A stretch of 64,000 bases of DNA from Planctomycetota bacterium (lineage in GTDB: Bacteria > Planctomycetota > Phycisphaerae > Sedimentisphaerales > Anaerobacaceae): assembly GCA_022566315.1 (NCBI GenBank), contig JADFJC010000002.1:34900-98899 (forward strand). Reading direction: 5' to 3'. Position 1 is the first letter of the stretch; every line of letters starts with the position of its first letter. Under the pieces are notes generated by a model. It ran no database searches. It was given only the letters and a program-made list of their open reading frames with translations, and was not told the origin of the DNA. Below, piece by piece: positions 1-64,000 of this stretch. The position numbers and the translations under genes were made by a program.

Positions 1-415
1 TGCCGGCCCCTGGGCCGTTGGCCCATGCAACGAAATTCCGGGCCACCCCGCCCATAATGAACTTCGGCGTTTCCGTGGCGAACCGCGTGTCACGCCACCA
101 GCCCAGGCCGCCCTCGATATCGGAATACACTTTTTTGGCAGGCTTAGGACCGTCATACTGAGCGTGCATCCAGGTGCCGAACAGACCTGTTTGAAAACGA
201 CGCCCCGGATATTCCTGCAACAAAGGCCAGGCTGCTACATACATGGAGAACCCGGCGTTATACGTCTCTGGAACTTTATCGTGAGGGACGATCAGGTATC
301 CGGCCATCTCTCCTTTCTGAATCTCATTGGGGGCGCCGAGCACCGGTGCCAGGTGCAAGACGAACACGAGGGCCAGGCAGGAAGTGAACAATGTAAAAAA
401 CCTTTTTTTCAACAT
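1..415 (-). CDS. Secreted hypothetical protein (N-terminal part, runs off window)
   Basis: Minus-strand reading MLKKRFFTLFTSCLALVFVLHLAPVLGAPNEIQKGEMAGYLIVPHDKVPETYNAGFSMYVAAWPLLQEYPG... is open to the window edge; clear signal peptide; purine-rich ggaggttccctt before ATG. Absent from ORF track because it has no stop in the window. Confidence 0.75.
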   Translation of the reverse strand, partial: MLKKRFFTLFTSCLALVFVLHLAPVLGAPNEIQKGEMAGYLIVPHDKVPETYNAGFSMYVAAWPLLQEYPGRRFQTGLFGTWMHAQYDGPKPAKKVYSDIEGGLGWWRDTRFATETPKFIMGGVARNFVAWANGPGAG

Positions 416-753
416 AAGGGAACCTCCGGCAACTATTTTTCTTTCTTTATTTGCAGCGTCTAACGTAGAACTCTAAAAACATACAGCAGACAATGGACGT
501 CTGTCAAGCAGGGTTTTCGGGAATTATTCAGAACATGTGTACTTGTCAACCGGCATTTCCCATATACACTTCACTGAGACACTCCTGCTTGCCACAAGTC
601 CAATAGTACAAAGATTTCATCTCAATTGCAACAATTTTTCAGCACGCTCAACATACCATCTCGCAAGAAGCACTAAAAAACTCATGAAAAGCGATTGTGC
701 TGCCGATGGAATAGTAAGCATAATAGACTCCTTTCCGAACTTATTATCTTTAA

Positions 754-1026
754 CTAATAATAAGCATCGGCAAAAAGTGAAGCCATAGCACTTCCGCTTC
801 CCAGCACGAGAGCACTTTGCAGCCACCCGGGTCCTGTTTTGCCAAAATAACCCTTCCACCGCACCAGAAGGCCTTTGCCCTTAAGCTCTGCCAAATCAGC
901 CTTTTCTTTTGCAAGAACCTCAGGAGCCGATGCAGTGAACATCGGCAACCCTTTCACTACTTCATCCCCCCGAAAGGGGTCCCTTGTGGGACTGGCACAG
1001 TTCTGATCTCGTTGATCCTTCCTCAA
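754..1026 (-). pseudogene. Truncated N-terminus resembling an Nramp-like metal transporter
   Basis: ...GKGLLVRWKGYFGKTGPGWLQSALVLGSGSAMASLFADAYY* stops within what looks like the first TM segment. Confidence 0.4.
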
Positions 1027-1406
1027 TACAATATTCCTTTTCTTCCTGTTGCGCCGAGCGCAGCACGGCGAGTCGTCTGCTTTTCCGTGACTCGTGCGAC
1101 GAGCCGCCGGCAGAGGTACTCACAACTGCTCAAATATGATACCATCGTTCAGAATGAAGTCCAGGGCTTTTCCGTGACTCGTGACTCGTCCAACCGTAGC
1201 TGCTGTGTGAGAGCAGGGAGAGGTGAAGTGGTCATAAACAACAAAATAACTGTCCAATGATGACTTGACAATCCGCCCCAGGCGGATTCCGTATCGGGGC
1301 GGCCAAACAAAGGGCTTGAGATTTCGAGGAATAGCGCTATAGTATTGTAACATCAGACGGCACGTATGAATATTTGGACATGACGGCAGGTTACAGGAGA
1401 GAATCG

Positions 1407-2873
1407 ATGAAACGCAGGGAGTTCTTGAAGGCGTCGCTCGCAATCGGCTCGGCATTATCTTTGTCGGGTTCACGGGTACTGGGCGCAAATGATGATATTC
1501 GCATTGGCGTGATTGGAATCGGTTCATTCGTCAAGATCGGCGGCAAGGGACGAGGAGATATTCGGGACTTCCGAAAGATCCCGGGCGTCCGTGTTGTGGC
1601 TCTATGTGATTGTGATGAAAACCACCTCAACTATGAAGTGAACCAGTTCAGTAAGCGAGGTGAGAAGGTCAAGGCCTACAAGGATTTCCGCGACCTGTTG
1701 GATGACAAGGAAATCGATGCTGTCTCGATCACGACGCCGAACCATTGGCATTCATTGATGACTATCATGGCCTGTCAGGTGGGAAAAGATGTGTTCGTGC
1801 AAAAGCCCTCCTCGCACAACATCTTTGAGGGTCGCAAGATGGTCGAGGCCATGCGCAAGTACAATCGCGTGGTACAAGCCGTTCATGGACCTCGAAACAG
1901 CGGCGCGATTGCCGAATCACTCGAGTACATCTGGGCCGGTAACCTTGGGAAAATCAAGTGTGTGTACGGGATTAACTATAGGCCGCGGATGAGCATCGGC
2001 AAGGTAAATGGTCCCCAAGCCATACCCAGGTCGTGCGATTACGATCTCTGGTGCGGCCCGGCCCCTAAGAAACCACTAATGCGCAAGCACCTGCACTACG
2101 ACTGGCATTGGGACTGGGACACCGGTGACGGTGACCTTGGGAATATGGGTATTCATGCGATGGATGGGTGCCGATGGGCCTTACGGCAGAATGCGCTGCC
2201 GAAACGGGTGCTCAGCATTGGGGCGCGTCTGGGCTATGATGACGACGGCCAGACCCCCAATACCATGATATCCCTGTTGGATTACGAACCGGCTCCTATC
2301 ATTTTCGAAGTCCGCGGCCTGCCTCGGAATAGATCGTTCCGGCAATCGGATTGGAGCAAGAACAGCCGGCAGAGTATGGATGAGTTTCACGGGGTACGAA
2401 CAGGATTTGTAGTGCAATGCGAAGGTGGTTACGTGAAAGACGGCGCAGCTTTCGGCAATCACGGAAGGCTAATCAAAAAATTCACCCGCAAACAGCCCAA
2501 TTGCAAAGAGAACTTTATCAGCATCGTTCGCAGCCGTAAAACCAACGAGCTCCTGACGGATGCTCTCGAGGGACATCTCTCCTGTGGGCTGGTCCACATG
2601 GCGAACATCTCATATCAGGTGGGCAAGCACAAAACCAATAACGAAATCCGACAGGTCATTCGAAGCGAGACGGAACTCTCCGAGTCGTATGACCGTCTGA
2701 TTGACCATCTCTTAGCCAACCGATTTGACATCAACCAGGAATTGCTCGCCCTGAGTTCAATGCTGATTATGGACCCCGATAAAGAAAGATTCATCGGCCC
2801 GATGAGCAAAGAAGCGAACAGGCTGATTTCACGAGAATACCGCAAGCCATTCGTCGTATCTGCTAACGTGTGA
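1407..2873 (+). CDS. Gfo/Idh/MocA family oxidoreductase with Tat-like signal
   Basis: MKRREFLKASLAIGSALSLSGSRVLG twin-Arg leader, then IRIGVIGIGS NAD-binding fold and VFVQKPSSHN (E/Q-K-P motif). Start chosen at MKRREF rather than the upstream ATG at 1374. Confidence 0.88.
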   Translation: MKRREFLKASLAIGSALSLSGSRVLGANDDIRIGVIGIGSFVKIGGKGRGDIRDFRKIPGVRVVALCDCDENHLNYEVNQFSKRGEKVKAYKDFRDLLDDKEIDAVSITTPNHWHSLMTIMACQVGKDVFVQKPSSHNIFEGRKMVEAMRKYNRVVQAVHGPRNSGAIAESLEYIWAGNLGKIKCVYGINYRPRMSIGKVNGPQAIPRSCDYDLWCGPAPKKPLMRKHLHYDWHWDWDTGDGDLGNMGIHAMDGCRWALRQNALPKRVLSIGARLGYDDDGQTPNTMISLLDYEPAPIIFEVRGLPRNRSFRQSDWSKNSRQSMDEFHGVRTGFVVQCEGGYVKDGAAFGNHGRLIKKFTRKQPNCKENFISIVRSRKTNELLTDALEGHLSCGLVHMANISYQVGKHKTNNEIRQVIRSETELSESYDRLIDHLLANRFDINQELLALSSMLIMDPDKERFIGPMSKEANRLISREYRKPFVVSANV

Positions 2874-3414
2874 TAGTTGACGGAACGTTCACATAGATGA
2901 GTCTGGCCGGCGTCTGTTGACGATCCATTTGTCTCCCGGAAAAACACTCGTCCTGTCCAAATGCTGGAACAGACCAGGGCGATAGCGGCGTCTGCGTGGT
3001 TTGGGACTTGTTTTCTTATCTATTTCTGTTATGCTCCAGTTTCAGATTTTGTTTGATTGCGTTGAAAAAAATATGAATAGCTCGAAAGATTTCCCTTGAC
3101 GAGAGAGTTGCTCATCTGGTATAAATAAGATGAATGAAGTTTATGGATTTTGGCTTTCCTGAGGACAAAATCCTGGGCAAAGCATACAAACTGTCCTGGC
3201 TGGAAGGTCAAAATATAAGAGGGCAAAGTGCAAAGTTTCCTGGGCTTTGCGCTTGGCAGATGGAATCTATACATATCAGTTAACGGTCGATGTTGGACCT
3301 TTGAAGGAAGGAGGTAGTGTCAAGTCGTAAGACTCATCTTGGGCAGATGATGTAGTGAGTGTGATAATTGTTATCGGCCGTTTTTATTTTAAACCTTTTT
3401 GAAGGAGAACTACT

Positions 3415-3533
3415 ATGTCTAATAAATTGATTTTTTAGTTTCTTTTGTTTTGGTATTGGGTTTTGCTGCCGGCACGGCGCTTGCTGAGCTGGTTGCCTAC
3501 TACCCCCTGAATGAGAGAAGTCAATTGAGTTAA
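3415..3533 (+). pseudogene. Remnant of a LamG-type secreted protein (signal peptide + first strand)
   Basis: Adding one T to the gattttttag homopolymer gives MSNKLIFLVSFVLVLGFAAGTALAELVAYYPLNERSQLS*: a signal peptide followed by the AYYPLNE start typical of LamG/ConA-like domains. Preceded by gaaggagaa RBS. Confidence 0.6.
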
Positions 3534-3565
3534 TCCCTAAGGGATGATAGTGAGGAGTAAGTATT

Positions 3566-6500
3566 ATGAAAAATCGAATAGTTTGGTTGACAGCAGTTTT
3601 GTTGATAGGACTCGTGGGAGTCAGTCCAAGCCACGCACAAGACGTCGTAAATCTACTGGATAATGGTGGCCTTGAGGACGGTGTCACGGACCCGTGGAGC
3701 ACATATGGTGACGCTACCTTAGAAGTGGTTACAGAATTGGTGGGCGCAGCAGTACCCGAAGATCCGATTGAGGGAACGTATGCCTTGCATGTTACGGTTA
3801 ACTCAGCAGGTGCAAATTCCTGGGATGCCGGTCTGCAGCACGCACAACGTGTTTTTGAAAATGGCAAGCATTACACTCTTTCGGTCTTTATGAAATCCAA
3901 GTCAGGTGACCTGCAGATCCGTCTCAAGCCGGAACGTGGAGCAGACCCGTGGGAGGGATATGGTGAACAGGAATTCTTCATAACTGAAGAATGGGCGGAA
4001 TATAGCGTAACAACTCCTGTTTTTACTGCGGATGTGGATCCAGGGGCCATCACATTCCACATCGCTTTTACAGCCGGTGATTTCTGGGTAGACGCCGCAA
4101 GATGGTACGAAGGCGACTATGTCGAACCATCTTTCAAACCAAGACTTACGGCTGCTGACCCCAGTCCTGAAGACGGCGTTGTTGACGTACCTCGCGATAC
4201 GGTACTGAGTTGGGCACCGAGCTCGCTTGCCGACACGCACAACGTGTACTTCGGCACCGTCTTTGATGATGTCAATAATGCCACCGCCAGTACGGCGAGC
4301 CAAGCGGGTACAACTTACGATCCCGACGGCCTTCTCGAATTCGGCCAGACCTATTACTGGCGGATAGATGAAGTCAATGCACCGCCGGACTCCACCGCGT
4401 TCAAAGGCGACGTGTGGAGCTTCACCGTCGAGCCTTTTGTTTATCCGATTGCGAACATCATCGCCACGGCTTCCAGCTCTGCCGACGGGAGCGATCCGGC
4501 CGACACTATCAACGGCTCCGGACTGGATGCCGACGACCTGCACTCGATGGCCGCGACGGACATGTGGCAGAGCGATCTGGATGGACCCGAGCCGGTCTGG
4601 ATCCAGTACGAGTTCGACAGGGCCTACAAGCTCACCGAGATGTGGGTTTGGAACTACAACATGCAGTTCGAGAACTTTCTGGGCTTCGGGTTCAAGGATG
4701 TTACCATCGAGCACTCTGTCGATGGCGTTGATTGGACGGCACTGGGCGATTACGAATTTGTCCAAAGCCCCGGCCAGCCCGGCCTGGCCCACAACACCAC
4801 CATCGACCTTGGCGGTCTGGTGGCGCAGTACATCCGGTTGACCGCCAACACCAATTGGACGACGATACAGTCGGGGTCGGCTGGTCTGAGCGAAGTCCGC
4901 ATCTACCAGCTGCCTGTCCATGCGAGAGAGCCGCAGCCGGCTTCGGGAGAATCCGACGTGGTGCTGGATGCCGTTCTTGGTTGGCGACCGGGAAGAGAGG
5001 CCGTCTCGCACGAGGTGTATCTCAGCAACGACGAGCAGGCCGTCATTGATGGTACGGCGCTTGCCACTGCAGTGAGCGAGAACCTCTATCAGCCCGCTCC
5101 TCTTGACTTTGGACAGACTTACTACTGGAAGATTAATGAGGTCAATGAGGCTGCGAGCCCCAGAGCCTGGGAAGGTGACGTTTGGAACTTTTCCACCATA
5201 GAGTACTTTGTCGTGGAGGATTTTGAGGACTACAACGACTATCCACCAGACGAGATATGGGCCACGTGGATAGACGGATATGGCGTCCCGGAAAACGGCG
5301 CCACAGTAGGTTATCCTAATCCGGATTGGAATCTGGACGAGCATTATGCTGAGACAACGATCGTTCACGGCGGCGCCCAGGCGATGCCACTCTTTTACAG
5401 CAACACCGGCGTCGCAGCATATTCAGAGGCCGAGCGGACATGGAATACGCCTCAAGACTGGACGGTCAACGGGGCCGATACCCTGACGCTGTGGTTCCGC
5501 GGCCATCCAGCTCCTGTCGGCAGCTTCGTAGAGGGGCAGGTTGGCGCCTACACGATGACCGCCTCCACTGGAGATATCTGGGACACGTCCGATGCGTTCC
5601 ACTTCGCCTACCTGCGGTTATCAGGCGCAGGGACGATTCAAGCGCAGGTACTCAGCATCGATAACACCCACCAATATGCCAAGACGGGAGTGATGATTCG
5701 CGATACGCTGGATGCAGACTCGGCGCATGCCATGGTGGTCATCCACGCCGGTGGTGGAGTTGCCTTCCAGCGTCGTGTTACCATAGGCGCTACTACCCTC
5801 CAGGATAACCAAGCCGGGATTAACGCACCGGTGTGGGTGAAATTGGAGCGTACCACGGGAGGCGTGTTCAGTGCCTGGTATTCAACTGACGGAACTACCT
5901 GGCAAGCGCTGGGCGTCCCAGAGTCGATCCCAATGGCTTTAGATGTGTATATAGGTTTGCCCTTGACCAGCAATGATGTTACTCTAACGTGCCAGGCTGA
6001 ATTCTCCGACGTCCAGATCACCGGGGCGGTTAGTCAGCAGTGGACGAACCAGAATATCGGGATACTCACCAACACTGCTGAGCCGATGTATGTGACTGTA
6101 GCCGACAGCACTGGCGCAACTGCGACAGTCTACCACGATGATCCAAATGCAGCACAGATAGCAACCTATACGGAATGGTCTATCGACCTGCAAGCAATCG
6201 CAGATCAGGGCGTGAACGTGGCGGCTGTCAGTAAGCTCTCCATTGGTGTGGGTGACAAGAACAATCCGCAACCGAATGCCTTCGGGACACTCTACATCGA
6301 CGACATCTCGGTCGGCCATCCCATGGCCATACTCATACCACCCGGAACCAATCTGCTGACTAATGGTGGCTTTGAGGACGGTGTTATTGATCCGTGGGGT
6401 TTCTGGGGCGACGCTACCGCAGAAGTGGTTACAGAATTGGTGGGCGCAGCGGTCCCCGAAGATCCGATTGAGGGAGACTCTGCTCTGCATATTACGGTTA

Positions 6501-7396
6501 ACTCAGCAGGTGCAAATGACTGGGATTATGGCCTGAACCAGGGAGGATATGTTTTTGAAGCAGGCAAGAAGTACACTGTTTCGGCCTTTCTCAAGTGCAA
6601 GGAAGGTACACTGGATTTCCGTATCAAGCCGGAACTGGCAGCAGCTCCATGGTCGGGATATGGTGAGCAGGTCTTCACCATGACTGACACATGGGCGGAA
6701 TATAGCGTAACAACTCCTGTTTTTGCTGAGGACACGAGTCCAGCGAGCATCACATTCCACATAGCTTTTGCAGCTGCTGAATTTTGGGTAGATGGCATAA
6801 GATTTTACGAAGGCGACTATGTCCCGCCCTCAGGCGCGCCTACGCTTACGCCTACGGTCTTCGATTTCGAGACGGGTGCTCAAGGCTGGGGAGACCTCAA
6901 AGACGGCACAGCGGTGACCGTTTCGGCCGAGACACACAGCGGCGGCGGCAGCCAATCCCTGTCCGCCACGATTGACGAGGCCGCACATGAACAGCAGGAA
7001 GGCGGCTGGGCTTCGCCACGGGTCTTTACAGTCGACCAAGCTGATGTTGCCGCGGGCGGTTATAGTACCCTGTCGTTCTGGTATCGCGTTGATGATCCCG
7101 ATCTTAACGGCGGAAACTTTGTCCTCCACTGGATATCGAGCACCGAATCCTGGAGTGGCGGCGGTTGGTACGGTAACGGGCTCTGGGGCGTGTTGATTGC
7201 CGACAGCCAATGGCACCAGCAAACAGCCGACCTCTCGATCCTCGGCGAGGCCGCAGGTGGCTGGCAAGGCACGTGGGGTGACCTGGGAGCCTGGGAGTTC
7301 AGAGGCGATCTGCTCTACTCATTTGAGATCGTCGTTTCGCCCACTGATAACACCACTGGCAGCAACATCTACCTCGATGATGTCGTGTTGGAATGA
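3566..7396 (+). CDS. Large secreted multidomain protein: two near-identical CBM-like modules, Fn3-like segments, F5/8 type C-like domain
   Basis: Signal peptide MKNRIVWLTAVLLIGLVGVSPSHAQ; NGGLEDGVTDPW... and NGGFEDGVIDPW... modules; PIANIIATASS...YIRLTANTNW discoidin-like; HNVYFGT/TYYWRIDEVN segments. Confidence 0.85.
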   Translation: MKNRIVWLTAVLLIGLVGVSPSHAQDVVNLLDNGGLEDGVTDPWSTYGDATLEVVTELVGAAVPEDPIEGTYALHVTVNSAGANSWDAGLQHAQRVFENGKHYTLSVFMKSKSGDLQIRLKPERGADPWEGYGEQEFFITEEWAEYSVTTPVFTADVDPGAITFHIAFTAGDFWVDAARWYEGDYVEPSFKPRLTAADPSPEDGVVDVPRDTVLSWAPSSLADTHNVYFGTVFDDVNNATASTASQAGTTYDPDGLLEFGQTYYWRIDEVNAPPDSTAFKGDVWSFTVEPFVYPIANIIATASSSADGSDPADTINGSGLDADDLHSMAATDMWQSDLDGPEPVWIQYEFDRAYKLTEMWVWNYNMQFENFLGFGFKDVTIEHSVDGVDWTALGDYEFVQSPGQPGLAHNTTIDLGGLVAQYIRLTANTNWTTIQSGSAGLSEVRIYQLPVHAREPQPASGESDVVLDAVLGWRPGREAVSHEVYLSNDEQAVIDGTALATAVSENLYQPAPLDFGQTYYWKINEVNEAASPRAWEGDVWNFSTIEYFVVEDFEDYNDYPPDEIWATWIDGYGVPENGATVGYPNPDWNLDEHYAETTIVHGGAQAMPLFYSNTGVAAYSEAERTWNTPQDWTVNGADTLTLWFRGHPAPVGSFVEGQVGAYTMTASTGDIWDTSDAFHFAYLRLSGAGTIQAQVLSIDNTHQYAKTGVMIRDTLDADSAHAMVVIHAGGGVAFQRRVTIGATTLQDNQAGINAPVWVKLERTTGGVFSAWYSTDGTTWQALGVPESIPMALDVYIGLPLTSNDVTLTCQAEFSDVQITGAVSQQWTNQNIGILTNTAEPMYVTVADSTGATATVYHDDPNAAQIATYTEWSIDLQAIADQGVNVAAVSKLSIGVGDKNNPQPNAFGTLYIDDISVGHPMAILIPPGTNLLTNGGFEDGVIDPWGFWGDATAEVVTELVGAAVPEDPIEGDSALHITVNSAGANDWDYGLNQGGYVFEAGKKYTVSAFLKCKEGTLDFRIKPELAAAPWSGYGEQVFTMTDTWAEYSVTTPVFAEDTSPASITFHIAFAAAEFWVDGIRFYEGDYVPPSGAPTLTPTVFDFETGAQGWGDLKDGTAVTVSAETHSGGGSQSLSATIDEAAHEQQEGGWASPRVFTVDQADVAAGGYSTLSFWYRVDDPDLNGGNFVLHWISSTESWSGGGWYGNGLWGVLIADSQWHQQTADLSILGEAAGGWQGTWGDLGAWEFRGDLLYSFEIVVSPTDNTTGSNIYLDDVVLE
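3661..4125 (+). repeat. CBM-like module copy 1 (internal direct duplication)
   Basis: Aligns without indels to 6361-6825 at an exact 2700-bp offset; long identical runs such as agaagtggttacagaattggtgggcgcagc and cccgaagatccgattgaggga. Confidence 0.85.
6361..6825 (+). repeat. CBM-like module copy 2 (internal direct duplication)
   Basis: See 3661-4125. Confidence 0.85.
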
Positions 7397-7524
7397 GCAT
7401 AGTACGATAGCTCTTCATTGAGCTAGAAGATTTTGCACCAGTTCGGGGCGCCTGTGCTGATTTAGTTCGGCACAGGCAGCCCCACGCGTTTACGTGGGTG
7501 CTTCCTGAATCACTGACGTCAGCG

Positions 7525-7644
7525 ATTGCCGGGACTGACGGGAACATCTGGTGGTTCGAGCTGGCGCTCATCTCGAACATGGATGGCGCATCGGTAACGA
7601 AGTTTTACATCGACAACATCCAGTTGATATATGAGGCTCCGTAA
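7525..7644 (+). pseudogene. Orphan C-terminal fragment of a CBM/secreted protein
   Basis: In-frame IAGTDGNIWWFELALISNMDGASVTKFYIDNIQLIYEAP*, closely resembling the ...YLDDVVLE end of such modules; no upstream start or body. Confidence 0.55.
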
Positions 7645-7711
7645 TCTCTGGGAGTTTTGTCGATCAGGTTTCCTGTTGAATAAGCAGGTTCCCGATCGAA
7701 GGTGATTAAAC

Positions 7712-7743
7712 AGGCCCACGCCCGAAACATCGGGCGTGGGTCT
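7712..7743. terminator. Strong stem-loop, putative terminator
   Basis: CCCACGCCCGA-AACA-TCGGGCGTGGG (11-bp perfect stem, extendable to 14 with AGG/TCT including one G-T). No long T tract. Confidence 0.55.
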
Positions 7744-7886
7744 GTGTTCATAATGGGCCACGCTTATCAATGAAGTTAATTTAATGACCGATAAACGGCC
7801 CAAAATATGAAATTTGGCTGATTTTTCGGTTATTGTAGGGGTCTTGCGGGCACATGCCGTTTTTTGCTTTTTTTGGAATTATGCTC

Positions 7887-7915
7887 TTGATAAAAACAGC
7901 CGAAAAATGTATAAT
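7887..7915 (+). promoter_or_regulatory. Consensus sigma-70-type promoter upstream of the EPS locus
   Basis: TTGATA - 17 bp - TATAAT. Confidence 0.6.
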
Positions 7916-8046
7916 AATACTATTGTTTGCAGCCTTAAGGAGGAGGCATTCCAAAGTTTCTTTCTCAGCGGAGAGCGGTGTACCATCGTGGCGGAAGTAA
8001 CGTTACTTTTTTTTAGCTTTAGAATACTACTTTAAGGCTATATCCT

Positions 8047-8814
8047 TTGATGTATCCGATTGGATATAACTATTCGATGCGAGCGGCAACAGGTAAAACC
8101 CCACTATGGTTCATTTGGATTTTAGCTGTTCTGCTTTTGGTATCCGCCGGCATAACTTACCGTGTTCTGGCAACCGGCTTGAAGCGTATCGTTGATACCG
8201 CCATCACGCTGCCTGTACCTCTGAGTGCTTTCCCCTCGCAAATTGGCAACTGGGTCGGCAAAGATTTGTCCATTCCTAATATTACTAAGGAATATATGGA
8301 GAAGAACTTTGCGGATGATTTTGTGAGCAGACGATATGTTAACTCTGTAACCAAGACATGGGCCGATGTTTATATCGTATATTGCTCGTCCCGCCCAGGG
8401 GGCATACTGGGTCATCGACCTCGGGTGTGCTATCCCGGATATGGCTGGATCCATGATGGTACAGAACCCTTGCAATTTATCTCGCGAGCCGGCCGACAAA
8501 TACCTTGTTTGATACATCGCTTCCATAAGCCCGCTCCAATGAACGAGCAGAAAGTTGTCCTGAACTTCTACATCTTGAACGGCCAGCTTACGGCTGATGA
8601 GAATGATTTTTCCGGCCTACTTGGTCGAAGACCCAACATTGCCGGAGACTGGGCTCGGTACGTGGCACAGGTTCAGATAAGCTCGGTGCTGGAGAATTCC
8701 ATCAGAACGATAGCGAAGGATGTAACAGACTTGGTTCTGGATTATCTCCCTGACCGGAATGGCAAAGTCCGTGCGGTTGAATATAGCGACATCATAGATG
8801 ATGTTTTGAAATAG
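8047..8814 (+). CDS. EpsI-type exosortase-associated protein (DUF3485-like)
   Basis: N-terminal TM; VYIVYCSSRPGGILGHRPRVCYPGYGW signature region; followed by LNFYILNGQLTAD. Start could be the internal ATG at 8077. Confidence 0.85.
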   Translation: MMYPIGYNYSMRAATGKTPLWFIWILAVLLLVSAGITYRVLATGLKRIVDTAITLPVPLSAFPSQIGNWVGKDLSIPNITKEYMEKNFADDFVSRRYVNSVTKTWADVYIVYCSSRPGGILGHRPRVCYPGYGWIHDGTEPLQFISRAGRQIPCLIHRFHKPAPMNEQKVVLNFYILNGQLTADENDFSGLLGRRPNIAGDWARYVAQVQISSVLENSIRTIAKDVTDLVLDYLPDRNGKVRAVEYSDIIDDVLK

Positions 8815-9045
8815 AGCGGTCCATTGCCGGTGAGAGCAGCATTGGATAGTGGCATAAGTTGTGTTGTTACTGGAAGTTACATTGATTTTTTCAATGCAAC
8901 CGACGGGGACGGAGTATAGCTGTAGTAAATTTCTCTGATAACAAGACCCTATTCTAAGGCCTGATTTAATTCACGTTTTCCGGAGTATAAAAAAAGGTAC
9001 ATTTTGACAGAATAATTGTCGAGGCTGAGTTTTTTGGTGTGATTT

Positions 9046-9915
9046 ATGGAAACATCGCGAGCAGAATATACAAAGCATATCCAAGAGGTCGTATATACGC
9101 CTGATGCCCATTTAGGCTTTGGGTGGCACGTGTGGCGAGAGATGGCACGTGAGCTTATCCAGAGCCGGGAATTAATGTGGCGGCTTTTCCTGCGCGACCT
9201 GTCCGCTCGCTATCGGCAATCGGTGTTCGGTTATGTCTGGGCGGTAATGCCCGCTATTGTTACCGTTGTTACTTTCACCTATTTGAAGAGTTCCGGGACA
9301 CTGCCCATTGGGGAAACAAATATACCTTACCCGGCCTATGTGCTTTTAGGCATGTCAGTATGGCAACTGTTCGCCACCGGGCTAACCAGAACCACACAGT
9401 CTCTGGTACAAGCCAGGGACATTATCACAAAGATCAATTTTGCGCGGGAGACGTTGGTTCTTGCCGCCTTTGGTGAATCTATATTTAATTTCCTGATACG
9501 AATCGTGTTGATTGGAGTGGTTTTTGCCTGGTTCCGAGTGGTACCGGCGTGGACAATTATCTTCGTGCCTTTCGTGTTAATTCCTTTGGCGCTGATGACA
9601 GTGGGTTTTGGCTTCATACTGTCTATAGCTAATGGAGTCTTTCGAGACATCGGCAATTCGCTGACGCTGGTGCTGACCTTCGCAATGTTCCTGACGCCGG
9701 TCATATATCCACCACCTACGCAATGGCCGAAGGTACTTATCAACTACCTGAACCCGATCAGCCCCTTCATCATTGCCACGCGAGACCTAATAACAAAAGG
9801 CACACTCAGCCAGCCGGATGAGCTGCTATGGGTCAGCGTTTTTAGCTTGATAGTCTTTTTAGTCGCCTGGCGTATCTTTCATCTGGCGATGCCCCGTATC
9901 GCAGAAAGGGTATAA
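9046..9915 (+). CDS. ABC-2 type polysaccharide export permease (Wzm-like)
   Basis: REMARELIQSRELMWRLFLRDLSARYRQSVFGYVWAVMPA...; six-TM profile; followed directly by the ATPase. Confidence 0.9.
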   Translation: METSRAEYTKHIQEVVYTPDAHLGFGWHVWREMARELIQSRELMWRLFLRDLSARYRQSVFGYVWAVMPAIVTVVTFTYLKSSGTLPIGETNIPYPAYVLLGMSVWQLFATGLTRTTQSLVQARDIITKINFARETLVLAAFGESIFNFLIRIVLIGVVFAWFRVVPAWTIIFVPFVLIPLALMTVGFGFILSIANGVFRDIGNSLTLVLTFAMFLTPVIYPPPTQWPKVLINYLNPISPFIIATRDLITKGTLSQPDELLWVSVFSLIVFLVAWRIFHLAMPRIAERV

Positions 9916-9918
9916 GAT

Positions 9919-11238
9919 TTGGGAAATAACGCTGTTATCCAAGTGAATGGAGTATCCAAGAAGTTTTGCCGGAGCCTGAAGCGTTCGATGTGGTACGGCT
10001 TCCATGATATATTACGAGATACGGCTGGTCTTCGTTCCCAATCAGACCGGCTGCGCCGGAAGGAATTTTGGGCGGTTGATGACGTTTCTTTCGAGCTTAA
10101 AAAGGGAGAAACTCTGGGCATTATCGGCCCCAATGGTGCCGGGAAAACTACCCTTCTAAAGATGCTAAATGGTATTATCATACCTGATAAAGGTAACCTT
10201 CGAATAAAAGGCCGTGTCGGTGCCCTCATTCAAATTGGAGCCGGGTTTCATCCACAACTAACCGGCAGAGAAAACATCTATATTAACGGCGCTATCTTAG
10301 GTATGGGTAAACGCGAGATTGATAAGAAATTTGACGCTATCGTTGAATTTGCTGACATTGGAGATTTTTTAGACACGCCGGTTAAGCACTATTCAAGCGG
10401 TATGTTTGTAAGATTGGGCTTTGCTGTAGCAATACATTGTGAGCTGGATATACTCGTTGTGGACGAAATACTGGCAGTGGGGGATACAGCATTCAGGCGG
10501 AAATCATCGGAACGTATGAAAGAGCTTATTATGGATGGCAATACGTCAATTATATTGGTCTCTCATAATATGCAAACAGTAGAAGCTATCGCGGATAGAG
10601 CGATTCTTCTTAACGGTGGTAAAATGCTATACTCAGGTAACGTAAATGACGTTGTAGCTGAATACGACCTCTTGATGCGTCCTCGGCATAGGGAAAGAGT
10701 TGGAGCTTCACAAGGTGCCCCTCTTAAGAAAGGGGGATTAGAATTAGTTAAGAAATACGATGGCTATGCAGGCGACGAAGTTTCTATCCGAGGAGTCTGG
10801 CTTGAGTCAGCCGATGGCGAGTGCCGGACCCGGTTTTCCAGCAATGAAGACGTTGCTGTTTGTGTTTCTTATAAGAACTGTTCGAATATTACTATCCAAC
10901 ACGGGTTTGTATGGGTGACTTTTATAAACGAATATAATGTCAACTGCATGGGCGCACGACTACGTTTGGGAGAACACGGGACCCCCAGTATACTTCCAGA
11001 GTCGTGTATTTTACGTGTTTGGTTTCGTCCTCTTCAGCTTGCAACCAGCAACTACAAGATAGCTATTCATTTTTTCGACAAAACTTTTTTAGTTCCGTAT
11101 AGTACGGGACACTATGGGTACGTCAAAGTAGTTAATGATATCCCCACTATTACCCCGGGTGTTAAATCGCCGGTTTGTTGGCCTCCATGTGAATGGAATT
11201 TAGATACATCCTTAGGTAAAGAGGATAGAAAAACATGA
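9919..11238 (+). CDS. Polysaccharide ABC transporter ATP-binding protein with C-terminal domain (Wzt-like)
   Basis: GIIGPNGAGKTTLLKML Walker A, HYSSGMFVRLGFAVAIH signature, LVVDEILAVGD Walker B, ~170-aa extension; TTG start. Confidence 0.92.
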   Translation: MGNNAVIQVNGVSKKFCRSLKRSMWYGFHDILRDTAGLRSQSDRLRRKEFWAVDDVSFELKKGETLGIIGPNGAGKTTLLKMLNGIIIPDKGNLRIKGRVGALIQIGAGFHPQLTGRENIYINGAILGMGKREIDKKFDAIVEFADIGDFLDTPVKHYSSGMFVRLGFAVAIHCELDILVVDEILAVGDTAFRRKSSERMKELIMDGNTSIILVSHNMQTVEAIADRAILLNGGKMLYSGNVNDVVAEYDLLMRPRHRERVGASQGAPLKKGGLELVKKYDGYAGDEVSIRGVWLESADGECRTRFSSNEDVAVCVSYKNCSNITIQHGFVWVTFINEYNVNCMGARLRLGEHGTPSILPESCILRVWFRPLQLATSNYKIAIHFFDKTFLVPYSTGHYGYVKVVNDIPTITPGVKSPVCWPPCEWNLDTSLGKEDRKT

Positions 11239-12110
11239 GAAGAATTTTAGTTAAAATATTAAAGAAATTTGAGTATATGTTATCCAAAGGATATGAGAGC
11301 AGATGTTCTCGAGCCAAGATTCTTTCTATTGAAGGGGATATTGCAACGGTTGAAGCACTCGGGTTGATTTGGAAGTTGGATACAAAGCGCTATTTAGACA
11401 GAGATATTCTGAATAATGGTATATTTGAACCATACTCCACCGAACTTATACAGGAACTTGTGAAGCCAAATATGGTGGTCGGAGACATCGGCGCAAATTT
11501 TGGATATTATGCTCTTCAATTTGGCAGACTAGTAGGTAAGAGTGGATATGTGTATGCCTTTGAGCCAGTACAACGTTACTCGGTTCGTCTTTTGGAACAT
11601 CTTAAATTGAATAATATTACAAACGTGGAGTTCGTAAACAAGGCCTTGTCGAACAGAATAGGAAAAGCACAGATTTCAGTGGGTGAGTGTTCTGCCACAT
11701 TTCACTCGTATTCTTCAAATGGTCCAAAGGAGCTTCAGGAAGTTTCTATCACAACTCTTGACACGTTTGTGAAAGAGCGCGGAATTGGGAGACTTGACTT
11801 TCTCAAAGTCGATTTAGATGGCCATGAGCCAATGTTTCTTGAAGGTGCACAAAATACATTGAGCAAGTTCAAGCCAATAATCCTTATTGAATTTTCTCAG
11901 CCGAACTTACACGCATTCGGTAGTGCTGCTTGGGATCTTGCAGATAAATTAGAAGACTTTGGGTATGTTTTAGTTTCAACTAAGAACAGAAAGATATTTC
12001 CGAATCGGGTAGAATGTCTTAAGGAGGTAGCAAATTATAGTCATAGTGTTGATGTATTGTGCATTCCTTCAGGAAGCGAACTTTTAGATACCTTTAGGGG
12101 CGTGTTGTGA
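11235..12110 (+). CDS. FkbM family methyltransferase
   Basis: VVGDIGANFGYYALQFGRLVGKSGYVYAFEPVQRYSVRLLEHLKLNNITNVEFVNKALS ... LDFLKVDLDGHEPMFLEGA. Confidence 0.9.
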   Translation: MRRILVKILKKFEYMLSKGYESRCSRAKILSIEGDIATVEALGLIWKLDTKRYLDRDILNNGIFEPYSTELIQELVKPNMVVGDIGANFGYYALQFGRLVGKSGYVYAFEPVQRYSVRLLEHLKLNNITNVEFVNKALSNRIGKAQISVGECSATFHSYSSNGPKELQEVSITTLDTFVKERGIGRLDFLKVDLDGHEPMFLEGAQNTLSKFKPIILIEFSQPNLHAFGSAAWDLADKLEDFGYVLVSTKNRKIFPNRVECLKEVANYSHSVDVLCIPSGSELLDTFRGVL

Positions 12111-13099
12111 AAATAAAAATTCTTAATTTTATTAACAAATATAATCAAAAAAGATTTTACAAAAAAAGAAATGCACAAATTTTGTCTAACACTGAAATCT
12201 ATCCCAAGATTGGCATCGTGTTAAACTTGGATTTCCATATGTCAAATAAGTGGACAGTGGCATTAACACCGTATCGAATAAACGCTATCATAAAAGAAAT
12301 GAATAGCATAATAATACAAAATCAAAAGGATTATGATAAATATAAAAATGACTTGGATGTGATAATCGCGGGTGAACCAGGATGGGGCGCCCCACATATT
12401 AAATACGTCAAGAATAAACCCAGATTAAAATATGCTTCTATGAGTGACCCACACAGCAAAATAGTTGAGTGGCAAAATTATTTTTTAGAAAATGACTTTT
12501 CTTATACTCTCGCATATTACTATAACCCTACAATTTTCCACCTTAGAAAGATACCAAAGCACAAAATCATACATTGGACTTGGGCAATACCTGATCAATT
12601 TATAAATGAAAAAGAGGTCAGAATACGCAATCAAAATTACATTTTAATTTTCGGTGCAACGAATGGGGAAGCTTACGAGACTAGAAATTGGTGCAAAAGT
12701 TTCAATTTTGTTCAGACCATGAATTATTCTGGAGTTGAGAATAAGGTCTTAACAGATAGAGAATATTTTGGATGGATAAAGCAATTTGATGCCGTTATTG
12801 CGGCTGGTTCTTTACATCGAAAGTATAGACTTGTGGTGCCCAAATATTTCGAGATAGCTTCTGCTGGTGGTTTGCTGTTTGCTCAAGAAGCAGAAGATTT
12901 GAAACTTTTAGGCTTTGAGGACAAAAAAAACTGTATTATTTTCAATAAGAAAAACTTTGAAGTGCAGGCAAGAACATATTTAGCGAACAAAGAGGCATAT
13001 ACAGATATAAGGAAAGCAGGGAGAAATCTGATTTCGAAAAGGCATACCCTCTCCAAAAGGATCAGTTCGCTTAAGAGTCACATAGTAAGCCATTTGTAG
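12107..13099 (+). CDS. Glycosyltransferase (CgeB/GT1-like C-terminal domain)
   Basis: LVVPKYFEIASAGGLLFAQEAEDLKLLGFEDKKNCIIF; GTG start overlapping the previous stop. Confidence 0.6.
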   Translation: MKIKILNFINKYNQKRFYKKRNAQILSNTEIYPKIGIVLNLDFHMSNKWTVALTPYRINAIIKEMNSIIIQNQKDYDKYKNDLDVIIAGEPGWGAPHIKYVKNKPRLKYASMSDPHSKIVEWQNYFLENDFSYTLAYYYNPTIFHLRKIPKHKIIHWTWAIPDQFINEKEVRIRNQNYILIFGATNGEAYETRNWCKSFNFVQTMNYSGVENKVLTDREYFGWIKQFDAVIAAGSLHRKYRLVVPKYFEIASAGGLLFAQEAEDLKLLGFEDKKNCIIFNKKNFEVQARTYLANKEAYTDIRKAGRNLISKRHTLSKRISSLKSHIVSHL

Positions 13100-13183
13100 A
13101 TAAATATATGAGAAATTTCATTAGAAGATTTTTTAATCAGTTTGACAGAATTTGGATAAGATAGATAGAAAGAGAAGGTGGAT

Positions 13184-14233
13184 ATGCGAATTGCGATTCA
13201 TCCTGATGACTACACGAATCCAAAGACTGGTAAACCTGATGCCTCATCTCCCCTGTGGGCTGAATTATTAGAGAAGGCAGGACACAAAGTAAAGTGGGTC
13301 AACGTCTATCGGGCAGACATTTTGGATCAACTCAAAGGCTGCGATGGCTTCATGTGGCGCTGGGCCCACTTTGGTGGTATGGGACAGATTGCGCGGCGGC
13401 TCTTGCCGGTCATCGAAAACGAATTAGGTTTGGAAGTTTATCCGGACCAGGCAACGTGCTGGCATTACGACGATAAGATCGCCCAGTATTACCTTCTTAC
13501 TGCTGCGGGAATTCCAATGCCAAAGACATGGGTATGGTCTGATAAAGAGCAGGCAAACAAATGGCTGAACGAGGCGCCATTTCCCTTGGTTATCAAGTTG
13601 TGGACAGGAGCCAGTTCGGAAAACGTCCGTCTCGTCCGAGACCACGATGAAGCGAAACTCTGGGTGGATCGCTTATTCGGACCAGGCGTTGGCCATCTCA
13701 ACGAAACGGCTTTAATACCGCCGCCTTGCATATACAAGCGTCTAAGAACTGCTGCACGCGTAATCTTCAAAGGTAAGTATCCTCTGAGGCCGTGGGAGTT
13801 GCATAAGAACTACATCTATTCACAGGAGTTTTTGCCGGCGAACGATTTTGATACAAGAATAACTGTTATTAGAAATCGTGCTTTCGGTTTTAGGCGTTTC
13901 AATCGTCCTGAAGATTTTCGTGCGAGTGGAAGTGGTAACATAGATTATGATGTCTCCAAAGTAGATCCAGAGTGTGTTCGTTTAGGATTCCGTATCGCGA
14001 GGCGTCTGGGAACACAATCGGTCGCGTGTGATTTTTTGCAGCTTAACCAGAAGCCTGTTGTTACAGAAATAAGCTATACATACGCCTCGTGGGCAATCTA
14101 CGATTGTCCTGGTTACTGGGAGTTAGAGGGTGAAGACCTCGTTTGGAAGGCTGGCCATATGTGGCCTGAGGAGGCCCAGATCGAGGATTTCTTGGCTCGA
14201 CTTGAAAAAAGACAACAATCTAAGAGGAATTAA
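13184..14233 (+). CDS. ATP-grasp-fold protein
   Basis: Pre-ATP-grasp-like N-term; YYLLTAAGIPMPKTWVWSDKEQANKWLNEAPFPLVIKLWTGASSENVRLV; ACDFLQLNQKPVVTEIS. Start placed at ATG 13184 (MRIAIHPDD). Confidence 0.75.
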   Translation: MRIAIHPDDYTNPKTGKPDASSPLWAELLEKAGHKVKWVNVYRADILDQLKGCDGFMWRWAHFGGMGQIARRLLPVIENELGLEVYPDQATCWHYDDKIAQYYLLTAAGIPMPKTWVWSDKEQANKWLNEAPFPLVIKLWTGASSENVRLVRDHDEAKLWVDRLFGPGVGHLNETALIPPPCIYKRLRTAARVIFKGKYPLRPWELHKNYIYSQEFLPANDFDTRITVIRNRAFGFRRFNRPEDFRASGSGNIDYDVSKVDPECVRLGFRIARRLGTQSVACDFLQLNQKPVVTEISYTYASWAIYDCPGYWELEGEDLVWKAGHMWPEEAQIEDFLARLEKRQQSKRN

Positions 14234-14235
14234 TA

Positions 14236-15432
14236 TTGCGCATAGCATTTCTAACTCCTGAGTACGTGACGGAATCGAATTTTGACGGCGGATTAGCGAA
14301 TTATCTCCATCGGGTAGCACGAGGGATGAAACAGCGAGGCCATGATGTGGAAATTTTTACGCGTTCGGACCAAAACGAAACTGTTTACCACGAGGGGATA
14401 TTAGTCAATCGGGTCAAGGACAACGGCTTTATATTCAAGTGTGTCAACCGTCTTACGCGATACAGATTTAGACAAACTCTAAATATTCTATCTTTATCAC
14501 ATTGTTTAAGAAAAAGTTTACTTAAAAGACACCGTCATCAACATTTCGACATCGTGCAAGCAAGTAGTTATTTAGCCTGCGGTTTATTTTCAACTTTCTG
14601 TCGGCCTGTGCCAATCATAAGCAGAATATCGAGTTATGAGCCGCTCTGGAGAAAATTTTATAGTAAGCGGCTCACCCGGCAACAACGCTTTAGAGAGTGG
14701 TTGGAGCTGCTGGCTTTACGTTGTAGTAATGCGGTTTATGCACCGAGTGAACTACTCTGTCGTGTTCTAAGAGAGAACGCAAACATAGAAGCAGATGTGT
14801 TACGTCCACCATTTTTCATAGAAACAAACAATTTAGATGAGAGCATATACAAGAAGCACCTTATGGAGAAAAAATACTTGGTTTTCTTTGGATCCATTGG
14901 GCTGCTAAAAGGAGGTGAGGCACTTGCTCGAAGTTTACCTGACCTGTTAGCTACATATCCGAAGATGTTTTTTGTATTCGCAGGCAAAGTATTCGGTGGC
15001 CCCGAAAATAAATCAATGTTAGATTACATCAAGGATAAAACTGGCCGCTATAGTAATCAGATTATATATCTTGGAGTTTTGCCGCATTATCAACTTTACC
15101 CAATAGTAAAGTATTCTCAGGCAGTAGTATTACCATCTTTAATTGACAACCTCCCCAACACAATGTTGGAAGCGATGGCATTGGGCAAAGTCGTTATTGG
15201 AACAAGAGGGTCTAGTTTTGAAGAGTTTATCGACGATGGAATATCAGGTATTCTCGTGGAGGCTGATAATTCCGCCCAGTTATTTCGGGCGATGGAAAGA
15301 GTATGGAATATGAGTGAGGAAGAACGGATAAATATTGGTAGGGTCGCGCAGCAACGTATTGCATCTCTGTCTCCTGAAATAGCCTGTCATAAGCTTGAAC
15401 AGTACCTTCAACAATTTATTCGATCACGGTAA
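14236..15432 (+). CDS. GT4 family glycosyltransferase
   Basis: MRIAFLTPEYVTESNFDGGLANYLHRVARGMKQRGHDVEIFT; VLPSLIDNLPNTMLEAMALGKVVIGTRGSSFEEFI. Confidence 0.92.
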   Translation: MRIAFLTPEYVTESNFDGGLANYLHRVARGMKQRGHDVEIFTRSDQNETVYHEGILVNRVKDNGFIFKCVNRLTRYRFRQTLNILSLSHCLRKSLLKRHRHQHFDIVQASSYLACGLFSTFCRPVPIISRISSYEPLWRKFYSKRLTRQQRFREWLELLALRCSNAVYAPSELLCRVLRENANIEADVLRPPFFIETNNLDESIYKKHLMEKKYLVFFGSIGLLKGGEALARSLPDLLATYPKMFFVFAGKVFGGPENKSMLDYIKDKTGRYSNQIIYLGVLPHYQLYPIVKYSQAVVLPSLIDNLPNTMLEAMALGKVVIGTRGSSFEEFIDDGISGILVEADNSAQLFRAMERVWNMSEEERINIGRVAQQRIASLSPEIACHKLEQYLQQFIRSR

Positions 15433-15607
15433 CTGACAGGTCAATAGATTGTGTGTCGGTCAAGAGTATTCTAAAACAAGGAATATATTTACTGCTCAAA
15501 TCTTTCTGCCTGTATCCTACGCGTAGCGGCCTTAAGCAATTAGTATCGGTGCTGTTGAAGGATGTTTTAAAACTCAAGCAAGTTAACATTAATTAGTGCT
15601 GCTCCTT

Positions 15608-16546
15608 ATGGTTATGGACATATCTGTAGTAGTTTGCACCTGGAATAACGCAAGACAGCTGGCAGTTACGCTGAATGCGATAGCTAATTGTAAGATACCA
15701 GTTTCCGTAAAGTGGGAACTTGTTCTTGTAAACAACAACTGCACAGATGATACAGATATCGTCGTGCAAAAGTTTCGTAACCAATTACCCATAAAGTACA
15801 TCGAAGAACCACATCAGGGTCTTAGCCGGGCTCGAAATGCTGGAGTACAAAGTGCATCTGGCAAGCTGGTGATATTTACAGACGACGATGTTAAACCTTG
15901 CCGGGAATGGATAACAAATTATTGGTTAGCGTATAAAGAGAGACAAAGCATGTGTTTTTTTGGAGGGCCTCTGAAAAGCGAGTTTGAAGGTCGCAAACCA
16001 GATGAAGATTTTCTGGAAGTGGCTCCTGGGTCGGTAAAGGGATACTCGCGTGGAAAGCACCCTAAACAATTAGATTCTGAAGATTTTTTCCTTGCGGCAA
16101 ATTGGGCGTGTCCCTTAGAGATGTTGGAAATGACAGGCGGATTCAATGTAGATAAAGGTTTAAACGCATCTTCTCAGAGAGTGCGTGCGGGTGAAGAGGA
16201 TGATCTGATGAGGCGCTTGAGGAAGCTGGGCATGACAGGCTGGTATCTGCCAGGAGCTTGGGGTACGCATGTGGTACCAGAGCATAAATGCAATCTCAGG
16301 CACATAGGAGACAGAAGCGAGGCCTATGGGGTCGAAATGGCGAAAGAGCGTTATAAGTCGTTGATAGAGTCATTAGCGATGCGGAGAGTTCCCTACTGGA
16401 TGTACAAGAGAGCCTTTGTTGCATGGGTGCGTTGGATTGGGAGTAAATTGTTAAGAAGAAAAGGCTATCGAGAATATTTGAAGTGGCGCCAAATGAAGGG
16501 GATTATATTTAGTGTATCTGAGGAAATAGGCAAAGCAAAAAACTAG
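15608..16546 (+). CDS. GT2 family glycosyltransferase
   Basis: MDISVVVCTWNNARQLAVTL...GLSRARNAGVQSASGKLVIFTDDDVKP. Confidence 0.92.
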   Translation: MVMDISVVVCTWNNARQLAVTLNAIANCKIPVSVKWELVLVNNNCTDDTDIVVQKFRNQLPIKYIEEPHQGLSRARNAGVQSASGKLVIFTDDDVKPCREWITNYWLAYKERQSMCFFGGPLKSEFEGRKPDEDFLEVAPGSVKGYSRGKHPKQLDSEDFFLAANWACPLEMLEMTGGFNVDKGLNASSQRVRAGEEDDLMRRLRKLGMTGWYLPGAWGTHVVPEHKCNLRHIGDRSEAYGVEMAKERYKSLIESLAMRRVPYWMYKRAFVAWVRWIGSKLLRRKGYREYLKWRQMKGIIFSVSEEIGKAKN

Positions 16547-16561
16547 GTCGCTCAACGATAT

Positions 16562-16708
16562 ATGAGAATAGGTCGTGCCGGCCGTGCCTATGTTGAAGCC
16601 AATTACGATATTAACAAATTAAACGACCGACTTGTTGAGATTTATCGAGAGTTGTTAGACGGCAAAATATGTTCAAGCAAACAAAAAGTGGAGATTGTTA
16701 GTGGCTAA
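16562..16708 (+). pseudogene. Orphan C-terminus of a GT4 glycosyltransferase
   Basis: MRIGRAGRAYVEANYDINKLNDRLVEIYRELLDGKICSSKQKVEIVSG* matches the usual GT4 C-terminal helix; no body upstream; overlaps the next GT2 start. Confidence 0.7.
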
Positions 16709-17687
16709 AAGCAAAAATAATCTTGATATTTCAGTTCTCATCGCGACATATAACCGAGCGGAGATTCTTCGCCAGACTTTGGAAAATATGACTTGCCTCG
16801 ATAGAGATGGATTATCGGTTGAACTTGTCGTGGTGGACAACAACAGCTCAGACCATACGAAAGAGGTAATAGAATCCTTTGCTGACAAATTGCCGATTCG
16901 CCATCTTTTTGAGCCAGAACCCGGCAAAAGTCGTGCGTTAAATTATGCGTTGGACAAGGTGATTCTCGGAGATATTATTGTTTTTACCGACGATGACATC
17001 GTCCCACATAAGGACTGGCTGACAGCAATCGTCTCCATCTCTAATCGCTGGCCAGATTACAGCGTATTTGGTGGGAAAATAGATTTAATCTGGCCTAAGG
17101 GGGAAATCCCTATCTGGGCTCAGCAGCAGGCCATTTGGTTCTGGGCCTTTGGCCATCATGATCAGGGGAAGTCTGATTCTCATTATCTGCCGAGGAATTA
17201 TCCGAGTGGAGCAAACTTTTGGGTTCGGCGCAGCACTTTATCTGGAGGGAAACGCTTTGATGAATCTGTCGGCCCTTGTTCAACTAATTTTAAAGCTATG
17301 GGGACGGAAACCTCTCTTCTTCACCAGCTTGTCGTCGATGGGTACGCTGCTATGTATTCGCCCGATGCAGTTGTGGGGCACCACGTCCAGAGAACACTTC
17401 TTTCTGAATCAAATATCAAAAAGAGAGCATATCGATGGGGACGGGGAATGCCTCATAGAAGAACATGTCACCCGACACTTTTTGAAAAGCATCCGTTGAT
17501 GTGGAGACTCCTGCGCGTTTCCTCTTTACTACGGCATGCAGTCAGCTATGTAGGTGCAATGATGTCTTTTTCGTGCGAGCGACGGATCGAAAAAAGTTTG
17601 AACGCGATCGTAGGAATTGGACACGATGTTGAGTCTATCAAGTTAGCTTGGGGAAAATCCGAAAGTAATTCAATCCGTAATAAATAA
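16695..17687 (+). CDS. GT2 family glycosyltransferase
   Basis: DISVLIATYNRAEILRQTLENM...DIIVFTDDDIVPHKDWL. Confidence 0.92.
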   Translation: MLVAKSKNNLDISVLIATYNRAEILRQTLENMTCLDRDGLSVELVVVDNNSSDHTKEVIESFADKLPIRHLFEPEPGKSRALNYALDKVILGDIIVFTDDDIVPHKDWLTAIVSISNRWPDYSVFGGKIDLIWPKGEIPIWAQQQAIWFWAFGHHDQGKSDSHYLPRNYPSGANFWVRRSTLSGGKRFDESVGPCSTNFKAMGTETSLLHQLVVDGYAAMYSPDAVVGHHVQRTLLSESNIKKRAYRWGRGMPHRRTCHPTLFEKHPLMWRLLRVSSLLRHAVSYVGAMMSFSCERRIEKSLNAIVGIGHDVESIKLAWGKSESNSIRNK

Positions 17688-18625
17688 TGAAAAATCCATT
17701 AGTTAGTGTAATTATTCCAACCTATAACCGCAGTCATGTTATTTGCAAAGCGATAGAAAGCGTCCTGCAACAAACGTACCAAAACATTGAATTGATAGTA
17801 GTGGATGATGGCTCAACAGATGATACTCCAAGCAGGCTTGCTGTTTATGGTCAGAGAGTTCGCGTGCTACGTCAGGACAATTCAGGTCCGTCAGTCGCAC
17901 GCAACCGTGGTGTAGAGACATCCCACGGAGAAATTCTTGCTTTTTTGGATTCTGACGACCTCTGGTTACCCACAAAAATAGAGCAACAGGTACACGTCTT
18001 AGAAAACGTAGATAACTCTGTACCTTGCTGCTTATGTAATGCTTTAATCCGTGGAAATCCTGCTAATAAACCCACATCATTTGCTCTTGCTCCTCTTCAG
18101 GCAATGTATGATAAGGGTATATGGCTAAATGTAACAAGTGTATTATCAACTCGCTGTGTTTTCTTCATACAAGCTGTCGCTATTCGTCGGTCATCGTTTG
18201 AGAAAATCGGTGGATTTGACGAAAGCCTTTGGGTGATGGAGGACCACGACTTAGCATTACGATTGTCTTTGGAAGGGCCGTGGGCGTATATCAAAGAGCC
18301 TTTGGTAATTTACAACAAGGGGGCATTCGGCAGCCTTGCAGACCAGGCAAGAAGGGACCCGGTTCAGTTACAGCAATGTATCAAAGCAATACACATGAAG
18401 ATTCTATCGGATAACCGCATCAAAGATAGAAAAACCCAGCGTAATATGCGGTGCACTATACGCACATCTAAAGCAAAGACACAAATCGCAAGAATGTCTC
18501 AGAGTAGTTTCCCTGGAACATCAGTCTTATCTACAATTTTGGACACGATCTTAAAGTTCAAAGCCGCTATCTTTAGGCGTTCTCCCTGGTTTCCCAAAAT
18601 GGAACAAATTCCTTTCGAAATATAG
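17687..18625 (+). CDS. GT2 family glycosyltransferase
   Basis: PLVSVIIPTYNRSHVICKAIESVLQQTYQNIELIVVDDGSTDDT. Confidence 0.94.
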   Translation: MKNPLVSVIIPTYNRSHVICKAIESVLQQTYQNIELIVVDDGSTDDTPSRLAVYGQRVRVLRQDNSGPSVARNRGVETSHGEILAFLDSDDLWLPTKIEQQVHVLENVDNSVPCCLCNALIRGNPANKPTSFALAPLQAMYDKGIWLNVTSVLSTRCVFFIQAVAIRRSSFEKIGGFDESLWVMEDHDLALRLSLEGPWAYIKEPLVIYNKGAFGSLADQARRDPVQLQQCIKAIHMKILSDNRIKDRKTQRNMRCTIRTSKAKTQIARMSQSSFPGTSVLSTILDTILKFKAAIFRRSPWFPKMEQIPFEI

Positions 18626-18670
18626 GTTTCAGAGTTACGTTTTGGAGAAACTCCACCACGAGTTCTAATA

Positions 18671-19957
18671 ATGATTAGCCAGGCAACAGTCGTAATTACC
18701 GTCTTTCTCGGGATTCTGACTTTCGTTGTTCCCAGGAAATATTTTCTGCTGCCATTTATTTTGGCTGCCTGTTTTGTCCCGGCAGATCAGAGAGTGATCA
18801 TCTTTGGTTTAGATTTTACACCCCTGCGGATGCTCGTTCTGGTAGGATTTTTCCGGACTATTTTGTGGGAAGAGCAGTTGACGTTCAAATGGAACCGTTT
18901 TGATAAACTGGTACTGGCATGGGCGATTTGTGGAGCGTTTATATACGTAATACAATGGGCAAATATGAGGGCGTTGATTTACAAGTGTGGAGTGCTATTT
19001 GATGTCATAGGTTTGTACTGGCTTTTTCGAATAAACATAAGTTCCTGGGTTGACGTAAAGCTGGCAACCAAAGTTTTCGCTGTTTGCTCTCTGGTATTGG
19101 CAGTTTTCGTAGGATTGGAATGGGCAACAGGAACGAATCCTTTTGCAATTCTGGGCATGGTAGGAACTAAAGTACGTGAAGGGCGATATCGATGTCAGGC
19201 ATCATTCCCGCATTCCATTATGTTGGGGCTGTTTTGGGCCACCATGGTTCCCTTGTTTATAGGTTTTGCAAGGCAGGACAAGCATAAATTGCTGCTTTGG
19301 TCAGCGGTGGCGGCGAGTATTTTTATTGTTGCAGCTACGGCATCGAGTACGCCGGTTTTAACATTGCTGATAGTACTGATTATTTTATGCGGGTACGGTT
19401 GGCGAAAATATACGGCTTCTGTCGGATGGGGTATTCTTGTCTCGCTGGTCGTCCTTCACATTGTTATGAAAGCGCCCGTCTGGCATTTGATCTCCAGAAT
19501 AAACGTTGTAGGAGGTTCGACTGGCTGGCACCGTTTTTATCTTATTGACCAGGCAATTAACCACTTTGGCGAGTGGATATTTTTAGGCTGTCGCAGCACG
19601 GCACACTGGGGCCGGGGGCTGTCAGATATTACCAACCAATATATTCTTGAAGGAATACGAGGTGGATTTGTAACGCTTGCTCTGTTCTTAGTAATGATAT
19701 ATATGGCTTTGAGGACCCTTTTACGTCTGTCTCTCCAACACCAGGAACATAAGCAGCAGTTTTTAGCCTGGTGTTTTCTCGTAATAATTTTGGGACACTG
19801 CGTGTCTTTTTTTGGTGTATCCTACTTCGGCCAAATAATGATGTGGTGGTATATGACACTGGCGGCGGTCAGCTTTCTTTACGATGATAAGAAACGTGGC
19901 AGACGTATAGTAATACATGAAACTACTCTTCCAAGAAGGCAAAAGAACAAAATATGA
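18671..19957 (+). CDS. O-antigen ligase/polymerase-like membrane protein
   Basis: Polytopic; STGWHRFYLIDQAINHFGEWIFLGCRSTAHWG...GLSDITNQYILEGIRGGFV matches the Wzy/WaaL loop pattern. Confidence 0.8.
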   Translation: MISQATVVITVFLGILTFVVPRKYFLLPFILAACFVPADQRVIIFGLDFTPLRMLVLVGFFRTILWEEQLTFKWNRFDKLVLAWAICGAFIYVIQWANMRALIYKCGVLFDVIGLYWLFRINISSWVDVKLATKVFAVCSLVLAVFVGLEWATGTNPFAILGMVGTKVREGRYRCQASFPHSIMLGLFWATMVPLFIGFARQDKHKLLLWSAVAASIFIVAATASSTPVLTLLIVLIILCGYGWRKYTASVGWGILVSLVVLHIVMKAPVWHLISRINVVGGSTGWHRFYLIDQAINHFGEWIFLGCRSTAHWGRGLSDITNQYILEGIRGGFVTLALFLVMIYMALRTLLRLSLQHQEHKQQFLAWCFLVIILGHCVSFFGVSYFGQIMMWWYMTLAAVSFLYDDKKRGRRIVIHETTLPRRQKNKI

Positions 19958-20901
19958 ATATTACTGAGGTTTCAGTCGTTGTAGTCAACTGGAATACGCA
20001 GGATATTCTCCGCGACTGCCTTAGGTCGATATATGAGCAGTGTGGTGAGATAGACCTCGAAGTGATTGTCATAGACAACGCCTCAACCGATGGCTCAATC
20101 GAAATGGTCAAGAAAAACTTCCCACAGGTAACTCTCATCGAAAACTCGCAGAATCTCGGTTTCGCAGCAGCTAACAATCAGGGCATAGCTATTTCCAAAG
20201 GGCGATATGTGTTATTATTGAATTCTGACACTATAGTTTTGGATAATGCCATAGCTAAAACAGTTGCCTTTGCCGATAGTCATCTGGAGGCTGCGGTTGT
20301 GGGTTGTCGCGTTCTCAACCCGGACCGGACACTGCAGCCGACTTGCTTTATGTTTCCATCTATATTGAATATGCTGCTCTCAACCACTTATCTGTACAAA
20401 CTCTTCCCAAAAAGCAAATTTTTTGGGCGCGAACGAATGGCATGGTGGAACAGGAATGACATAAGGGAAGTTGACGTTGTAACCGGCTGTTTTATGTTAG
20501 TCAGATGGGATGCTATTAAAAAAGTTGGCACGATGGATGAGCGGTTCTTTATGTATGGCGAAGAAACGGATTGGTGCTATCGTTTCAAACAGGCCGGCTG
20601 GAAAATATTATTTACGCCATGTGCTGAGATTATTCATTTGGGTGGACAAAGTGCTCAAAAAAGGGCGACGACTATGGTCGTGCAGCTTCGAAAAAGTATT
20701 TTACAATTTATGAAGAAACATCATGGACCACTCGTCTATCGAACAGCGTGCTTGCTAATCATATCGTTCCTTGCTGTTCGTATGCCAATATGGTCTGTCA
20801 TAGCTTTCTTCCAGCGCGCTCAAAACAGTGAAGCAGCCATCAAAAAACGGGCCTATTGGACTGGCATTACGAATATACTGTTTGGCCGGACTGACTCATA
20901 G
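19954..20901 (+). CDS. GT2 glycosyltransferase (rhamnosyltransferase-like)
   Basis: EVSVVVVNWNTQDILRDCLRSI...NLGFAAANNQGI...DVVTGCFMLVRWDAI...YGEETDWCYRFKQAG. Confidence 0.93.
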   Translation: MNITEVSVVVVNWNTQDILRDCLRSIYEQCGEIDLEVIVIDNASTDGSIEMVKKNFPQVTLIENSQNLGFAAANNQGIAISKGRYVLLLNSDTIVLDNAIAKTVAFADSHLEAAVVGCRVLNPDRTLQPTCFMFPSILNMLLSTTYLYKLFPKSKFFGRERMAWWNRNDIREVDVVTGCFMLVRWDAIKKVGTMDERFFMYGEETDWCYRFKQAGWKILFTPCAEIIHLGGQSAQKRATTMVVQLRKSILQFMKKHHGPLVYRTACLLIISFLAVRMPIWSVIAFFQRAQNSEAAIKKRAYWTGITNILFGRTDS

Positions 20902-20915
20902 AACGGAGAGTATGT

Positions 20916-22628
20916 ATGAAAGAGTTGTTGGAAACAATAGCAAAGTACAGAAGAAACGTAAACAGACTTGCTGTATTTTATTTGCTGGTGATTGTGCTGC
21001 TTTGTCAGTTTACCTATGCTGAACGGCGTATCAAGATCAGCCAATTCGGTATTACATGGACATTCAACAGGGATTATACTGTCGGCCAATTTGCGAACGG
21101 CGATTATTGGGTTCTCGGACCTATAACTATAATAGGGATAGACCCGCCGTCAACTGAAACAAACGGCCGTACTATAAACGGTTCAATGGTCAATCCTTTT
21201 CCAAAACTTGGCGCCACACAGGGCTACGATAGTGCAATGTATGGTAGCCATGGGCCGTATTTCGACCCAAATCTTAATGTTGGCCGACCTAATAACCGGG
21301 ACCTTATTCCAAGAAATCCCTTGGTTCTCCAGCCGCATTCTTCCTTGGTGTCCACTATCAGTATTCCAAAGCCGGGGAATAGACCGCAGCTTAGAACGGC
21401 AGCAATACTGACCGTACTTCGCGAGCCTGCTCCTGAAGGAAGTTTTAGACCTCCATACTGCGGCACCAATAAAACTATCAAGTTTAACAAAGACCAACTC
21501 GATTACTCCTGGCTTGCGAACTTAAGGCCTGTACCTGGTGCACCCGGTATTATGGCGGTAGAACGCTATTTTGAACGACCCTGGATAGACCATATCCCCG
21601 GCTGGATGGGCCGTTATCATCATCCAACAGAAAACATGCCCGACTACGGAAGAGAAATATCTACACGAATAGGCATTGGGGCGTTAAAGCTCAATCTTAA
21701 TCTTAACAACCAAATGAAAGAAGTGCTGCTTGTCCGTTTTGTACAGTTAGGTATCGACCTCTATGGTATAGTTCAAGACGGAGGGAAACGCAACTGGGTA
21801 AATAATGGTGGACACGCCAGTGGTCGCAAATGGCCCATTCTGTTTGCGGGGCTTGTGCTCAATGACCCGGATATGAAAAATATAGGTAGAATCGACATTG
21901 CAAACTATGGTCCATCACACCAGGAGTATGTTCATTTCGGAGAAGACGACCAGACTTTCTACGTAGGTGATGAGGATATTTATGAGCCACCATATAAAAG
22001 GCACGTGTGGCACGGCGGATTTGTTTATTATGGACATGGCAAAGGAGATAAACATCGCGATTATCTTGAATATACAGAAGAGCACCGAGACATACCCGAA
22101 TGGGGAATTGAACATGCGACAGACCGAAATCAGGATGGATTGGACTGGAATACATCTTATAGACCATCTTCCACAGCTAACGCCTGGGCGGGCTTTATCC
22201 TTACTGCGCATATTATGGGTGTAAAAGAACTATGGAATCACGATGCCCTCTTTGACTATATGGATCGTTATATGGAAGTCCAAAAACAAGTGGCAGGAGT
22301 AGGTCACTGGACAAGACAATGGTCCAGGTTCATCGCGAAAATGTGGGACGCCTACCGCCCGGATTACGGCCCTGTGTGGACAATGTCTCCCATTCTGAAC
22401 ATTGCCGCAACTGGTGGCTCGGTGACAAAAAGCCCCGATAAGGCAGCTTATACCCTTGGCGAAAAGGTAATCTTAAAAGCTGCTGCTGATGACGGATATG
22501 AGTTTGCAGGTTGGTCAGGTGGTTTGTCAGGAACCGAAAATCCTGTAACGATAATTATGCATGCCAACCGAACGGTTACTGCAAATTTTGCAACTCGCAA
22601 CAACACTCCAACACATAATTCGAAATGA
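20916..22628 (+). CDS. Secreted protein of unknown function with C-terminal InlB/bacterial-repeat-like domain
   Basis: Signal/TM near N-term; C-term ILNIAATGGSVTKSPDKAAYTLGEKVILKAAADDGYEFAGWSGGLSGTENPVTIIMHANRTVTANFA. Confidence 0.75.
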   Translation: MKELLETIAKYRRNVNRLAVFYLLVIVLLCQFTYAERRIKISQFGITWTFNRDYTVGQFANGDYWVLGPITIIGIDPPSTETNGRTINGSMVNPFPKLGATQGYDSAMYGSHGPYFDPNLNVGRPNNRDLIPRNPLVLQPHSSLVSTISIPKPGNRPQLRTAAILTVLREPAPEGSFRPPYCGTNKTIKFNKDQLDYSWLANLRPVPGAPGIMAVERYFERPWIDHIPGWMGRYHHPTENMPDYGREISTRIGIGALKLNLNLNNQMKEVLLVRFVQLGIDLYGIVQDGGKRNWVNNGGHASGRKWPILFAGLVLNDPDMKNIGRIDIANYGPSHQEYVHFGEDDQTFYVGDEDIYEPPYKRHVWHGGFVYYGHGKGDKHRDYLEYTEEHRDIPEWGIEHATDRNQDGLDWNTSYRPSSTANAWAGFILTAHIMGVKELWNHDALFDYMDRYMEVQKQVAGVGHWTRQWSRFIAKMWDAYRPDYGPVWTMSPILNIAATGGSVTKSPDKAAYTLGEKVILKAAADDGYEFAGWSGGLSGTENPVTIIMHANRTVTANFATRNNTPTHNSK

Positions 22629-23806
22629 CGCTCAAAGATAGTAAAGACATCTCGTATCTTTGTTTAGGCGGCGAGGATTGGTGGTATCATAACCGTGGCC
22701 ATATTGATATGCAGTTAATGCGCTGCTTTACCCGAAGGGGAACAACGCTTTATGTCAACTCTATTGTGATGCAAAAACCCAACCTGAAAAAGAACATTGG
22801 TGGCGGCAAAAGTTTTTCTCATAAATTGATTCGCAAAACAAAAAGCATATTTCGTGGTTTGCGCAAAAGTGGGGCCGGCTTTTGGGTTTACAGTCCCTTT
22901 TCCCTGCCCGTTCATCACATTGCTTGGCTAAAGCTTGTGAACGACACTGTTGTGCGACTCCAACTGCTGACCGTAATGCGTAGGTTGAAGATGTGTGCCC
23001 CGATGGTTTGGATAGCTTGTCCCGCAGCCTGTAATGTTGCCATTAAGATGAAAAAGAACAAGCTCGTTTACCAGCGGACAGACCGGTTTGAAGAATATCC
23101 CAATGTAAATGCTGAACTCATCAGACAATACGACCTCACGCTAAAAGCTAATGCTGACTTAACAATATTTGTAAGTGAACAGTTATATAAACAGGAATAT
23201 GCCCAGTGCAAAAAAGCACTTTTTCTCGACCATGGTGTGGATTTCGATGTGTTTGCCACGGCCCAAAACAACAAAGAAATACCCTCAGACATAAGGGATA
23301 TAAACAGGCCGATTGTGGGGTTTTTCGGTGGTATTGATGACCACACCTCTGACATTGACCTGGTGAAAAAGATTATTGACTTACTGCCGGAAATGAGTTT
23401 TGTGTTCATCGGTAACTCGTCAATAGACTGTAGAGAGTTGCTTGCAAAAAAGAACGTTAAAATGCTCGGGCAAAAACCTTATGAGCAAATACCCCATTAC
23501 GGCAAGTGTTTCAATGTAGCAATTATGCCCTGGCGGCAGAACCGCTGGATTGAGACGTGCAATCCTATCAAACTTAAAGAATACCTGGCACTGGGCAAAC
23601 CTGTAGTTAGTACACCATTTACCGAATTGCAAAAATACCAAGATGTGGTTTACCAGGCTAACACACCTGAAGAATTTGCCAAATGCATAGAAAAGGCGCT
23701 GGCAGAAGACAGCCCAGAGCGTGTTGCTGCCAGAAGGAAAAAAGTTGAGACATCTACATGGGATAGCAAGGCTAAATTGGTGCTGAATGAATTGTTTGAG
23801 AAATGA
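22625..23806 (+). CDS. GT4-like glycosyltransferase (TuaH-like)
   Basis: ADLTIFVSEQLYKQEYAQCKKALFLDHGVDFDVF...CNPIKLKEYLALGKPVVSTPF. Confidence 0.82.
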   Translation: MTLKDSKDISYLCLGGEDWWYHNRGHIDMQLMRCFTRRGTTLYVNSIVMQKPNLKKNIGGGKSFSHKLIRKTKSIFRGLRKSGAGFWVYSPFSLPVHHIAWLKLVNDTVVRLQLLTVMRRLKMCAPMVWIACPAACNVAIKMKKNKLVYQRTDRFEEYPNVNAELIRQYDLTLKANADLTIFVSEQLYKQEYAQCKKALFLDHGVDFDVFATAQNNKEIPSDIRDINRPIVGFFGGIDDHTSDIDLVKKIIDLLPEMSFVFIGNSSIDCRELLAKKNVKMLGQKPYEQIPHYGKCFNVAIMPWRQNRWIETCNPIKLKEYLALGKPVVSTPFTELQKYQDVVYQANTPEEFAKCIEKALAEDSPERVAARRKKVETSTWDSKAKLVLNELFEK

Positions 23807-23846
23807 AAGTGAAAACCCAATATCTATGCCACCTACAAATACCAAA

Positions 23847-24296
23847 ATGAAAATATGTTTGATTGCATCGGCAGGAGGACACTTAACCCAACTGCTGAAG
23901 CTGTCGGAGAGTTGGCAGTGTTACAAAACTTTTTGCGTTACCACATCGGATGTTGTCAGAGAAAAACTTCAAAAATATGGCAAGGCTTACACTGTCGGTG
24001 AGTGCAACCGTGAACATCCTTTGCGGGTCATTTTGGTTCTAATGCGGTGTATAAATGTAATTTTACACGAAAGGCCTGACGTTGTGATAAGCACGGGATC
24101 AGCGGTGGGCTGTATCATGTGCTTTCTCAGCAAACTATTAGGCGTAAAAATCGTGTGGATTGATAGTATTGCAAATGTGGAGCGGATATCGCTGTCGGGT
24201 AGAATGGTCCGGCACATAGCTGACCTGTTCCTTGTGCAGTGGCCCGAACTTGTTGAGCAATATAGTGATGTGGAATACGTAGGCGCGGTGATATGA
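23847..24296 (+). CDS. Alg14/PssD-like UDP-GlcNAc transferase membrane subunit
   Basis: MKICLIASAGGHLTQLLKLSESW...RPDVVISTGSAVGCIMCFLSKLLGVKIVWIDS. Confidence 0.85.
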   Translation: MKICLIASAGGHLTQLLKLSESWQCYKTFCVTTSDVVREKLQKYGKAYTVGECNREHPLRVILVLMRCINVILHERPDVVISTGSAVGCIMCFLSKLLGVKIVWIDSIANVERISLSGRMVRHIADLFLVQWPELVEQYSDVEYVGAVI

Positions 24297-24775
24297 TTTT
24301 CCTAACGGTTGGCACACAATTTCCGTTTGACCGTCTCGTCAAGACTGTGGACCAGGCCCTTGATGGGAGACTGGTCAATGAAGAAATTTTTGCCCAAATA
24401 GGAGAAACCTCATATAAGCCGCTCAATTTTGAATCTGTGGTATCACTGGAGAAGAACCTTTTCGATAAGCGCCTGAGGGAGGCCTCAAGTGTAATCAGCC
24501 ATGCTGGTATGGGTACGATAACGATGGCATTGAAAAACCATAAACCATTGTTGGTTATGCCGCGCCTGAAGCGATATCGGGAGCATGTCAATGACCACCA
24601 GGTTGCCACCGCCAGGAAGTTTGAGGAGCTTGGCCACATATTGGCTGTGTATGATGCCAAAGATTTGCCTAATGGGATTCGCAAGTTGAAGAACTTTATT
24701 CCAAGAGAAAGAAAAGCCAATCCTGAAGCAGTAGCTGATAGAATTCATCGTTTTCTGAATAGTTTGCAGGACTAA
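24293..24775 (+). CDS. Alg13/PssE-like glycosyltransferase family 28 catalytic subunit
   Basis: MIFLTVGTQFPFDRLVKTVDQAL...VISHAGMGTITMALKNHKPLLVMPRLKRYREHVNDHQ; ATGA-type overlap with previous gene. Confidence 0.9.
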   Translation: MIFLTVGTQFPFDRLVKTVDQALDGRLVNEEIFAQIGETSYKPLNFESVVSLEKNLFDKRLREASSVISHAGMGTITMALKNHKPLLVMPRLKRYREHVNDHQVATARKFEELGHILAVYDAKDLPNGIRKLKNFIPRERKANPEAVADRIHRFLNSLQD

Positions 24776-24790
24776 CGTTAGATAAAATAA

Positions 24791-26806
24791 ATGCCAGGCA
24801 AACAGCTAATCAAAGCTATTATACTTGTTGGCAGCCGTGACTTTGGACGTTGTCCGTTGACATCGCGGTTACCAACAGCCTTGTGGCCGGTAGTGGGAAA
24901 ACCTGTCTTGGAACGTTTGCTAACTTCTTTAGCCGACCAGGGTATAAAGCAGGTAATAATTTGTTCTAACGGCGATGGTCCACTGCTGCAACAATCAGTT
25001 CACGCCGATAATCGTTTGGAGTTGAATTTTCTGGATGAGCCGCTGCCGGTCGGCACGGCAGGTTGTATTCGCGATGCTGCCGGTAACGAAACGGATGCAT
25101 TACTTCTGGTATTTCCAGCCGGTATAATGTGTCCCCCTAAAATCGATGTCCTGATAAAGACCCACCGTGAGGGTCAGTCCGATTTGACTGTGATGTTTAA
25201 TCCAGCCTGCGGGAACGATAAGTCGTTGGGCGAACCGGCAGGGATTTATGTCTGTGAAACCAGCATCCTGAAACATATTCCAAAAGCCGGCTATTTCGAT
25301 ATCAAGGAAGGCTTAATTCCTGAAATGCTCCGTGCCGGCAAAACTGTTTACGCGGCAACGTTGCAAAACCACGCCGGCAATTTTCGGATTCGGCGAGAAT
25401 ATCTGTACGCTATCACTAATTACCTGGAAAACAGCCCAAAACTGGATGCGGACTTGAAACCCTCTAAGGGTGCTGATTCACAAACTGTGTGGATAGCAGC
25501 TAATGCTAAAGTTGAGCCGGGTGCGCGAATTTACGGGCCGGCCGTTATTATGGATGGCGCCTGCGTCTCAAATGACGCGGTCATTCTTGGGCCGACTATA
25601 CTCGGAAACAATGTCACTATCGGCAAAGATAGTGTTGTTGTAAACAGCGTGCTATGGGAAGGTGCACGAGTAGGGCCAAATTGCCAAATCCAACGATGTT
25701 TACTCGGCCACAACGCGGCTTTGCGAGCTAATACTGTTGCCGAAGAAAAGTCCATACCATTTAAGCCGAAGGGAATACTTGAACGTTCAGCCGGCCGGGC
25801 TTTGAAAGTTTCAAAAAATAACGCGAGCAGATTGCAGCATGCACTGCAACCGACGCTTCGTAAAGTCAACTCCGCAGGACACCTAATGGTGGAAAAATTG
25901 CCAAGTTGGGTACAATCGCGCAAAACAAAAATTGTCCCCTGGCTTGCGGGCAGTCTCGTTCTAATTGCATTTCTCTGGTCTTATAAGGCCGGCCTTGCAG
26001 ACCTTTGGAATATATGGCAAAGAAGTGACGAATACTCCAGCGGCCTATTAGTTCCTTTTCTGGCTGTTTATATCCTGTGGTCGAGGCGTCATGATATTGC
26101 TCAGTGTAAAATAAGGCCTTCTGTTTGGGGTTTGTTTGCCTTCATAGCTGCGCAGGCCATCAGACTTTTCGGGTTGTTCTTTATGTACAGCTCAGCAGAA
26201 AGATTATCCATTGCTCTAACTATTGCTGCACTGGTACTGCTTCTGTTTGGCTGGCAGCTTCTCCGAAAGGTATCTACGGTATTATTGTACCTATGTTTGA
26301 TGCTTCCCTGGCCCAACCGTATGCAGGCGGCCGTGACATTGCCTTTACAACGTTGGGCCACTTCGTCAGCCGTATTTTGTCTGGAGATGGTGGGTTACGA
26401 GGTCGTACGGGAAGGCAATGTTATACATATCGGCGATGTAAGCGTTGCAGTAGCTGAGGCATGCAACGGCTTGAGAATGATCACCGCATTCTTTGTGATT
26501 AGCGGTCTGGTTGTCCTGCTGGTCAAGCGGGCATGGTGGGAAAAACTGATAGTCTTAGTTTCGAGCCTGCCTATCGCTTTACTGTGTAACACTGTTCGAT
26601 TAGCAATCACAGCGTCATTTTTCACAGTACTTGAAGGCGAGCATTGGGAAAAGATATTCCACGACTTTGGCGGATATGCAATGATGCCATTGGCCCTTGC
26701 GGCAGTGGTCGCGGAGCTTTGGCTTTTGGCAAAACTTACCACACCTCCAGACAAGGAAGAAGCAATAATAATTAAACGACAAAATAGAGTGGTGAGTGGG
26801 GAGTGA
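24791..26806 (+). CDS. Fusion: NDP-sugar nucleotidyltransferase + hexapeptide (LbH) + exosortase
   Basis: N: GRCPLTSRLPTALWPVVGKPVLERLLTSLADQGIKQVIIC; middle: hexad repeats ARIYGPAVIMDGACVSNDAVILGPTILGNNVTIG; C: YSSGLLVPFLAVYILWSRR...AVAEACNGLRMITAFFVISG...LPIALLCNTVRLAI. Confidence 0.9.
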   Translation: MPGKQLIKAIILVGSRDFGRCPLTSRLPTALWPVVGKPVLERLLTSLADQGIKQVIICSNGDGPLLQQSVHADNRLELNFLDEPLPVGTAGCIRDAAGNETDALLLVFPAGIMCPPKIDVLIKTHREGQSDLTVMFNPACGNDKSLGEPAGIYVCETSILKHIPKAGYFDIKEGLIPEMLRAGKTVYAATLQNHAGNFRIRREYLYAITNYLENSPKLDADLKPSKGADSQTVWIAANAKVEPGARIYGPAVIMDGACVSNDAVILGPTILGNNVTIGKDSVVVNSVLWEGARVGPNCQIQRCLLGHNAALRANTVAEEKSIPFKPKGILERSAGRALKVSKNNASRLQHALQPTLRKVNSAGHLMVEKLPSWVQSRKTKIVPWLAGSLVLIAFLWSYKAGLADLWNIWQRSDEYSSGLLVPFLAVYILWSRRHDIAQCKIRPSVWGLFAFIAAQAIRLFGLFFMYSSAERLSIALTIAALVLLLFGWQLLRKVSTVLLYLCLMLPWPNRMQAAVTLPLQRWATSSAVFCLEMVGYEVVREGNVIHIGDVSVAVAEACNGLRMITAFFVISGLVVLLVKRAWWEKLIVLVSSLPIALLCNTVRLAITASFFTVLEGEHWEKIFHDFGGYAMMPLALAAVVAELWLLAKLTTPPDKEEAIIIKRQNRVVSGE

Positions 26807-27031
26807 AATAAAGTTTGAAGTGCCTAAAGTGCCTTAAATATGGATATCAGCAAATCAGGAAATCAGGGTGCAGCACCGTCAGGCGTCCTGTGGAGATATC
26901 AGGGAATCCGGATACCAGGAAATAAAACAAAGTTAACCTGATAACCACTACCTTATGTCCTGATAACCTGATAACCATGTTGACTTTAGCTCACTTTAGG
27001 CACTTTCCTGATAACCAATTAACCACTCACC
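26791..27031. repeat. ~240-bp imperfect intergenic palindrome
   Basis: GGTGAGTGG (26791) ~ CCACTCACC (27023); GAAGTGCCTAAAGTG (26817) ~ CACTTTAGGCACTTTC (26992); ATCAGG words on the left vs CCTGATAA words on the right. Confidence 0.7.
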
Positions 27032-27064
27032 AATTAACCAATGTGAGGTAGTGAATTGTAAGGA

Positions 27065-29431
27065 GTGATAAAAATGAACGACTTAGAAAAATATCATGAT
27101 AATGACCAGGTAATTGAACAAAAGGTTGTTAGTTTTGAAACCCTGCCAGAACCTGACGGTCCAAACACATCTGATTTACTTAAAGGTGTGCTGTGTCACT
27201 GGCCTATAGTGCTTGTAACGTTTGTGTTGATTTGCGCTATTGGGATTCCAGCGGTATGGTATCTGATAGAACCTAAATACTGTGCCACTGCGTCAATTCG
27301 GGTGGCACCAATCATTCCTAATATCCTTTTCAGCGATAAGGACTCTGAACGTGTAATGCCAATGTACGAGAACTTCAAGAACGACCAGGCAAGGCTTATC
27401 ACGATAGATCAAAGAATTCTTATACGGGTGGCAGATGACCTTGCAGATAAGGGGCTTAAGTTCTTTGAGAACAAAAGGCCTTTGTCCGAAAAACCGGTCG
27501 GTTTAGTGAAAACTTTCTTTCAAGCGATAAGGAAGAAAATTATTACCACTATGTCGCCCGAAAAACCAGCCGACCCAGTTGAAGCTCTCCGGCAGGCGAT
27601 AAGTGGGGAAATTATTACTGCTACTCCGGTCCGGGGCAGCGAAATGATAAACATTTATGTGGTAAGCACCGAGCCTAAAGAAGCGGTAAAAATAGCAAGT
27701 TCTTTTCGCACAGCTTATATGATTATAGAAGGTAACGAATCGACTGAGGAAGGATATCAAAAACTACAACTCTTGAAAAAGGAACGCGACTCATTTGCAA
27801 ATAAATTAGATTTACAAAAGAAACTCATACGTGAATCGGCGGAAGAGTATGGCACTGTCGAGTTAACTCCACACCAGGAGATGATGCTCCAGCGGGTAGC
27901 GGCTCTACGAAGCCTTGCAACTAAAATAGACGTAGATAAACTCCTTTTAAAGATAAAAATAAAGCTTCTCAAAGAAACTAAGGATGATTCAATTTTTCAG
28001 AGAGTCTTGCTGGAAAGGCGGCACACGTTTATTCAAAACGACCTTTTGGTTCAAATGTTGACCAAGCGTATAGCTCAATTGGAGGAGGAGCTTATTTCCG
28101 CCGGGCAAATTCTGTCAAGCGAAAACACTCAACTTAAACGAAGAACCGAGCTTTTAGAAGCTTTTAAAACTAACCTGGAAGAACATCGTAAAAAGGTTGA
28201 AAAAACTTTCGATGAAAGTATCACTGAAGAACTAAGCGAGAATAGAGAGGCTGAGCTTGCCGATGCAGAACTTGAGTTGCGGGGATTAGAGGCCCAGGGA
28301 GAGATCTTACAGACTAAAATAGACAAAGGAGACCTCGATACAATACAGCTTGGTCGTAAACAATTAGACATCACGGAGCAGCAAGAGCAGTTAGCTCTCA
28401 CCAAGGAAGTGTATGATACTATTCGGCGGCGTATTCAGCAACTGGAGATGGAAGGGAAGCGGCCTGCCCGAATATCTGTTCCTTATGAAACCACGGTTGC
28501 TTCTGTGTCAAACAAACGCGTTAAATACACAATGGCCATTATGTTCGGCTCAATGGCTTGCGGAATGATGTTAGCCTTTCTAAGAGACAAAATGGACCAT
28601 CGCTTGCGTACACCTGAAGATGTGACTAAACGCATGGGTATTCGAATAATCGGCACTACGACCAGCTCACACAATATCAAACCGTCTCTTCTTCCGGAAC
28701 ATATAGTCGAAGACTACCAAACCATTCGCGCCAATTTAGGGTTACTGGATGGCGAAGGAATACCTAACAAATTGGTTGTTACAAGCCCGGGGATGCGGGA
28801 GGGCAAAACAACTTTCTCCGTTAATCTGGCAACAAGTTTATCCGGAGCAGGGAAAAAGGTTTTGCTTATAGACGGTGACTTGAGAAAACCTGGTGTTGCA
28901 CATTTGCTGGATCTGCCCGAAGGCTCAAATGGGCTGCAGGATGTACTTTTAGGGAAGGAATTCGACCAGGCTGTTTACTCTATAGCTTCGACCGGCCTGG
29001 ATGTGCTGGCTGCCGATCCTCACAGCAGAACCAATGGCTACGAACTATTAGCTTCGCCGGGGACACGCCAGTGCATAGATATGCTCAGCCAAAACTACGA
29101 CCACGTGATTATTGATACTCCTCCTATACTGGCTTTTCCTGATGCGCTTATATGGGCCAAATTTGGAGATGGGGTTATTTTGACCAGCTTCGCCGGCCGA
29201 ACTACTACGCCGGAACTCAAAGAGGCGAAGGAACGGCTAATGAAAATAAATGTCAGATTACTGGGCGTAGTGTTAAGTAACGTCCAAGCCGAGCAGAGTT
29301 ACTACCGTTATAGACACAATTATTACGCACAAAATGCCAAATCAAGGAAAACTGTCAAGCGAGCAAAAAGAAGGCTGCTCCCTATGCAAAGCATAGAGGA
29401 CAATCCCAGCAATTCCACAGTTCCTGAGTGA
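27065..29431 (+). CDS. Wzc-like polysaccharide co-polymerase / bacterial tyrosine kinase
   Basis: Wzz-type N-term, coiled-coil, LVVTSPGMREGKTTFSVNLATSLSGAGKKVLLIDGDLRKPGVAHLL, C-terminal Tyr cluster SYYRYRHNYYAQ. Confidence 0.92.
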   Translation: MIKMNDLEKYHDNDQVIEQKVVSFETLPEPDGPNTSDLLKGVLCHWPIVLVTFVLICAIGIPAVWYLIEPKYCATASIRVAPIIPNILFSDKDSERVMPMYENFKNDQARLITIDQRILIRVADDLADKGLKFFENKRPLSEKPVGLVKTFFQAIRKKIITTMSPEKPADPVEALRQAISGEIITATPVRGSEMINIYVVSTEPKEAVKIASSFRTAYMIIEGNESTEEGYQKLQLLKKERDSFANKLDLQKKLIRESAEEYGTVELTPHQEMMLQRVAALRSLATKIDVDKLLLKIKIKLLKETKDDSIFQRVLLERRHTFIQNDLLVQMLTKRIAQLEEELISAGQILSSENTQLKRRTELLEAFKTNLEEHRKKVEKTFDESITEELSENREAELADAELELRGLEAQGEILQTKIDKGDLDTIQLGRKQLDITEQQEQLALTKEVYDTIRRRIQQLEMEGKRPARISVPYETTVASVSNKRVKYTMAIMFGSMACGMMLAFLRDKMDHRLRTPEDVTKRMGIRIIGTTTSSHNIKPSLLPEHIVEDYQTIRANLGLLDGEGIPNKLVVTSPGMREGKTTFSVNLATSLSGAGKKVLLIDGDLRKPGVAHLLDLPEGSNGLQDVLLGKEFDQAVYSIASTGLDVLAADPHSRTNGYELLASPGTRQCIDMLSQNYDHVIIDTPPILAFPDALIWAKFGDGVILTSFAGRTTTPELKEAKERLMKINVRLLGVVLSNVQAEQSYYRYRHNYYAQNAKSRKTVKRAKRRLLPMQSIEDNPSNSTVPE

Positions 29432-29480
29432 AATCAACCAGCCGAAGATTATTAACAAGACATTAGTTCTTAATCCACCA

Positions 29481-31283
29481 ATGAATCTGATTATCATACA
29501 TAAAAACAATCCGCCGGTTGCGGGCGCAAAAAGCAGCGGTGATAATGCTACTCTGCGAAGTACTTCGCTGCGAAGCACGAGCCTTCTTCGGTTTGCTCTG
29601 GCCAACGAGCCTATTGCCGGTGTCGTTCTCGATGGCTTAAGCAAAAGCTTACGTTGGGGCCGCAACGGAAAAAATGTCTGTGCCATTCCAGAAGAATGGA
29701 ACGTTAAATCTCATGTGCCCAGGTTAAAGACAGTATCTTACACTGAAAATGTGCCAATCTTCCCGGAGTTCCTGCGGAAAGCTACCTGTGGCAGAGCTAC
29801 CTGTGGCAGAGCTAAACGAGACAAATGGTTTGTTATTTCCAACGGACGCTTTGCCACGCAAATTGATAGCCAACTACTTAACAAACTACTGGTCAAAATC
29901 CAGGCGGACATAGTGGCGGTTAATGTCGAGCCTGACCTGTTGGGCAAACGAGAAAAAATGCGATTGACAGCTCAGGGCAAGGTAGCAGGTTTCCGTCGAT
30001 TGTACTGTGATTCGGCCGAACTTTTTCCTTTATATGAATCAAGCAGATGCTTGCCTGTTTTCACCGATTGGCCTCATCATCTTTTTGTTAAAACCAGTAT
30101 TATTGACCAGCTTCTTATACCTGGGGCACAGGTACCTGGGGCACAGGCTGATGGTGTTTTACCTCAATCCTTTTCCGCTCTTTTAGACAAGTGCCTATCA
30201 AATTCATTGAGGTCGTGTGGAATTAATATAGGCGGGGCTGTATTGGATTTAGGAACGCAAGATGGCTTGTTGAACTTTTGCAGGACCGTTCTAAATTCTC
30301 GATTCTCGATTCTCGATTCTCGACGAGTATCCAGCATCGAGCATCAAGCATCGGATTCAAGATTAGTTGGGAAAGTATTGTTAGGGAAAAACGTTTGCAT
30401 CGGCCCAAAGACAATCGTGGTTGGCCCAACCATCATTGGCGATAACGTGAAGATTAAACAAGGAGCGGTAATAAACTCATCTATCATTGGCCCGAAAGTC
30501 TCAGTACCGCAGAACAAACTTGTGCAGAACTGCATTGTAAAAGGACCACGAACGAATTGGAAACTGCTAACTCGCTCGGCTAACAATAGTTCAAAGCAAA
30601 TTTACTATCCGGCCTTCGAATTGGACCGCAAACAACGCACCAACGATACCTTCCGCACTTGGCCAAGGTTTTCTTACGCAGGCAGCTTCAAGCGAATTGC
30701 TGATTGTTTTGTTGCAATAATAGTAATAATTCTATTTGCTCCCATAATACCCTTCATCGCCTTAGCGACAAAATTAACTTCGCCCGGCCCGGTGTTTTTT
30801 AAGCATAGACGGCAGGGACTCTATGGGAAAACATTCAACTGTATAAAATTCCGGACAATGCACCTCGGCGCCGATGAGATGCAGGATAAACTACGATTCG
30901 TTAGTAGAGTCGATGGCCCACAATTCAAGATGACCGATGACCCGCGAATCAGCGCCGTCGGCAGATTCCTGCGAGAGACATATTTAGACGAAATACCTCA
31001 ATTCATCAATGTTTTACTTGGCCAAATGAGCGTCGTTGGTCCAAGACCTTCTCCTGAATCGGAGAATACGTTGTGTCCATTTTGGCGTGACGCCCGATTG
31101 TCTGTTCGCCCGGGAATAACGGGACTCTGGCAGATTTTCAGAACACGCCAGCCAATGAAAGACTTCCAGGAATGGATACACTATGACACCGAATATGTCA
31201 GAAATATGTCACTAAAGATGGACTTATGGATATGCTGGAAAACAACCAAAAAGCTGTTTGATAACTTCATCAACCAATTCTAA
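29481..31283 (+). CDS. Hexapeptide-repeat domain fused to undecaprenyl-phosphate sugar transferase (PF02397-type)
   Basis: KNVCIGPKTIVVGPTIIGDNVKIKQGAVINSSIIG, then KRIADCFVAIIVIILFAPIIPFIALATKLTSPGPVFFKHRRQGLYGKTFNCIKFRTMH...DEIPQFINVLLGQMSVVGPRP. Confidence 0.9.
   Translation: MNLIIIHKNNPPVAGAKSSGDNATLRSTSLRSTSLLRFALANEPIAGVVLDGLSKSLRWGRNGKNVCAIPEEWNVKSHVPRLKTVSYTENVPIFPEFLRKATCGRATCGRAKRDKWFVISNGRFATQIDSQLLNKLLVKIQADIVAVNVEPDLLGKREKMRLTAQGKVAGFRRLYCDSAELFPLYESSRCLPVFTDWPHHLFVKTSIIDQLLIPGAQVPGAQADGVLPQSFSALLDKCLSNSLRSCGINIGGAVLDLGTQDGLLNFCRTVLNSRFSILDSRRVSSIEHQASDSRLVGKVLLGKNVCIGPKTIVVGPTIIGDNVKIKQGAVINSSIIGPKVSVPQNKLVQNCIVKGPRTNWKLLTRSANNSSKQIYYPAFELDRKQRTNDTFRTWPRFSYAGSFKRIADCFVAIIVIILFAPIIPFIALATKLTSPGPVFFKHRRQGLYGKTFNCIKFRTMHLGADEMQDKLRFVSRVDGPQFKMTDDPRISAVGRFLRETYLDEIPQFINVLLGQMSVVGPRPSPESENTLCPFWRDARLSVRPGITGLWQIFRTRQPMKDFQEWIHYDTEYVRNMSLKMDLWICWKTTKKLFDNFINQF
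29547..29581 (+). repeat. 35-bp repeat copy inside CDS
   Basis: gctactctgcgaagtacttcgctgcgaagcacgag; 33/35 identical to 31304-31338. Confidence 0.9.
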
Positions 31284-31303
31284 CTATGCTCTGCGAAGCG
31301 CTT

Positions 31304-31338
31304 GCTACTCTGTGAAGCACTTCGCTGCGAAGCACGAG
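31304..31338 (+). repeat. 35-bp repeat copy in the intergenic gap just after the CDS
   Basis: gctactctgtgaagcacttcgctgcgaagcacgag. Confidence 0.9.
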
Positions 31339-31372
31339 ACGCATAGCAAAGATATCGTGAAAGGATACGGAA

Positions 31373-34300
31373 ATGCCAAGAAGATACTTTAACTGGAAAC
31401 TGGCAATTGTTCTGGTAATCAGTATCGGTGTTTTAGGTGTAACCGCTTTTGGACTGCGCCAATGGCAGAGAACTAACAGGGCCGAACAGGGACTTGTCCT
31501 CGGCAATAAGGCGTATGATGAACAAAAGTGGGAACAAGCAGTAGCGAATCTTGGCCGGCATCTGACTGTGGAGCCGGATGATGTGCCCACGCTGCTCAAA
31601 TACGCCGAGGCACAGCTTAAAATCAGACCTTCCAAACGCAACAATATTCAACAAGCCATATCGGCTTATCGAACCGTTTTGAGAGCAGACAAAAACAATT
31701 CCGAAGCTGCTATGCGACTTACTGAAGTATATTTAATGATGGGAATGCCTGGGGAGGCCGAGTTAATTGCCAACAGACAGCTCGAAACAAATGATGACCC
31801 TGAGCTTCGCAGAATCTTGGCCCTGGCGCTGGCTAGACAACGAAAGTTCAGTGAAGCAGCGGCACAATTGAAGAGCATCTTACAAGAACATCCTGACCAG
31901 ATATTGGTTTATGAAACATTGGGTCAACTGATAGAGCAGCGTCCGGATGATTTCCCTGACTCCAACGATTGGTTTAACGAAGCGGTGAAGAATAATCCGT
32001 CCTCGGCCCTGGCATATATAGTCCGTGCCGGTTTCCATCGAAGAGCCAAAGACAGCACCAAAGCTTTAAGTGACTTAGAGCAGGCTGAAAAACAGGATTT
32101 GTCTGACCCTAATGTGGAGTTGCGCCTTGCCAGCGAATTTATTTATGCAAACAATCTGGATAAGGCAGAGCAACATCTCACGGCTGTGCAAACGACCTCG
32201 CCGACAGACCAGGGTCTCTGGCAAACATGGGCTCAGCTCGCACTGAAATCACAGTCGCAGGAAAAGATGCTAAAAGTAGCCGAGACCGGCTTAAAAGAGC
32301 TTTCTTCTCAGCCCTGGGATTTTATGCCAATAGCTACAGAGTTGTTTATCCGTTGCGACCAACTCGACCGCGCTGCCGACTGCATCACCAAAATGAACCA
32401 AAAGGACGTCGCACCCGTAACGGTTGCATTCCTGGAAGGTCTTGTAGCTGCCGAGAGAGAACATCTGTTTGAGGCCATTAAACATTGGCAGCAGTCAATG
32501 GCATTGGCAGATAAATCATCAGAGGTTCACGCAAAGGTTCGCTTAAATGTTCAATTGGCGTTATCAAAAGCTCTGTCTCGCTTAGGCAACACACAATTGG
32601 CGCTGCGGCATTTGCGCACGCTTGTTTCCGAAAGGCCTAATCTCTTCAGTGGACATCTGGCCTTGGCCAAACTGTCAGCCCAGACCGGAAACTGGACTGA
32701 CGCAGCCGAGCACGCCGAAACGGCAAAGCGACTTTCGCCGGAAAATACTGGTGCTGCTTTACTATATATACAAGCTCGAATACAACTATTGGCGGCAGGC
32801 TCAACAGGTGAAAATGACCAAATGTGGCAGGACATAGAAAAGGATTTGTCCGCATTATTAGAGAAAGCCTCTAACGGCGCTCTCGAGGTCAAACTTTTAC
32901 AGTACCAGCTCGCACTACGACAGAGCAATTTCGCCAATGCCCAGGCCTTGGTAACTCAACTGAAGAAGGACCATCCTTTGCAAATAAGGATTGCTATGGC
33001 TGAAGCTGAGTTGCTCATTGCTCAGGACAAGATGAATGAAGCAATATCGATGTTAAACAAAACGATGGAGGAATTTCCCCAGAACGTTGAACCGGTAAGA
33101 TACATTGCGATTTTATTAAACCGGCAAGGCAATCAAGAAAAATGCGAAGCAATTATTAAAGATGCGTTGGCGCGCATTGACCAGCCTGTCAACCAGCGCA
33201 CATTAGGCCTGCTGCTTGCCGAATTTTATTCTCTGTGGAATCAGAAAGACGATGCTTACCCAACACTTAGTGCACTTGCAGAAAAACTGCCCGATGACAT
33301 TCCTGTAAAACGCCGACTTTTACTGTGTGAACAGGTTATCAAAGACCCCGAAAAAGCCCAGCAGCTCGTCAACGACATCAAGTTACTCGAGGGCGAGGAT
33401 GGCTGGCAATGGCGACATGAACAAGCAAAACTCTGGTTTGCAGCAGATGATTTCAAAGTCCGTTATCCCCAAATTGTTTCGCTCCTGCAGGAAAATATGC
33501 GGGCAAACTCGAACGACCAGGCAAGCCGGATGCTCCTGGCGGCAGCCTACGATCGTTCCGGCGAGCTGCGACTGGCAATTTCGACATACCGTGAAGCCCT
33601 GAGCCGCTCTCCGGATGACCTTCGTATAATAATGCCGACTGTCGCCGCACTCTACAAAGCAAACAAGCCAGAGGAATATGACGAGGCCGACCAGCTTTTG
33701 AGCCGAGTTTCCCAACAAAAGCACCCACAACTTCAGCAACTGCAATTGCAAAGCTACCTCAGGCACGGCGAGTTAAGTTTAGCCTCAGATATTCTGCAGG
33801 ACTTTATCAGTAATGACCCTAATAACCAGGCTAACCGTCTTTCTCTTGCATTACTCAAAACACAGCAAGCTAAGTTTGACGAGGCTGGAGAATTACTGGA
33901 TGAACTAAAGGCCAAGAGCCCTAACTCACTGCCTATAACTTATGCACAGATCCAGCTCAACATTCGTCAAAATAAATCCGCAGAAGCATTGAAACTTTGT
34001 GATGAAATAATAAACAACCTTGACAACGCATACGCTTATGTGCTTCGCGCCAGAACATATGATTCTCTGGGGCAGGCGGATAAGGCGTTACGAGACTTTG
34101 AGCACGCTGCTGCCATCGAACCCAACAACGTTAGTGTATGGATGGCCCGGAGTGACTTTTACCTTTCTATGGGCCAGACAGATAAGGCGATTGCTGATAT
34201 TCAACAGGCACTATCTTTGGGCTTGAGCGATATCCAAATCCAAAAACGCGCTATTCTGCTACTCTTTGAATCGGGAGACGCCGAAAAAATTCGTCAGGGA

Positions 34301-35590
34301 AAAGTCCTTATTGATGAGGCTCTGCAATCAAATCCTGACGATGTTGACCTGCGGCTGTTCAAAGCTAAATCACTGCTCACAGAAGGAATGGCTCCAGCTA
34401 TCAAAAATGCCACGCGGATTCTTCAAAAGATAACCGAAGACCAACCTGAAATCAGTCAGGCCTGGGCGCTTCTGGGAAAGATATCGTTCTCACAAAAACA
34501 GTTCTCCAAAGCTATGGATGCCGCTTTGCGAGGCCTTGCCCATACACCCAACGATAGGACGTTACTCCTGTTGAAAGCTGGTGCCGAGGCAAAACGGTCG
34601 CCTGTCTTGGCAATTCCAACTCTCAAAATGTTGCGAGAACTGGACCCGAACAATACCGACGCCGCAATGTTCCTGGCCAACACTTATATTACAACAAAAG
34701 AGCCGCGAAAGGCCGTAAATATTCTCAAGGCACAATTAGTCTCTCGCGCCGGAACCCAGGACGAGCGAAGAATAAAGGTCGCCCTTGCCGTAGCGTTGCA
34801 CAAGAACGGCAACAAGGCAGATGCCCAAAAGGAATTTGACTCTCTGATTCAGTCTGAACCAAATGACCCAGTTCCCTTATTAGCTCAAGTACGGTTACTC
34901 AAAGATGACCAATTATGGAGTGAGCTTAGCCAAAAGGTCACAGACTGGTACCAAAAGCACCCAGAAGACAGCCGTACGCCTATCATTATTGCCAGGAACC
35001 TGGTAACAACTGATAACAGCCAGGCCAAGAAAACAGCCGAAGATATACTTCGGATAATGTTGAAAAATGATTCTGATTCTATTGAGACTATGACTGCCCT
35101 TGCTATACTACTATACACCATTGGTCGTTCTGACGAATCTGTGCCACTCTATCAACGGACGCTTCAGCTTAAGCCTGACAATCTAATCATCATCAACAAT
35201 CTGGCCTGGATAATGTGCGAAGAGCAGGGCAATTTCCAAGAGGCGCTCGAACTTGCCCAGAGGGGACTACAAATATCACCGAACTATATTGACCTTATCG
35301 ACACCCGCGGTGTTGCGTATTACCGGCTGGGCGAATTCAACAAGGCCGTCGAGGATTTCACTACGTGTATCAAACTCTACCCAGACGGAACACCGGCAGC
35401 TATCTCCGCACGTTTTCATTTAGCAAGGGCTTTTGACAAACTCGGACAAAAGGATAAAGCTGTCAAACGTCTAAACCAGGCCTTGGACATGTACCAGGCT
35501 TTGGACCCAGCCGACCGAATAGGTGCTTTATCAGATACTGACCTGGACGAGGCACAGCGTCTGCTCAAACAATTGCAGGAGGACGGTTAA
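31373..35590 (+). CDS. Giant membrane-anchored TPR protein (PEP-CTERM/EPS-system TPR type)
   Basis: N-terminal TM WKLAIVLVISIGVLGVTAFGL, then many 34-aa TPR units (e.g. NAYAYVLRARTYDSLGQADKALRDFEHAAAIEPNN). Confidence 0.85.
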   Translation: MPRRYFNWKLAIVLVISIGVLGVTAFGLRQWQRTNRAEQGLVLGNKAYDEQKWEQAVANLGRHLTVEPDDVPTLLKYAEAQLKIRPSKRNNIQQAISAYRTVLRADKNNSEAAMRLTEVYLMMGMPGEAELIANRQLETNDDPELRRILALALARQRKFSEAAAQLKSILQEHPDQILVYETLGQLIEQRPDDFPDSNDWFNEAVKNNPSSALAYIVRAGFHRRAKDSTKALSDLEQAEKQDLSDPNVELRLASEFIYANNLDKAEQHLTAVQTTSPTDQGLWQTWAQLALKSQSQEKMLKVAETGLKELSSQPWDFMPIATELFIRCDQLDRAADCITKMNQKDVAPVTVAFLEGLVAAEREHLFEAIKHWQQSMALADKSSEVHAKVRLNVQLALSKALSRLGNTQLALRHLRTLVSERPNLFSGHLALAKLSAQTGNWTDAAEHAETAKRLSPENTGAALLYIQARIQLLAAGSTGENDQMWQDIEKDLSALLEKASNGALEVKLLQYQLALRQSNFANAQALVTQLKKDHPLQIRIAMAEAELLIAQDKMNEAISMLNKTMEEFPQNVEPVRYIAILLNRQGNQEKCEAIIKDALARIDQPVNQRTLGLLLAEFYSLWNQKDDAYPTLSALAEKLPDDIPVKRRLLLCEQVIKDPEKAQQLVNDIKLLEGEDGWQWRHEQAKLWFAADDFKVRYPQIVSLLQENMRANSNDQASRMLLAAAYDRSGELRLAISTYREALSRSPDDLRIIMPTVAALYKANKPEEYDEADQLLSRVSQQKHPQLQQLQLQSYLRHGELSLASDILQDFISNDPNNQANRLSLALLKTQQAKFDEAGELLDELKAKSPNSLPITYAQIQLNIRQNKSAEALKLCDEIINNLDNAYAYVLRARTYDSLGQADKALRDFEHAAAIEPNNVSVWMARSDFYLSMGQTDKAIADIQQALSLGLSDIQIQKRAILLLFESGDAEKIRQGKVLIDEALQSNPDDVDLRLFKAKSLLTEGMAPAIKNATRILQKITEDQPEISQAWALLGKISFSQKQFSKAMDAALRGLAHTPNDRTLLLLKAGAEAKRSPVLAIPTLKMLRELDPNNTDAAMFLANTYITTKEPRKAVNILKAQLVSRAGTQDERRIKVALAVALHKNGNKADAQKEFDSLIQSEPNDPVPLLAQVRLLKDDQLWSELSQKVTDWYQKHPEDSRTPIIIARNLVTTDNSQAKKTAEDILRIMLKNDSDSIETMTALAILLYTIGRSDESVPLYQRTLQLKPDNLIIINNLAWIMCEEQGNFQEALELAQRGLQISPNYIDLIDTRGVAYYRLGEFNKAVEDFTTCIKLYPDGTPAAISARFHLARAFDKLGQKDKAVKRLNQALDMYQALDPADRIGALSDTDLDEAQRLLKQLQEDG

Positions 35591-35592
35591 CC

Positions 35593-35943
35593 ATGCTCGA
35601 ATTTCCAAATCCACCAATCGAAAATGTCGCCGGGAGTGATTCCAGCGGCAAGGAACAAGAAATCATATTGCTGAACAACAAGGAATGGTTATATGTAAAG
35701 AAGCGATATAGCTTAACACCTCGTGAGTGCCAGATAGCGAAGTTGATCTGCCGGGGTCAGCGCAATGGTAATATAGCTAAGTTTCTGCACATAAGCCCCG
35801 GTACGGTAAAAACTCACACAAGAAATATTTATCGAAAGGCCCGCGTCAAAAGCAAAATCGCAATGCTCCTGAGATTTGTAACTGATGCAAAAATAATTTC
35901 CACCCAGTTTGACCAGACACATTTCAGTCCTATCTCAGATTAA
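35593..35943 (+). CDS. LuxR-type HTH protein without receiver domain
   Basis: YSLTPRECQIAKLICRGQRNGNIAKFLHISPGTVKTHTRNIYRKARVKSKIAML. Confidence 0.9.
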   Translation: MLEFPNPPIENVAGSDSSGKEQEIILLNNKEWLYVKKRYSLTPRECQIAKLICRGQRNGNIAKFLHISPGTVKTHTRNIYRKARVKSKIAMLLRFVTDAKIISTQFDQTHFSPISD

Positions 35944-36175
35944 GAAAAGTTCGCCGGGATATTGCCACAGTTTTTTATCCCAGCCGCTGTTAGAATTTAC
36001 CGAAAGAAAAGAACACATTGCACTTGTCAAGCGCCAATCGGACCACTACGAATACCTGTCTATCCTTTCAAAAAACAACCGCTTACATTCCCAAACTCCT
36101 TATTCTCAGTTTAGACCATCAAATGCTATAATTCCTCTTTTGAATCAACTTACATTATTCCCTCCCTCGACTTCC

Positions 36176-36208
36176 TTCGACTTCGCTCAGGATGGTGAGC
36201 CTGTCGAA
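36176..36208. repeat. Dispersed palindromic repeat of the TTCGAC...GTCGAA type
   Basis: ttcgacttcgctcaggatggtgagcctgtcgaa. Confidence 0.6.
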
Positions 36209-36469
36209 CCATTGCCTGCCTGAGTATCCTCTTTTCAAATGCCGAAAGGCATCCGCCGCAAGGCGTCCCCAAGCGGACAAGCAGACAAGCGGACTTACGG
36301 GACTGCGGAGAACATTCATTGGAAATTCAGTCCCGATTCATCGGGAGTGGTCCGATGTCCGTGTGACAAGCGCACCTTGTCTCGAAAATATCGGCTTCGC
36401 TCGGGGTGACAACCTTCTGTAAAATAGCAACCCATCAATATAGCTGTGACAAAGTATTAGTCACAAACT

Positions 36470-37096
36470 TTACGGTTTGATTACCTTTTGTTCTTTGAAT
36501 ACTTTTCCGGTGAGGTAATCGGTGAAGGTTACCTTCACTGTCAATGGCTCGTCGAAACTTTTGACCTTGTCGGCTATGTCGAACATCAATCTGTAATTGA
36601 TGGTTATCAACGTGGCAAACCAGAGTTTTTTCAGCTCACCCGGCTTTACGTGCCACTGGCCGAGCAGAGCTTGGCCCTCCTCTTTATTCAGGTCCCAGAG
36701 CTGCACGTCCACAGTTCCGCTGGCTTTTACTATGTCACCTTCTTCATCAATCGGCTGTATATAGACAATCAGCTTTTCCTTCTCGCCGTCTTTGTCTTTG
36801 TCGAAGAAGCCGGTATATCCGCCGATCACGATTTTTCCAAGGCGATAGAGGTTTTCGCCCTTGACCTGCTCAGGTAAGCCGGAGAGGACATGCATTTGTT
36901 TTTTTAATTGTTTGTTTTCGGCCCTGGTCTGTTCGAGCTGGTTCTCTAACTGCGTTTTTTGCTCCGTCAACTTTCCGATTTGCTCAACTAACGGTGTTTT
37001 TATGCTGTTGGCGTTTTCACAGCCGGCAACAAAGGACAGAAAACAGAGGACAGAAGACAGAATACAGAAAAATCTGACATCTGACATCTGACATCT
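36470..37096 (-). CDS. Putative lipoprotein with coiled coil
   Basis: MSDVRFFCILSSVLCFLSFVAGC lipobox, EQKTQLENQLEQTRAENKQLKKQ coiled coil. Start uncertain: the ORF runs to 37141 through repeats. Confidence 0.65.
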   Translation of the reverse strand, partial: RCQMSDVRFFCILSSVLCFLSFVAGCENANSIKTPLVEQIGKLTEQKTQLENQLEQTRAENKQLKKQMHVLSGLPEQVKGENLYRLGKIVIGGYTGFFDKDKDGEKEKLIVYIQPIDEEGDIVKASGTVDVQLWDLNKEEGQALLGQWHVKPGELKKLWFATLITINYRLMFDIADKVKSFDEPLTVKVTFTDYLTGKVFKEQKVIKP

Positions 37097-37107
37097 GACA
37101 TCTGACA
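37073..37107. repeat. 5x perfect heptamer tandem repeat TCTGACA
   Basis: Read directly; overlaps the 5' end of the lipoprotein ORF. Confidence 0.95.
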
Positions 37108-37155
37108 ATTCAACATTCAGCATTGGATATTCGGTATCCATTATTCCTGCGCTTC

Positions 37156-37779
37156 TTACTCCTGGTTCTTGACGATTTCAGGTGCTTTTTGCAATATTCT
37201 GTCGGCCAATCCGTATTCGATTGCTTCGGCTGCGTCCATCCAGAGGTCTCTGTCGCAGTCTTTTTCAATTTTCTCGACGGTTTGGCCCGTATGTTTGGCC
37301 AATATATCATAAAGCCGAGCGCGCAGTCTAAGTATTTCCCGTGCTTCGATATCGAGGTCGGTAGCCGTTCCAACCAATTGTCCCGTGATTAAGGGCTGGT
37401 GCAGAAGAATCCTGTTGTTTGCCAGCAGGAAGCGTTTACCCGCCTTACCGCCGGCCAATAACAACGCTGCCATACTTGCTGCCTGCCCGATGCAATACGT
37501 CGCAACGTTACAACGCAGAAACTGCATCGTGTCATACACTGCGAACCCGGCTGTGATTGAGCCGCCGGGCGAATTGATGTAAAAATGGACATCGTTCTTG
37601 TTGTCTTCATTGCTCAAAAACAGCATCTGGGCAATGATTAGATTGGCGGATGTATCCTCAATCGGCCCACCAAGAAAAATTATCCTGTCTTTCAGCAGTC
37701 TTGAATAAATATCGTACGCGCGTTCGGTTCGGCCACTTTTCTCAATTACTATCGGAACCAGGGTCTGATTAACTATCAT
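37156..37779 (-). CDS. clpP: ATP-dependent Clp protease proteolytic subunit (paralog 1)
   Basis: [40 protein letters not shown] (Ser); HQPLITG (His). Confidence 0.95.
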
Positions 37780-37875
37780 ATTTACCTCTAAGACTAAAAA
37801 CTTAAACTTAAAAACGAAAAATCACAATTCAAAATTAAAATCCGAAAATCGAATATCGGATTTCAGATTTTTTTT

Positions 37876-38547
37876 TCACTTTTTCTTTTTGTTGTTCTTT
37901 TTTCCCTTTTCTTTTTTATCTTTGTCTTTATCTTTATCTTTATCTCCATCTTTATCTTCATCTTTGTCTTTATCTTCTTCGCGCAGCACCTCGTCGATAA
38001 GGCCGTATTGTTTAGCCTCATCGGCAGTCATATATCTGTCTCTTTCAGTCTCAGCGGCGATTTTTTCGACCGGCTGGCCGGTGTGTCTTGCAAGAATTTC
38101 GTTTATCATAACTTTGGTTTTGAGGATTTCTTCGGCCTGGATCTTAATGTCGGCTGCCTGGCCGCTGACACCGCCCCAGGGCTGGTGAAGCATAATCTTG
38201 GCGTGTGCAAGGGCGTGCCGTTTGCCTTTTGTGCCGGCTGACAGTATTATGGCAGCACCGGACTGAGCTCTTCCGATACAGAAGGTTGCTACCGGCGAGC
38301 TGATGAAGCGTATCGTATCATAAATAGCCATCGTATCGTCAACGCTGCCGCCCGGGGAATTGATATACAAGCTGATTTCACTCTTACGCTTGAGATTGTC
38401 CAGATACAGCATCTTCATAATTACCTCAGCAGCCCTTTCATACGATATCTCCCCTATCAAAAACACAATCCGGTTCTCTAACAGCATATCGTCCAGACTC
38501 ATCTGGCGGTAGCGCTGATATTGGCCGTATTGATTGTACACATCCAT
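37876..38547 (-). CDS. clpP: ATP-dependent Clp protease proteolytic subunit (paralog 2) with K/D-repeat C-terminal tail
   Basis: MDVYNQYGQYQRYRQMSLDDMLLENRIVFLIGE; GRAQSGAAIILSAGTKGKRHALAHAKIMLHQPWGG; tail EEDKDKDEDKDGDKDKDKDKDKKEKGKKNNKKKK. Confidence 0.93.
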   Translation of the reverse strand: MDVYNQYGQYQRYRQMSLDDMLLENRIVFLIGEISYERAAEVIMKMLYLDNLKRKSEISLYINSPGGSVDDTMAIYDTIRFISSPVATFCIGRAQSGAAIILSAGTKGKRHALAHAKIMLHQPWGGVSGQAADIKIQAEEILKTKVMINEILARHTGQPVEKIAAETERDRYMTADEAKQYGLIDEVLREEDKDKDEDKDGDKDKDKDKDKKEKGKKNNKKKK

Positions 38548-38777
38548 ACTTTGGGGTCCTGTTTTGCAATAAGCCGTAAAGTGGGAACCCTTCACAATGT
38601 TTCCTGCACGATGTTCAATAAACATTCATTGCTTCCTTAATATGAAGTTCGTATTTTTTTACAACTCGTGTTTCGGCAAGCGAATACGTTTTTATCGGAT
38701 ATTTTTACTCGCTGGTTCTCTTGTTTTACCCCATTTTTGTAATATATTATTCCCCATTACGGAGTTTCCAGGGACGT

Positions 38778-40295
38778 CTAACTGTTCTTTTTGCGTTTTT
38801 GGGGTTGTTTTTTCTCGGCCCCGGCTGGCTTTTCAGCGGTTTTTGTCGCCGATTTCTTAGTGGTTTTTCGGGCTTTTTTGGCTTTCTTTTCGGACTTTTT
38901 TTCCGTTATTTTTGCTGTCTCAAGCAGTTCGGCGATACACTTATTTTGGCGTACCTCTAACTTGAACTGAGCTAACGAGCCATCACGTTCCATGTCCTCT
39001 CTCATTCTTTCGGGCCTTTGTCCTCGCTGAATGGCTATCTGGGCGATATGGCCGTTAATCTCTTCTTCGCTGGCATCAATCTCGAGCTTATCGGCAACTT
39101 TGTCCATAATAAAGAATGTTTTTAGCTGTTTCCTGGCTTGTTCTTCACTGCCGGCTTGAAGCTGCTCCATCTGCTCTTCGAGCTGCTCACGGGCCAAGCC
39201 CCGCATCATCAAATTCGTATATTGCCTTTGCAGCAGTGTCTTTGCCTGCGCAGCAACAACGTCTAACGGCAAGTCGAAATCAGTGTTATCGAGCAGATAC
39301 TCATAAATCTGCTCGCTCATTTGAGTTCGAGCTTGTGTCTCTAATCGGCTCTGCAGGGAATCCTCGGTTTTTTCCCGCAGCTCGTTTTCATCTTCGATAC
39401 CAAGTCTCGTGAGGAAGTTTTCGTCTAACTCGGCGGGCTTGAGCCATTTGATATCTTTGATGGCGATTTGGATGTCCACCTTTTTGCCGCGATATTCTTC
39501 TCTGAAATACGTCTTCGGGACATCGACGCTTATCTGTTTGGTTTGGCCGGCTTTGGCACCTGCCAACAATTCGTCGAGCTTCTCAACCGGGATTTGGCCA
39601 ACAAAACCGTTTTGCCTTACATATATCTCGATGTTGTCGAGTTTCTGTTCTTCTTCGATGCCCTCGGCCTTAATAAGCGCATCGGCAATTATCTGGTCAT
39701 CGGGCTCAACAACTCCATCCTTACGCGGTGTCCATATACCTGACCATCTTTGTAATCGCTCAATCTCTCTATCGACTTGCTCATCCGTAACTTCCAGTTT
39801 TGTCCTGGTTACCGGAATGCCTTCGAGCTGCGGCAAGTCAAAGTCAGGACGCACTTCGACCTCAAAATCAAACTTCAGCGGGCCTTCAGCCGGCATCTCT
39901 ATATTTTCAAAATCAATGTCCGGCTCGCCTATGATCTGCACCTCATTGTCCTTGATGGCTGACTCGCTCGCATCGGCTAACAATTTCAATTTGATTTGCT
40001 CAGTTGTATCCTTGCCGAACCTTTTTTCCAGCAGTCGGCGCGGTGCTCGACCCTTTCGAAAGCCCGGCACCAGCGCTTCTTTGCGCAGAGTGTTGTATTG
40101 TTCATCAGTAACGTTCTTAATTTTCTCTTCCGGTATCTCTATAGAGACCTTTTTTTTGCAGGGGCCTGCTTCTTCGATTGTTACTGTGTTTTTCAGTGCT
40201 GTGGATTGTTCTTCTTCCGTTGCCGTTGGCTGTTCTTCTTCCGTTGCTGTGGCTTGTTCTTCTTCCGGTGTCGTGGATTGTTCTTCCTCGGCCAT
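38778..40295 (-). CDS. tig: Trigger factor with repetitive acidic N-terminus and Lys-rich C-tail
   Basis: KKVSIEIPEEKIKNVTDEQYNTLRKEALVPGFRKGRAPRRLLEKRFG; FKBP-like middle and C domain. Confidence 0.93.
   Translation of the reverse strand: MAEEEQSTTPEEEQATATEEEQPTATEEEQSTALKNTVTIEEAGPCKKKVSIEIPEEKIKNVTDEQYNTLRKEALVPGFRKGRAPRRLLEKRFGKDTTEQIKLKLLADASESAIKDNEVQIIGEPDIDFENIEMPAEGPLKFDFEVEVRPDFDLPQLEGIPVTRTKLEVTDEQVDREIERLQRWSGIWTPRKDGVVEPDDQIIADALIKAEGIEEEQKLDNIEIYVRQNGFVGQIPVEKLDELLAGAKAGQTKQISVDVPKTYFREEYRGKKVDIQIAIKDIKWLKPAELDENFLTRLGIEDENELREKTEDSLQSRLETQARTQMSEQIYEYLLDNTDFDLPLDVVAAQAKTLLQRQYTNLMMRGLAREQLEEQMEQLQAGSEEQARKQLKTFFIMDKVADKLEIDASEEEINGHIAQIAIQRGQRPERMREDMERDGSLAQFKLEVRQNKCIAELLETAKITEKKSEKKAKKARKTTKKSATKTAEKPAGAEKKQPQKRKKNS
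40194..40289 (-). repeat. 4 x 24-bp coding tandem repeat in tig
   Basis: EEEQSTTP/EEEQATAT/EEEQPTAT/EEEQSTAL. Confidence 0.9.
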
Positions 40296-40357
40296 TTCGG
40301 TGCTCCTGAACGATTTTGTCTTAGCAATTCTGAAATAATAAACAAAAAAGGCATCAA

Positions 40358-40422
40358 CCCGCCGTTTTGCTTCGCTTGCACCTGCGGTAACGACAGTGCA
40401 GGCGCCAAAGCGAAGCAGCGGG
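40358..40422. other. 65-bp three-stem hairpin upstream of tig
   Basis: CCCGC/GCGGG, GCTTCGCTT/AAGCGAAGC, CCTGC/GCAGG nested. Confidence 0.7.
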
Positions 40423-40566
40423 CTTTAGCCAAGTTTTCACGATTTCCTAAACATATCGGCAACCAACGCCAAACTACCCGTTAGCCGGTATCTCACCGAT
40501 ACTATAAGGTTCCTTAAACGCGATAAGATGCGTTTGCAGGCCCCTATCCCTGGGAAAACTCCTTAA

Positions 40567-40638
40567 AGCGGGCGATGAGACTTGAACTCACGACATTCAC
40601 GTTGGCAACGTGACGCTCTACCACTGAGCTACGCCCGC
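40567..40638 (-). tRNA. tRNA-Gly (anticodon GCC)
   Basis: GCGGGCGTAGCTCAGTGGTAGAGCGTCACGTTGCCAACGTGAATGTCGTGAGTTCAAGTCTCATCGCCCGCT; cloverleaf closes; CCA not encoded. Confidence 0.96.
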
Positions 40639-40791
40639 GGAATCGTGACTCGTACCCCCGTGGCCCGAGTTTCGATTTTTCAATAATTAATTATAGGGGC
40701 TTTTATTTTCCTTGCAAGGGGTTTTTTTGCAAAAATTTTGGTATTGATATTAGCAGTCCGTAAGTCCTGGGGACTCATTACGGAGGACTCC

Positions 40792-42195
40792 CTATGAGAA
40801 TCTCCACTTGAAAATCGTAAAGCCGAAGACGCCCCAATACGCCAGCACGCCTAAAATCACGATAACTCTGGCACCGGGGTTGAGCTTTTGCACAGCCGCG
40901 GATCTGCGGAAAATCAACAGCGTAGCCACCAGGGCGGTCAGGAGCACTACCGCCGCCGCAAAACTTATTGCCGGATAAAGTGCATTCGTCACCGACTTGT
41001 CCAAAACCAGTGTTTCATCAACTATTTCCTGGGCTGTCGCGATGCCCTTTGGATCCGAAAACACGTGCGGCCAGTAGGGGATACGTGAGGTCATTTTGAG
41101 CATTGATTTGATTAAATGGGCCCCTGCCATAGTCGGAAGCAGCAGAAAGGCAAATGTTTTAACGGCCGCTCCGGAGGACACCTTCTCTGGGTCCGATGCT
41201 ATTTTTGCCAGAGCGCCGACGGCCAAAAATAAAACGCCGGGAAATATAATGAACATAACGATTGCACTGACGAAACCCGTCATCGGGCCGGTTATCCCGA
41301 GGGCGTCGATAAGATGCTCTGGAATCCATTTTAGGATTGCTTTCGAGACCGGCCACTCCGACAGGACTTCATAGACGATAAATCCACTTACCAACACAAT
41401 GAATCCCACCTGCGCAGCTCGCAGCTCAACGGCACGGAAGAAATCGGCGAAAGGCCATCTGGTTGACAATCGTAGGTTATCATAGGGGCACACCTTGAGA
41501 CATTGTGTGCACAGCAGGCAGTCTTGATTGTCTTTGATTGTAGCTGGGTAAAGGTTGCTTGTGCACGAACGGCCGACTATTCGATAATGGTTCTTTTTTG
41601 CGATACAGTCTTTTGTCTTGCAGGACCCGCAGACCGACAGGTCGTCTGCCCGCCACTCAAACGGCGAAATAAAGGCATACAAACCGAGCAAGTGCCCTAT
41701 CGGACAGACATAGCCACAGAACGTCCGCTTCTCGTATATCAGGCCAACCACCACCGCCGCCACCAGCAGCGTCAGCAGGTAAAATGCCATTCGCTGAGGT
41801 ATCCGGTGCAAGGCCAGAGTGTGTATTCCCACAATCAGGATAAGCGTGTAGAAGATAGTGATTACCCAGCCGCTTTTCAGTAAGCCCGGCACTTTACGCC
41901 GCAGTCCCATCCGGCCCGCCACAGAGGTTATCAACTCCATCGGGCAGACCATACACCATACACGGCCCAATAGAATTGCGGCAATGATAATCAGCGGCCA
42001 CCAGAACGACCATATCATCAGGTTCGCCAGGTTCGTATTACGAAGCTCCTTGGCGAAGACAGAGTCATCGGTACTAACATTAATTCCTCCATAAATAAGC
42101 ATTGCAAAGACAAAAAACATTAAGACTTGCGGCACTAATGGGAACCACCATGATTTGAGCAGCTTGCCGAGATATTTGATTTCAAGCAGATTCAT
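40792..42195 (-). CDS. Polytopic 4Fe-4S (NapH/NosR-like) polyferredoxin
   Basis: CMVCPME, CGYVCPIGH, CGSCKTKDC, CLLCTQCLKVCPYDNLRL. Confidence 0.85.
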   Translation of the reverse strand: MNLLEIKYLGKLLKSWWFPLVPQVLMFFVFAMLIYGGINVSTDDSVFAKELRNTNLANLMIWSFWWPLIIIAAILLGRVWCMVCPMELITSVAGRMGLRRKVPGLLKSGWVITIFYTLILIVGIHTLALHRIPQRMAFYLLTLLVAAVVVGLIYEKRTFCGYVCPIGHLLGLYAFISPFEWRADDLSVCGSCKTKDCIAKKNHYRIVGRSCTSNLYPATIKDNQDCLLCTQCLKVCPYDNLRLSTRWPFADFFRAVELRAAQVGFIVLVSGFIVYEVLSEWPVSKAILKWIPEHLIDALGITGPMTGFVSAIVMFIIFPGVLFLAVGALAKIASDPEKVSSGAAVKTFAFLLLPTMAGAHLIKSMLKMTSRIPYWPHVFSDPKGIATAQEIVDETLVLDKSVTNALYPAISFAAAVVLLTALVATLLIFRRSAAVQKLNPGARVIVILGVLAYWGVFGFTIFKWRFS

Positions 42196-42272
42196 TTTTT
42201 TACTTCATACGAATTAAATTTCTTGAATCGTCAGAAGTATCCACAATATCGTGTCAATTCAAAAAACGTAAC

Positions 42273-42995
42273 TTATTTTGGCAAAAGTAGTAATTTTATT
42301 CCCGCCAGAAATAGAAAGACGGCAATGACTTTTCTAAAATGCTCCTGGGGAATCTTATCGACAATACGCTTAGCTATTTTGGCACCCAGGAAAGAAGCGG
42401 GAATAAATATCGGCAATCCCCACAGAAGTAAAGTCGGAAGTCGCGCTCCTTTTGCAAAGTAAGTCGTTAGTCGGGTAGTGTCTATTATCAAGGCAATGGC
42501 ACCTGCGGTAGCTATATAAACAGCTTTGGGCAAATCAAAGGACGTCAGAAAAAGTCCACGAACCGCACCGCCCATTCCAAACAGACCCGCCAGGAAACCT
42601 GAGAGCGCACCTCCACAAGCACCGGCAAAAAGGCTTTGTTTGATTTTGAAAGAGCTTTTGGCAAACAAGTAAACTACGTAAATAATCAGAAAAGACCCTA
42701 ATATCCTTGAGAGTACCGCTGTTGAGATATTGAACATTAATGACGCCCCGAGAAATGTAGCGGCAATACCAGGAACACCGAAGCTCAGAATCAACCTCCA
42801 CTGAAATCCCTTTTTAAAGAGAATCAATTTCCATATATTGCCAAACCAATGGATAATCCCTACGAAAAGAAGCGTTTGCGGCACAGAATAAAATAATAGG
42901 ACAATCGGCACCATAATCGTCGATGTCCCAAAGCCCGTCATTGTGCCGATACAACTGGCAATAATCACTATACATAAGATAAAAGGTATTTCCAT
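42273..42995 (-). CDS. TSUP/TauE-SafE family membrane permease
   Basis: CIGTMTGFGTSTIMVPIVLLFY; GGALSGFLAGLFGMGGAVRGLFL. Confidence 0.87.
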   Translation of the reverse strand: MEIPFILCIVIIASCIGTMTGFGTSTIMVPIVLLFYSVPQTLLFVGIIHWFGNIWKLILFKKGFQWRLILSFGVPGIAATFLGASLMFNISTAVLSRILGSFLIIYVVYLFAKSSFKIKQSLFAGACGGALSGFLAGLFGMGGAVRGLFLTSFDLPKAVYIATAGAIALIIDTTRLTTYFAKGARLPTLLLWGLPIFIPASFLGAKIAKRIVDKIPQEHFRKVIAVFLFLAGIKLLLLPK

Positions 42996-43075
42996 ATTTT
43001 CATCCTTATTTCTACTTCAATACGAAAGTCTGACTGACGATAATCACTCCTATGTTCATCTGACAAGTTTCCTTC

Positions 43076-43639
43076 TTACTTTTTCAAAACGATACCATAA
43101 TGATACGGCTTTAAATCGTATCTTTCCGGGCTGTGAAATCCTGAATGCAGCGCCCATTTAATGCAATCTTCAGGTTTAGGCCGTATCGACATTGAAGGCC
43201 CTCGCGGCGTGGATGGGTCGTAATTCCAGTGAATTATTCCGAGCAAGCCTTTTTGCCGCAATATCCTATTGGCTTCTTTGAGCAATGTGTCCGGATTTTC
43301 GAGGTGAAGGATATTGAAAAGCATGACATAATCAATGCTTTGGTCCTCTAAACCAGACCCCTCTGCCATAAAATCCCTTAGGACGACATTAACATTTTTC
43401 AGATTCTGTCTTTTCGCTTCCTCACTAACCATTTGCATCAACTCTGGCTCGATATCCAGTGCGTAGAATGTTCCACTGATAGTTCTTGCTGTTGGAAAAA
43501 TAAATGTGCCGTATCCGCATCCAAATTCTGCCACATCACCTGTCTGAGCGGTAATTCCTAATGTAGTTATGATTTTAAGCGGGTCAAAAAACTTTTCCCA
43601 TACATCACGGTCAGGCATCCCGCTTTCTCGTACCTTCAT
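43076..43639 (-). CDS. Class I SAM-dependent methyltransferase
   Basis: VAEFGCGYGTFIFPTARTISGTFYALDIEPELM...MLFNILHLENPDTLLKEANRILRQKGLLGI. Confidence 0.9.
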   Translation of the reverse strand: MKVRESGMPDRDVWEKFFDPLKIITTLGITAQTGDVAEFGCGYGTFIFPTARTISGTFYALDIEPELMQMVSEEAKRQNLKNVNVVLRDFMAEGSGLEDQSIDYVMLFNILHLENPDTLLKEANRILRQKGLLGIIHWNYDPSTPRGPSMSIRPKPEDCIKWALHSGFHSPERYDLKPYHYGIVLKK

Positions 43640-43984
43640 TTTATGGCCTTTTTTTATCTGTTCGAACTTTTATGTCTTGCTGCATGATTGCATCATTGAC
43701 CCGGGAATCCAACAAACATTTAGTAGATTCATTCTGCTTTGACCCCCTTAGCTAACATTTTTTCGAGACTATGACCCGGCAATCATAACTGATTTGAACG
43801 AAAGATTCATACATTCTTTTCGATTTTTTCTGGGTTGGGCTTGTTCCATGTATGATATAATACCAGTTGCCGTTTTGCCTTGCGGTTTTAAAGAAACGCC
43901 GGGTGGCACCCTCAAAGCTGTATGGGGGTGACCGAGGCCGGTTCTCAGTCGGAAATTGTAGAACGCAAATTGGAGGAATAGGAA

Positions 43985-44899
43985 ATGGCTGCAAAAAATC
44001 CAGGACCGATTAAGAAATGGATGTATGTTGCCCTGTGTTTGCTGATAGTGCCGGTGTTATTTGCAATTATCTTTACGATTAACTGTGCGAAGGAACCTGA
44101 GTCTGTTGTAGCTTCGCAAGGTTCAGAAGCTGATGCCAATCAGGCACCAGCCGAGCCGAACCAGCATTTCGAGCAAGACCAAAAAGACCCGAACGATAAA
44201 AGCCCACTTCGTCTTGAGCACAAACATCCGGCCTTTAAAGAGCGGACCAAAGAGCGGGCAAGAATGGTTGCCCGGCAAATACAGGCCAGGGACATCAACG
44301 ACCCGAATGTCCTAAAGGCGATGCGAATCGTGCCACGCCATGCCTTCATCCGAGCCGGCGAGCAGCGCTATGCCTATGCCGACCATCCGCTGCCCATCGG
44401 CTTTGACCAAACCATAAGTCAGCCTTACATCGTTGCTTTTATGACCGAGGCCTTAAAGCTCAAGCCCAATTCCAAAGTCTTAGAGATAGGCACCGGCTCA
44501 GGCTATCAGGCCGCCGTCTGCGCCGAGATTGCACAGCAGGTCTATACTATCGAGATTGTCGAAGGACTTGCAAAGAGGGCCAAAAAGTGCCTGAAGGAGC
44601 TCGGCTACCCGAACGTATTCGTCAGGTTCGGCGATGGTTTCTTCGGCTGGAAGGAAAACGCCCCGTTTGACGCCATTATCGGCACAGCCGCTGCCGGACG
44701 CATCCCGCCGCCGCTGCTCGAACAGCTAAAGCCGGGCGGTCGAATGATATTGCCCGTGGAGGGTTCTTTCGGCTTTCAGCATCTGGTCGTCATAACAAAG
44801 GATGACAAGGGCAATCTTCGCAAAAGAAATGTTATGCCGGTCCGATTTGTTCCTATGACCGGCGAAGTGATGAAGCCCGAAAAAGAATCTGAAAAGTAG
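43985..44899 (+). CDS. pcm: Protein-L-isoaspartate O-methyltransferase (membrane-anchored)
   Basis: RHAFIRAGEQRYAYADHPLPIGFDQTISQPYIVAFMTEAL...VLEIGTGSGYQAAV; N-terminal TM. Confidence 0.93.
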   Translation: MAAKNPGPIKKWMYVALCLLIVPVLFAIIFTINCAKEPESVVASQGSEADANQAPAEPNQHFEQDQKDPNDKSPLRLEHKHPAFKERTKERARMVARQIQARDINDPNVLKAMRIVPRHAFIRAGEQRYAYADHPLPIGFDQTISQPYIVAFMTEALKLKPNSKVLEIGTGSGYQAAVCAEIAQQVYTIEIVEGLAKRAKKCLKELGYPNVFVRFGDGFFGWKENAPFDAIIGTAAAGRIPPPLLEQLKPGGRMILPVEGSFGFQHLVVITKDDKGNLRKRNVMPVRFVPMTGEVMKPEKESEK

Positions 44900-44918
44900 C
44901 TTCGCTGCAAAGACTACG

Positions 44919-45263
44919 CTAACAGGCCAAATGCAGCGCAGCGGCAATGTTAACGTCGGTTTTCGATAGTTCATTGAACCGCTCGACGGCCTTGGCCGTA
45001 TCAACCGCTTCCAACTGGATGTCCTCTTCCAGCAGAGCCTGGCGGACCTCATCCGAGACCTTCATCAGCCCTGATGCCCCGCAGCCGACTATTAACACGG
45101 ACGGCTTAGCTGCAATCACAGGCTGCAAATCCTCCGCAGACAACAAATGTCCCCGCTTTCTCCACCAGTTGGCCTGGACAGTGTCACCAAGAATTATAAC
45201 ATCTTTATTGTAATTTACCCCGTCGATAACGATGTTACCGAATTGATATGAATCGATGTGCAT
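44919..45263 (-). CDS. Mth938-like domain protein (DUF498/PF04430)
   Basis: MHIDSYQFGNIVIDGVNYNKDVIIL...VLIVGCGASGLMKVSDEVRQALLEEDIQLEAVDTAKAVERFNEL. Confidence 0.88.
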   Translation of the reverse strand: MHIDSYQFGNIVIDGVNYNKDVIILGDTVQANWWRKRGHLLSAEDLQPVIAAKPSVLIVGCGASGLMKVSDEVRQALLEEDIQLEAVDTAKAVERFNELSKTDVNIAAALHLAC

Positions 45264-45429
45264 ATTTGAAATCCTTGCCTGAAAAACGTTATCACCAACA
45301 AAGCAGGAACATACCAGAGGACGAACCACTGCTCGCAAATCAGTGTACGAAGAATATAAAAAGACAGGCAAAAAATCAACCTAAATTATGTCAGTTGAAT
45401 TTGCCTTGTGTATTGTATTTGTTGAACAC

Positions 45430-46176
45430 TTAGATTTTGCTTTGAATTGCTTTGACCAACGGTTCAAATTGCGGCGGTAAGGATTGTAGAAAAGTGTTCA
45501 ATTCGGTTTTACTTGATGTAAGCGTGATTTTGGCTCCCTTGTTGAGAAGATAATTTATTCTATCGAGAGCAAAAGCAACACGCCAATTCCATTTTATAGA
45601 CCAGGCTTTTTGTGCAACGTCAAACCAGCATCTTATGGCATTGGTTAGCTGACCTTTGCTCATCTGTTGTTCGGCCTGGAGCGTCGAGATCTCCATCTGA
45701 AAGATGAGATTGTTTTCCGTTAAAGACTTAATACGCTCGTCAACAGGTCTAACTGCTTCAGAGTATCGGTTTTCGAATTCTGCTCTTAACTTTGCAGTTT
45801 CGCTCTTAATTATGCACATTAGAAGCAATTTGTCTTTTTCATATCGCCGGTGCGTGGAATAAATAATTAGACCAATAACGGCGATTGTAAACATCGGAGC
45901 GAGATTAAGCGCCCGGTATATTTGGTTTAAAAGGTTCCGATTTTTTTCTTCAAGCAGGCGATTTTTATTTTCCAAAAGAGCGATTTGCTCACGAAGATTG
46001 TTAATTGATTGGTGCTCTTCATCGATGATTTGTTTGGATACATCCCCATTTGGTGAATCATTTGATACGGCTGACGAATCGGACGCATAAAGGTTACAAG
46101 TCAGGCAGTTCGCCAAACAAAGAATAACAATTACCGCTAATATGTATTTCAGGCGCATGACGAAGCCCTCTTCCAT
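45430..46176 (-). CDS. Hypothetical secreted/membrane coiled-coil protein
   Basis: Signal peptide, coiled coil LREQIALLENKNRLLEEKNRNLL, TM IAVIGLIIY. Confidence 0.7.
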   Translation of the reverse strand: MEEGFVMRLKYILAVIVILCLANCLTCNLYASDSSAVSNDSPNGDVSKQIIDEEHQSINNLREQIALLENKNRLLEEKNRNLLNQIYRALNLAPMFTIAVIGLIIYSTHRRYEKDKLLLMCIIKSETAKLRAEFENRYSEAVRPVDERIKSLTENNLIFQMEISTLQAEQQMSKGQLTNAIRCWFDVAQKAWSIKWNWRVAFALDRINYLLNKGAKITLTSSKTELNTFLQSLPPQFEPLVKAIQSKI

Positions 46177-46336
46177 TGTTAATCTTGCTCAAAGCTGATA
46201 AACATCTGGTAACAAAATCTACGTTTCTATTCTTTTCAGACCTTTAAAAATGATAGCACACAAACAGACCTTATACAAGCACAATTCGCAAACTGTACGC
46301 GACCGGAGTTATATAAGGACTGGTAAAGAAATTAGG

Positions 46337-46454
46337 TTTCGTTTTTGGCTGAGCGAGGACAAGGCTGGCAAGGAAGCAAAACGCAGGACTACTGGTTGGT
46401 AGTCCGAGTTTTGCTGAGGCCGCCAGCCGAAGCCGCAGCCAGCCAAAAATGAAA
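46337..46454. other. 118-bp nested long hairpin (MITE-like or structured RNA)
   Basis: TTTCGTTTTTGGCTG/CAGCCAAAAATGAAA; GGCTGGC/GCCAGCC; AGCAAAAC/GTTTTGCT; GGACTAC-TGGTTG-GTAGTCC. Confidence 0.85.
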
Positions 46455-46585
46455 GATAATTTATTTACAAGTCCTAAGGACTCATCTTTCTACTTACAAA
46501 GTTATCTGTAGCGTTTACCATCTTGCATTGAAGGTGTAAATATGCTATCAGAACTCATCTGTTATATCGAATTTAGATAGCTATT

Positions 46586-47461
46586 ATGGACGCAAAGAGA
46601 ACAGGCATATTGGCAATACTCGGAGCCAGCTTAATGTGGGCTGTTGAGCCGGTTTTTGCTAAATTGGCTTATGCGAACTCTGATTATCTTCAAACCTCCG
46701 CCATCAGGGCGATAGTTGCTGCTCTGGTTGCTCTTTTGTACGTTTTTTTCACAGGCACAAGAAATCTTAAAGTTACCTCAAAACAGCTCTCAAAATTGTT
46801 TTACATTGCAATAGCCGGGACGATATTCGCGGATTTACTGTACCTTTTTGCCTTAACAAAAACCTCCGTGCTTAATGCAGTCCTGCTCGGTCATATGCAG
46901 CCGGTCTTTATTATTTTGATAGGGTTCTTTTTTCTAAAAGAAGATAAGCTGACAAGATTTGATTACGCAGGCATATTCATTATGTTAATTGCAGCCGTGT
47001 TTGTTACAACGAAGACACTGGAAAATCTGTTTATGATAAAATTAGGCACGGCAGGAGATATTTATGCACTGTTGGCAACAGTGCCCTGGGCGACGACGGC
47101 TATAGTGATGAGAAAATATCTCAGAGAGCTTGATGCCGGCGTAATTACCTTTTACAGGTATTCAATTGCCTCGGTAATATTTATTGTCTATTTATCGCTC
47201 AAGTCTTCGCTGGTTCTTCCCAATATCTATCAAATCCTCATCGGTATTGTAGTTGGTGTGGGAACCATACTTTATTATGAAAGCATGAAGCGAATTAAAG
47301 CCGCTCAGGTTTCTGCTATGGAACTTTCAACACCTTTTTTTGCGGCGTTGTCGGGTTTTTTGATTTTAGGAGAACTGGTTACAGTTATGCAGATTGCAGG
47401 TATGGCGTTATTATTTGTAGGTGTTTGTTTCTTATCCAAAAAAGAAGAGGCGTATTTTTAA
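46586..47461 (+). CDS. EamA/DMT superfamily transporter
   Basis: Ten-TM EamA duplication; GASLMWAVEPVFAKLAYANSDYL; PFFAALSGFLILGELVTVMQIAGMALLFVGVCFL. Confidence 0.9.
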   Translation: MDAKRTGILAILGASLMWAVEPVFAKLAYANSDYLQTSAIRAIVAALVALLYVFFTGTRNLKVTSKQLSKLFYIAIAGTIFADLLYLFALTKTSVLNAVLLGHMQPVFIILIGFFFLKEDKLTRFDYAGIFIMLIAAVFVTTKTLENLFMIKLGTAGDIYALLATVPWATTAIVMRKYLRELDAGVITFYRYSIASVIFIVYLSLKSSLVLPNIYQILIGIVVGVGTILYYESMKRIKAAQVSAMELSTPFFAALSGFLILGELVTVMQIAGMALLFVGVCFLSKKEEAYF

Positions 47462-47516
47462 ACGTATTTATGTTGAAGCAAAGCAGCATTTTTCTCCTTG
47501 CGATGTAATAAAAAAG

Positions 47517-47601
47517 CGGAGCAGGAGGGATTCGAACCCCCGGTACCTTTCGGTACAACGATTTTCAAGACCGTCGCCTTCAGCCGCTCGGCCACTGCTC
47601 C
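47517..47601 (-). tRNA. tRNA-Ser (anticodon TGA)
   Basis: GGAGCAGTGGCCGAGCGGCTGAAGGCGACGGTCTTGAAAATCGTTGTACCGAAAGGTACCGGGGGTTCGAATCCCTCCTGCTCCG; long variable arm. Confidence 0.96.
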
Positions 47602-47763
47602 GGATGTAACTGTTTCCGCTCTCTAATCCTAATCGGTTCAAACGCACCATTTCGAGCAATTTTCCAACTATTTTATGCAGAAAAGACGATTTTGCAAGAA
47701 ATTTCGGCGAAATTGATGCCTCAATAGAGATTTAAAAAAAATCTTAATTTTTTTTATTTTTAG

Positions 47764-47792
47764 TTGACATTACATAGTATGTATAACATAAT
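47764..47792 (+). promoter_or_regulatory. Promoter with embedded PadR-type operator
   Basis: TTGACA-17-CATAAT; TATGT-ATA-ACATA (47778-47790) inverted repeat overlapping the -10. Confidence 0.6.
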
Positions 47793-47882
47793 AAACAGAA
47801 GTTATTAGTTGATTAGCCCTCACCCCTGTGGTGGGGGGGCAGTGTTAGTCAGTGTTATAGTCAGTGTTAGAAGGAGATTTTT

Positions 47883-48224
47883 ATGAAATTTGAAAGTCAG
47901 CTATTGAAGGGAATTGCCCCGGCGGTCGTTCTGGAGATTCTTTCTCGCGGCCCAATGTATGGCTACGAGCTTAGCCAGGCCATCGAGCAGAGAAGCGGTG
48001 ATATTTTGACCCTCGGCAAAGGAACGCTGTACCCGCTGCTGTACAATCTGGAAGCAAAAAAACTCGTCAAAGGCAAGTGGGAGACAAACCAGTCCAGCCG
48101 GAAGAGAAAATATTACTCCATCACCAGCAAGGGTAAGGGCCAATTGGCAAAGCAAAAGGCCCAGCTCAGAGAGCTGACGACCGGCCTGAATCTTGTCTTC
48201 GGCGGTGCACTCACACCGGCCTGA
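47883..48224 (+). CDS. PadR family transcriptional regulator
   Basis: VVLEILSRGPMYGYELSQAIEQRSGDILTLGKGTLYPLLYNLEAKKLVKGKWETNQSSRKRKYYSITSKGK. Confidence 0.95.
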   Translation: MKFESQLLKGIAPAVVLEILSRGPMYGYELSQAIEQRSGDILTLGKGTLYPLLYNLEAKKLVKGKWETNQSSRKRKYYSITSKGKGQLAKQKAQLRELTTGLNLVFGGALTPA

Positions 48225-48289
48225 CCTGTATTTAGCCCGCAGTTTTACTGCGGGTTCACAAAACGCAATACAATACACGAGGTGATCCG

Positions 48290-50305
48290 ATGAGAGTCAA
48301 GAGAATCATTGTGGGAATTCTGATTGGCGTGACGATTGGTACAGGACTGGAGTGCCTCAATACTTTTTTCGCCTTTTTGTTGCCACCATTCTTTGTTCTT
48401 CTACCGTTGGCGGTACTTATTGGAGGTTGCGTTGGTGCTTTAATGAAGAGAACCCAAGACGCCCGCTTCCTTGGCGAAACACAGAACCTTGAGCATTTGC
48501 CCGCCGGTGCCGTTGAGTTTATAAAGCGGGTCTTGAAGAAGATGCATTATCGCCGCGAGGTTCGGCAAGATGTGCAGGCCGAATTAACAGCGCATTTCGA
48601 AGATGAGCTAAAAGATTGCACAACCGATGAGCAAAAACAGCAGAAAGCCCAGCAGTTAATCACCGGCTTCGGCGATGTGAAATTGTTAGCTGTTTTATTA
48701 CGCCGGGCCAAAAAACGCTGCCGACCCCTCTGGCGAACGGTCGTTGCAAGGACATTTCAAGCCGTCGGCGTGTTAATTTTGTGTTTTATTGTTTATGTCG
48801 TCTGGTTCTTGTCCGGCAAGCCGGCTATTACCACAAATTACGTTGCCGAGTATAACAAAATTGTCAGGCCGGCAGCCGATGAATCTCTAAATGCAGCTCC
48901 ATTATACCTCAAGGCGGTTGATTTGCATGAAGAGCTGTCGGATGACTTTCTTCTTTTCTTTGCTAAAAACCACCAGGCAGTTGTTGATGAGAAAAACCAA
49001 CGGCAAGTTGAAGAGCTGGCTGGCAAAATCGACGAACTCTTTTCAAATAGTAACCGTTTGAATTTACAGGAGAAAAGGCAAAACATCCAGGATGAAGTCT
49101 CCGGGGTGCTCTCCCGATTCATGGGAAAGAAATATAATGAGCTTACGGTTGAGCAAAGAAATATCGCCGAAAAATGGGTACAGGAGCACAACGATGCCCT
49201 GGAGCTTGTTATTGAGGGTTCTCGAAGGCCGTATTACTGGCGAACATATAAGTCCGGTGCTGAAAACCCGACCGAAATGATAGGTGTTCTTATACCTAAA
49301 CTTTCCGGATTTAGAAAATTGGCTCGCGCTTTACTTTGGCGGGCGCGGCTTCGTGCCGAACAAGGTCGATTCAAGGATGCCTTTGTCGATATGAAATCCT
49401 GTTATCGCCTCGGCCAACATATAAGAGGGGACAAAACTTTGGTTGAGCAGATTGTAGGAATTTCTACTGAAGCATTATCTGTTCGAACTGTTCGGGAGAT
49501 TGTAGGCGGATATGAAATTGACTCAGCGGTATTGGCGGACTTTCAGCGTGATTTTGAGCAGATTATCGCCGACGAAAACTTCGCAATAAGCTTCGAAGCC
49601 GAGAAATTGTTTATGTACGACGAGATCCAGAGATGTTTTACCGAAGATCGCTTTGGTGGGGGACATCTTTGTTTTGAAGGGCTTAAACAGCTTGCCTCGG
49701 TTAGGCAGCTTGCGTCGGCGGAAGGTTATGCCACGTTCAAAATTATTTTAGAAAAAAGAGGTTGGACAGCGCCGCTGCACATTTTATTCACTCATCCCGA
49801 CAAATACGAGACCAGAGAAATGGTTGACCGTTACTTTGGCTTTTGGGACGAGATAGCTCATAAAACACCTCTCGAAATTCGCAATGAGAATATAGATATT
49901 GAAAAACAGGTGATGAAAATCGTTAAGGGAAACATATTACTGGATTCTTCCGTACCTGCCTATGGCAGGGTAATTTTGTATAGCCAACGGCACAGAACCA
50001 ATGTTGGAGCTACTTTGGCTATAATAGCGATATTGAGATATAACCAAGAGATGGGTGACTATCCAGAGAATTTGGCTGAGTTGACTGAAGCTGGTTTCTT
50101 AAAGACATTACCTATTGACCCTTTCAGTGATAAGCCGCTGTCTTACAGAAAAACTGATGACGATTTCATCCTCTACAGCGTCGGCTCTAATTTAACCGAT
50201 GAAGGCGGTGAATACAGCAGGGACTCAACGGGCCGAATTAGGAATTGGTGGAACAATGGCGATGCGGTCTTCTGGCCTGTGCCAAAATCGCAGGTAAAAC
50301 AATAA
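48290..50305 (+). CDS. HAAS-like domain + TM + large extracytoplasmic domain (paralog A)
   Basis: YRREVRQDVQAELTAHFEDELKDCTTDEQKQQKAQQLITGFGDVKLLAVLLRRAKKRCRPLWRT. Confidence 0.78.
   Translation: MRVKRIIVGILIGVTIGTGLECLNTFFAFLLPPFFVLLPLAVLIGGCVGALMKRTQDARFLGETQNLEHLPAGAVEFIKRVLKKMHYRREVRQDVQAELTAHFEDELKDCTTDEQKQQKAQQLITGFGDVKLLAVLLRRAKKRCRPLWRTVVARTFQAVGVLILCFIVYVVWFLSGKPAITTNYVAEYNKIVRPAADESLNAAPLYLKAVDLHEELSDDFLLFFAKNHQAVVDEKNQRQVEELAGKIDELFSNSNRLNLQEKRQNIQDEVSGVLSRFMGKKYNELTVEQRNIAEKWVQEHNDALELVIEGSRRPYYWRTYKSGAENPTEMIGVLIPKLSGFRKLARALLWRARLRAEQGRFKDAFVDMKSCYRLGQHIRGDKTLVEQIVGISTEALSVRTVREIVGGYEIDSAVLADFQRDFEQIIADENFAISFEAEKLFMYDEIQRCFTEDRFGGGHLCFEGLKQLASVRQLASAEGYATFKIILEKRGWTAPLHILFTHPDKYETREMVDRYFGFWDEIAHKTPLEIRNENIDIEKQVMKIVKGNILLDSSVPAYGRVILYSQRHRTNVGATLAIIAILRYNQEMGDYPENLAELTEAGFLKTLPIDPFSDKPLSYRKTDDDFILYSVGSNLTDEGGEYSRDSTGRIRNWWNNGDAVFWPVPKSQVKQ
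48684..48740 (+). repeat. 57-bp perfect repeat shared by the two HAAS-like paralogs (copy 1)
   Basis: tgttagctgttttattacgccgggccaaaaaacgctgccgacccctctggcgaacgg. Confidence 0.95.
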
Positions 50306-50315
50306 CGGTATCTAT

Positions 50316-51959
50316 ATGGGCATGAAAGAGCAAGACAAGTCAGAAATAGAATTTAACAAACTGCCGCCTTGTGTTGCAGAATACATAAGGCAGGTCTTAA
50401 AGAAGATGCGGTATCGCCGCAAAGTTCGTCAGGATGTACAGGCCGAACTTGCAGCGCATTTTGAAGATGAATTAAAAGATTGTACAACCGATGAGCAAAG
50501 ACGGCAGAGGGCGGAGCAGCTAATAACCGACTTCGGCGATGTAAAACTGTTAGCTGTTTTATTACGCCGGGCCAAAAAACGCTGCCGACCCCTCTGGCGA
50601 ACGGCTCTTGTCCGCAGCTTTCAGGCGTTGGGAATTATCGTCTTGTATTTGTTTGTATGTATTAGTCCGCTGCTTGTGGGTAAGCCGACTATAAGCGTCA
50701 ACTATGTTGATTGGCTGAACGAGCTTGTACAGGCCGGCAGAGATGAGGCAGACAATGCAAGGCCGTACTATGAGAAAGCATTTGAACTATATGTGGAAAT
50801 GCCACAATGGCTAAGCAAAAGCAGGGCGAAATGGCCAACGGACTTCAACGATGTGCAGTTGAATCTCCTGTCGAATTGGCTTGAAGATAACCAAGGGGCT
50901 ATTGAAACGCTCAGGCAAGGCTCAAGACGCTCTGGCTGCTGGAGCGAATACCAGAGTGATGAGACTGAATTGAGCAAGGATCTGGTGGCTAATGCTATAG
51001 AAATTTTGCCAAGCTACAGACGTCTGGCGTTTACTATGCGATGGCAGATTCGATATGAGGCGTATAATGGAGACGTTGAAACAGCGTTGAGTGACTGTGT
51101 TGCTCCGATGAAATTTGGCGGTCATTTACTCGGCCACGGTTTGTTAATTGAGCAGTTAGTAGGCATTGCGATGGAGGCTCTCGCCCATAATGCGATTTTT
51201 ATGCTTCTGGACAGGATAGATGTGCCGGCTGATGTTTTGAAAAACGCTCAGGAAGAGTTGGACAAGCAGTTCGGCAGGCAAGAGCCGGTTTTCTCTGTGG
51301 AAGCGGAAAAAGTATTTTGGTATGATGTAATTCAACGGGCGTTTACCGATGATGGACAGGGTGGTGGTCGTCTCCTGGCGCGCGGCCTGCCCTATGTGGC
51401 AACCGATGACTGGAAGGACAACCTGTGGAGATTTGTTAGCTTTAGTTATCCGGACAGGCAAGAAATGGTGGAGAAAATTGATAGACATTTTGGACGATTT
51501 GCTGAAATACTTGCTGAAACGCCATGGGATTTGCGCAATGAGGCGTTAGACGAGCAGGAAGGGAATGAAGATGTTCAGATAACACCTATTATGTTGAAAA
51601 TCAATATCCCCGCATACAGAAGAGTAAGTCAACAAGTCTGGCGAATGAAAACAGGCAGGCAGGCCTTATTAACGGTTCTGGCAATTATGCGATATGAGAA
51701 AGAAAAAGGCCAATATCCAGCCAGCCTGGATGAGCTGGTCGAGGCAGGTTATTTGAAGAAATTGCCGATGGACCCCTACAGTGACGGCCCGCTTGTTTAT
51801 AAAAGGACAGATGAGGGATTTTTGTTGTATAGCTTTGGTATAGATCTCAAAGACGATGGGGGTAAATTGGGCCTCGGCAGTCGAGGAACGCCCAGAATGT
51901 GGGCAGATAATGGTGATTGGGTCTTCTGGCCTCTACCAAAACCGCAGGTTAAGAAATAA
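50316..51959 (+). CDS. HAAS-like domain + TM + large extracytoplasmic domain (paralog B)
   Basis: YRRKVRQDVQAELAAHFEDELKDCTTDEQRRQRAEQLITDFGDVKLLAVLLRRAKKRCRPLWRT; shared C-term YPxxLxELxEAGxLKxLPxDPxSDxPLxYxxTDxxFxLYSxG. Confidence 0.78.
   Translation: MGMKEQDKSEIEFNKLPPCVAEYIRQVLKKMRYRRKVRQDVQAELAAHFEDELKDCTTDEQRRQRAEQLITDFGDVKLLAVLLRRAKKRCRPLWRTALVRSFQALGIIVLYLFVCISPLLVGKPTISVNYVDWLNELVQAGRDEADNARPYYEKAFELYVEMPQWLSKSRAKWPTDFNDVQLNLLSNWLEDNQGAIETLRQGSRRSGCWSEYQSDETELSKDLVANAIEILPSYRRLAFTMRWQIRYEAYNGDVETALSDCVAPMKFGGHLLGHGLLIEQLVGIAMEALAHNAIFMLLDRIDVPADVLKNAQEELDKQFGRQEPVFSVEAEKVFWYDVIQRAFTDDGQGGGRLLARGLPYVATDDWKDNLWRFVSFSYPDRQEMVEKIDRHFGRFAEILAETPWDLRNEALDEQEGNEDVQITPIMLKINIPAYRRVSQQVWRMKTGRQALLTVLAIMRYEKEKGQYPASLDELVEAGYLKKLPMDPYSDGPLVYKRTDEGFLLYSFGIDLKDDGGKLGLGSRGTPRMWADNGDWVFWPLPKPQVKK
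50548..50604 (+). repeat. 57-bp perfect repeat (copy 2)
   Basis: Identical to 48684-48740. Confidence 0.95.
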
Positions 51960-52183
51960 CGGCTATTAAGAAGATTACAGCCGGCAAATAACCACTAAAA
52001 GAGCGACGGGTGGCAGCCTCAAAGCCGAAGGATTTGGGGATGGTTTATTGACGAGCATCAAGTATCGAGACAAGGAAATTCTCGAAATTCCTTTTCTTAC
52101 TCCATATCATATTCTGTACAGTTTCCGTAACAGACTGGTGTTTTGTCACAGATGTATTGATGGATTGTGATTTTACAGAATGT

Positions 52184-52257
52184 TGTCACCCCGAGCGAAG
52201 CCGAGGGGTCTATTAAAACAGATTCCTCGACTCCACTACGATGCGCTCGGAATGACA
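52184..52257. repeat. Dispersed repeat with TGTCA/TGACA ends
   Basis: tgtcaccccgagcgaagccgaggggtctattaaaacagattcctcgactccactacgatgcgctcggaatgaca. Confidence 0.6.
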
Positions 52258-52406
52258 TTTTGTGTTTTAAGATAGTCAATTATCCATAAAGTTTTTACAG
52301 GAGGTAACTATGAGTTCTTCAAGATGTACCTTAAAGTGCAACTGCAATCACAATCTTAGTCGGCGGCACAGCGCTTCATCTCACGCTCTGGACTGGACAC
52401 AAAGAT

Positions 52407-52886
52407 ATGGGGGAATTGCTCGTGGCCAATGGTAACGACGTCAACACAAAGGATGGAGGAGGCTATACCCCGCTTCTCCTTGCGTTCTGGCACTCCAATA
52501 AAGATGTAGCTGAGCTGCTTATTGTCAAAGGTGCTGACGTTAATGTAAAGACCCCCTCCTCTGCGCCCCAAGACCCTCGACCTACATGGGGGCCTTTTCT
52601 GCGAGGCCATACGCCACTGCACTACGCTATCGAATATGGATACGAGAATGTGGTCAAAGTTCTTATCGCTGAAGGCGTGGACGTCAATGCAAGAGGTATA
52701 CGTGGCCTGACACCGTTGCACTTTGCAGCCTGTCATGGCAACAATGATGTGGCTGAGCTTCTCATCGCCAAAGGCACCGATGTGAATGTAAGAGACAACA
52801 AAGAGCGTACTGTTTTCTCATTGGCAAAAGAGAAAGGGCATACGGAAATCGTCGAACTGCTGCGCAAGCACGATGCGAAGGAATGA
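52407..52886 (+). CDS. Ankyrin-repeat protein (5' end probably frameshifted)
   Basis: HTPLHYAIEYGYENVVKVLIAEGVDVNARGIRGLTPLHFAACHGNNDVAELLIAKGTDVNVRD. Confidence 0.75.
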   Translation: MGELLVANGNDVNTKDGGGYTPLLLAFWHSNKDVAELLIVKGADVNVKTPSSAPQDPRPTWGPFLRGHTPLHYAIEYGYENVVKVLIAEGVDVNARGIRGLTPLHFAACHGNNDVAELLIAKGTDVNVRDNKERTVFSLAKEKGHTEIVELLRKHDAKE

Positions 52887-52943
52887 AGACTTTGTCGGCA
52901 AGACAAGGGTGATGTAGTTTTTCGGCTTGTCTGGAAATAAAAG

Positions 52944-52970
52944 CCGGGCAAGCAAACAATGCTTGCCCGG
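52944..52970. terminator. Terminator-like hairpin between convergent genes
   Basis: CCGGGCAAGC-AAACAAT-GCTTGCCCGG, 10-bp perfect stem. Confidence 0.65.
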
Positions 52971-53011
52971 ATTGAATGTGACTAAAAAGTCTTTCGCAAA
53001 AGGAATTTGGA

Positions 53012-53191
53012 TTAGCGGAGAGTTACACTTCGCTGAGCTTTACGCATACGTCGGCGGTTTTTTTCTGAGGGCTTTTCGTAATAGGCCATGCGTTTCATAT
53101 CTCTGATTAGCCCTTCTTTTTCGCATAGCTTCTTGAAACGGCGGATCATTTGCTGGACTGATTCGCCTGCCCGCGATTTAACTTTCAGCAT
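53012..53191 (-). CDS. rpsU: 30S ribosomal protein S21
   Basis: MLKVKSRAGESVQQMIRRFKKLCEKEGLIRDMKRMAYYEKPSEKNRRRMRKAQRSVTLR*; missed by the ORF track (59 aa). Confidence 0.95.
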   Translation of the reverse strand: MLKVKSRAGESVQQMIRRFKKLCEKEGLIRDMKRMAYYEKPSEKNRRRMRKAQRSVTLR

Positions 53192-53472
53192 AAAGAAAAA
53201 AACCTTCCTGTGCTTTTTATATCAGAAGCAACCACAAAACAGTAATATACTTAATTCGTCAAAAATTGTTCGTTTCATTACTCTAAACCAGATTTTGCAT
53301 TTTTTCAAGTCAAAAAACGCTCACTGATGGTTTTTACGTAAAAATGGCCTTTTCGTCCCATAAAATCCCGATATTCGCCACAAAAACCTGTGAGACTGCC
53401 AAATTTTCAGAATTTATTGAGAAATATTGGCAAATATGTTAAAATAAAATGTTTAAATTGACCGATTTTCTG

Positions 53473-53845
53473 CGTCATTCCCGCGGAAGCGGGGATGTGT
53501 TTAGCCGCTGTTGATTTTTTGGTGGCACGGCTATCTTGGCCGTGTTTCAGTCCACAGGACACCTTACGGCGGGGCTGGAAGCCCGTGCCACGTCAGTCCA
53601 CAGGACGCCTTACGGTGGGGGACTGGAAGCCCGTGCCACGGTCAGTCCGCAGTCCCGAAAGGGACGCCTTGCGGCGGACACCTAACGGTGGAAACTGCTG
53701 ATTCAGTTGTCTGGCTAAACACATACGAAACGGGAATCCATACTATTGCCGCGTTTTTGGATTCCTGTTACCTACTGCCCGCTTTCGCGGGGATGAGTTT
53801 ACCCCTGCAAAAGCAGGGGTAGGCACAAGCTTCGCAGGAATGACA
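53473..53845. repeat. Cluster of short intergenic palindromic/direct repeats
   Basis: Repeats of (C)AGTCCACAGGACRCCTTACGGYGGGG-CTGGAAGCCCGTGCCAC; ATTCCCGC..GCGGG; ACCCCTGCAAAAGCAGGGGT. Confidence 0.75.
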
Positions 53846-54195
53846 GGCTATGTTATCCTTTTGTCAGGGCAGCACTTATGCAAAAGTTTAGCTCAAAATC
53901 GGTCGGTTTGAGTAAAAAACAGCAATTTTGGGAGACTATAGTAATATTACAGAGTATTTCACTTGTGGTATGAGAAAAAAAACGATAAAAACTAAATAAA
54001 GCTGGAGTTCCGCCCCAGGAATCGGGATTTTCCGCTTTGAAGCCAACGGCATAAAGAGTTGCTGTAGAGAAAATGATTATGCCGTTGGCAAAAAAAAACG
54101 ATAAATCCTGCGGGTTTGGGGACAAACGCTACAAATATGATTGAAAAATGCCTTTGTAATCATGCTACAGTCTCAATTTTGGAGGTATATTGTAG

Positions 54196-55512
54196 TTGGA
54201 GAAATTGCGTCAGACTCTGAGAGTCAGAAAAGAACGGGCGATTCTGGTCGCCGCTGTCTTCCGAGCCCCCAGTGGGACGGACGACTTGGCTGAACTTACG
54301 GCCTTAGCCGAAAGTGCCGGCGCCGTTGTCGTGGACATATTTCAGCAGAAAATCCGCAAGATAAATCCCGCCACCTACATAGGTAAGGGTAAAACCAACG
54401 AGCTTGCCGACAGAGTCAAGCGATTCAAAGCCGACGTTGTGATATTTAATAATAACCTTTCCCCCGCCCAGATTCGTGAGATTGAAGAGATTGTCAAAGT
54501 CAAGGTGCTCGACCGCAGCGAGTTGATTTTGGACATATTCGCCACAAGAGCAAAGACCAGACAGGCCAAACTACAGGTCGAATTAGCCCAGTTGGAATAT
54601 ACATATCCCCGGTTGGCCCGTATGTGGTCGCACTTAGACAGCATAGCAGGGGCAGGCGGAGCAACCGCTGCCGGTGCGGTCGGCGGTATAGGGACCAGAG
54701 GCACGGGCGAACAGCAGCTGGAAATCGACCGGCGATTAGTCAGCAAAAGAATCACCGAACTAAAACGCGAACTTGTAAATATCGACAAGCGCAGGATTCG
54801 CGAGATTAACACTCGAAAGGGATTGTTCAAAATCTGCCTCGTCGGCTATACCAACACGGGCAAAAGCACGCTCCTGAACACACTTACCGATGCGGGGGTC
54901 CTTGTCGAGGACCGGCTCTTTGCAACGTTAGACACGCGAACAAGAAAATGGACGCCGAGAAGAGGCGCTGATGTGCTCATCAGCGATACAGTTGGTTTTG
55001 TGAGAAATTTACCGCATCAATTAATCGCATCGTTCAAGGCAACGCTCGAAGAGGCCGTCAATGCGGATTTGCTTCTGCATATCATAGATGTAGCCAGTCC
55101 TGATACGCTAAAGCAAATCGAATCTGTAAATGGCGTTCTCAAAGAGATTGGCTGCGGTAAGAAACCGATTTTGGAAGTGTTAAACAAAGTCGATATCGTC
55201 AGAAAAATCAGCAACCTTGAGATGCTCCAAACGCTTTTCCCCGATGCGATATGTATATCAGCCAAAACCGGCTACGGCCTGGAGGAATTAAACGAAGCAG
55301 TCGCTACAAGGTACAAAGGCACTGAGCTTCTGCTTCGGGTCGCCAGCAGCCAATCGAACGGCAAGGTGCAGAGCTTTCTGCGGGCGCACGGCCAAATCTT
55401 AAATGAGCAATACCAGGGCAGCTCCGTTCTGATTGACGCCAAACTCGGCCGAAACCAGCTCCCCGACCTAAAACGCCTCCACCCCGAAACTATCGAAATC
55501 ATAGATGCGTGA
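54196..55512 (+). CDS. hflX: HflX-type GTPase
   Basis: TYIGKGKTNELADRVK; GTGEQQLEIDRRLVSKRI; KICLVGYTNTGKSTLLNTLTDAGVLVEDRLFATLDTRTRKW; DTVGFVRNLPHQLIASFKATLEE. TTG start. Confidence 0.95.
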   Translation: MEKLRQTLRVRKERAILVAAVFRAPSGTDDLAELTALAESAGAVVVDIFQQKIRKINPATYIGKGKTNELADRVKRFKADVVIFNNNLSPAQIREIEEIVKVKVLDRSELILDIFATRAKTRQAKLQVELAQLEYTYPRLARMWSHLDSIAGAGGATAAGAVGGIGTRGTGEQQLEIDRRLVSKRITELKRELVNIDKRRIREINTRKGLFKICLVGYTNTGKSTLLNTLTDAGVLVEDRLFATLDTRTRKWTPRRGADVLISDTVGFVRNLPHQLIASFKATLEEAVNADLLLHIIDVASPDTLKQIESVNGVLKEIGCGKKPILEVLNKVDIVRKISNLEMLQTLFPDAICISAKTGYGLEELNEAVATRYKGTELLLRVASSQSNGKVQSFLRAHGQILNEQYQGSSVLIDAKLGRNQLPDLKRLHPETIEIIDA

Positions 55513-55690
55513 AGCGTATCTCGTGGATGAGTTAATAAGGGGATGATCGATTTGCGTATCTCGTGAATCGTATCTCGCCGGAGCAGTTCCACGAGCCAAA
55601 AAAGTACCGGATGCCTTTAATTCCCCGCTGGCAGGAAAACCTACCAATCATGTTTGATTGCGGAAATCCGAACAATTTATGCTATAAAGT

Positions 55691-55719
55691 TTGACATTAA
55701 CAGTAATATTCATGATAAT
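55691..55719 (+). promoter_or_regulatory. Sigma-70-type promoter upstream of the AAA/TOPRIM pair
   Basis: TTGACA - 17 bp - GATAAT. Confidence 0.55.
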
Positions 55720-55814
55720 AAGAACTGAAAGAGAAGTGTACTTTGAGATTGTAGCGAGACAAAGAAATATAGTTTGTATAAATATCCATATATTTTTTGC
55801 AAAGAGCAAAAGAG

Positions 55815-57017
55815 ATGATTAAGAGATTAAGAGTTAAGAACTTTAAGGCACTTCGAGACATTGAAGTAGAGTTGACGCCAATCCATGTTTTGATTGGTCC
55901 GAATGATTCAGGCAAGACAAGCATACTGGATGTGATTGCTGCTTTATGTCGAAGCGTGGATCACCCACTGGCTCAAGCGTTTCTTGGATCCTGGAAAGGT
56001 AAAGAACTTGTCTGGAATGGACATCCGGATTTACCTGTGAGAATCGAGGTGGATTTTGATGATGATGCCATAACTGGTTATGGAATAAGTGTTCAGTTTG
56101 GAATGCGTGACAGACAGGCGGTGGTGATAAAGGAATTTGTCATAAAAGGAGTAGAACGTCTCGAATTGGGCAATCCAGCAGGACATGTCGACTTAGGCAA
56201 TCAATCGAACAGCACCTTCGTAAAGCGCCATTTAGATAGACCATCTAAGTCTCACCCTAATAGTAATGAACTCAAGGCAGTTCAGAAACTATTGGATGGC
56301 GTGCATTACTACTACTGGAACCCCCGATTTATGGCTTTGCCGGTTGCACCTGACTCCAAGAGGCAATTCAGGATGGAGCCTAATGGTTTCGGCTTAGCCT
56401 TATGCCTGGATGAAATATTGAGTTTCGACCGTGATCAATTCGCTCAATTAGAGAGACGCTTTATTGAGGTATTTCCTCATATCAAATCAATTAAGCTCAT
56501 ATCGGAAATGGCTTATCGTGCCCCTGTCGATGATCCTGAACAGGTGACAATGTTAAATAGGGCGGATGGCAAAGGATTATATTTCGAGTTGAAAGGGAGT
56601 GGTCAATTAGTGCCAGCTTCTCAAGCGTCCGATGGTACTCTCCTTATCTTAGCCTACCTGTCAATCCTCTACCTTCCGAAACCGCCGAGGTTACTGCTTG
56701 TTGAAGAACCGGAAAATGGAATTCATCCCAAGCGGTTACGTGATATCCTTGAAATTCTGCGTAATTTAGTACGTGAACACCCGCACACACAGGTAGTTCT
56801 TACGACCCATTCGCCTTATGGACTTGATTTGTTCAAACCTGAAGAAGTCACTCTCTGCACTAAGTTAAACACGGGGGAAATAAAGACTACCAGATTGTCC
56901 GATAGTCCTATGGTATTGCAACAGCTTGATATTTTTACTCTTGGTGAAATTTGGACTTCTGAAGGTGATATGAAAATCGCCGAGTCGGGAGATCAAATGG
57001 AAAGGGCCAGAGAATGA
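55815..57017 (+). CDS. AAA15/OLD-like ABC-type ATPase (candidate defence)
   Basis: MIKRLRVKNFKALRDIEVELTPIHVLIGPNDSGKTSILDVIAALCR; LLLVEEPENGIHPKRLRDILEIL; VVLTTHSPYGLDLF. Confidence 0.88.
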   Translation: MIKRLRVKNFKALRDIEVELTPIHVLIGPNDSGKTSILDVIAALCRSVDHPLAQAFLGSWKGKELVWNGHPDLPVRIEVDFDDDAITGYGISVQFGMRDRQAVVIKEFVIKGVERLELGNPAGHVDLGNQSNSTFVKRHLDRPSKSHPNSNELKAVQKLLDGVHYYYWNPRFMALPVAPDSKRQFRMEPNGFGLALCLDEILSFDRDQFAQLERRFIEVFPHIKSIKLISEMAYRAPVDDPEQVTMLNRADGKGLYFELKGSGQLVPASQASDGTLLILAYLSILYLPKPPRLLLVEEPENGIHPKRLRDILEILRNLVREHPHTQVVLTTHSPYGLDLFKPEEVTLCTKLNTGEIKTTRLSDSPMVLQQLDIFTLGEIWTSEGDMKIAESGDQMERARE

Positions 57018-57592
57018 GGGTCCTGGTTGTAGCGGAGGGTAAACATGAGTTATCGGGTGCCCTGGAGAGTCTTCTGAAAAGACTCGGCGGAGATAATGCG
57101 GTTTTCGAATTCGATCGAGTATCTAACAAGAGTATCCACGCCTTTCATGGCAAAGGAAAAGGATATTTCAAGAGGGCGTTCCGTTGGCTCAAAGAAGCGG
57201 AGAAAAAAGGCGCAGATGCACTAATATTCCTTATCGACGAAGATGATAAAAGGGAGAGGATTGAACAGATCCAGGAAGCACAGGATTCTTTACTATCGCA
57301 GCTTCCTCGTGCCATGGGTGTTGCGATAAGAATGTTTGATGCCTGGATGCTGGCAGATGAGAAGGCATTAACCGAAGTTCTTGGTGATAATATCAATAGA
57401 CAATCCACCCCAGAGACTATCCGCAACCCAAAACAAGTGTGTGCAAAACTGCTTGAAGATAGTCAAATTCAGATATCACAGAGCGAAATGTATGCAAGAG
57501 TTTCGTGTAAGATTAATATAGACATCTTGTGTGATCGATGCCAATCAGGATTCAAGCCATTCGCTACATACGTAAGAAATATCTTTAAGTGA
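57014..57592 (+). CDS. TOPRIM-like protein (DUF4276/DUF4435-like), partner of upstream ATPase
   Basis: MRVLVVAEGKHELSGALESLL (TOPRIM-type E), ALIFLIDEDDKRER (DxD-like), RMFDAWMLADEKAL; ATGA overlap with upstream stop. Confidence 0.65.
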   Translation: MRVLVVAEGKHELSGALESLLKRLGGDNAVFEFDRVSNKSIHAFHGKGKGYFKRAFRWLKEAEKKGADALIFLIDEDDKRERIEQIQEAQDSLLSQLPRAMGVAIRMFDAWMLADEKALTEVLGDNINRQSTPETIRNPKQVCAKLLEDSQIQISQSEMYARVSCKINIDILCDRCQSGFKPFATYVRNIFK

Positions 57593-57712
57593 AATTCTTA
57601 AAAGTGTCAGGCACATTTTCTCCGCCTTTCTGTTTAAGCCAGCAAAAAAATAGATAAACGTCCTCTACAAGATAATTTTTTCTTTTGAAGTAGAAAGAAG
57701 ACGGCAATATTT

Positions 57713-57776
57713 GGATTAGAAAATTAGAGAATTAGTGAATTAGAGATTAGAGGATTGGTGAATTAGTGAATTAGGT
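57713..57776. repeat. Degenerate (GAATTAG)n-like low-complexity repeat
   Basis: ttagaaaattagagaattagtgaattagagattagaggattggtgaattagtgaattagg. Confidence 0.85.
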
Positions 57777-57785
57777 TGATTCTGG

Positions 57786-57960
57786 ATTCCCGCTTTCGCG
57801 GGAATGACCACGAAGTGAATTGGGGGACTAAAAATGGATTTGTAACGTCGCCGTTCCGGCGACGGCTAAACAATCCTGTAATAAATTGGGGGAAAAGGGA
57901 ACCCCCAGTGAAACTGGGGGCTAAACATTATATGAAAGCCCGCGCTTACGCTTGGGCCTC
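57786..57960. repeat. Cluster of four short hairpins
   Basis: ATTCCCGCtttcGCGGGAAT (57786-57805); CGTCGCCgttcCGGCGACG (57846-57864); CCCCCAGTgaaACTGGGGG (57902-57920); AGCCCgcGCttacGCttGGGCCT (57937 onward). Confidence 0.8.
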
Positions 57961-58006
57961 TGTTTAAAGATAATTGATTCCACCAAAAGACGGTGGATCT
58001 GCGATA

Positions 58007-58531
58007 TTAGGATGGGAAGTTTAGAGCGGCAAAGTCGCCGAAGTATTTTTTGGCGGCGGTATCATAAGCCCTGGCTGCCTTCTTCTCCTCGTTGAAGCTG
58101 CCGAGATATATCCTTTTTCCATCGACGATCAGTTGGGCTTTCCAGGGTCGGCCTCGTTTGCTGTAGGAGACGCCTTTGTACTTCGAGAGGCTTTTGGGTC
58201 TGCGCTTACGGCTGTTCCAGCAGTTCTGCTGGCGTGTGGCCGACCTTAGGTTCGCCTTGCGGTTATCGAGGCTGTTGCCGTTTATGTGGTCGCATTCCAG
58301 TCCTTCGGGAGTATGGGCTATTTCGCGGTGCATGCGTAAAGACTTTCGCTTCCCGCCTGTCTTGCACAACTCGGAGCGGACGGCGTAGAATTTGGTATAG
58401 ACCCGCGAGGCGGTCCATTTGTACTTGCTGAGCCGGTAAAAATCGTCCGGGTCAACGATGGCGTATTTGCCCTGGGTCAAAGGGATGAGCCTGAAGGTAT
58501 AGCCGAAGTGAATCCGGCGATATAAGAGCAC
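58007..58531 (-). CDS. HNH endonuclease with AP2-type DNA-binding domain (homing-endonuclease-like)
   Basis: LRMHREIAHTPEGLECDHINGNSLDNRKANLRSATRQQNCWN (HNH_3-like) + KYKGVSYSKRGRPWKAQLIVDGKRIYLGSFNEEKKAARAYDTAAKKYFGDFAALNF (AP2). Confidence 0.9.
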   Translation of the reverse strand: MLLYRRIHFGYTFRLIPLTQGKYAIVDPDDFYRLSKYKWTASRVYTKFYAVRSELCKTGGKRKSLRMHREIAHTPEGLECDHINGNSLDNRKANLRSATRQQNCWNSRKRRPKSLSKYKGVSYSKRGRPWKAQLIVDGKRIYLGSFNEEKKAARAYDTAAKKYFGDFAALNFPS

Positions 58532-59016
58532 GGGAAGAACTAATATACATTCGAGACGGTCAGGAATGTTGATGACAAGTTGAATTTTACTGCTCCGCAG
58601 AAAAGTCAGAATTTAGAATATAGAATTTAGAATTATGAAAGAACTTCGCAGAGAGAATCTACAGAGTCCCTCTATAAATTAGAGCTACCTGCGTGTTTGA
58701 TGCGAAAAAAGGCCTCGATTCTTGACTCCCAATACTTGTAATTCGATGTTATGAAAGCAGTTAAAATTTTTTTGGAAAATTTGATTTTTGCTTTTAGGTA
58801 TCAGCGTATTTGATTGAAAATCGTGTCGTTCGATACCCGCGGCCTTTTGTGGAATCTGCTCTTGCCCCGCACCAATCAGGCGTGTCCGGACATGAGCAAA
58901 TGCGGAGAAAAACTCTTGCAAGCTGTGACGGTAATACGATAGAATAGGCCGGTCTCAAAAATCCAACTGGGCGTATGGCCCTATCAAAATATTAGCCAGA
59001 TAACGGGAGGTTGACT

Positions 59017-59862
59017 ATGAAGTGGATGATCCGAAGTTTTATAATTATTGCTTTGGCCCTTTGTGCTGCTCAGGCCTATGGCATTGAAGGCGTCGAAATT
59101 GTTCCGGATGTTGTCTATGGGCATAAGCACGGCATGGCTCTGACATTCGATGTGTACAAGCCCAAACAGAAGGCCAATGGTGTGGGGATTCTGTTTATGG
59201 TCAGCGGCGGCTGGCGTTCCAGGTGGCGTCCGCCGGAACAAAGCATCGGCTGGTTCAAGCCGATGTTAGACAAAGGCTTTACCGTCTTTGCCGTACGTCA
59301 CGGCAGCAGTCCGAAGTACGTGATTCCGGAAATCATCGAGGACGTACGCCGCAGCGTGCGTTTTATCCGCCTGCGGGCGAAGGATTTCGATGTTGACCCC
59401 GAACGATTGGGTGTTGCCGGTGCCAGTGCCGGTGGACACTTGTCTTTGATGTTGGGGACGGCTTCCGACAATGGTGATCCCGACTCTAAGGATGAAGTTC
59501 TTCGCGTTAGCGACCGAGTTGCCGCCGTGGTGGCTTATTTTCCGCCCACCGATATCCGTTCGTGGGTCAACAAGCTGCCCGATTACCCGGCCCTGAACTT
59601 CGAAGAAGAGAAGGCAGCAGCCTGTTCGCCATTGTTGCATGTCTCCAAGGACGACCCGCCCACTCTGCTTATTCACGGGGACAAAGATGAGCTGGTACCG
59701 CTCGAACACAGCGAGAATATCCTCGCGGAATTCAAGAAACATAAAGTAACCAGTGAGCTGCTGGTTATCAAGGGTGCCGGTCACGGATTCCAGGGTGAAG
59801 ACGGCAAGCGTGCCGCCGATTCGCTGGTGGCGTGGTTCGAAAAGCATTTGCTCAAGAAGTAA
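59017..59862 (+). CDS. Secreted alpha/beta hydrolase (BD-FAE/esterase-like)
   Basis: Signal peptide; LGVAGASAGGHLSLMLG nucleophile elbow; TLLIHGDKDELVPLEHS; GAGHGF. Confidence 0.92.
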   Translation: MKWMIRSFIIIALALCAAQAYGIEGVEIVPDVVYGHKHGMALTFDVYKPKQKANGVGILFMVSGGWRSRWRPPEQSIGWFKPMLDKGFTVFAVRHGSSPKYVIPEIIEDVRRSVRFIRLRAKDFDVDPERLGVAGASAGGHLSLMLGTASDNGDPDSKDEVLRVSDRVAAVVAYFPPTDIRSWVNKLPDYPALNFEEEKAAACSPLLHVSKDDPPTLLIHGDKDELVPLEHSENILAEFKKHKVTSELLVIKGAGHGFQGEDGKRAADSLVAWFEKHLLKK

Positions 59863-60171
59863 ATCAAGGTGACTGTCCCCCGAAAATCCCGGTTCGTTTT
59901 GTTACCTGGCCGGCCAGACGCGGAAGGCTGAAGAACCGCAAATGGATGAACAAACGGACACTCGAGTTCATTAGGAGAAATGCTGAAGAACCATCTTCTC
60001 ACTCCGGAATACGTACACCTTCACCCGACAATGAAGATATCGAGTGGTTAATAGAGCACTTTATCGAAAGAAAACGTATCAAGTGATTGCCCTGGCTTTT
60101 CCTTGATTTTGAGCGAGGGAAGTATATAATTTTATCTACTAAGTATTAGGAAATCTCTGAAGGGAAACAGA

Positions 60172-61641
60172 ATGAAAAGACTAATCAGTTTGTTGTTTGC
60201 TTGCTCTGTGTTTCATGCAGGCGGCACTTGTCGAGAGAAAAATCCCATTCCTGCCTCTCTACCAGCGGAAGAGAACAAAAGTTATACATTGCTTGTGACG
60301 AAAGTGTTCGGTTTATTCGTTTCGCTCTGTTTTTTGATGCCGGCACTATACGCTGGGCAGAATTGGCCTTCATTTCGTGGTCCTTCAGCAACAGGTGTTG
60401 CAGAGGGTTATCCCACTCCAGTCAAGTGGGACATTGAACGAGCTGAAAACATTCGCTGGAAAACCTATATCCCCGGGCTTGGTCATTCCAGTCCGGTAAT
60501 ATGGGGTGAACGTATCTTTGTTACCACTGCCGTTAAGGACACGGGGGAATCGAGTTTGAAGGTGGGCTTATACGGAGATGTCAAGTCGGTAAAAGAAGGG
60601 AATATTTTCAGTTGGCACGTTTACTGTATAGATAGAAAAAACGGTAAAATTCTTTGGAGCCGACAATCTCACATAGGAAAACCAAAGGTAAAACGGCATC
60701 CCAAATCAAGCCACGCAAGTCCTACTCCTTGTACGGACGGAAATTACGTTGTTGCGTTCTTTGGCTCTGAAGGTATGTACTGTTACGATATGAAAGGAAA
60801 TCTTATATGGGAAAAGGACCTTGGTAAACTTGATTGGGGGTTTTTCAAAAGTCCGGCTGCACAATGGGGAGGGGGTAGTTCGCCCGTCATCCATAAACAG
60901 ATGGTAATTGTCCAATGTGATGTTCAGAAAAATTCTTTTCTTGCAGCCTTTAATTTGAGGGATGGTACTGAGTTATGGAAAACAGTTAGAAACGAAGTTC
61001 CAACCTGGGGGACGCCAACTGTTTATACGGGCAATGAGCATTCGCAAATCATTGTTAATGGATATAAGCATATCGGTGGGTACGACATTGAAACAGGACA
61101 AGAAATCTGGAAACTGAGGGGCGGTGGTGATATCCCGATTCCAACTCCTATCGTAGCTCATGACTTAATCTTTATTACCAATTCACACGGAGGTTCAACC
61201 CCCATCTATGCTGTGCACGTCTCGGCAGCCGGCGATATCTCATTAGCCGAAGATACGTCAAGCAATAAAGATATCGCCTGGAGTTACAGCAAAGATGGAA
61301 ACTATATACCAACACCTATCATATATGACGAGTATCTCTATTGCTGTTCGCATAAAGGCAAACTAAGTTGTATTGAGGCCAGGACAGGTAAATTACTGTA
61401 CCGCGAAAGTCTAAGCTCCTCATCTGTCCCCTTTTCAGCTTCTCCGGTTGCAGCAGAAGGAAAAATCTACTGCACTTCCGAGAAGGGTGACGTATATATT
61501 GTAGAAGCAGGGGCCGAGTTCAAGTTGATAGGCATTAATAAAATGAATGAAATCTGCATGGCGACACCTGCAATTTCACGGGGCACCTTGTTCTTTCGAA
61601 CGAGACATCATCTTGTGGCGGTCGCAGAAGACAAGCAATGA
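60172..61641 (+). CDS. PQQ/WD-like beta-propeller protein
   Basis: NWPSFRGPSATGVAEG; repeated W/G-rich blades, e.g. GKILWSRQSHIG, GNLIWEKDLG, GTELWKTVRNEVPTWGTPTV, GQEIWKLRGGGDIPIPTPI. Confidence 0.9.
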   Translation: MKRLISLLFACSVFHAGGTCREKNPIPASLPAEENKSYTLLVTKVFGLFVSLCFLMPALYAGQNWPSFRGPSATGVAEGYPTPVKWDIERAENIRWKTYIPGLGHSSPVIWGERIFVTTAVKDTGESSLKVGLYGDVKSVKEGNIFSWHVYCIDRKNGKILWSRQSHIGKPKVKRHPKSSHASPTPCTDGNYVVAFFGSEGMYCYDMKGNLIWEKDLGKLDWGFFKSPAAQWGGGSSPVIHKQMVIVQCDVQKNSFLAAFNLRDGTELWKTVRNEVPTWGTPTVYTGNEHSQIIVNGYKHIGGYDIETGQEIWKLRGGGDIPIPTPIVAHDLIFITNSHGGSTPIYAVHVSAAGDISLAEDTSSNKDIAWSYSKDGNYIPTPIIYDEYLYCCSHKGKLSCIEARTGKLLYRESLSSSSVPFSASPVAAEGKIYCTSEKGDVYIVEAGAEFKLIGINKMNEICMATPAISRGTLFFRTRHHLVAVAEDKQ

Positions 61642-61667
61642 TGAAGGGTTATTCGGATAATAGGTCC

Positions 61668-63557
61668 TTACTCTTCTTTGTCTTTTTTCCCGCCCAGCAG
61701 TCCGCCGAGTCCTTTGAGAAGGTCCTCGGGTTTCTTCAAGATGTCTTTAATCTCATCAGGGATTTTATCGCCCAGTTTTTCATCTATTTGTTTTCCGAGC
61801 CGGCTATCAATCTCGTTTGCGAGTCTTTCTTTTCCGGCTTTGACCAGGGCCTGTTTGAATTCATCCATCAGGCCCTTGACATCAAATACGAGGCGCGGTT
61901 CGGTAACAGGCCCGACAATTCGTATCGTCGTTTTGAGCTCTGTTAAGGCATCGAATGCCTGGGAAGTTGTTTTGGAACCTAAACCTAAGACTCCTTTTCC
62001 CTGACCTTTCGCCTTGAGGTCACGGATAGTGATGTCCACTGTGAGGTCGATAGATTCATTCGTGGCTGTCCCGCTAAATTGACCTGAAGCAACACCTGAT
62101 TCGAATATCAGGCCTGCATTGCTGCTAAGGCCTGATTGAATCTTTGTTAGGTCGAAGCCGTCAAAAGTTCCGGAGAGTTTTGGGACCTGGTCTTGTGAGC
62201 TGTAGTCGATTGTTACGTTTATAGAGGCAGATGTATCGTGTGATTTCATTTCGAATGTGACAGGCAGTTTGGCTGTCTTTGGGGAATCGCTCAGGTTTGT
62301 CAACAAAACTTTGCTGTTGCCAAAGATTGGCCACGGTATTTGAACGTTGTCAAGTATGGCTCTTTTGGCCATTATTCGAGGTGAGGCCGGCACGACAGCC
62401 CGGGCCTTAAGATAATCAAGATACTTTTGTGGTATCTGCTTCGGCTGAGTCGCTGTCTTCTTGTCTTCGGCCTTCGGCAGCCACTTGCGCAGTTTTTGCA
62501 GTTTTTCTTTAAGGGCTTTTGCATCCTTTATATACATATCGAGCTTGCTCAGATTGGCAGCGGTGAGCTTAAAATCACACGGGTCAAAGACAGCAGGCTT
62601 TTGTCGGGCATCAGGTTCGGGAACGCTGCCCGGCGTCGAGCGCTTTTGGTTGAATTTGACATTGGAAATCTCCACCTGCTCCATCACCAGTTTGCCCAGA
62701 GACAAGCTGTACAAACTCGCATCAGCAGCGATTTTTTCGATTGAGACTTGATTGTTTTGAGGATTCTGAGGGTCGGTAACCTGTATTCCCGAGACCAGGA
62801 CGGAACCTGTCAGGACAGAGATATCGAGGTCATCGAGATTCACTTCGGCCCCATTGGCCCGTGTCATTGTGCTGGAGGCATAATCTTTGATTATGCTGTC
62901 TTTGATTACGGTTGTTGCAATCACTGATGCAACAAGGACCAGAACAGCCAAAGCGACTCCGGCCTTTCGGATATATTTTGTTTTTCCGGTGAAGAGCGAC
63001 TTGGCGTCTTTTGTGCGTTTGCCAATCAGCAGCCTGTCTAAGATGCGCACCCAACGATTGGAATACCATTTTTTGAACGTATCAGAACCATCTTCGAGTT
63101 TTAACAACATCCGGCGAAAGCTTATGACAGAGCGGGCCATAAGCAGTCCGGCAATGCCGCCGATAATTGGACCAAGGACAACAGCACCCGCCACGGAGTA
63201 CCTATTGAAATCGGTCATTCCTATCACCGGCACTGATTCCAACAATCGCAATATAAAAGATAGATAACTCTGCACCCAGACACCCACATGATACAGGACT
63301 GGTGCCGCTGCGAAGCAGAGAGTCTTGGCTATTCCGGCTGACAAAAGAAACAGGCCGGTGTGAATATTCAATACCAGCACCACGATTACCAGCACTGTGT
63401 GAACGCCGGACCAGCCCGGGACCAGACCAAACCAGAAACCCAACATTATCGACAGGAAGATAATGACAGGGGAAACGCCGCCTCGGAGTACCGCGATAAG
63501 TTTACGGATGAATCTTGGAAGAATCATATCTGCACCCCTTTCTAATGAGTAATGCAC
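61668..63557 (-). CDS. Fusion of TIGR03546-like membrane domain and TIGR03545/AsmA-like domain
   Basis: N-term polytopic VSPVIIFLSIMLGFWFGLVPGWSGVHTVLVIVVLVLNIHTGLFLLSAGIAKTLCF; C-term EVNLDDLDISVLTGSVLVSGIQVTDPQNPQNNQVSIEKIAADASLYSLSLGKLVMEQVEISNVKF. Confidence 0.7.
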   Translation of the reverse strand: MHYSLERGADMILPRFIRKLIAVLRGGVSPVIIFLSIMLGFWFGLVPGWSGVHTVLVIVVLVLNIHTGLFLLSAGIAKTLCFAAAPVLYHVGVWVQSYLSFILRLLESVPVIGMTDFNRYSVAGAVVLGPIIGGIAGLLMARSVISFRRMLLKLEDGSDTFKKWYSNRWVRILDRLLIGKRTKDAKSLFTGKTKYIRKAGVALAVLVLVASVIATTVIKDSIIKDYASSTMTRANGAEVNLDDLDISVLTGSVLVSGIQVTDPQNPQNNQVSIEKIAADASLYSLSLGKLVMEQVEISNVKFNQKRSTPGSVPEPDARQKPAVFDPCDFKLTAANLSKLDMYIKDAKALKEKLQKLRKWLPKAEDKKTATQPKQIPQKYLDYLKARAVVPASPRIMAKRAILDNVQIPWPIFGNSKVLLTNLSDSPKTAKLPVTFEMKSHDTSASINVTIDYSSQDQVPKLSGTFDGFDLTKIQSGLSSNAGLIFESGVASGQFSGTATNESIDLTVDITIRDLKAKGQGKGVLGLGSKTTSQAFDALTELKTTIRIVGPVTEPRLVFDVKGLMDEFKQALVKAGKERLANEIDSRLGKQIDEKLGDKIPDEIKDILKKPEDLLKGLGGLLGGKKDKEE

Positions 63558-63824
63558 TTAGAGCAATATTCATATTCGCCGGGCGATTGTACCACATCAA
63601 AAGGAAAGGCGACAACTGAAATTACAGCTTTATTTCCCGAATGTACGCAGGCGTATCGAGTGCCTCACAAGCCATTTAAACGGCTAACCCGCCTTGGGTG
63701 CGGTGAAGTTGAAATTTATACGTGCGAGGCGAAAGTGGAACATTTCCCTTGATTTTTAGGCTCGAAAAGTGTATCGTTTCCTTGTAGTTGACAATCCTGC
63801 GCTTAAAGAAACTATAGGTGCGAT

Positions 63825-64000
63825 ATGGTTCAACGAAGAGGATTCACACTAATCGAGCTTTTGGTAGTGATTGCGATTATTGCCCTTTTAATGGGCATTC
63901 TCATGCCGGCACTCAGTGCCGTCCGGGAACAGGGCCGACGAGTTGTCTGCGGCCAAAATGAGAAGAACATGGGACTGGGCTTGCACTTGTACGCCAACGA
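63825..64000 (+). CDS. Type II secretion/type IV pilin-like prepilin N-terminus (partial, runs off window)
   Basis: [58 protein letters not shown]... Confidence 0.92.

Follow-up and report, generated by a model that had tools for sequence, protein, structure and literature searches.

A planctomycete exosortase fused to a GMPPA-like pseudo-nucleotidyltransferase and its proposed tie to polysaccharide initiation

The window analysed here, a 64,000-nucleotide stretch from a Planctomycetota genome of the order Sedimentisphaerales (class Phycisphaerae; 4.2 Mb in 244 contigs), carries a single gene in which a pseudo-nucleotidyltransferase (pseudo-NTase), a left-handed beta-helix (LbH) and an exosortase are joined (Table 1). 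As the initial annotation had led one to expect, this exosortase lies among exopolysaccharide (EPS) genes, and the order in which fusion, Wzc-like kinase, PGPT (the initiating sugar-phosphate transferase) and PrsT-like TPR protein follow one another is conserved. Specifically, among the 51 fusion loci with enough sequence, a Wzc-like gene lies within 3 kb downstream in all 51 and a PGPT within 7 kb in 50 (2.7 kb in the window), and the TPR protein is present in 48. The cluster also includes a protein whose C-terminal domain resembles InlB B-repeats (20916-22628). Judged by eye, its upstream end is marked by the permease and ATPase of a polysaccharide ABC transporter (9046-11238), and two ClpP-like genes in tandem lie on the reverse strand at 37156-40295 together with a gene whose product ends in a Lys/Ala-rich tail.

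Table 1 Features of the locus, in window coordinates, with the evidence for each
Feature	Coordinates	Strand	Evidence
Glycosyltransferase, PssD-like and PssE-like genes directly 5' of the fusion	22625..24775	+	Pfam, NCBIfam; upstream in many loci
Fusion gene, pseudo-NTase - LbH - exosortase, 671 aa	24791..26806	+	ORF, Pfam, NCBIfam, homologues in the order
Pseudo-NTase domain, residues 6-215	24806..25435	+	PF00483 E 3.8e-10; model; Foldseek matches
Degenerate signature loop, residues 12-34 (LVGSRDFGRCPLTSRLPTALWPV)	24824..24892	+	GxGxR...PKP Arg and Lys substituted family-wide
Retained GTAG nucleotide loop, residues 88-91 (G88, A90, G91)	25052..25063	+	Conservation, 84 fusions
DIKE family signature, residues 170-173	25298..25309	+	Conservation, 84 fusions
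LbH (hexapeptide) domain, residues 232-322	25484..25756	+	PF00132, PF25084, PF24894
Helical K/R-rich linker ahead of first TM helix, residues 330-380	25778..25930	+	Charge count; model low-confidence here
Exosortase domain, residues 381-650	25931..26740	+	PF09721 E 5.8e-57; TIGR02602 148 bits
Catalytic Cys558 codon	26462..26464	+	Invariant in alignment A2
Catalytic Arg603 codon	26597..26599	+	Invariant in alignment A2
Conserved His624 codon	26660..26662	+	Invariant in alignment A2
Wzc-like chain-length / tyrosine autokinase gene	27065..29431	+	TIGR01007 136 bits; 51/51 fusion loci
PGPT with N-terminal extension and LbH	29481..31283	+	PF02397 E 2.9e-60
N-terminal core of the PGPT (residues 1-285), probably another pseudo-NTase, more eroded	29481..30335	+	Model fold matches
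PGPT LbH, related to fusion LbH	30348..30539	+	HHalign probability 99.6, E 5.5e-24
PGPT catalytic domain, D503-E504 intact	30690..31259	+	PF02397 residues 404-593
Large TPR protein, PrsT-like (PEP-CTERM/XrtA-associated family)	31373..35590	+	TIGR02917 287.5 bits, cut-off 312.2

The three-part protein that the initial annotation had described in a single frame proved real: the open reading frame starts with ATG and runs uninterrupted, and a profile search of each third returned the families it had named. Pfam matches NTP_transferase at residues 9-137 (over the curated cut-off), Hexapep at 233-266, LbH_EIF2B at 232-322 (the best LbH profile for the protein, slightly under its own cut-off) and Exosortase_EpsH at 392-646, inside the stretch of about 370-650 expected to hold the exosortase. 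The predicted structure likewise separates an alpha/beta domain (6-215) from beta-helix strands (about 246-316), which are followed by a linker helix and, beginning at residue 381, by the helical bundle of the exosortase; how NTase, LbH and exosortase sit relative to one another is uncertain (mean pLDDT 75.5, pTM 0.48). In Foldseek, the model comes nearest to tlr0611, VTC1 and the GMPPA/GMPPB complex, and the matches include an eIF2B subunit; the NTase fold is indicated by the PF00483 match together with a Foldseek probability of 1.00 to NTases.

Judged by its residues, the exosortase part is complete, with its catalytic residues intact. Over the membrane domain, PF09721 scores 193 bits against a cut-off of 25.7 and the general exosortase model TIGR02602 148 bits against 105.55, and C558 and R603, which fall in the AEACNGLR and CNTVRLA motifs picked out initially, are invariant together with H624 across the 33 members of alignment A2 (32-79% identity to the window protein). 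The fusion thus shares the complete membrane domain and the invariant Cys, Arg and His of known exosortases (EpsH/XrtA superfamily, PF09721, TIGR02602). Like them, it neighbors EPS genes and a PrsT-like TPR protein, and its genome encodes PEP-CTERM substrates at other sites. It differs from them in its large N-terminal pseudo-NTase-LbH part and in lying far under the cut-offs of named subtypes, none of which was reached among the NCBIfam models listed (XrtA 143 bits against 208, XrtD 178 against 400, XrtW 163 against 425). XrtD and XrtW, the best-scoring of these over the membrane domain, are models of about 490 positions that match the fusion only at positions 2-273 and have no NTase-LbH part. 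With 11 K/R to 2 D/E before the first TM helix and 1 to 4 around the Cys loop, the charges fit an NTase-LbH part in the cytosol and a Cys loop on the extracytoplasmic side.

Four PEP-CTERM matches over cut-off were found in the source genome, with the proteins encoded on other contigs. Of 159 genomes examined from the order, 157 encode such proteins; they are near-universal there, so their co-occurrence with the fusion is uninformative. Two exosortase genes were found in the source genome, the second being a divergent stand-alone enzyme (C64:31467-32273, L002) under all named subtype cut-offs, so that the PEP-CTERM proteins may be substrates of either enzyme. Related genomes also hold a clade of closer stand-alone exosortase paralogues (L202-L207, L211-L213), about 41-45% identical to the fused domain.

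The N-terminal NTase part is, from its residue pattern, a pseudo-enzyme throughout the family, in line with the initial suspicion that it is probably non-catalytic. Aligned to human GMPPB, whose signature is GxGTRLxPLTxxxPKP, the window protein reads GSRDFGRCPLTSRLPTA, and the position of the metal Asp is Gly111. Across 84 distinct fusions, the GxGxR Arg is retained in one, the metal Asp in one, and the Lys at the PKP position is rare, falling outside the eight commonest states; two ordinary NTases from the same loci, taken as controls, retain Arg, Lys and Asp. The fusion family therefore does not show the combination of GxGxR...PKP and metal Asp that defines a sugar-1-phosphate nucleotidylyltransferase, and has instead the GMPPA-like pattern of an NTase-LbH architecture without catalytic residues. 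Other positions are strongly kept: G88 and G91 are each found in 83 of the 84 and A90 in 80, while in the DIKE signature D170 and K172 are present in all 84 and E173 in 82. That the GxAG loop and DIKE are near-invariant over such large sequence divergence suggests that a functional pocket is kept, probably one for a nucleotide or NDP-sugar. Stand-alone and PGPT-fused relatives of the module have a residue pattern similar to that of the fusions.

The fusion is no product of assembly. Full-length homologues, as single continuous matches, are found in at least 64 of 161 Sedimentisphaerales genomes from several families, single-contig genomes or chromosomes among them (CP070728, CP070806, CP070675, CP070678, CP070830 and CP070782 are 'chromosome' records), and further genomes of the order match it as two pieces within one frame. 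This recurrence, which extends to other Planctomycetota families, answers the question of conservation across the phylum and rules out a chimera, or two genes joined by an assembly error. In a named-genome scan that also covered phyla beyond Planctomycetota, the best 80 of 120 relatives belong almost wholly to Planctomycetota metagenome-assembled genomes (Phycisphaerae, Sedimentisphaerales), which bears out the planctomycete origin that had been proposed. Three contigs labelled Pelotomaculum, Candidatus Kuenenia and Acidobacteria (L119, L132 and L150) carry the same locus type and are probably mis-binned or mislabelled planctomycete DNA.

The module is also found in other arrangements. Module-exosortase fusions are not confined to Sedimentisphaerales: L182-L186 and L188-L190 come from a different group at class level, and L222-L224 from one more family in the phylum, with NTP_transferase and Exosortase confirmed by Pfam in L183, L188 and L222. 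Elsewhere, the module stands alone ahead of Wzc and PGPT (L142-L153 and L195-L200 are examples), where the Wzc-like gene is present in 14 and the PGPT in 15 of 15 loci; it is split from an adjacent exosortase gene (L120, L138, L141, L201, L227); or it is fused directly to PGPT (L187, L191-L194, L225), with NTP_transferase, LbH and Bac_transf confirmed by Pfam in L187 and L193. The module tree and the exosortase-domain tree both set the two principal groups of fusions apart. One common origin is nevertheless not rejected by AU tests (p 0.248 and 0.436), and repeated independent fusion in L182-L186 and L188-L190 and in the window's group is therefore not claimed. In four loci of the fused clade (L109, L111, L113, L066), the module lacks an exosortase and Wzc and PGPT still lie downstream, as if the exosortase part had been lost secondarily. 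In L199 and L226, module, PGPT and stand-alone exosortase share one locus in a different order, with the exosortase downstream of PGPT.

The PGPT of the window, in which D503 and E504 are intact and invariant, itself carries a probable second and more eroded copy of the pseudo-NTase module. Its 285-residue N-terminal core matched no Pfam or NCBIfam family, and the profile-profile comparison with the NTase core of the fusion was not significant (E 0.054) and was dropped as evidence of NTase homology. The fold match was retained: because the whole-PGPT model resembles VTC1, tlr0611 and GMPP across about 390 columns, the core is read as probably a second pseudo-NTase. Residues 1-285 of the PGPT could also represent a new domain family.

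Exosortases fused to EpsI and to CAAX-protease-like domains have been on record since 2006, and so has the gene link between exosortases and exopolysaccharide (PMC1569441). In the open-access literature searched, with the hexapeptide/pyrophosphorylase angle covered through titles and abstracts, no description of an NTase-LbH-exosortase fusion was found; on that coverage, an exosortase carrying a GMPPA-like pseudo-enzyme would be a previously unreported type of exosortase fusion. The nearest parallels come from other systems. GMPPA, a catalytically dead NTase with LbH and a paralogue of GMPPB, is among the top fold matches of the fusion; it binds GDP-mannose and acts as an allosteric inhibitor of GMPPB (PMC11228364). 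The module of the fusion differs in being bacterial and membrane-tethered to an exosortase, with distant identity only, and the likeness is one of architecture and fold. The N-terminal halves of eIF2B gamma and epsilon are non-catalytic NTase-LbH units that act as assembly domains and recall the LbH_EIF2B profile of the fusion, but they belong to a translation factor with no membrane enzyme attached. Finally, the cytosolic DUF of WbaP-type large monotopic PGTs is a non-catalytic domain on a polysaccharide-initiating enzyme and has been assigned a nucleotide-sensing role, although it is linked to UDP-sugar dehydratases, not NTases, and is not joined to an exosortase (PMC10942596).

The available data are compatible with a model, which we prefer tentatively, in which a non-catalytic cytosolic adaptor or sensor links the exosortase with the start of polysaccharide synthesis. 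The N-terminal half would be a cytosolic pseudo-NTase and LbH that has lost catalysis and probably kept its nucleotide or NDP-sugar pocket, and would act as both adaptor and sensor towards those membrane enzymes of the operon by which surface assembly is started and finished, in a mode resembling that of GMPPA, eIF2B gamma/epsilon or the WbaP DUF. In Phycisphaerae, the module would work with the initiating PGPT, whether free, fused to it, or beside a PGPT with its own degenerate NTase-LbH extension; in the window's lineage, covalent joining would make the exosortase part of the polysaccharide-initiation complex. PEP-CTERM proteins would then be cleaved and transferred where, and perhaps only when, the lipid-linked glycan is made, and the module may couple sorting to NDP-sugar supply. 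Several observations favor this reading: the catalytic residues are lost while G88/G91, D170/K172 and E173 are kept; the module occurs exosortase-fused, stand-alone and PGPT-fused; a Wzc-like gene and a PGPT follow in nearly all fusion and stand-alone loci; the closest folds include GMPPA/GMPPB, of which GMPPA is a regulatory non-catalytic paralogue; the non-catalytic cytosolic domain of WbaP senses nucleotides; the charge bias favors a cytosolic module and a Cys loop on the outer side; and PEP-CTERM proteins occur in the source genome and throughout nearly all of the order. We infer ligand binding from the retained residues and joint action with both exosortase and PGPT from fusion and synteny; likewise, we infer the pairing of the two modules and the physical and functional coupling. 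The initial annotation had proposed that the fusion couples either precursor-sugar activation or sensing to sorting, and it is the sensing part that is plausible and preferred here; activation is not supported, since a protein that lacks the catalytic residues would hardly be expected to activate sugars.

The main rival is a scaffold without a ligand, in which the pseudo-NTase-LbH merely oligomerizes, for instance with the PGPT LbH, and keeps the exosortase within the polysaccharide machinery, much as eIF2B gamma/epsilon serve to build a complex. The family-wide alteration of several ligand-contacting positions, the clear relationship between the two LbH domains and the presence of eIF2B subunits among both sequence and fold matches are in its favor, but the near-invariant GxAG loop and DIKE, kept despite large divergence, suggest a pocket, and we regard a pure scaffold as somewhat unlikely. 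It is improbable that the fusion is a by-product of gene order, in which adjacent genes were joined by stop loss and share co-expression with no further coupling: the split adjacent pairs and the loci where the exosortase is lost and the module stays (L109, L111, L113) fit such a history, whereas the maintenance of the fusion through the deep divergence seen in alignment A2 speaks against it, and adjacency to an exosortase leaves the PGPT-fused modules unexplained. An active but diverged sugar-1-phosphate nucleotidylyltransferase making NDP-sugar at the membrane, the activation version of the earlier proposal, would account for the NTP_transferase match and the GMPP-like overall fold, but is very improbable because Arg, Lys and both metal Asp positions are substituted in nearly all members while the control NTases are intact. 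Scarcely tenable is an acyl- or acetyltransferase that modifies a sugar through its hexapeptide repeats, with the NTase part a relic, since the LbH belongs to the short type associated with NTases, as seen in GMPP and eIF2B, and none of the acetyltransferase families in the NCBIfam list reached cut-off.

To our knowledge, the field has no settled answer as to the acceptor of exosortase transfer or the tie between sorting and exopolysaccharide. A more specific version of the adaptor/sensor reading, which we hold to be doubtful, is that the module is an NDP-sugar-sensing adaptor joining PGPT to exosortase, that the PGPT-primed glycan lipid is the acceptor or co-product of the exosortase, and that sorting is gated by sugar-nucleotide supply; if true, this lipid would fill a role long sought in exosortase transfer. 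Taken together, a module fused to an exosortase in some genomes and to a polysaccharide-initiating enzyme in others constitutes domain-fusion evidence of joint action, and it names a concrete pair of proteins, the exosortase and the PGPT. Regulatory pseudo-nucleotidyltransferases, represented in eukaryotes by GMPPA and eIF2B, also appear to extend to bacterial surface assembly.
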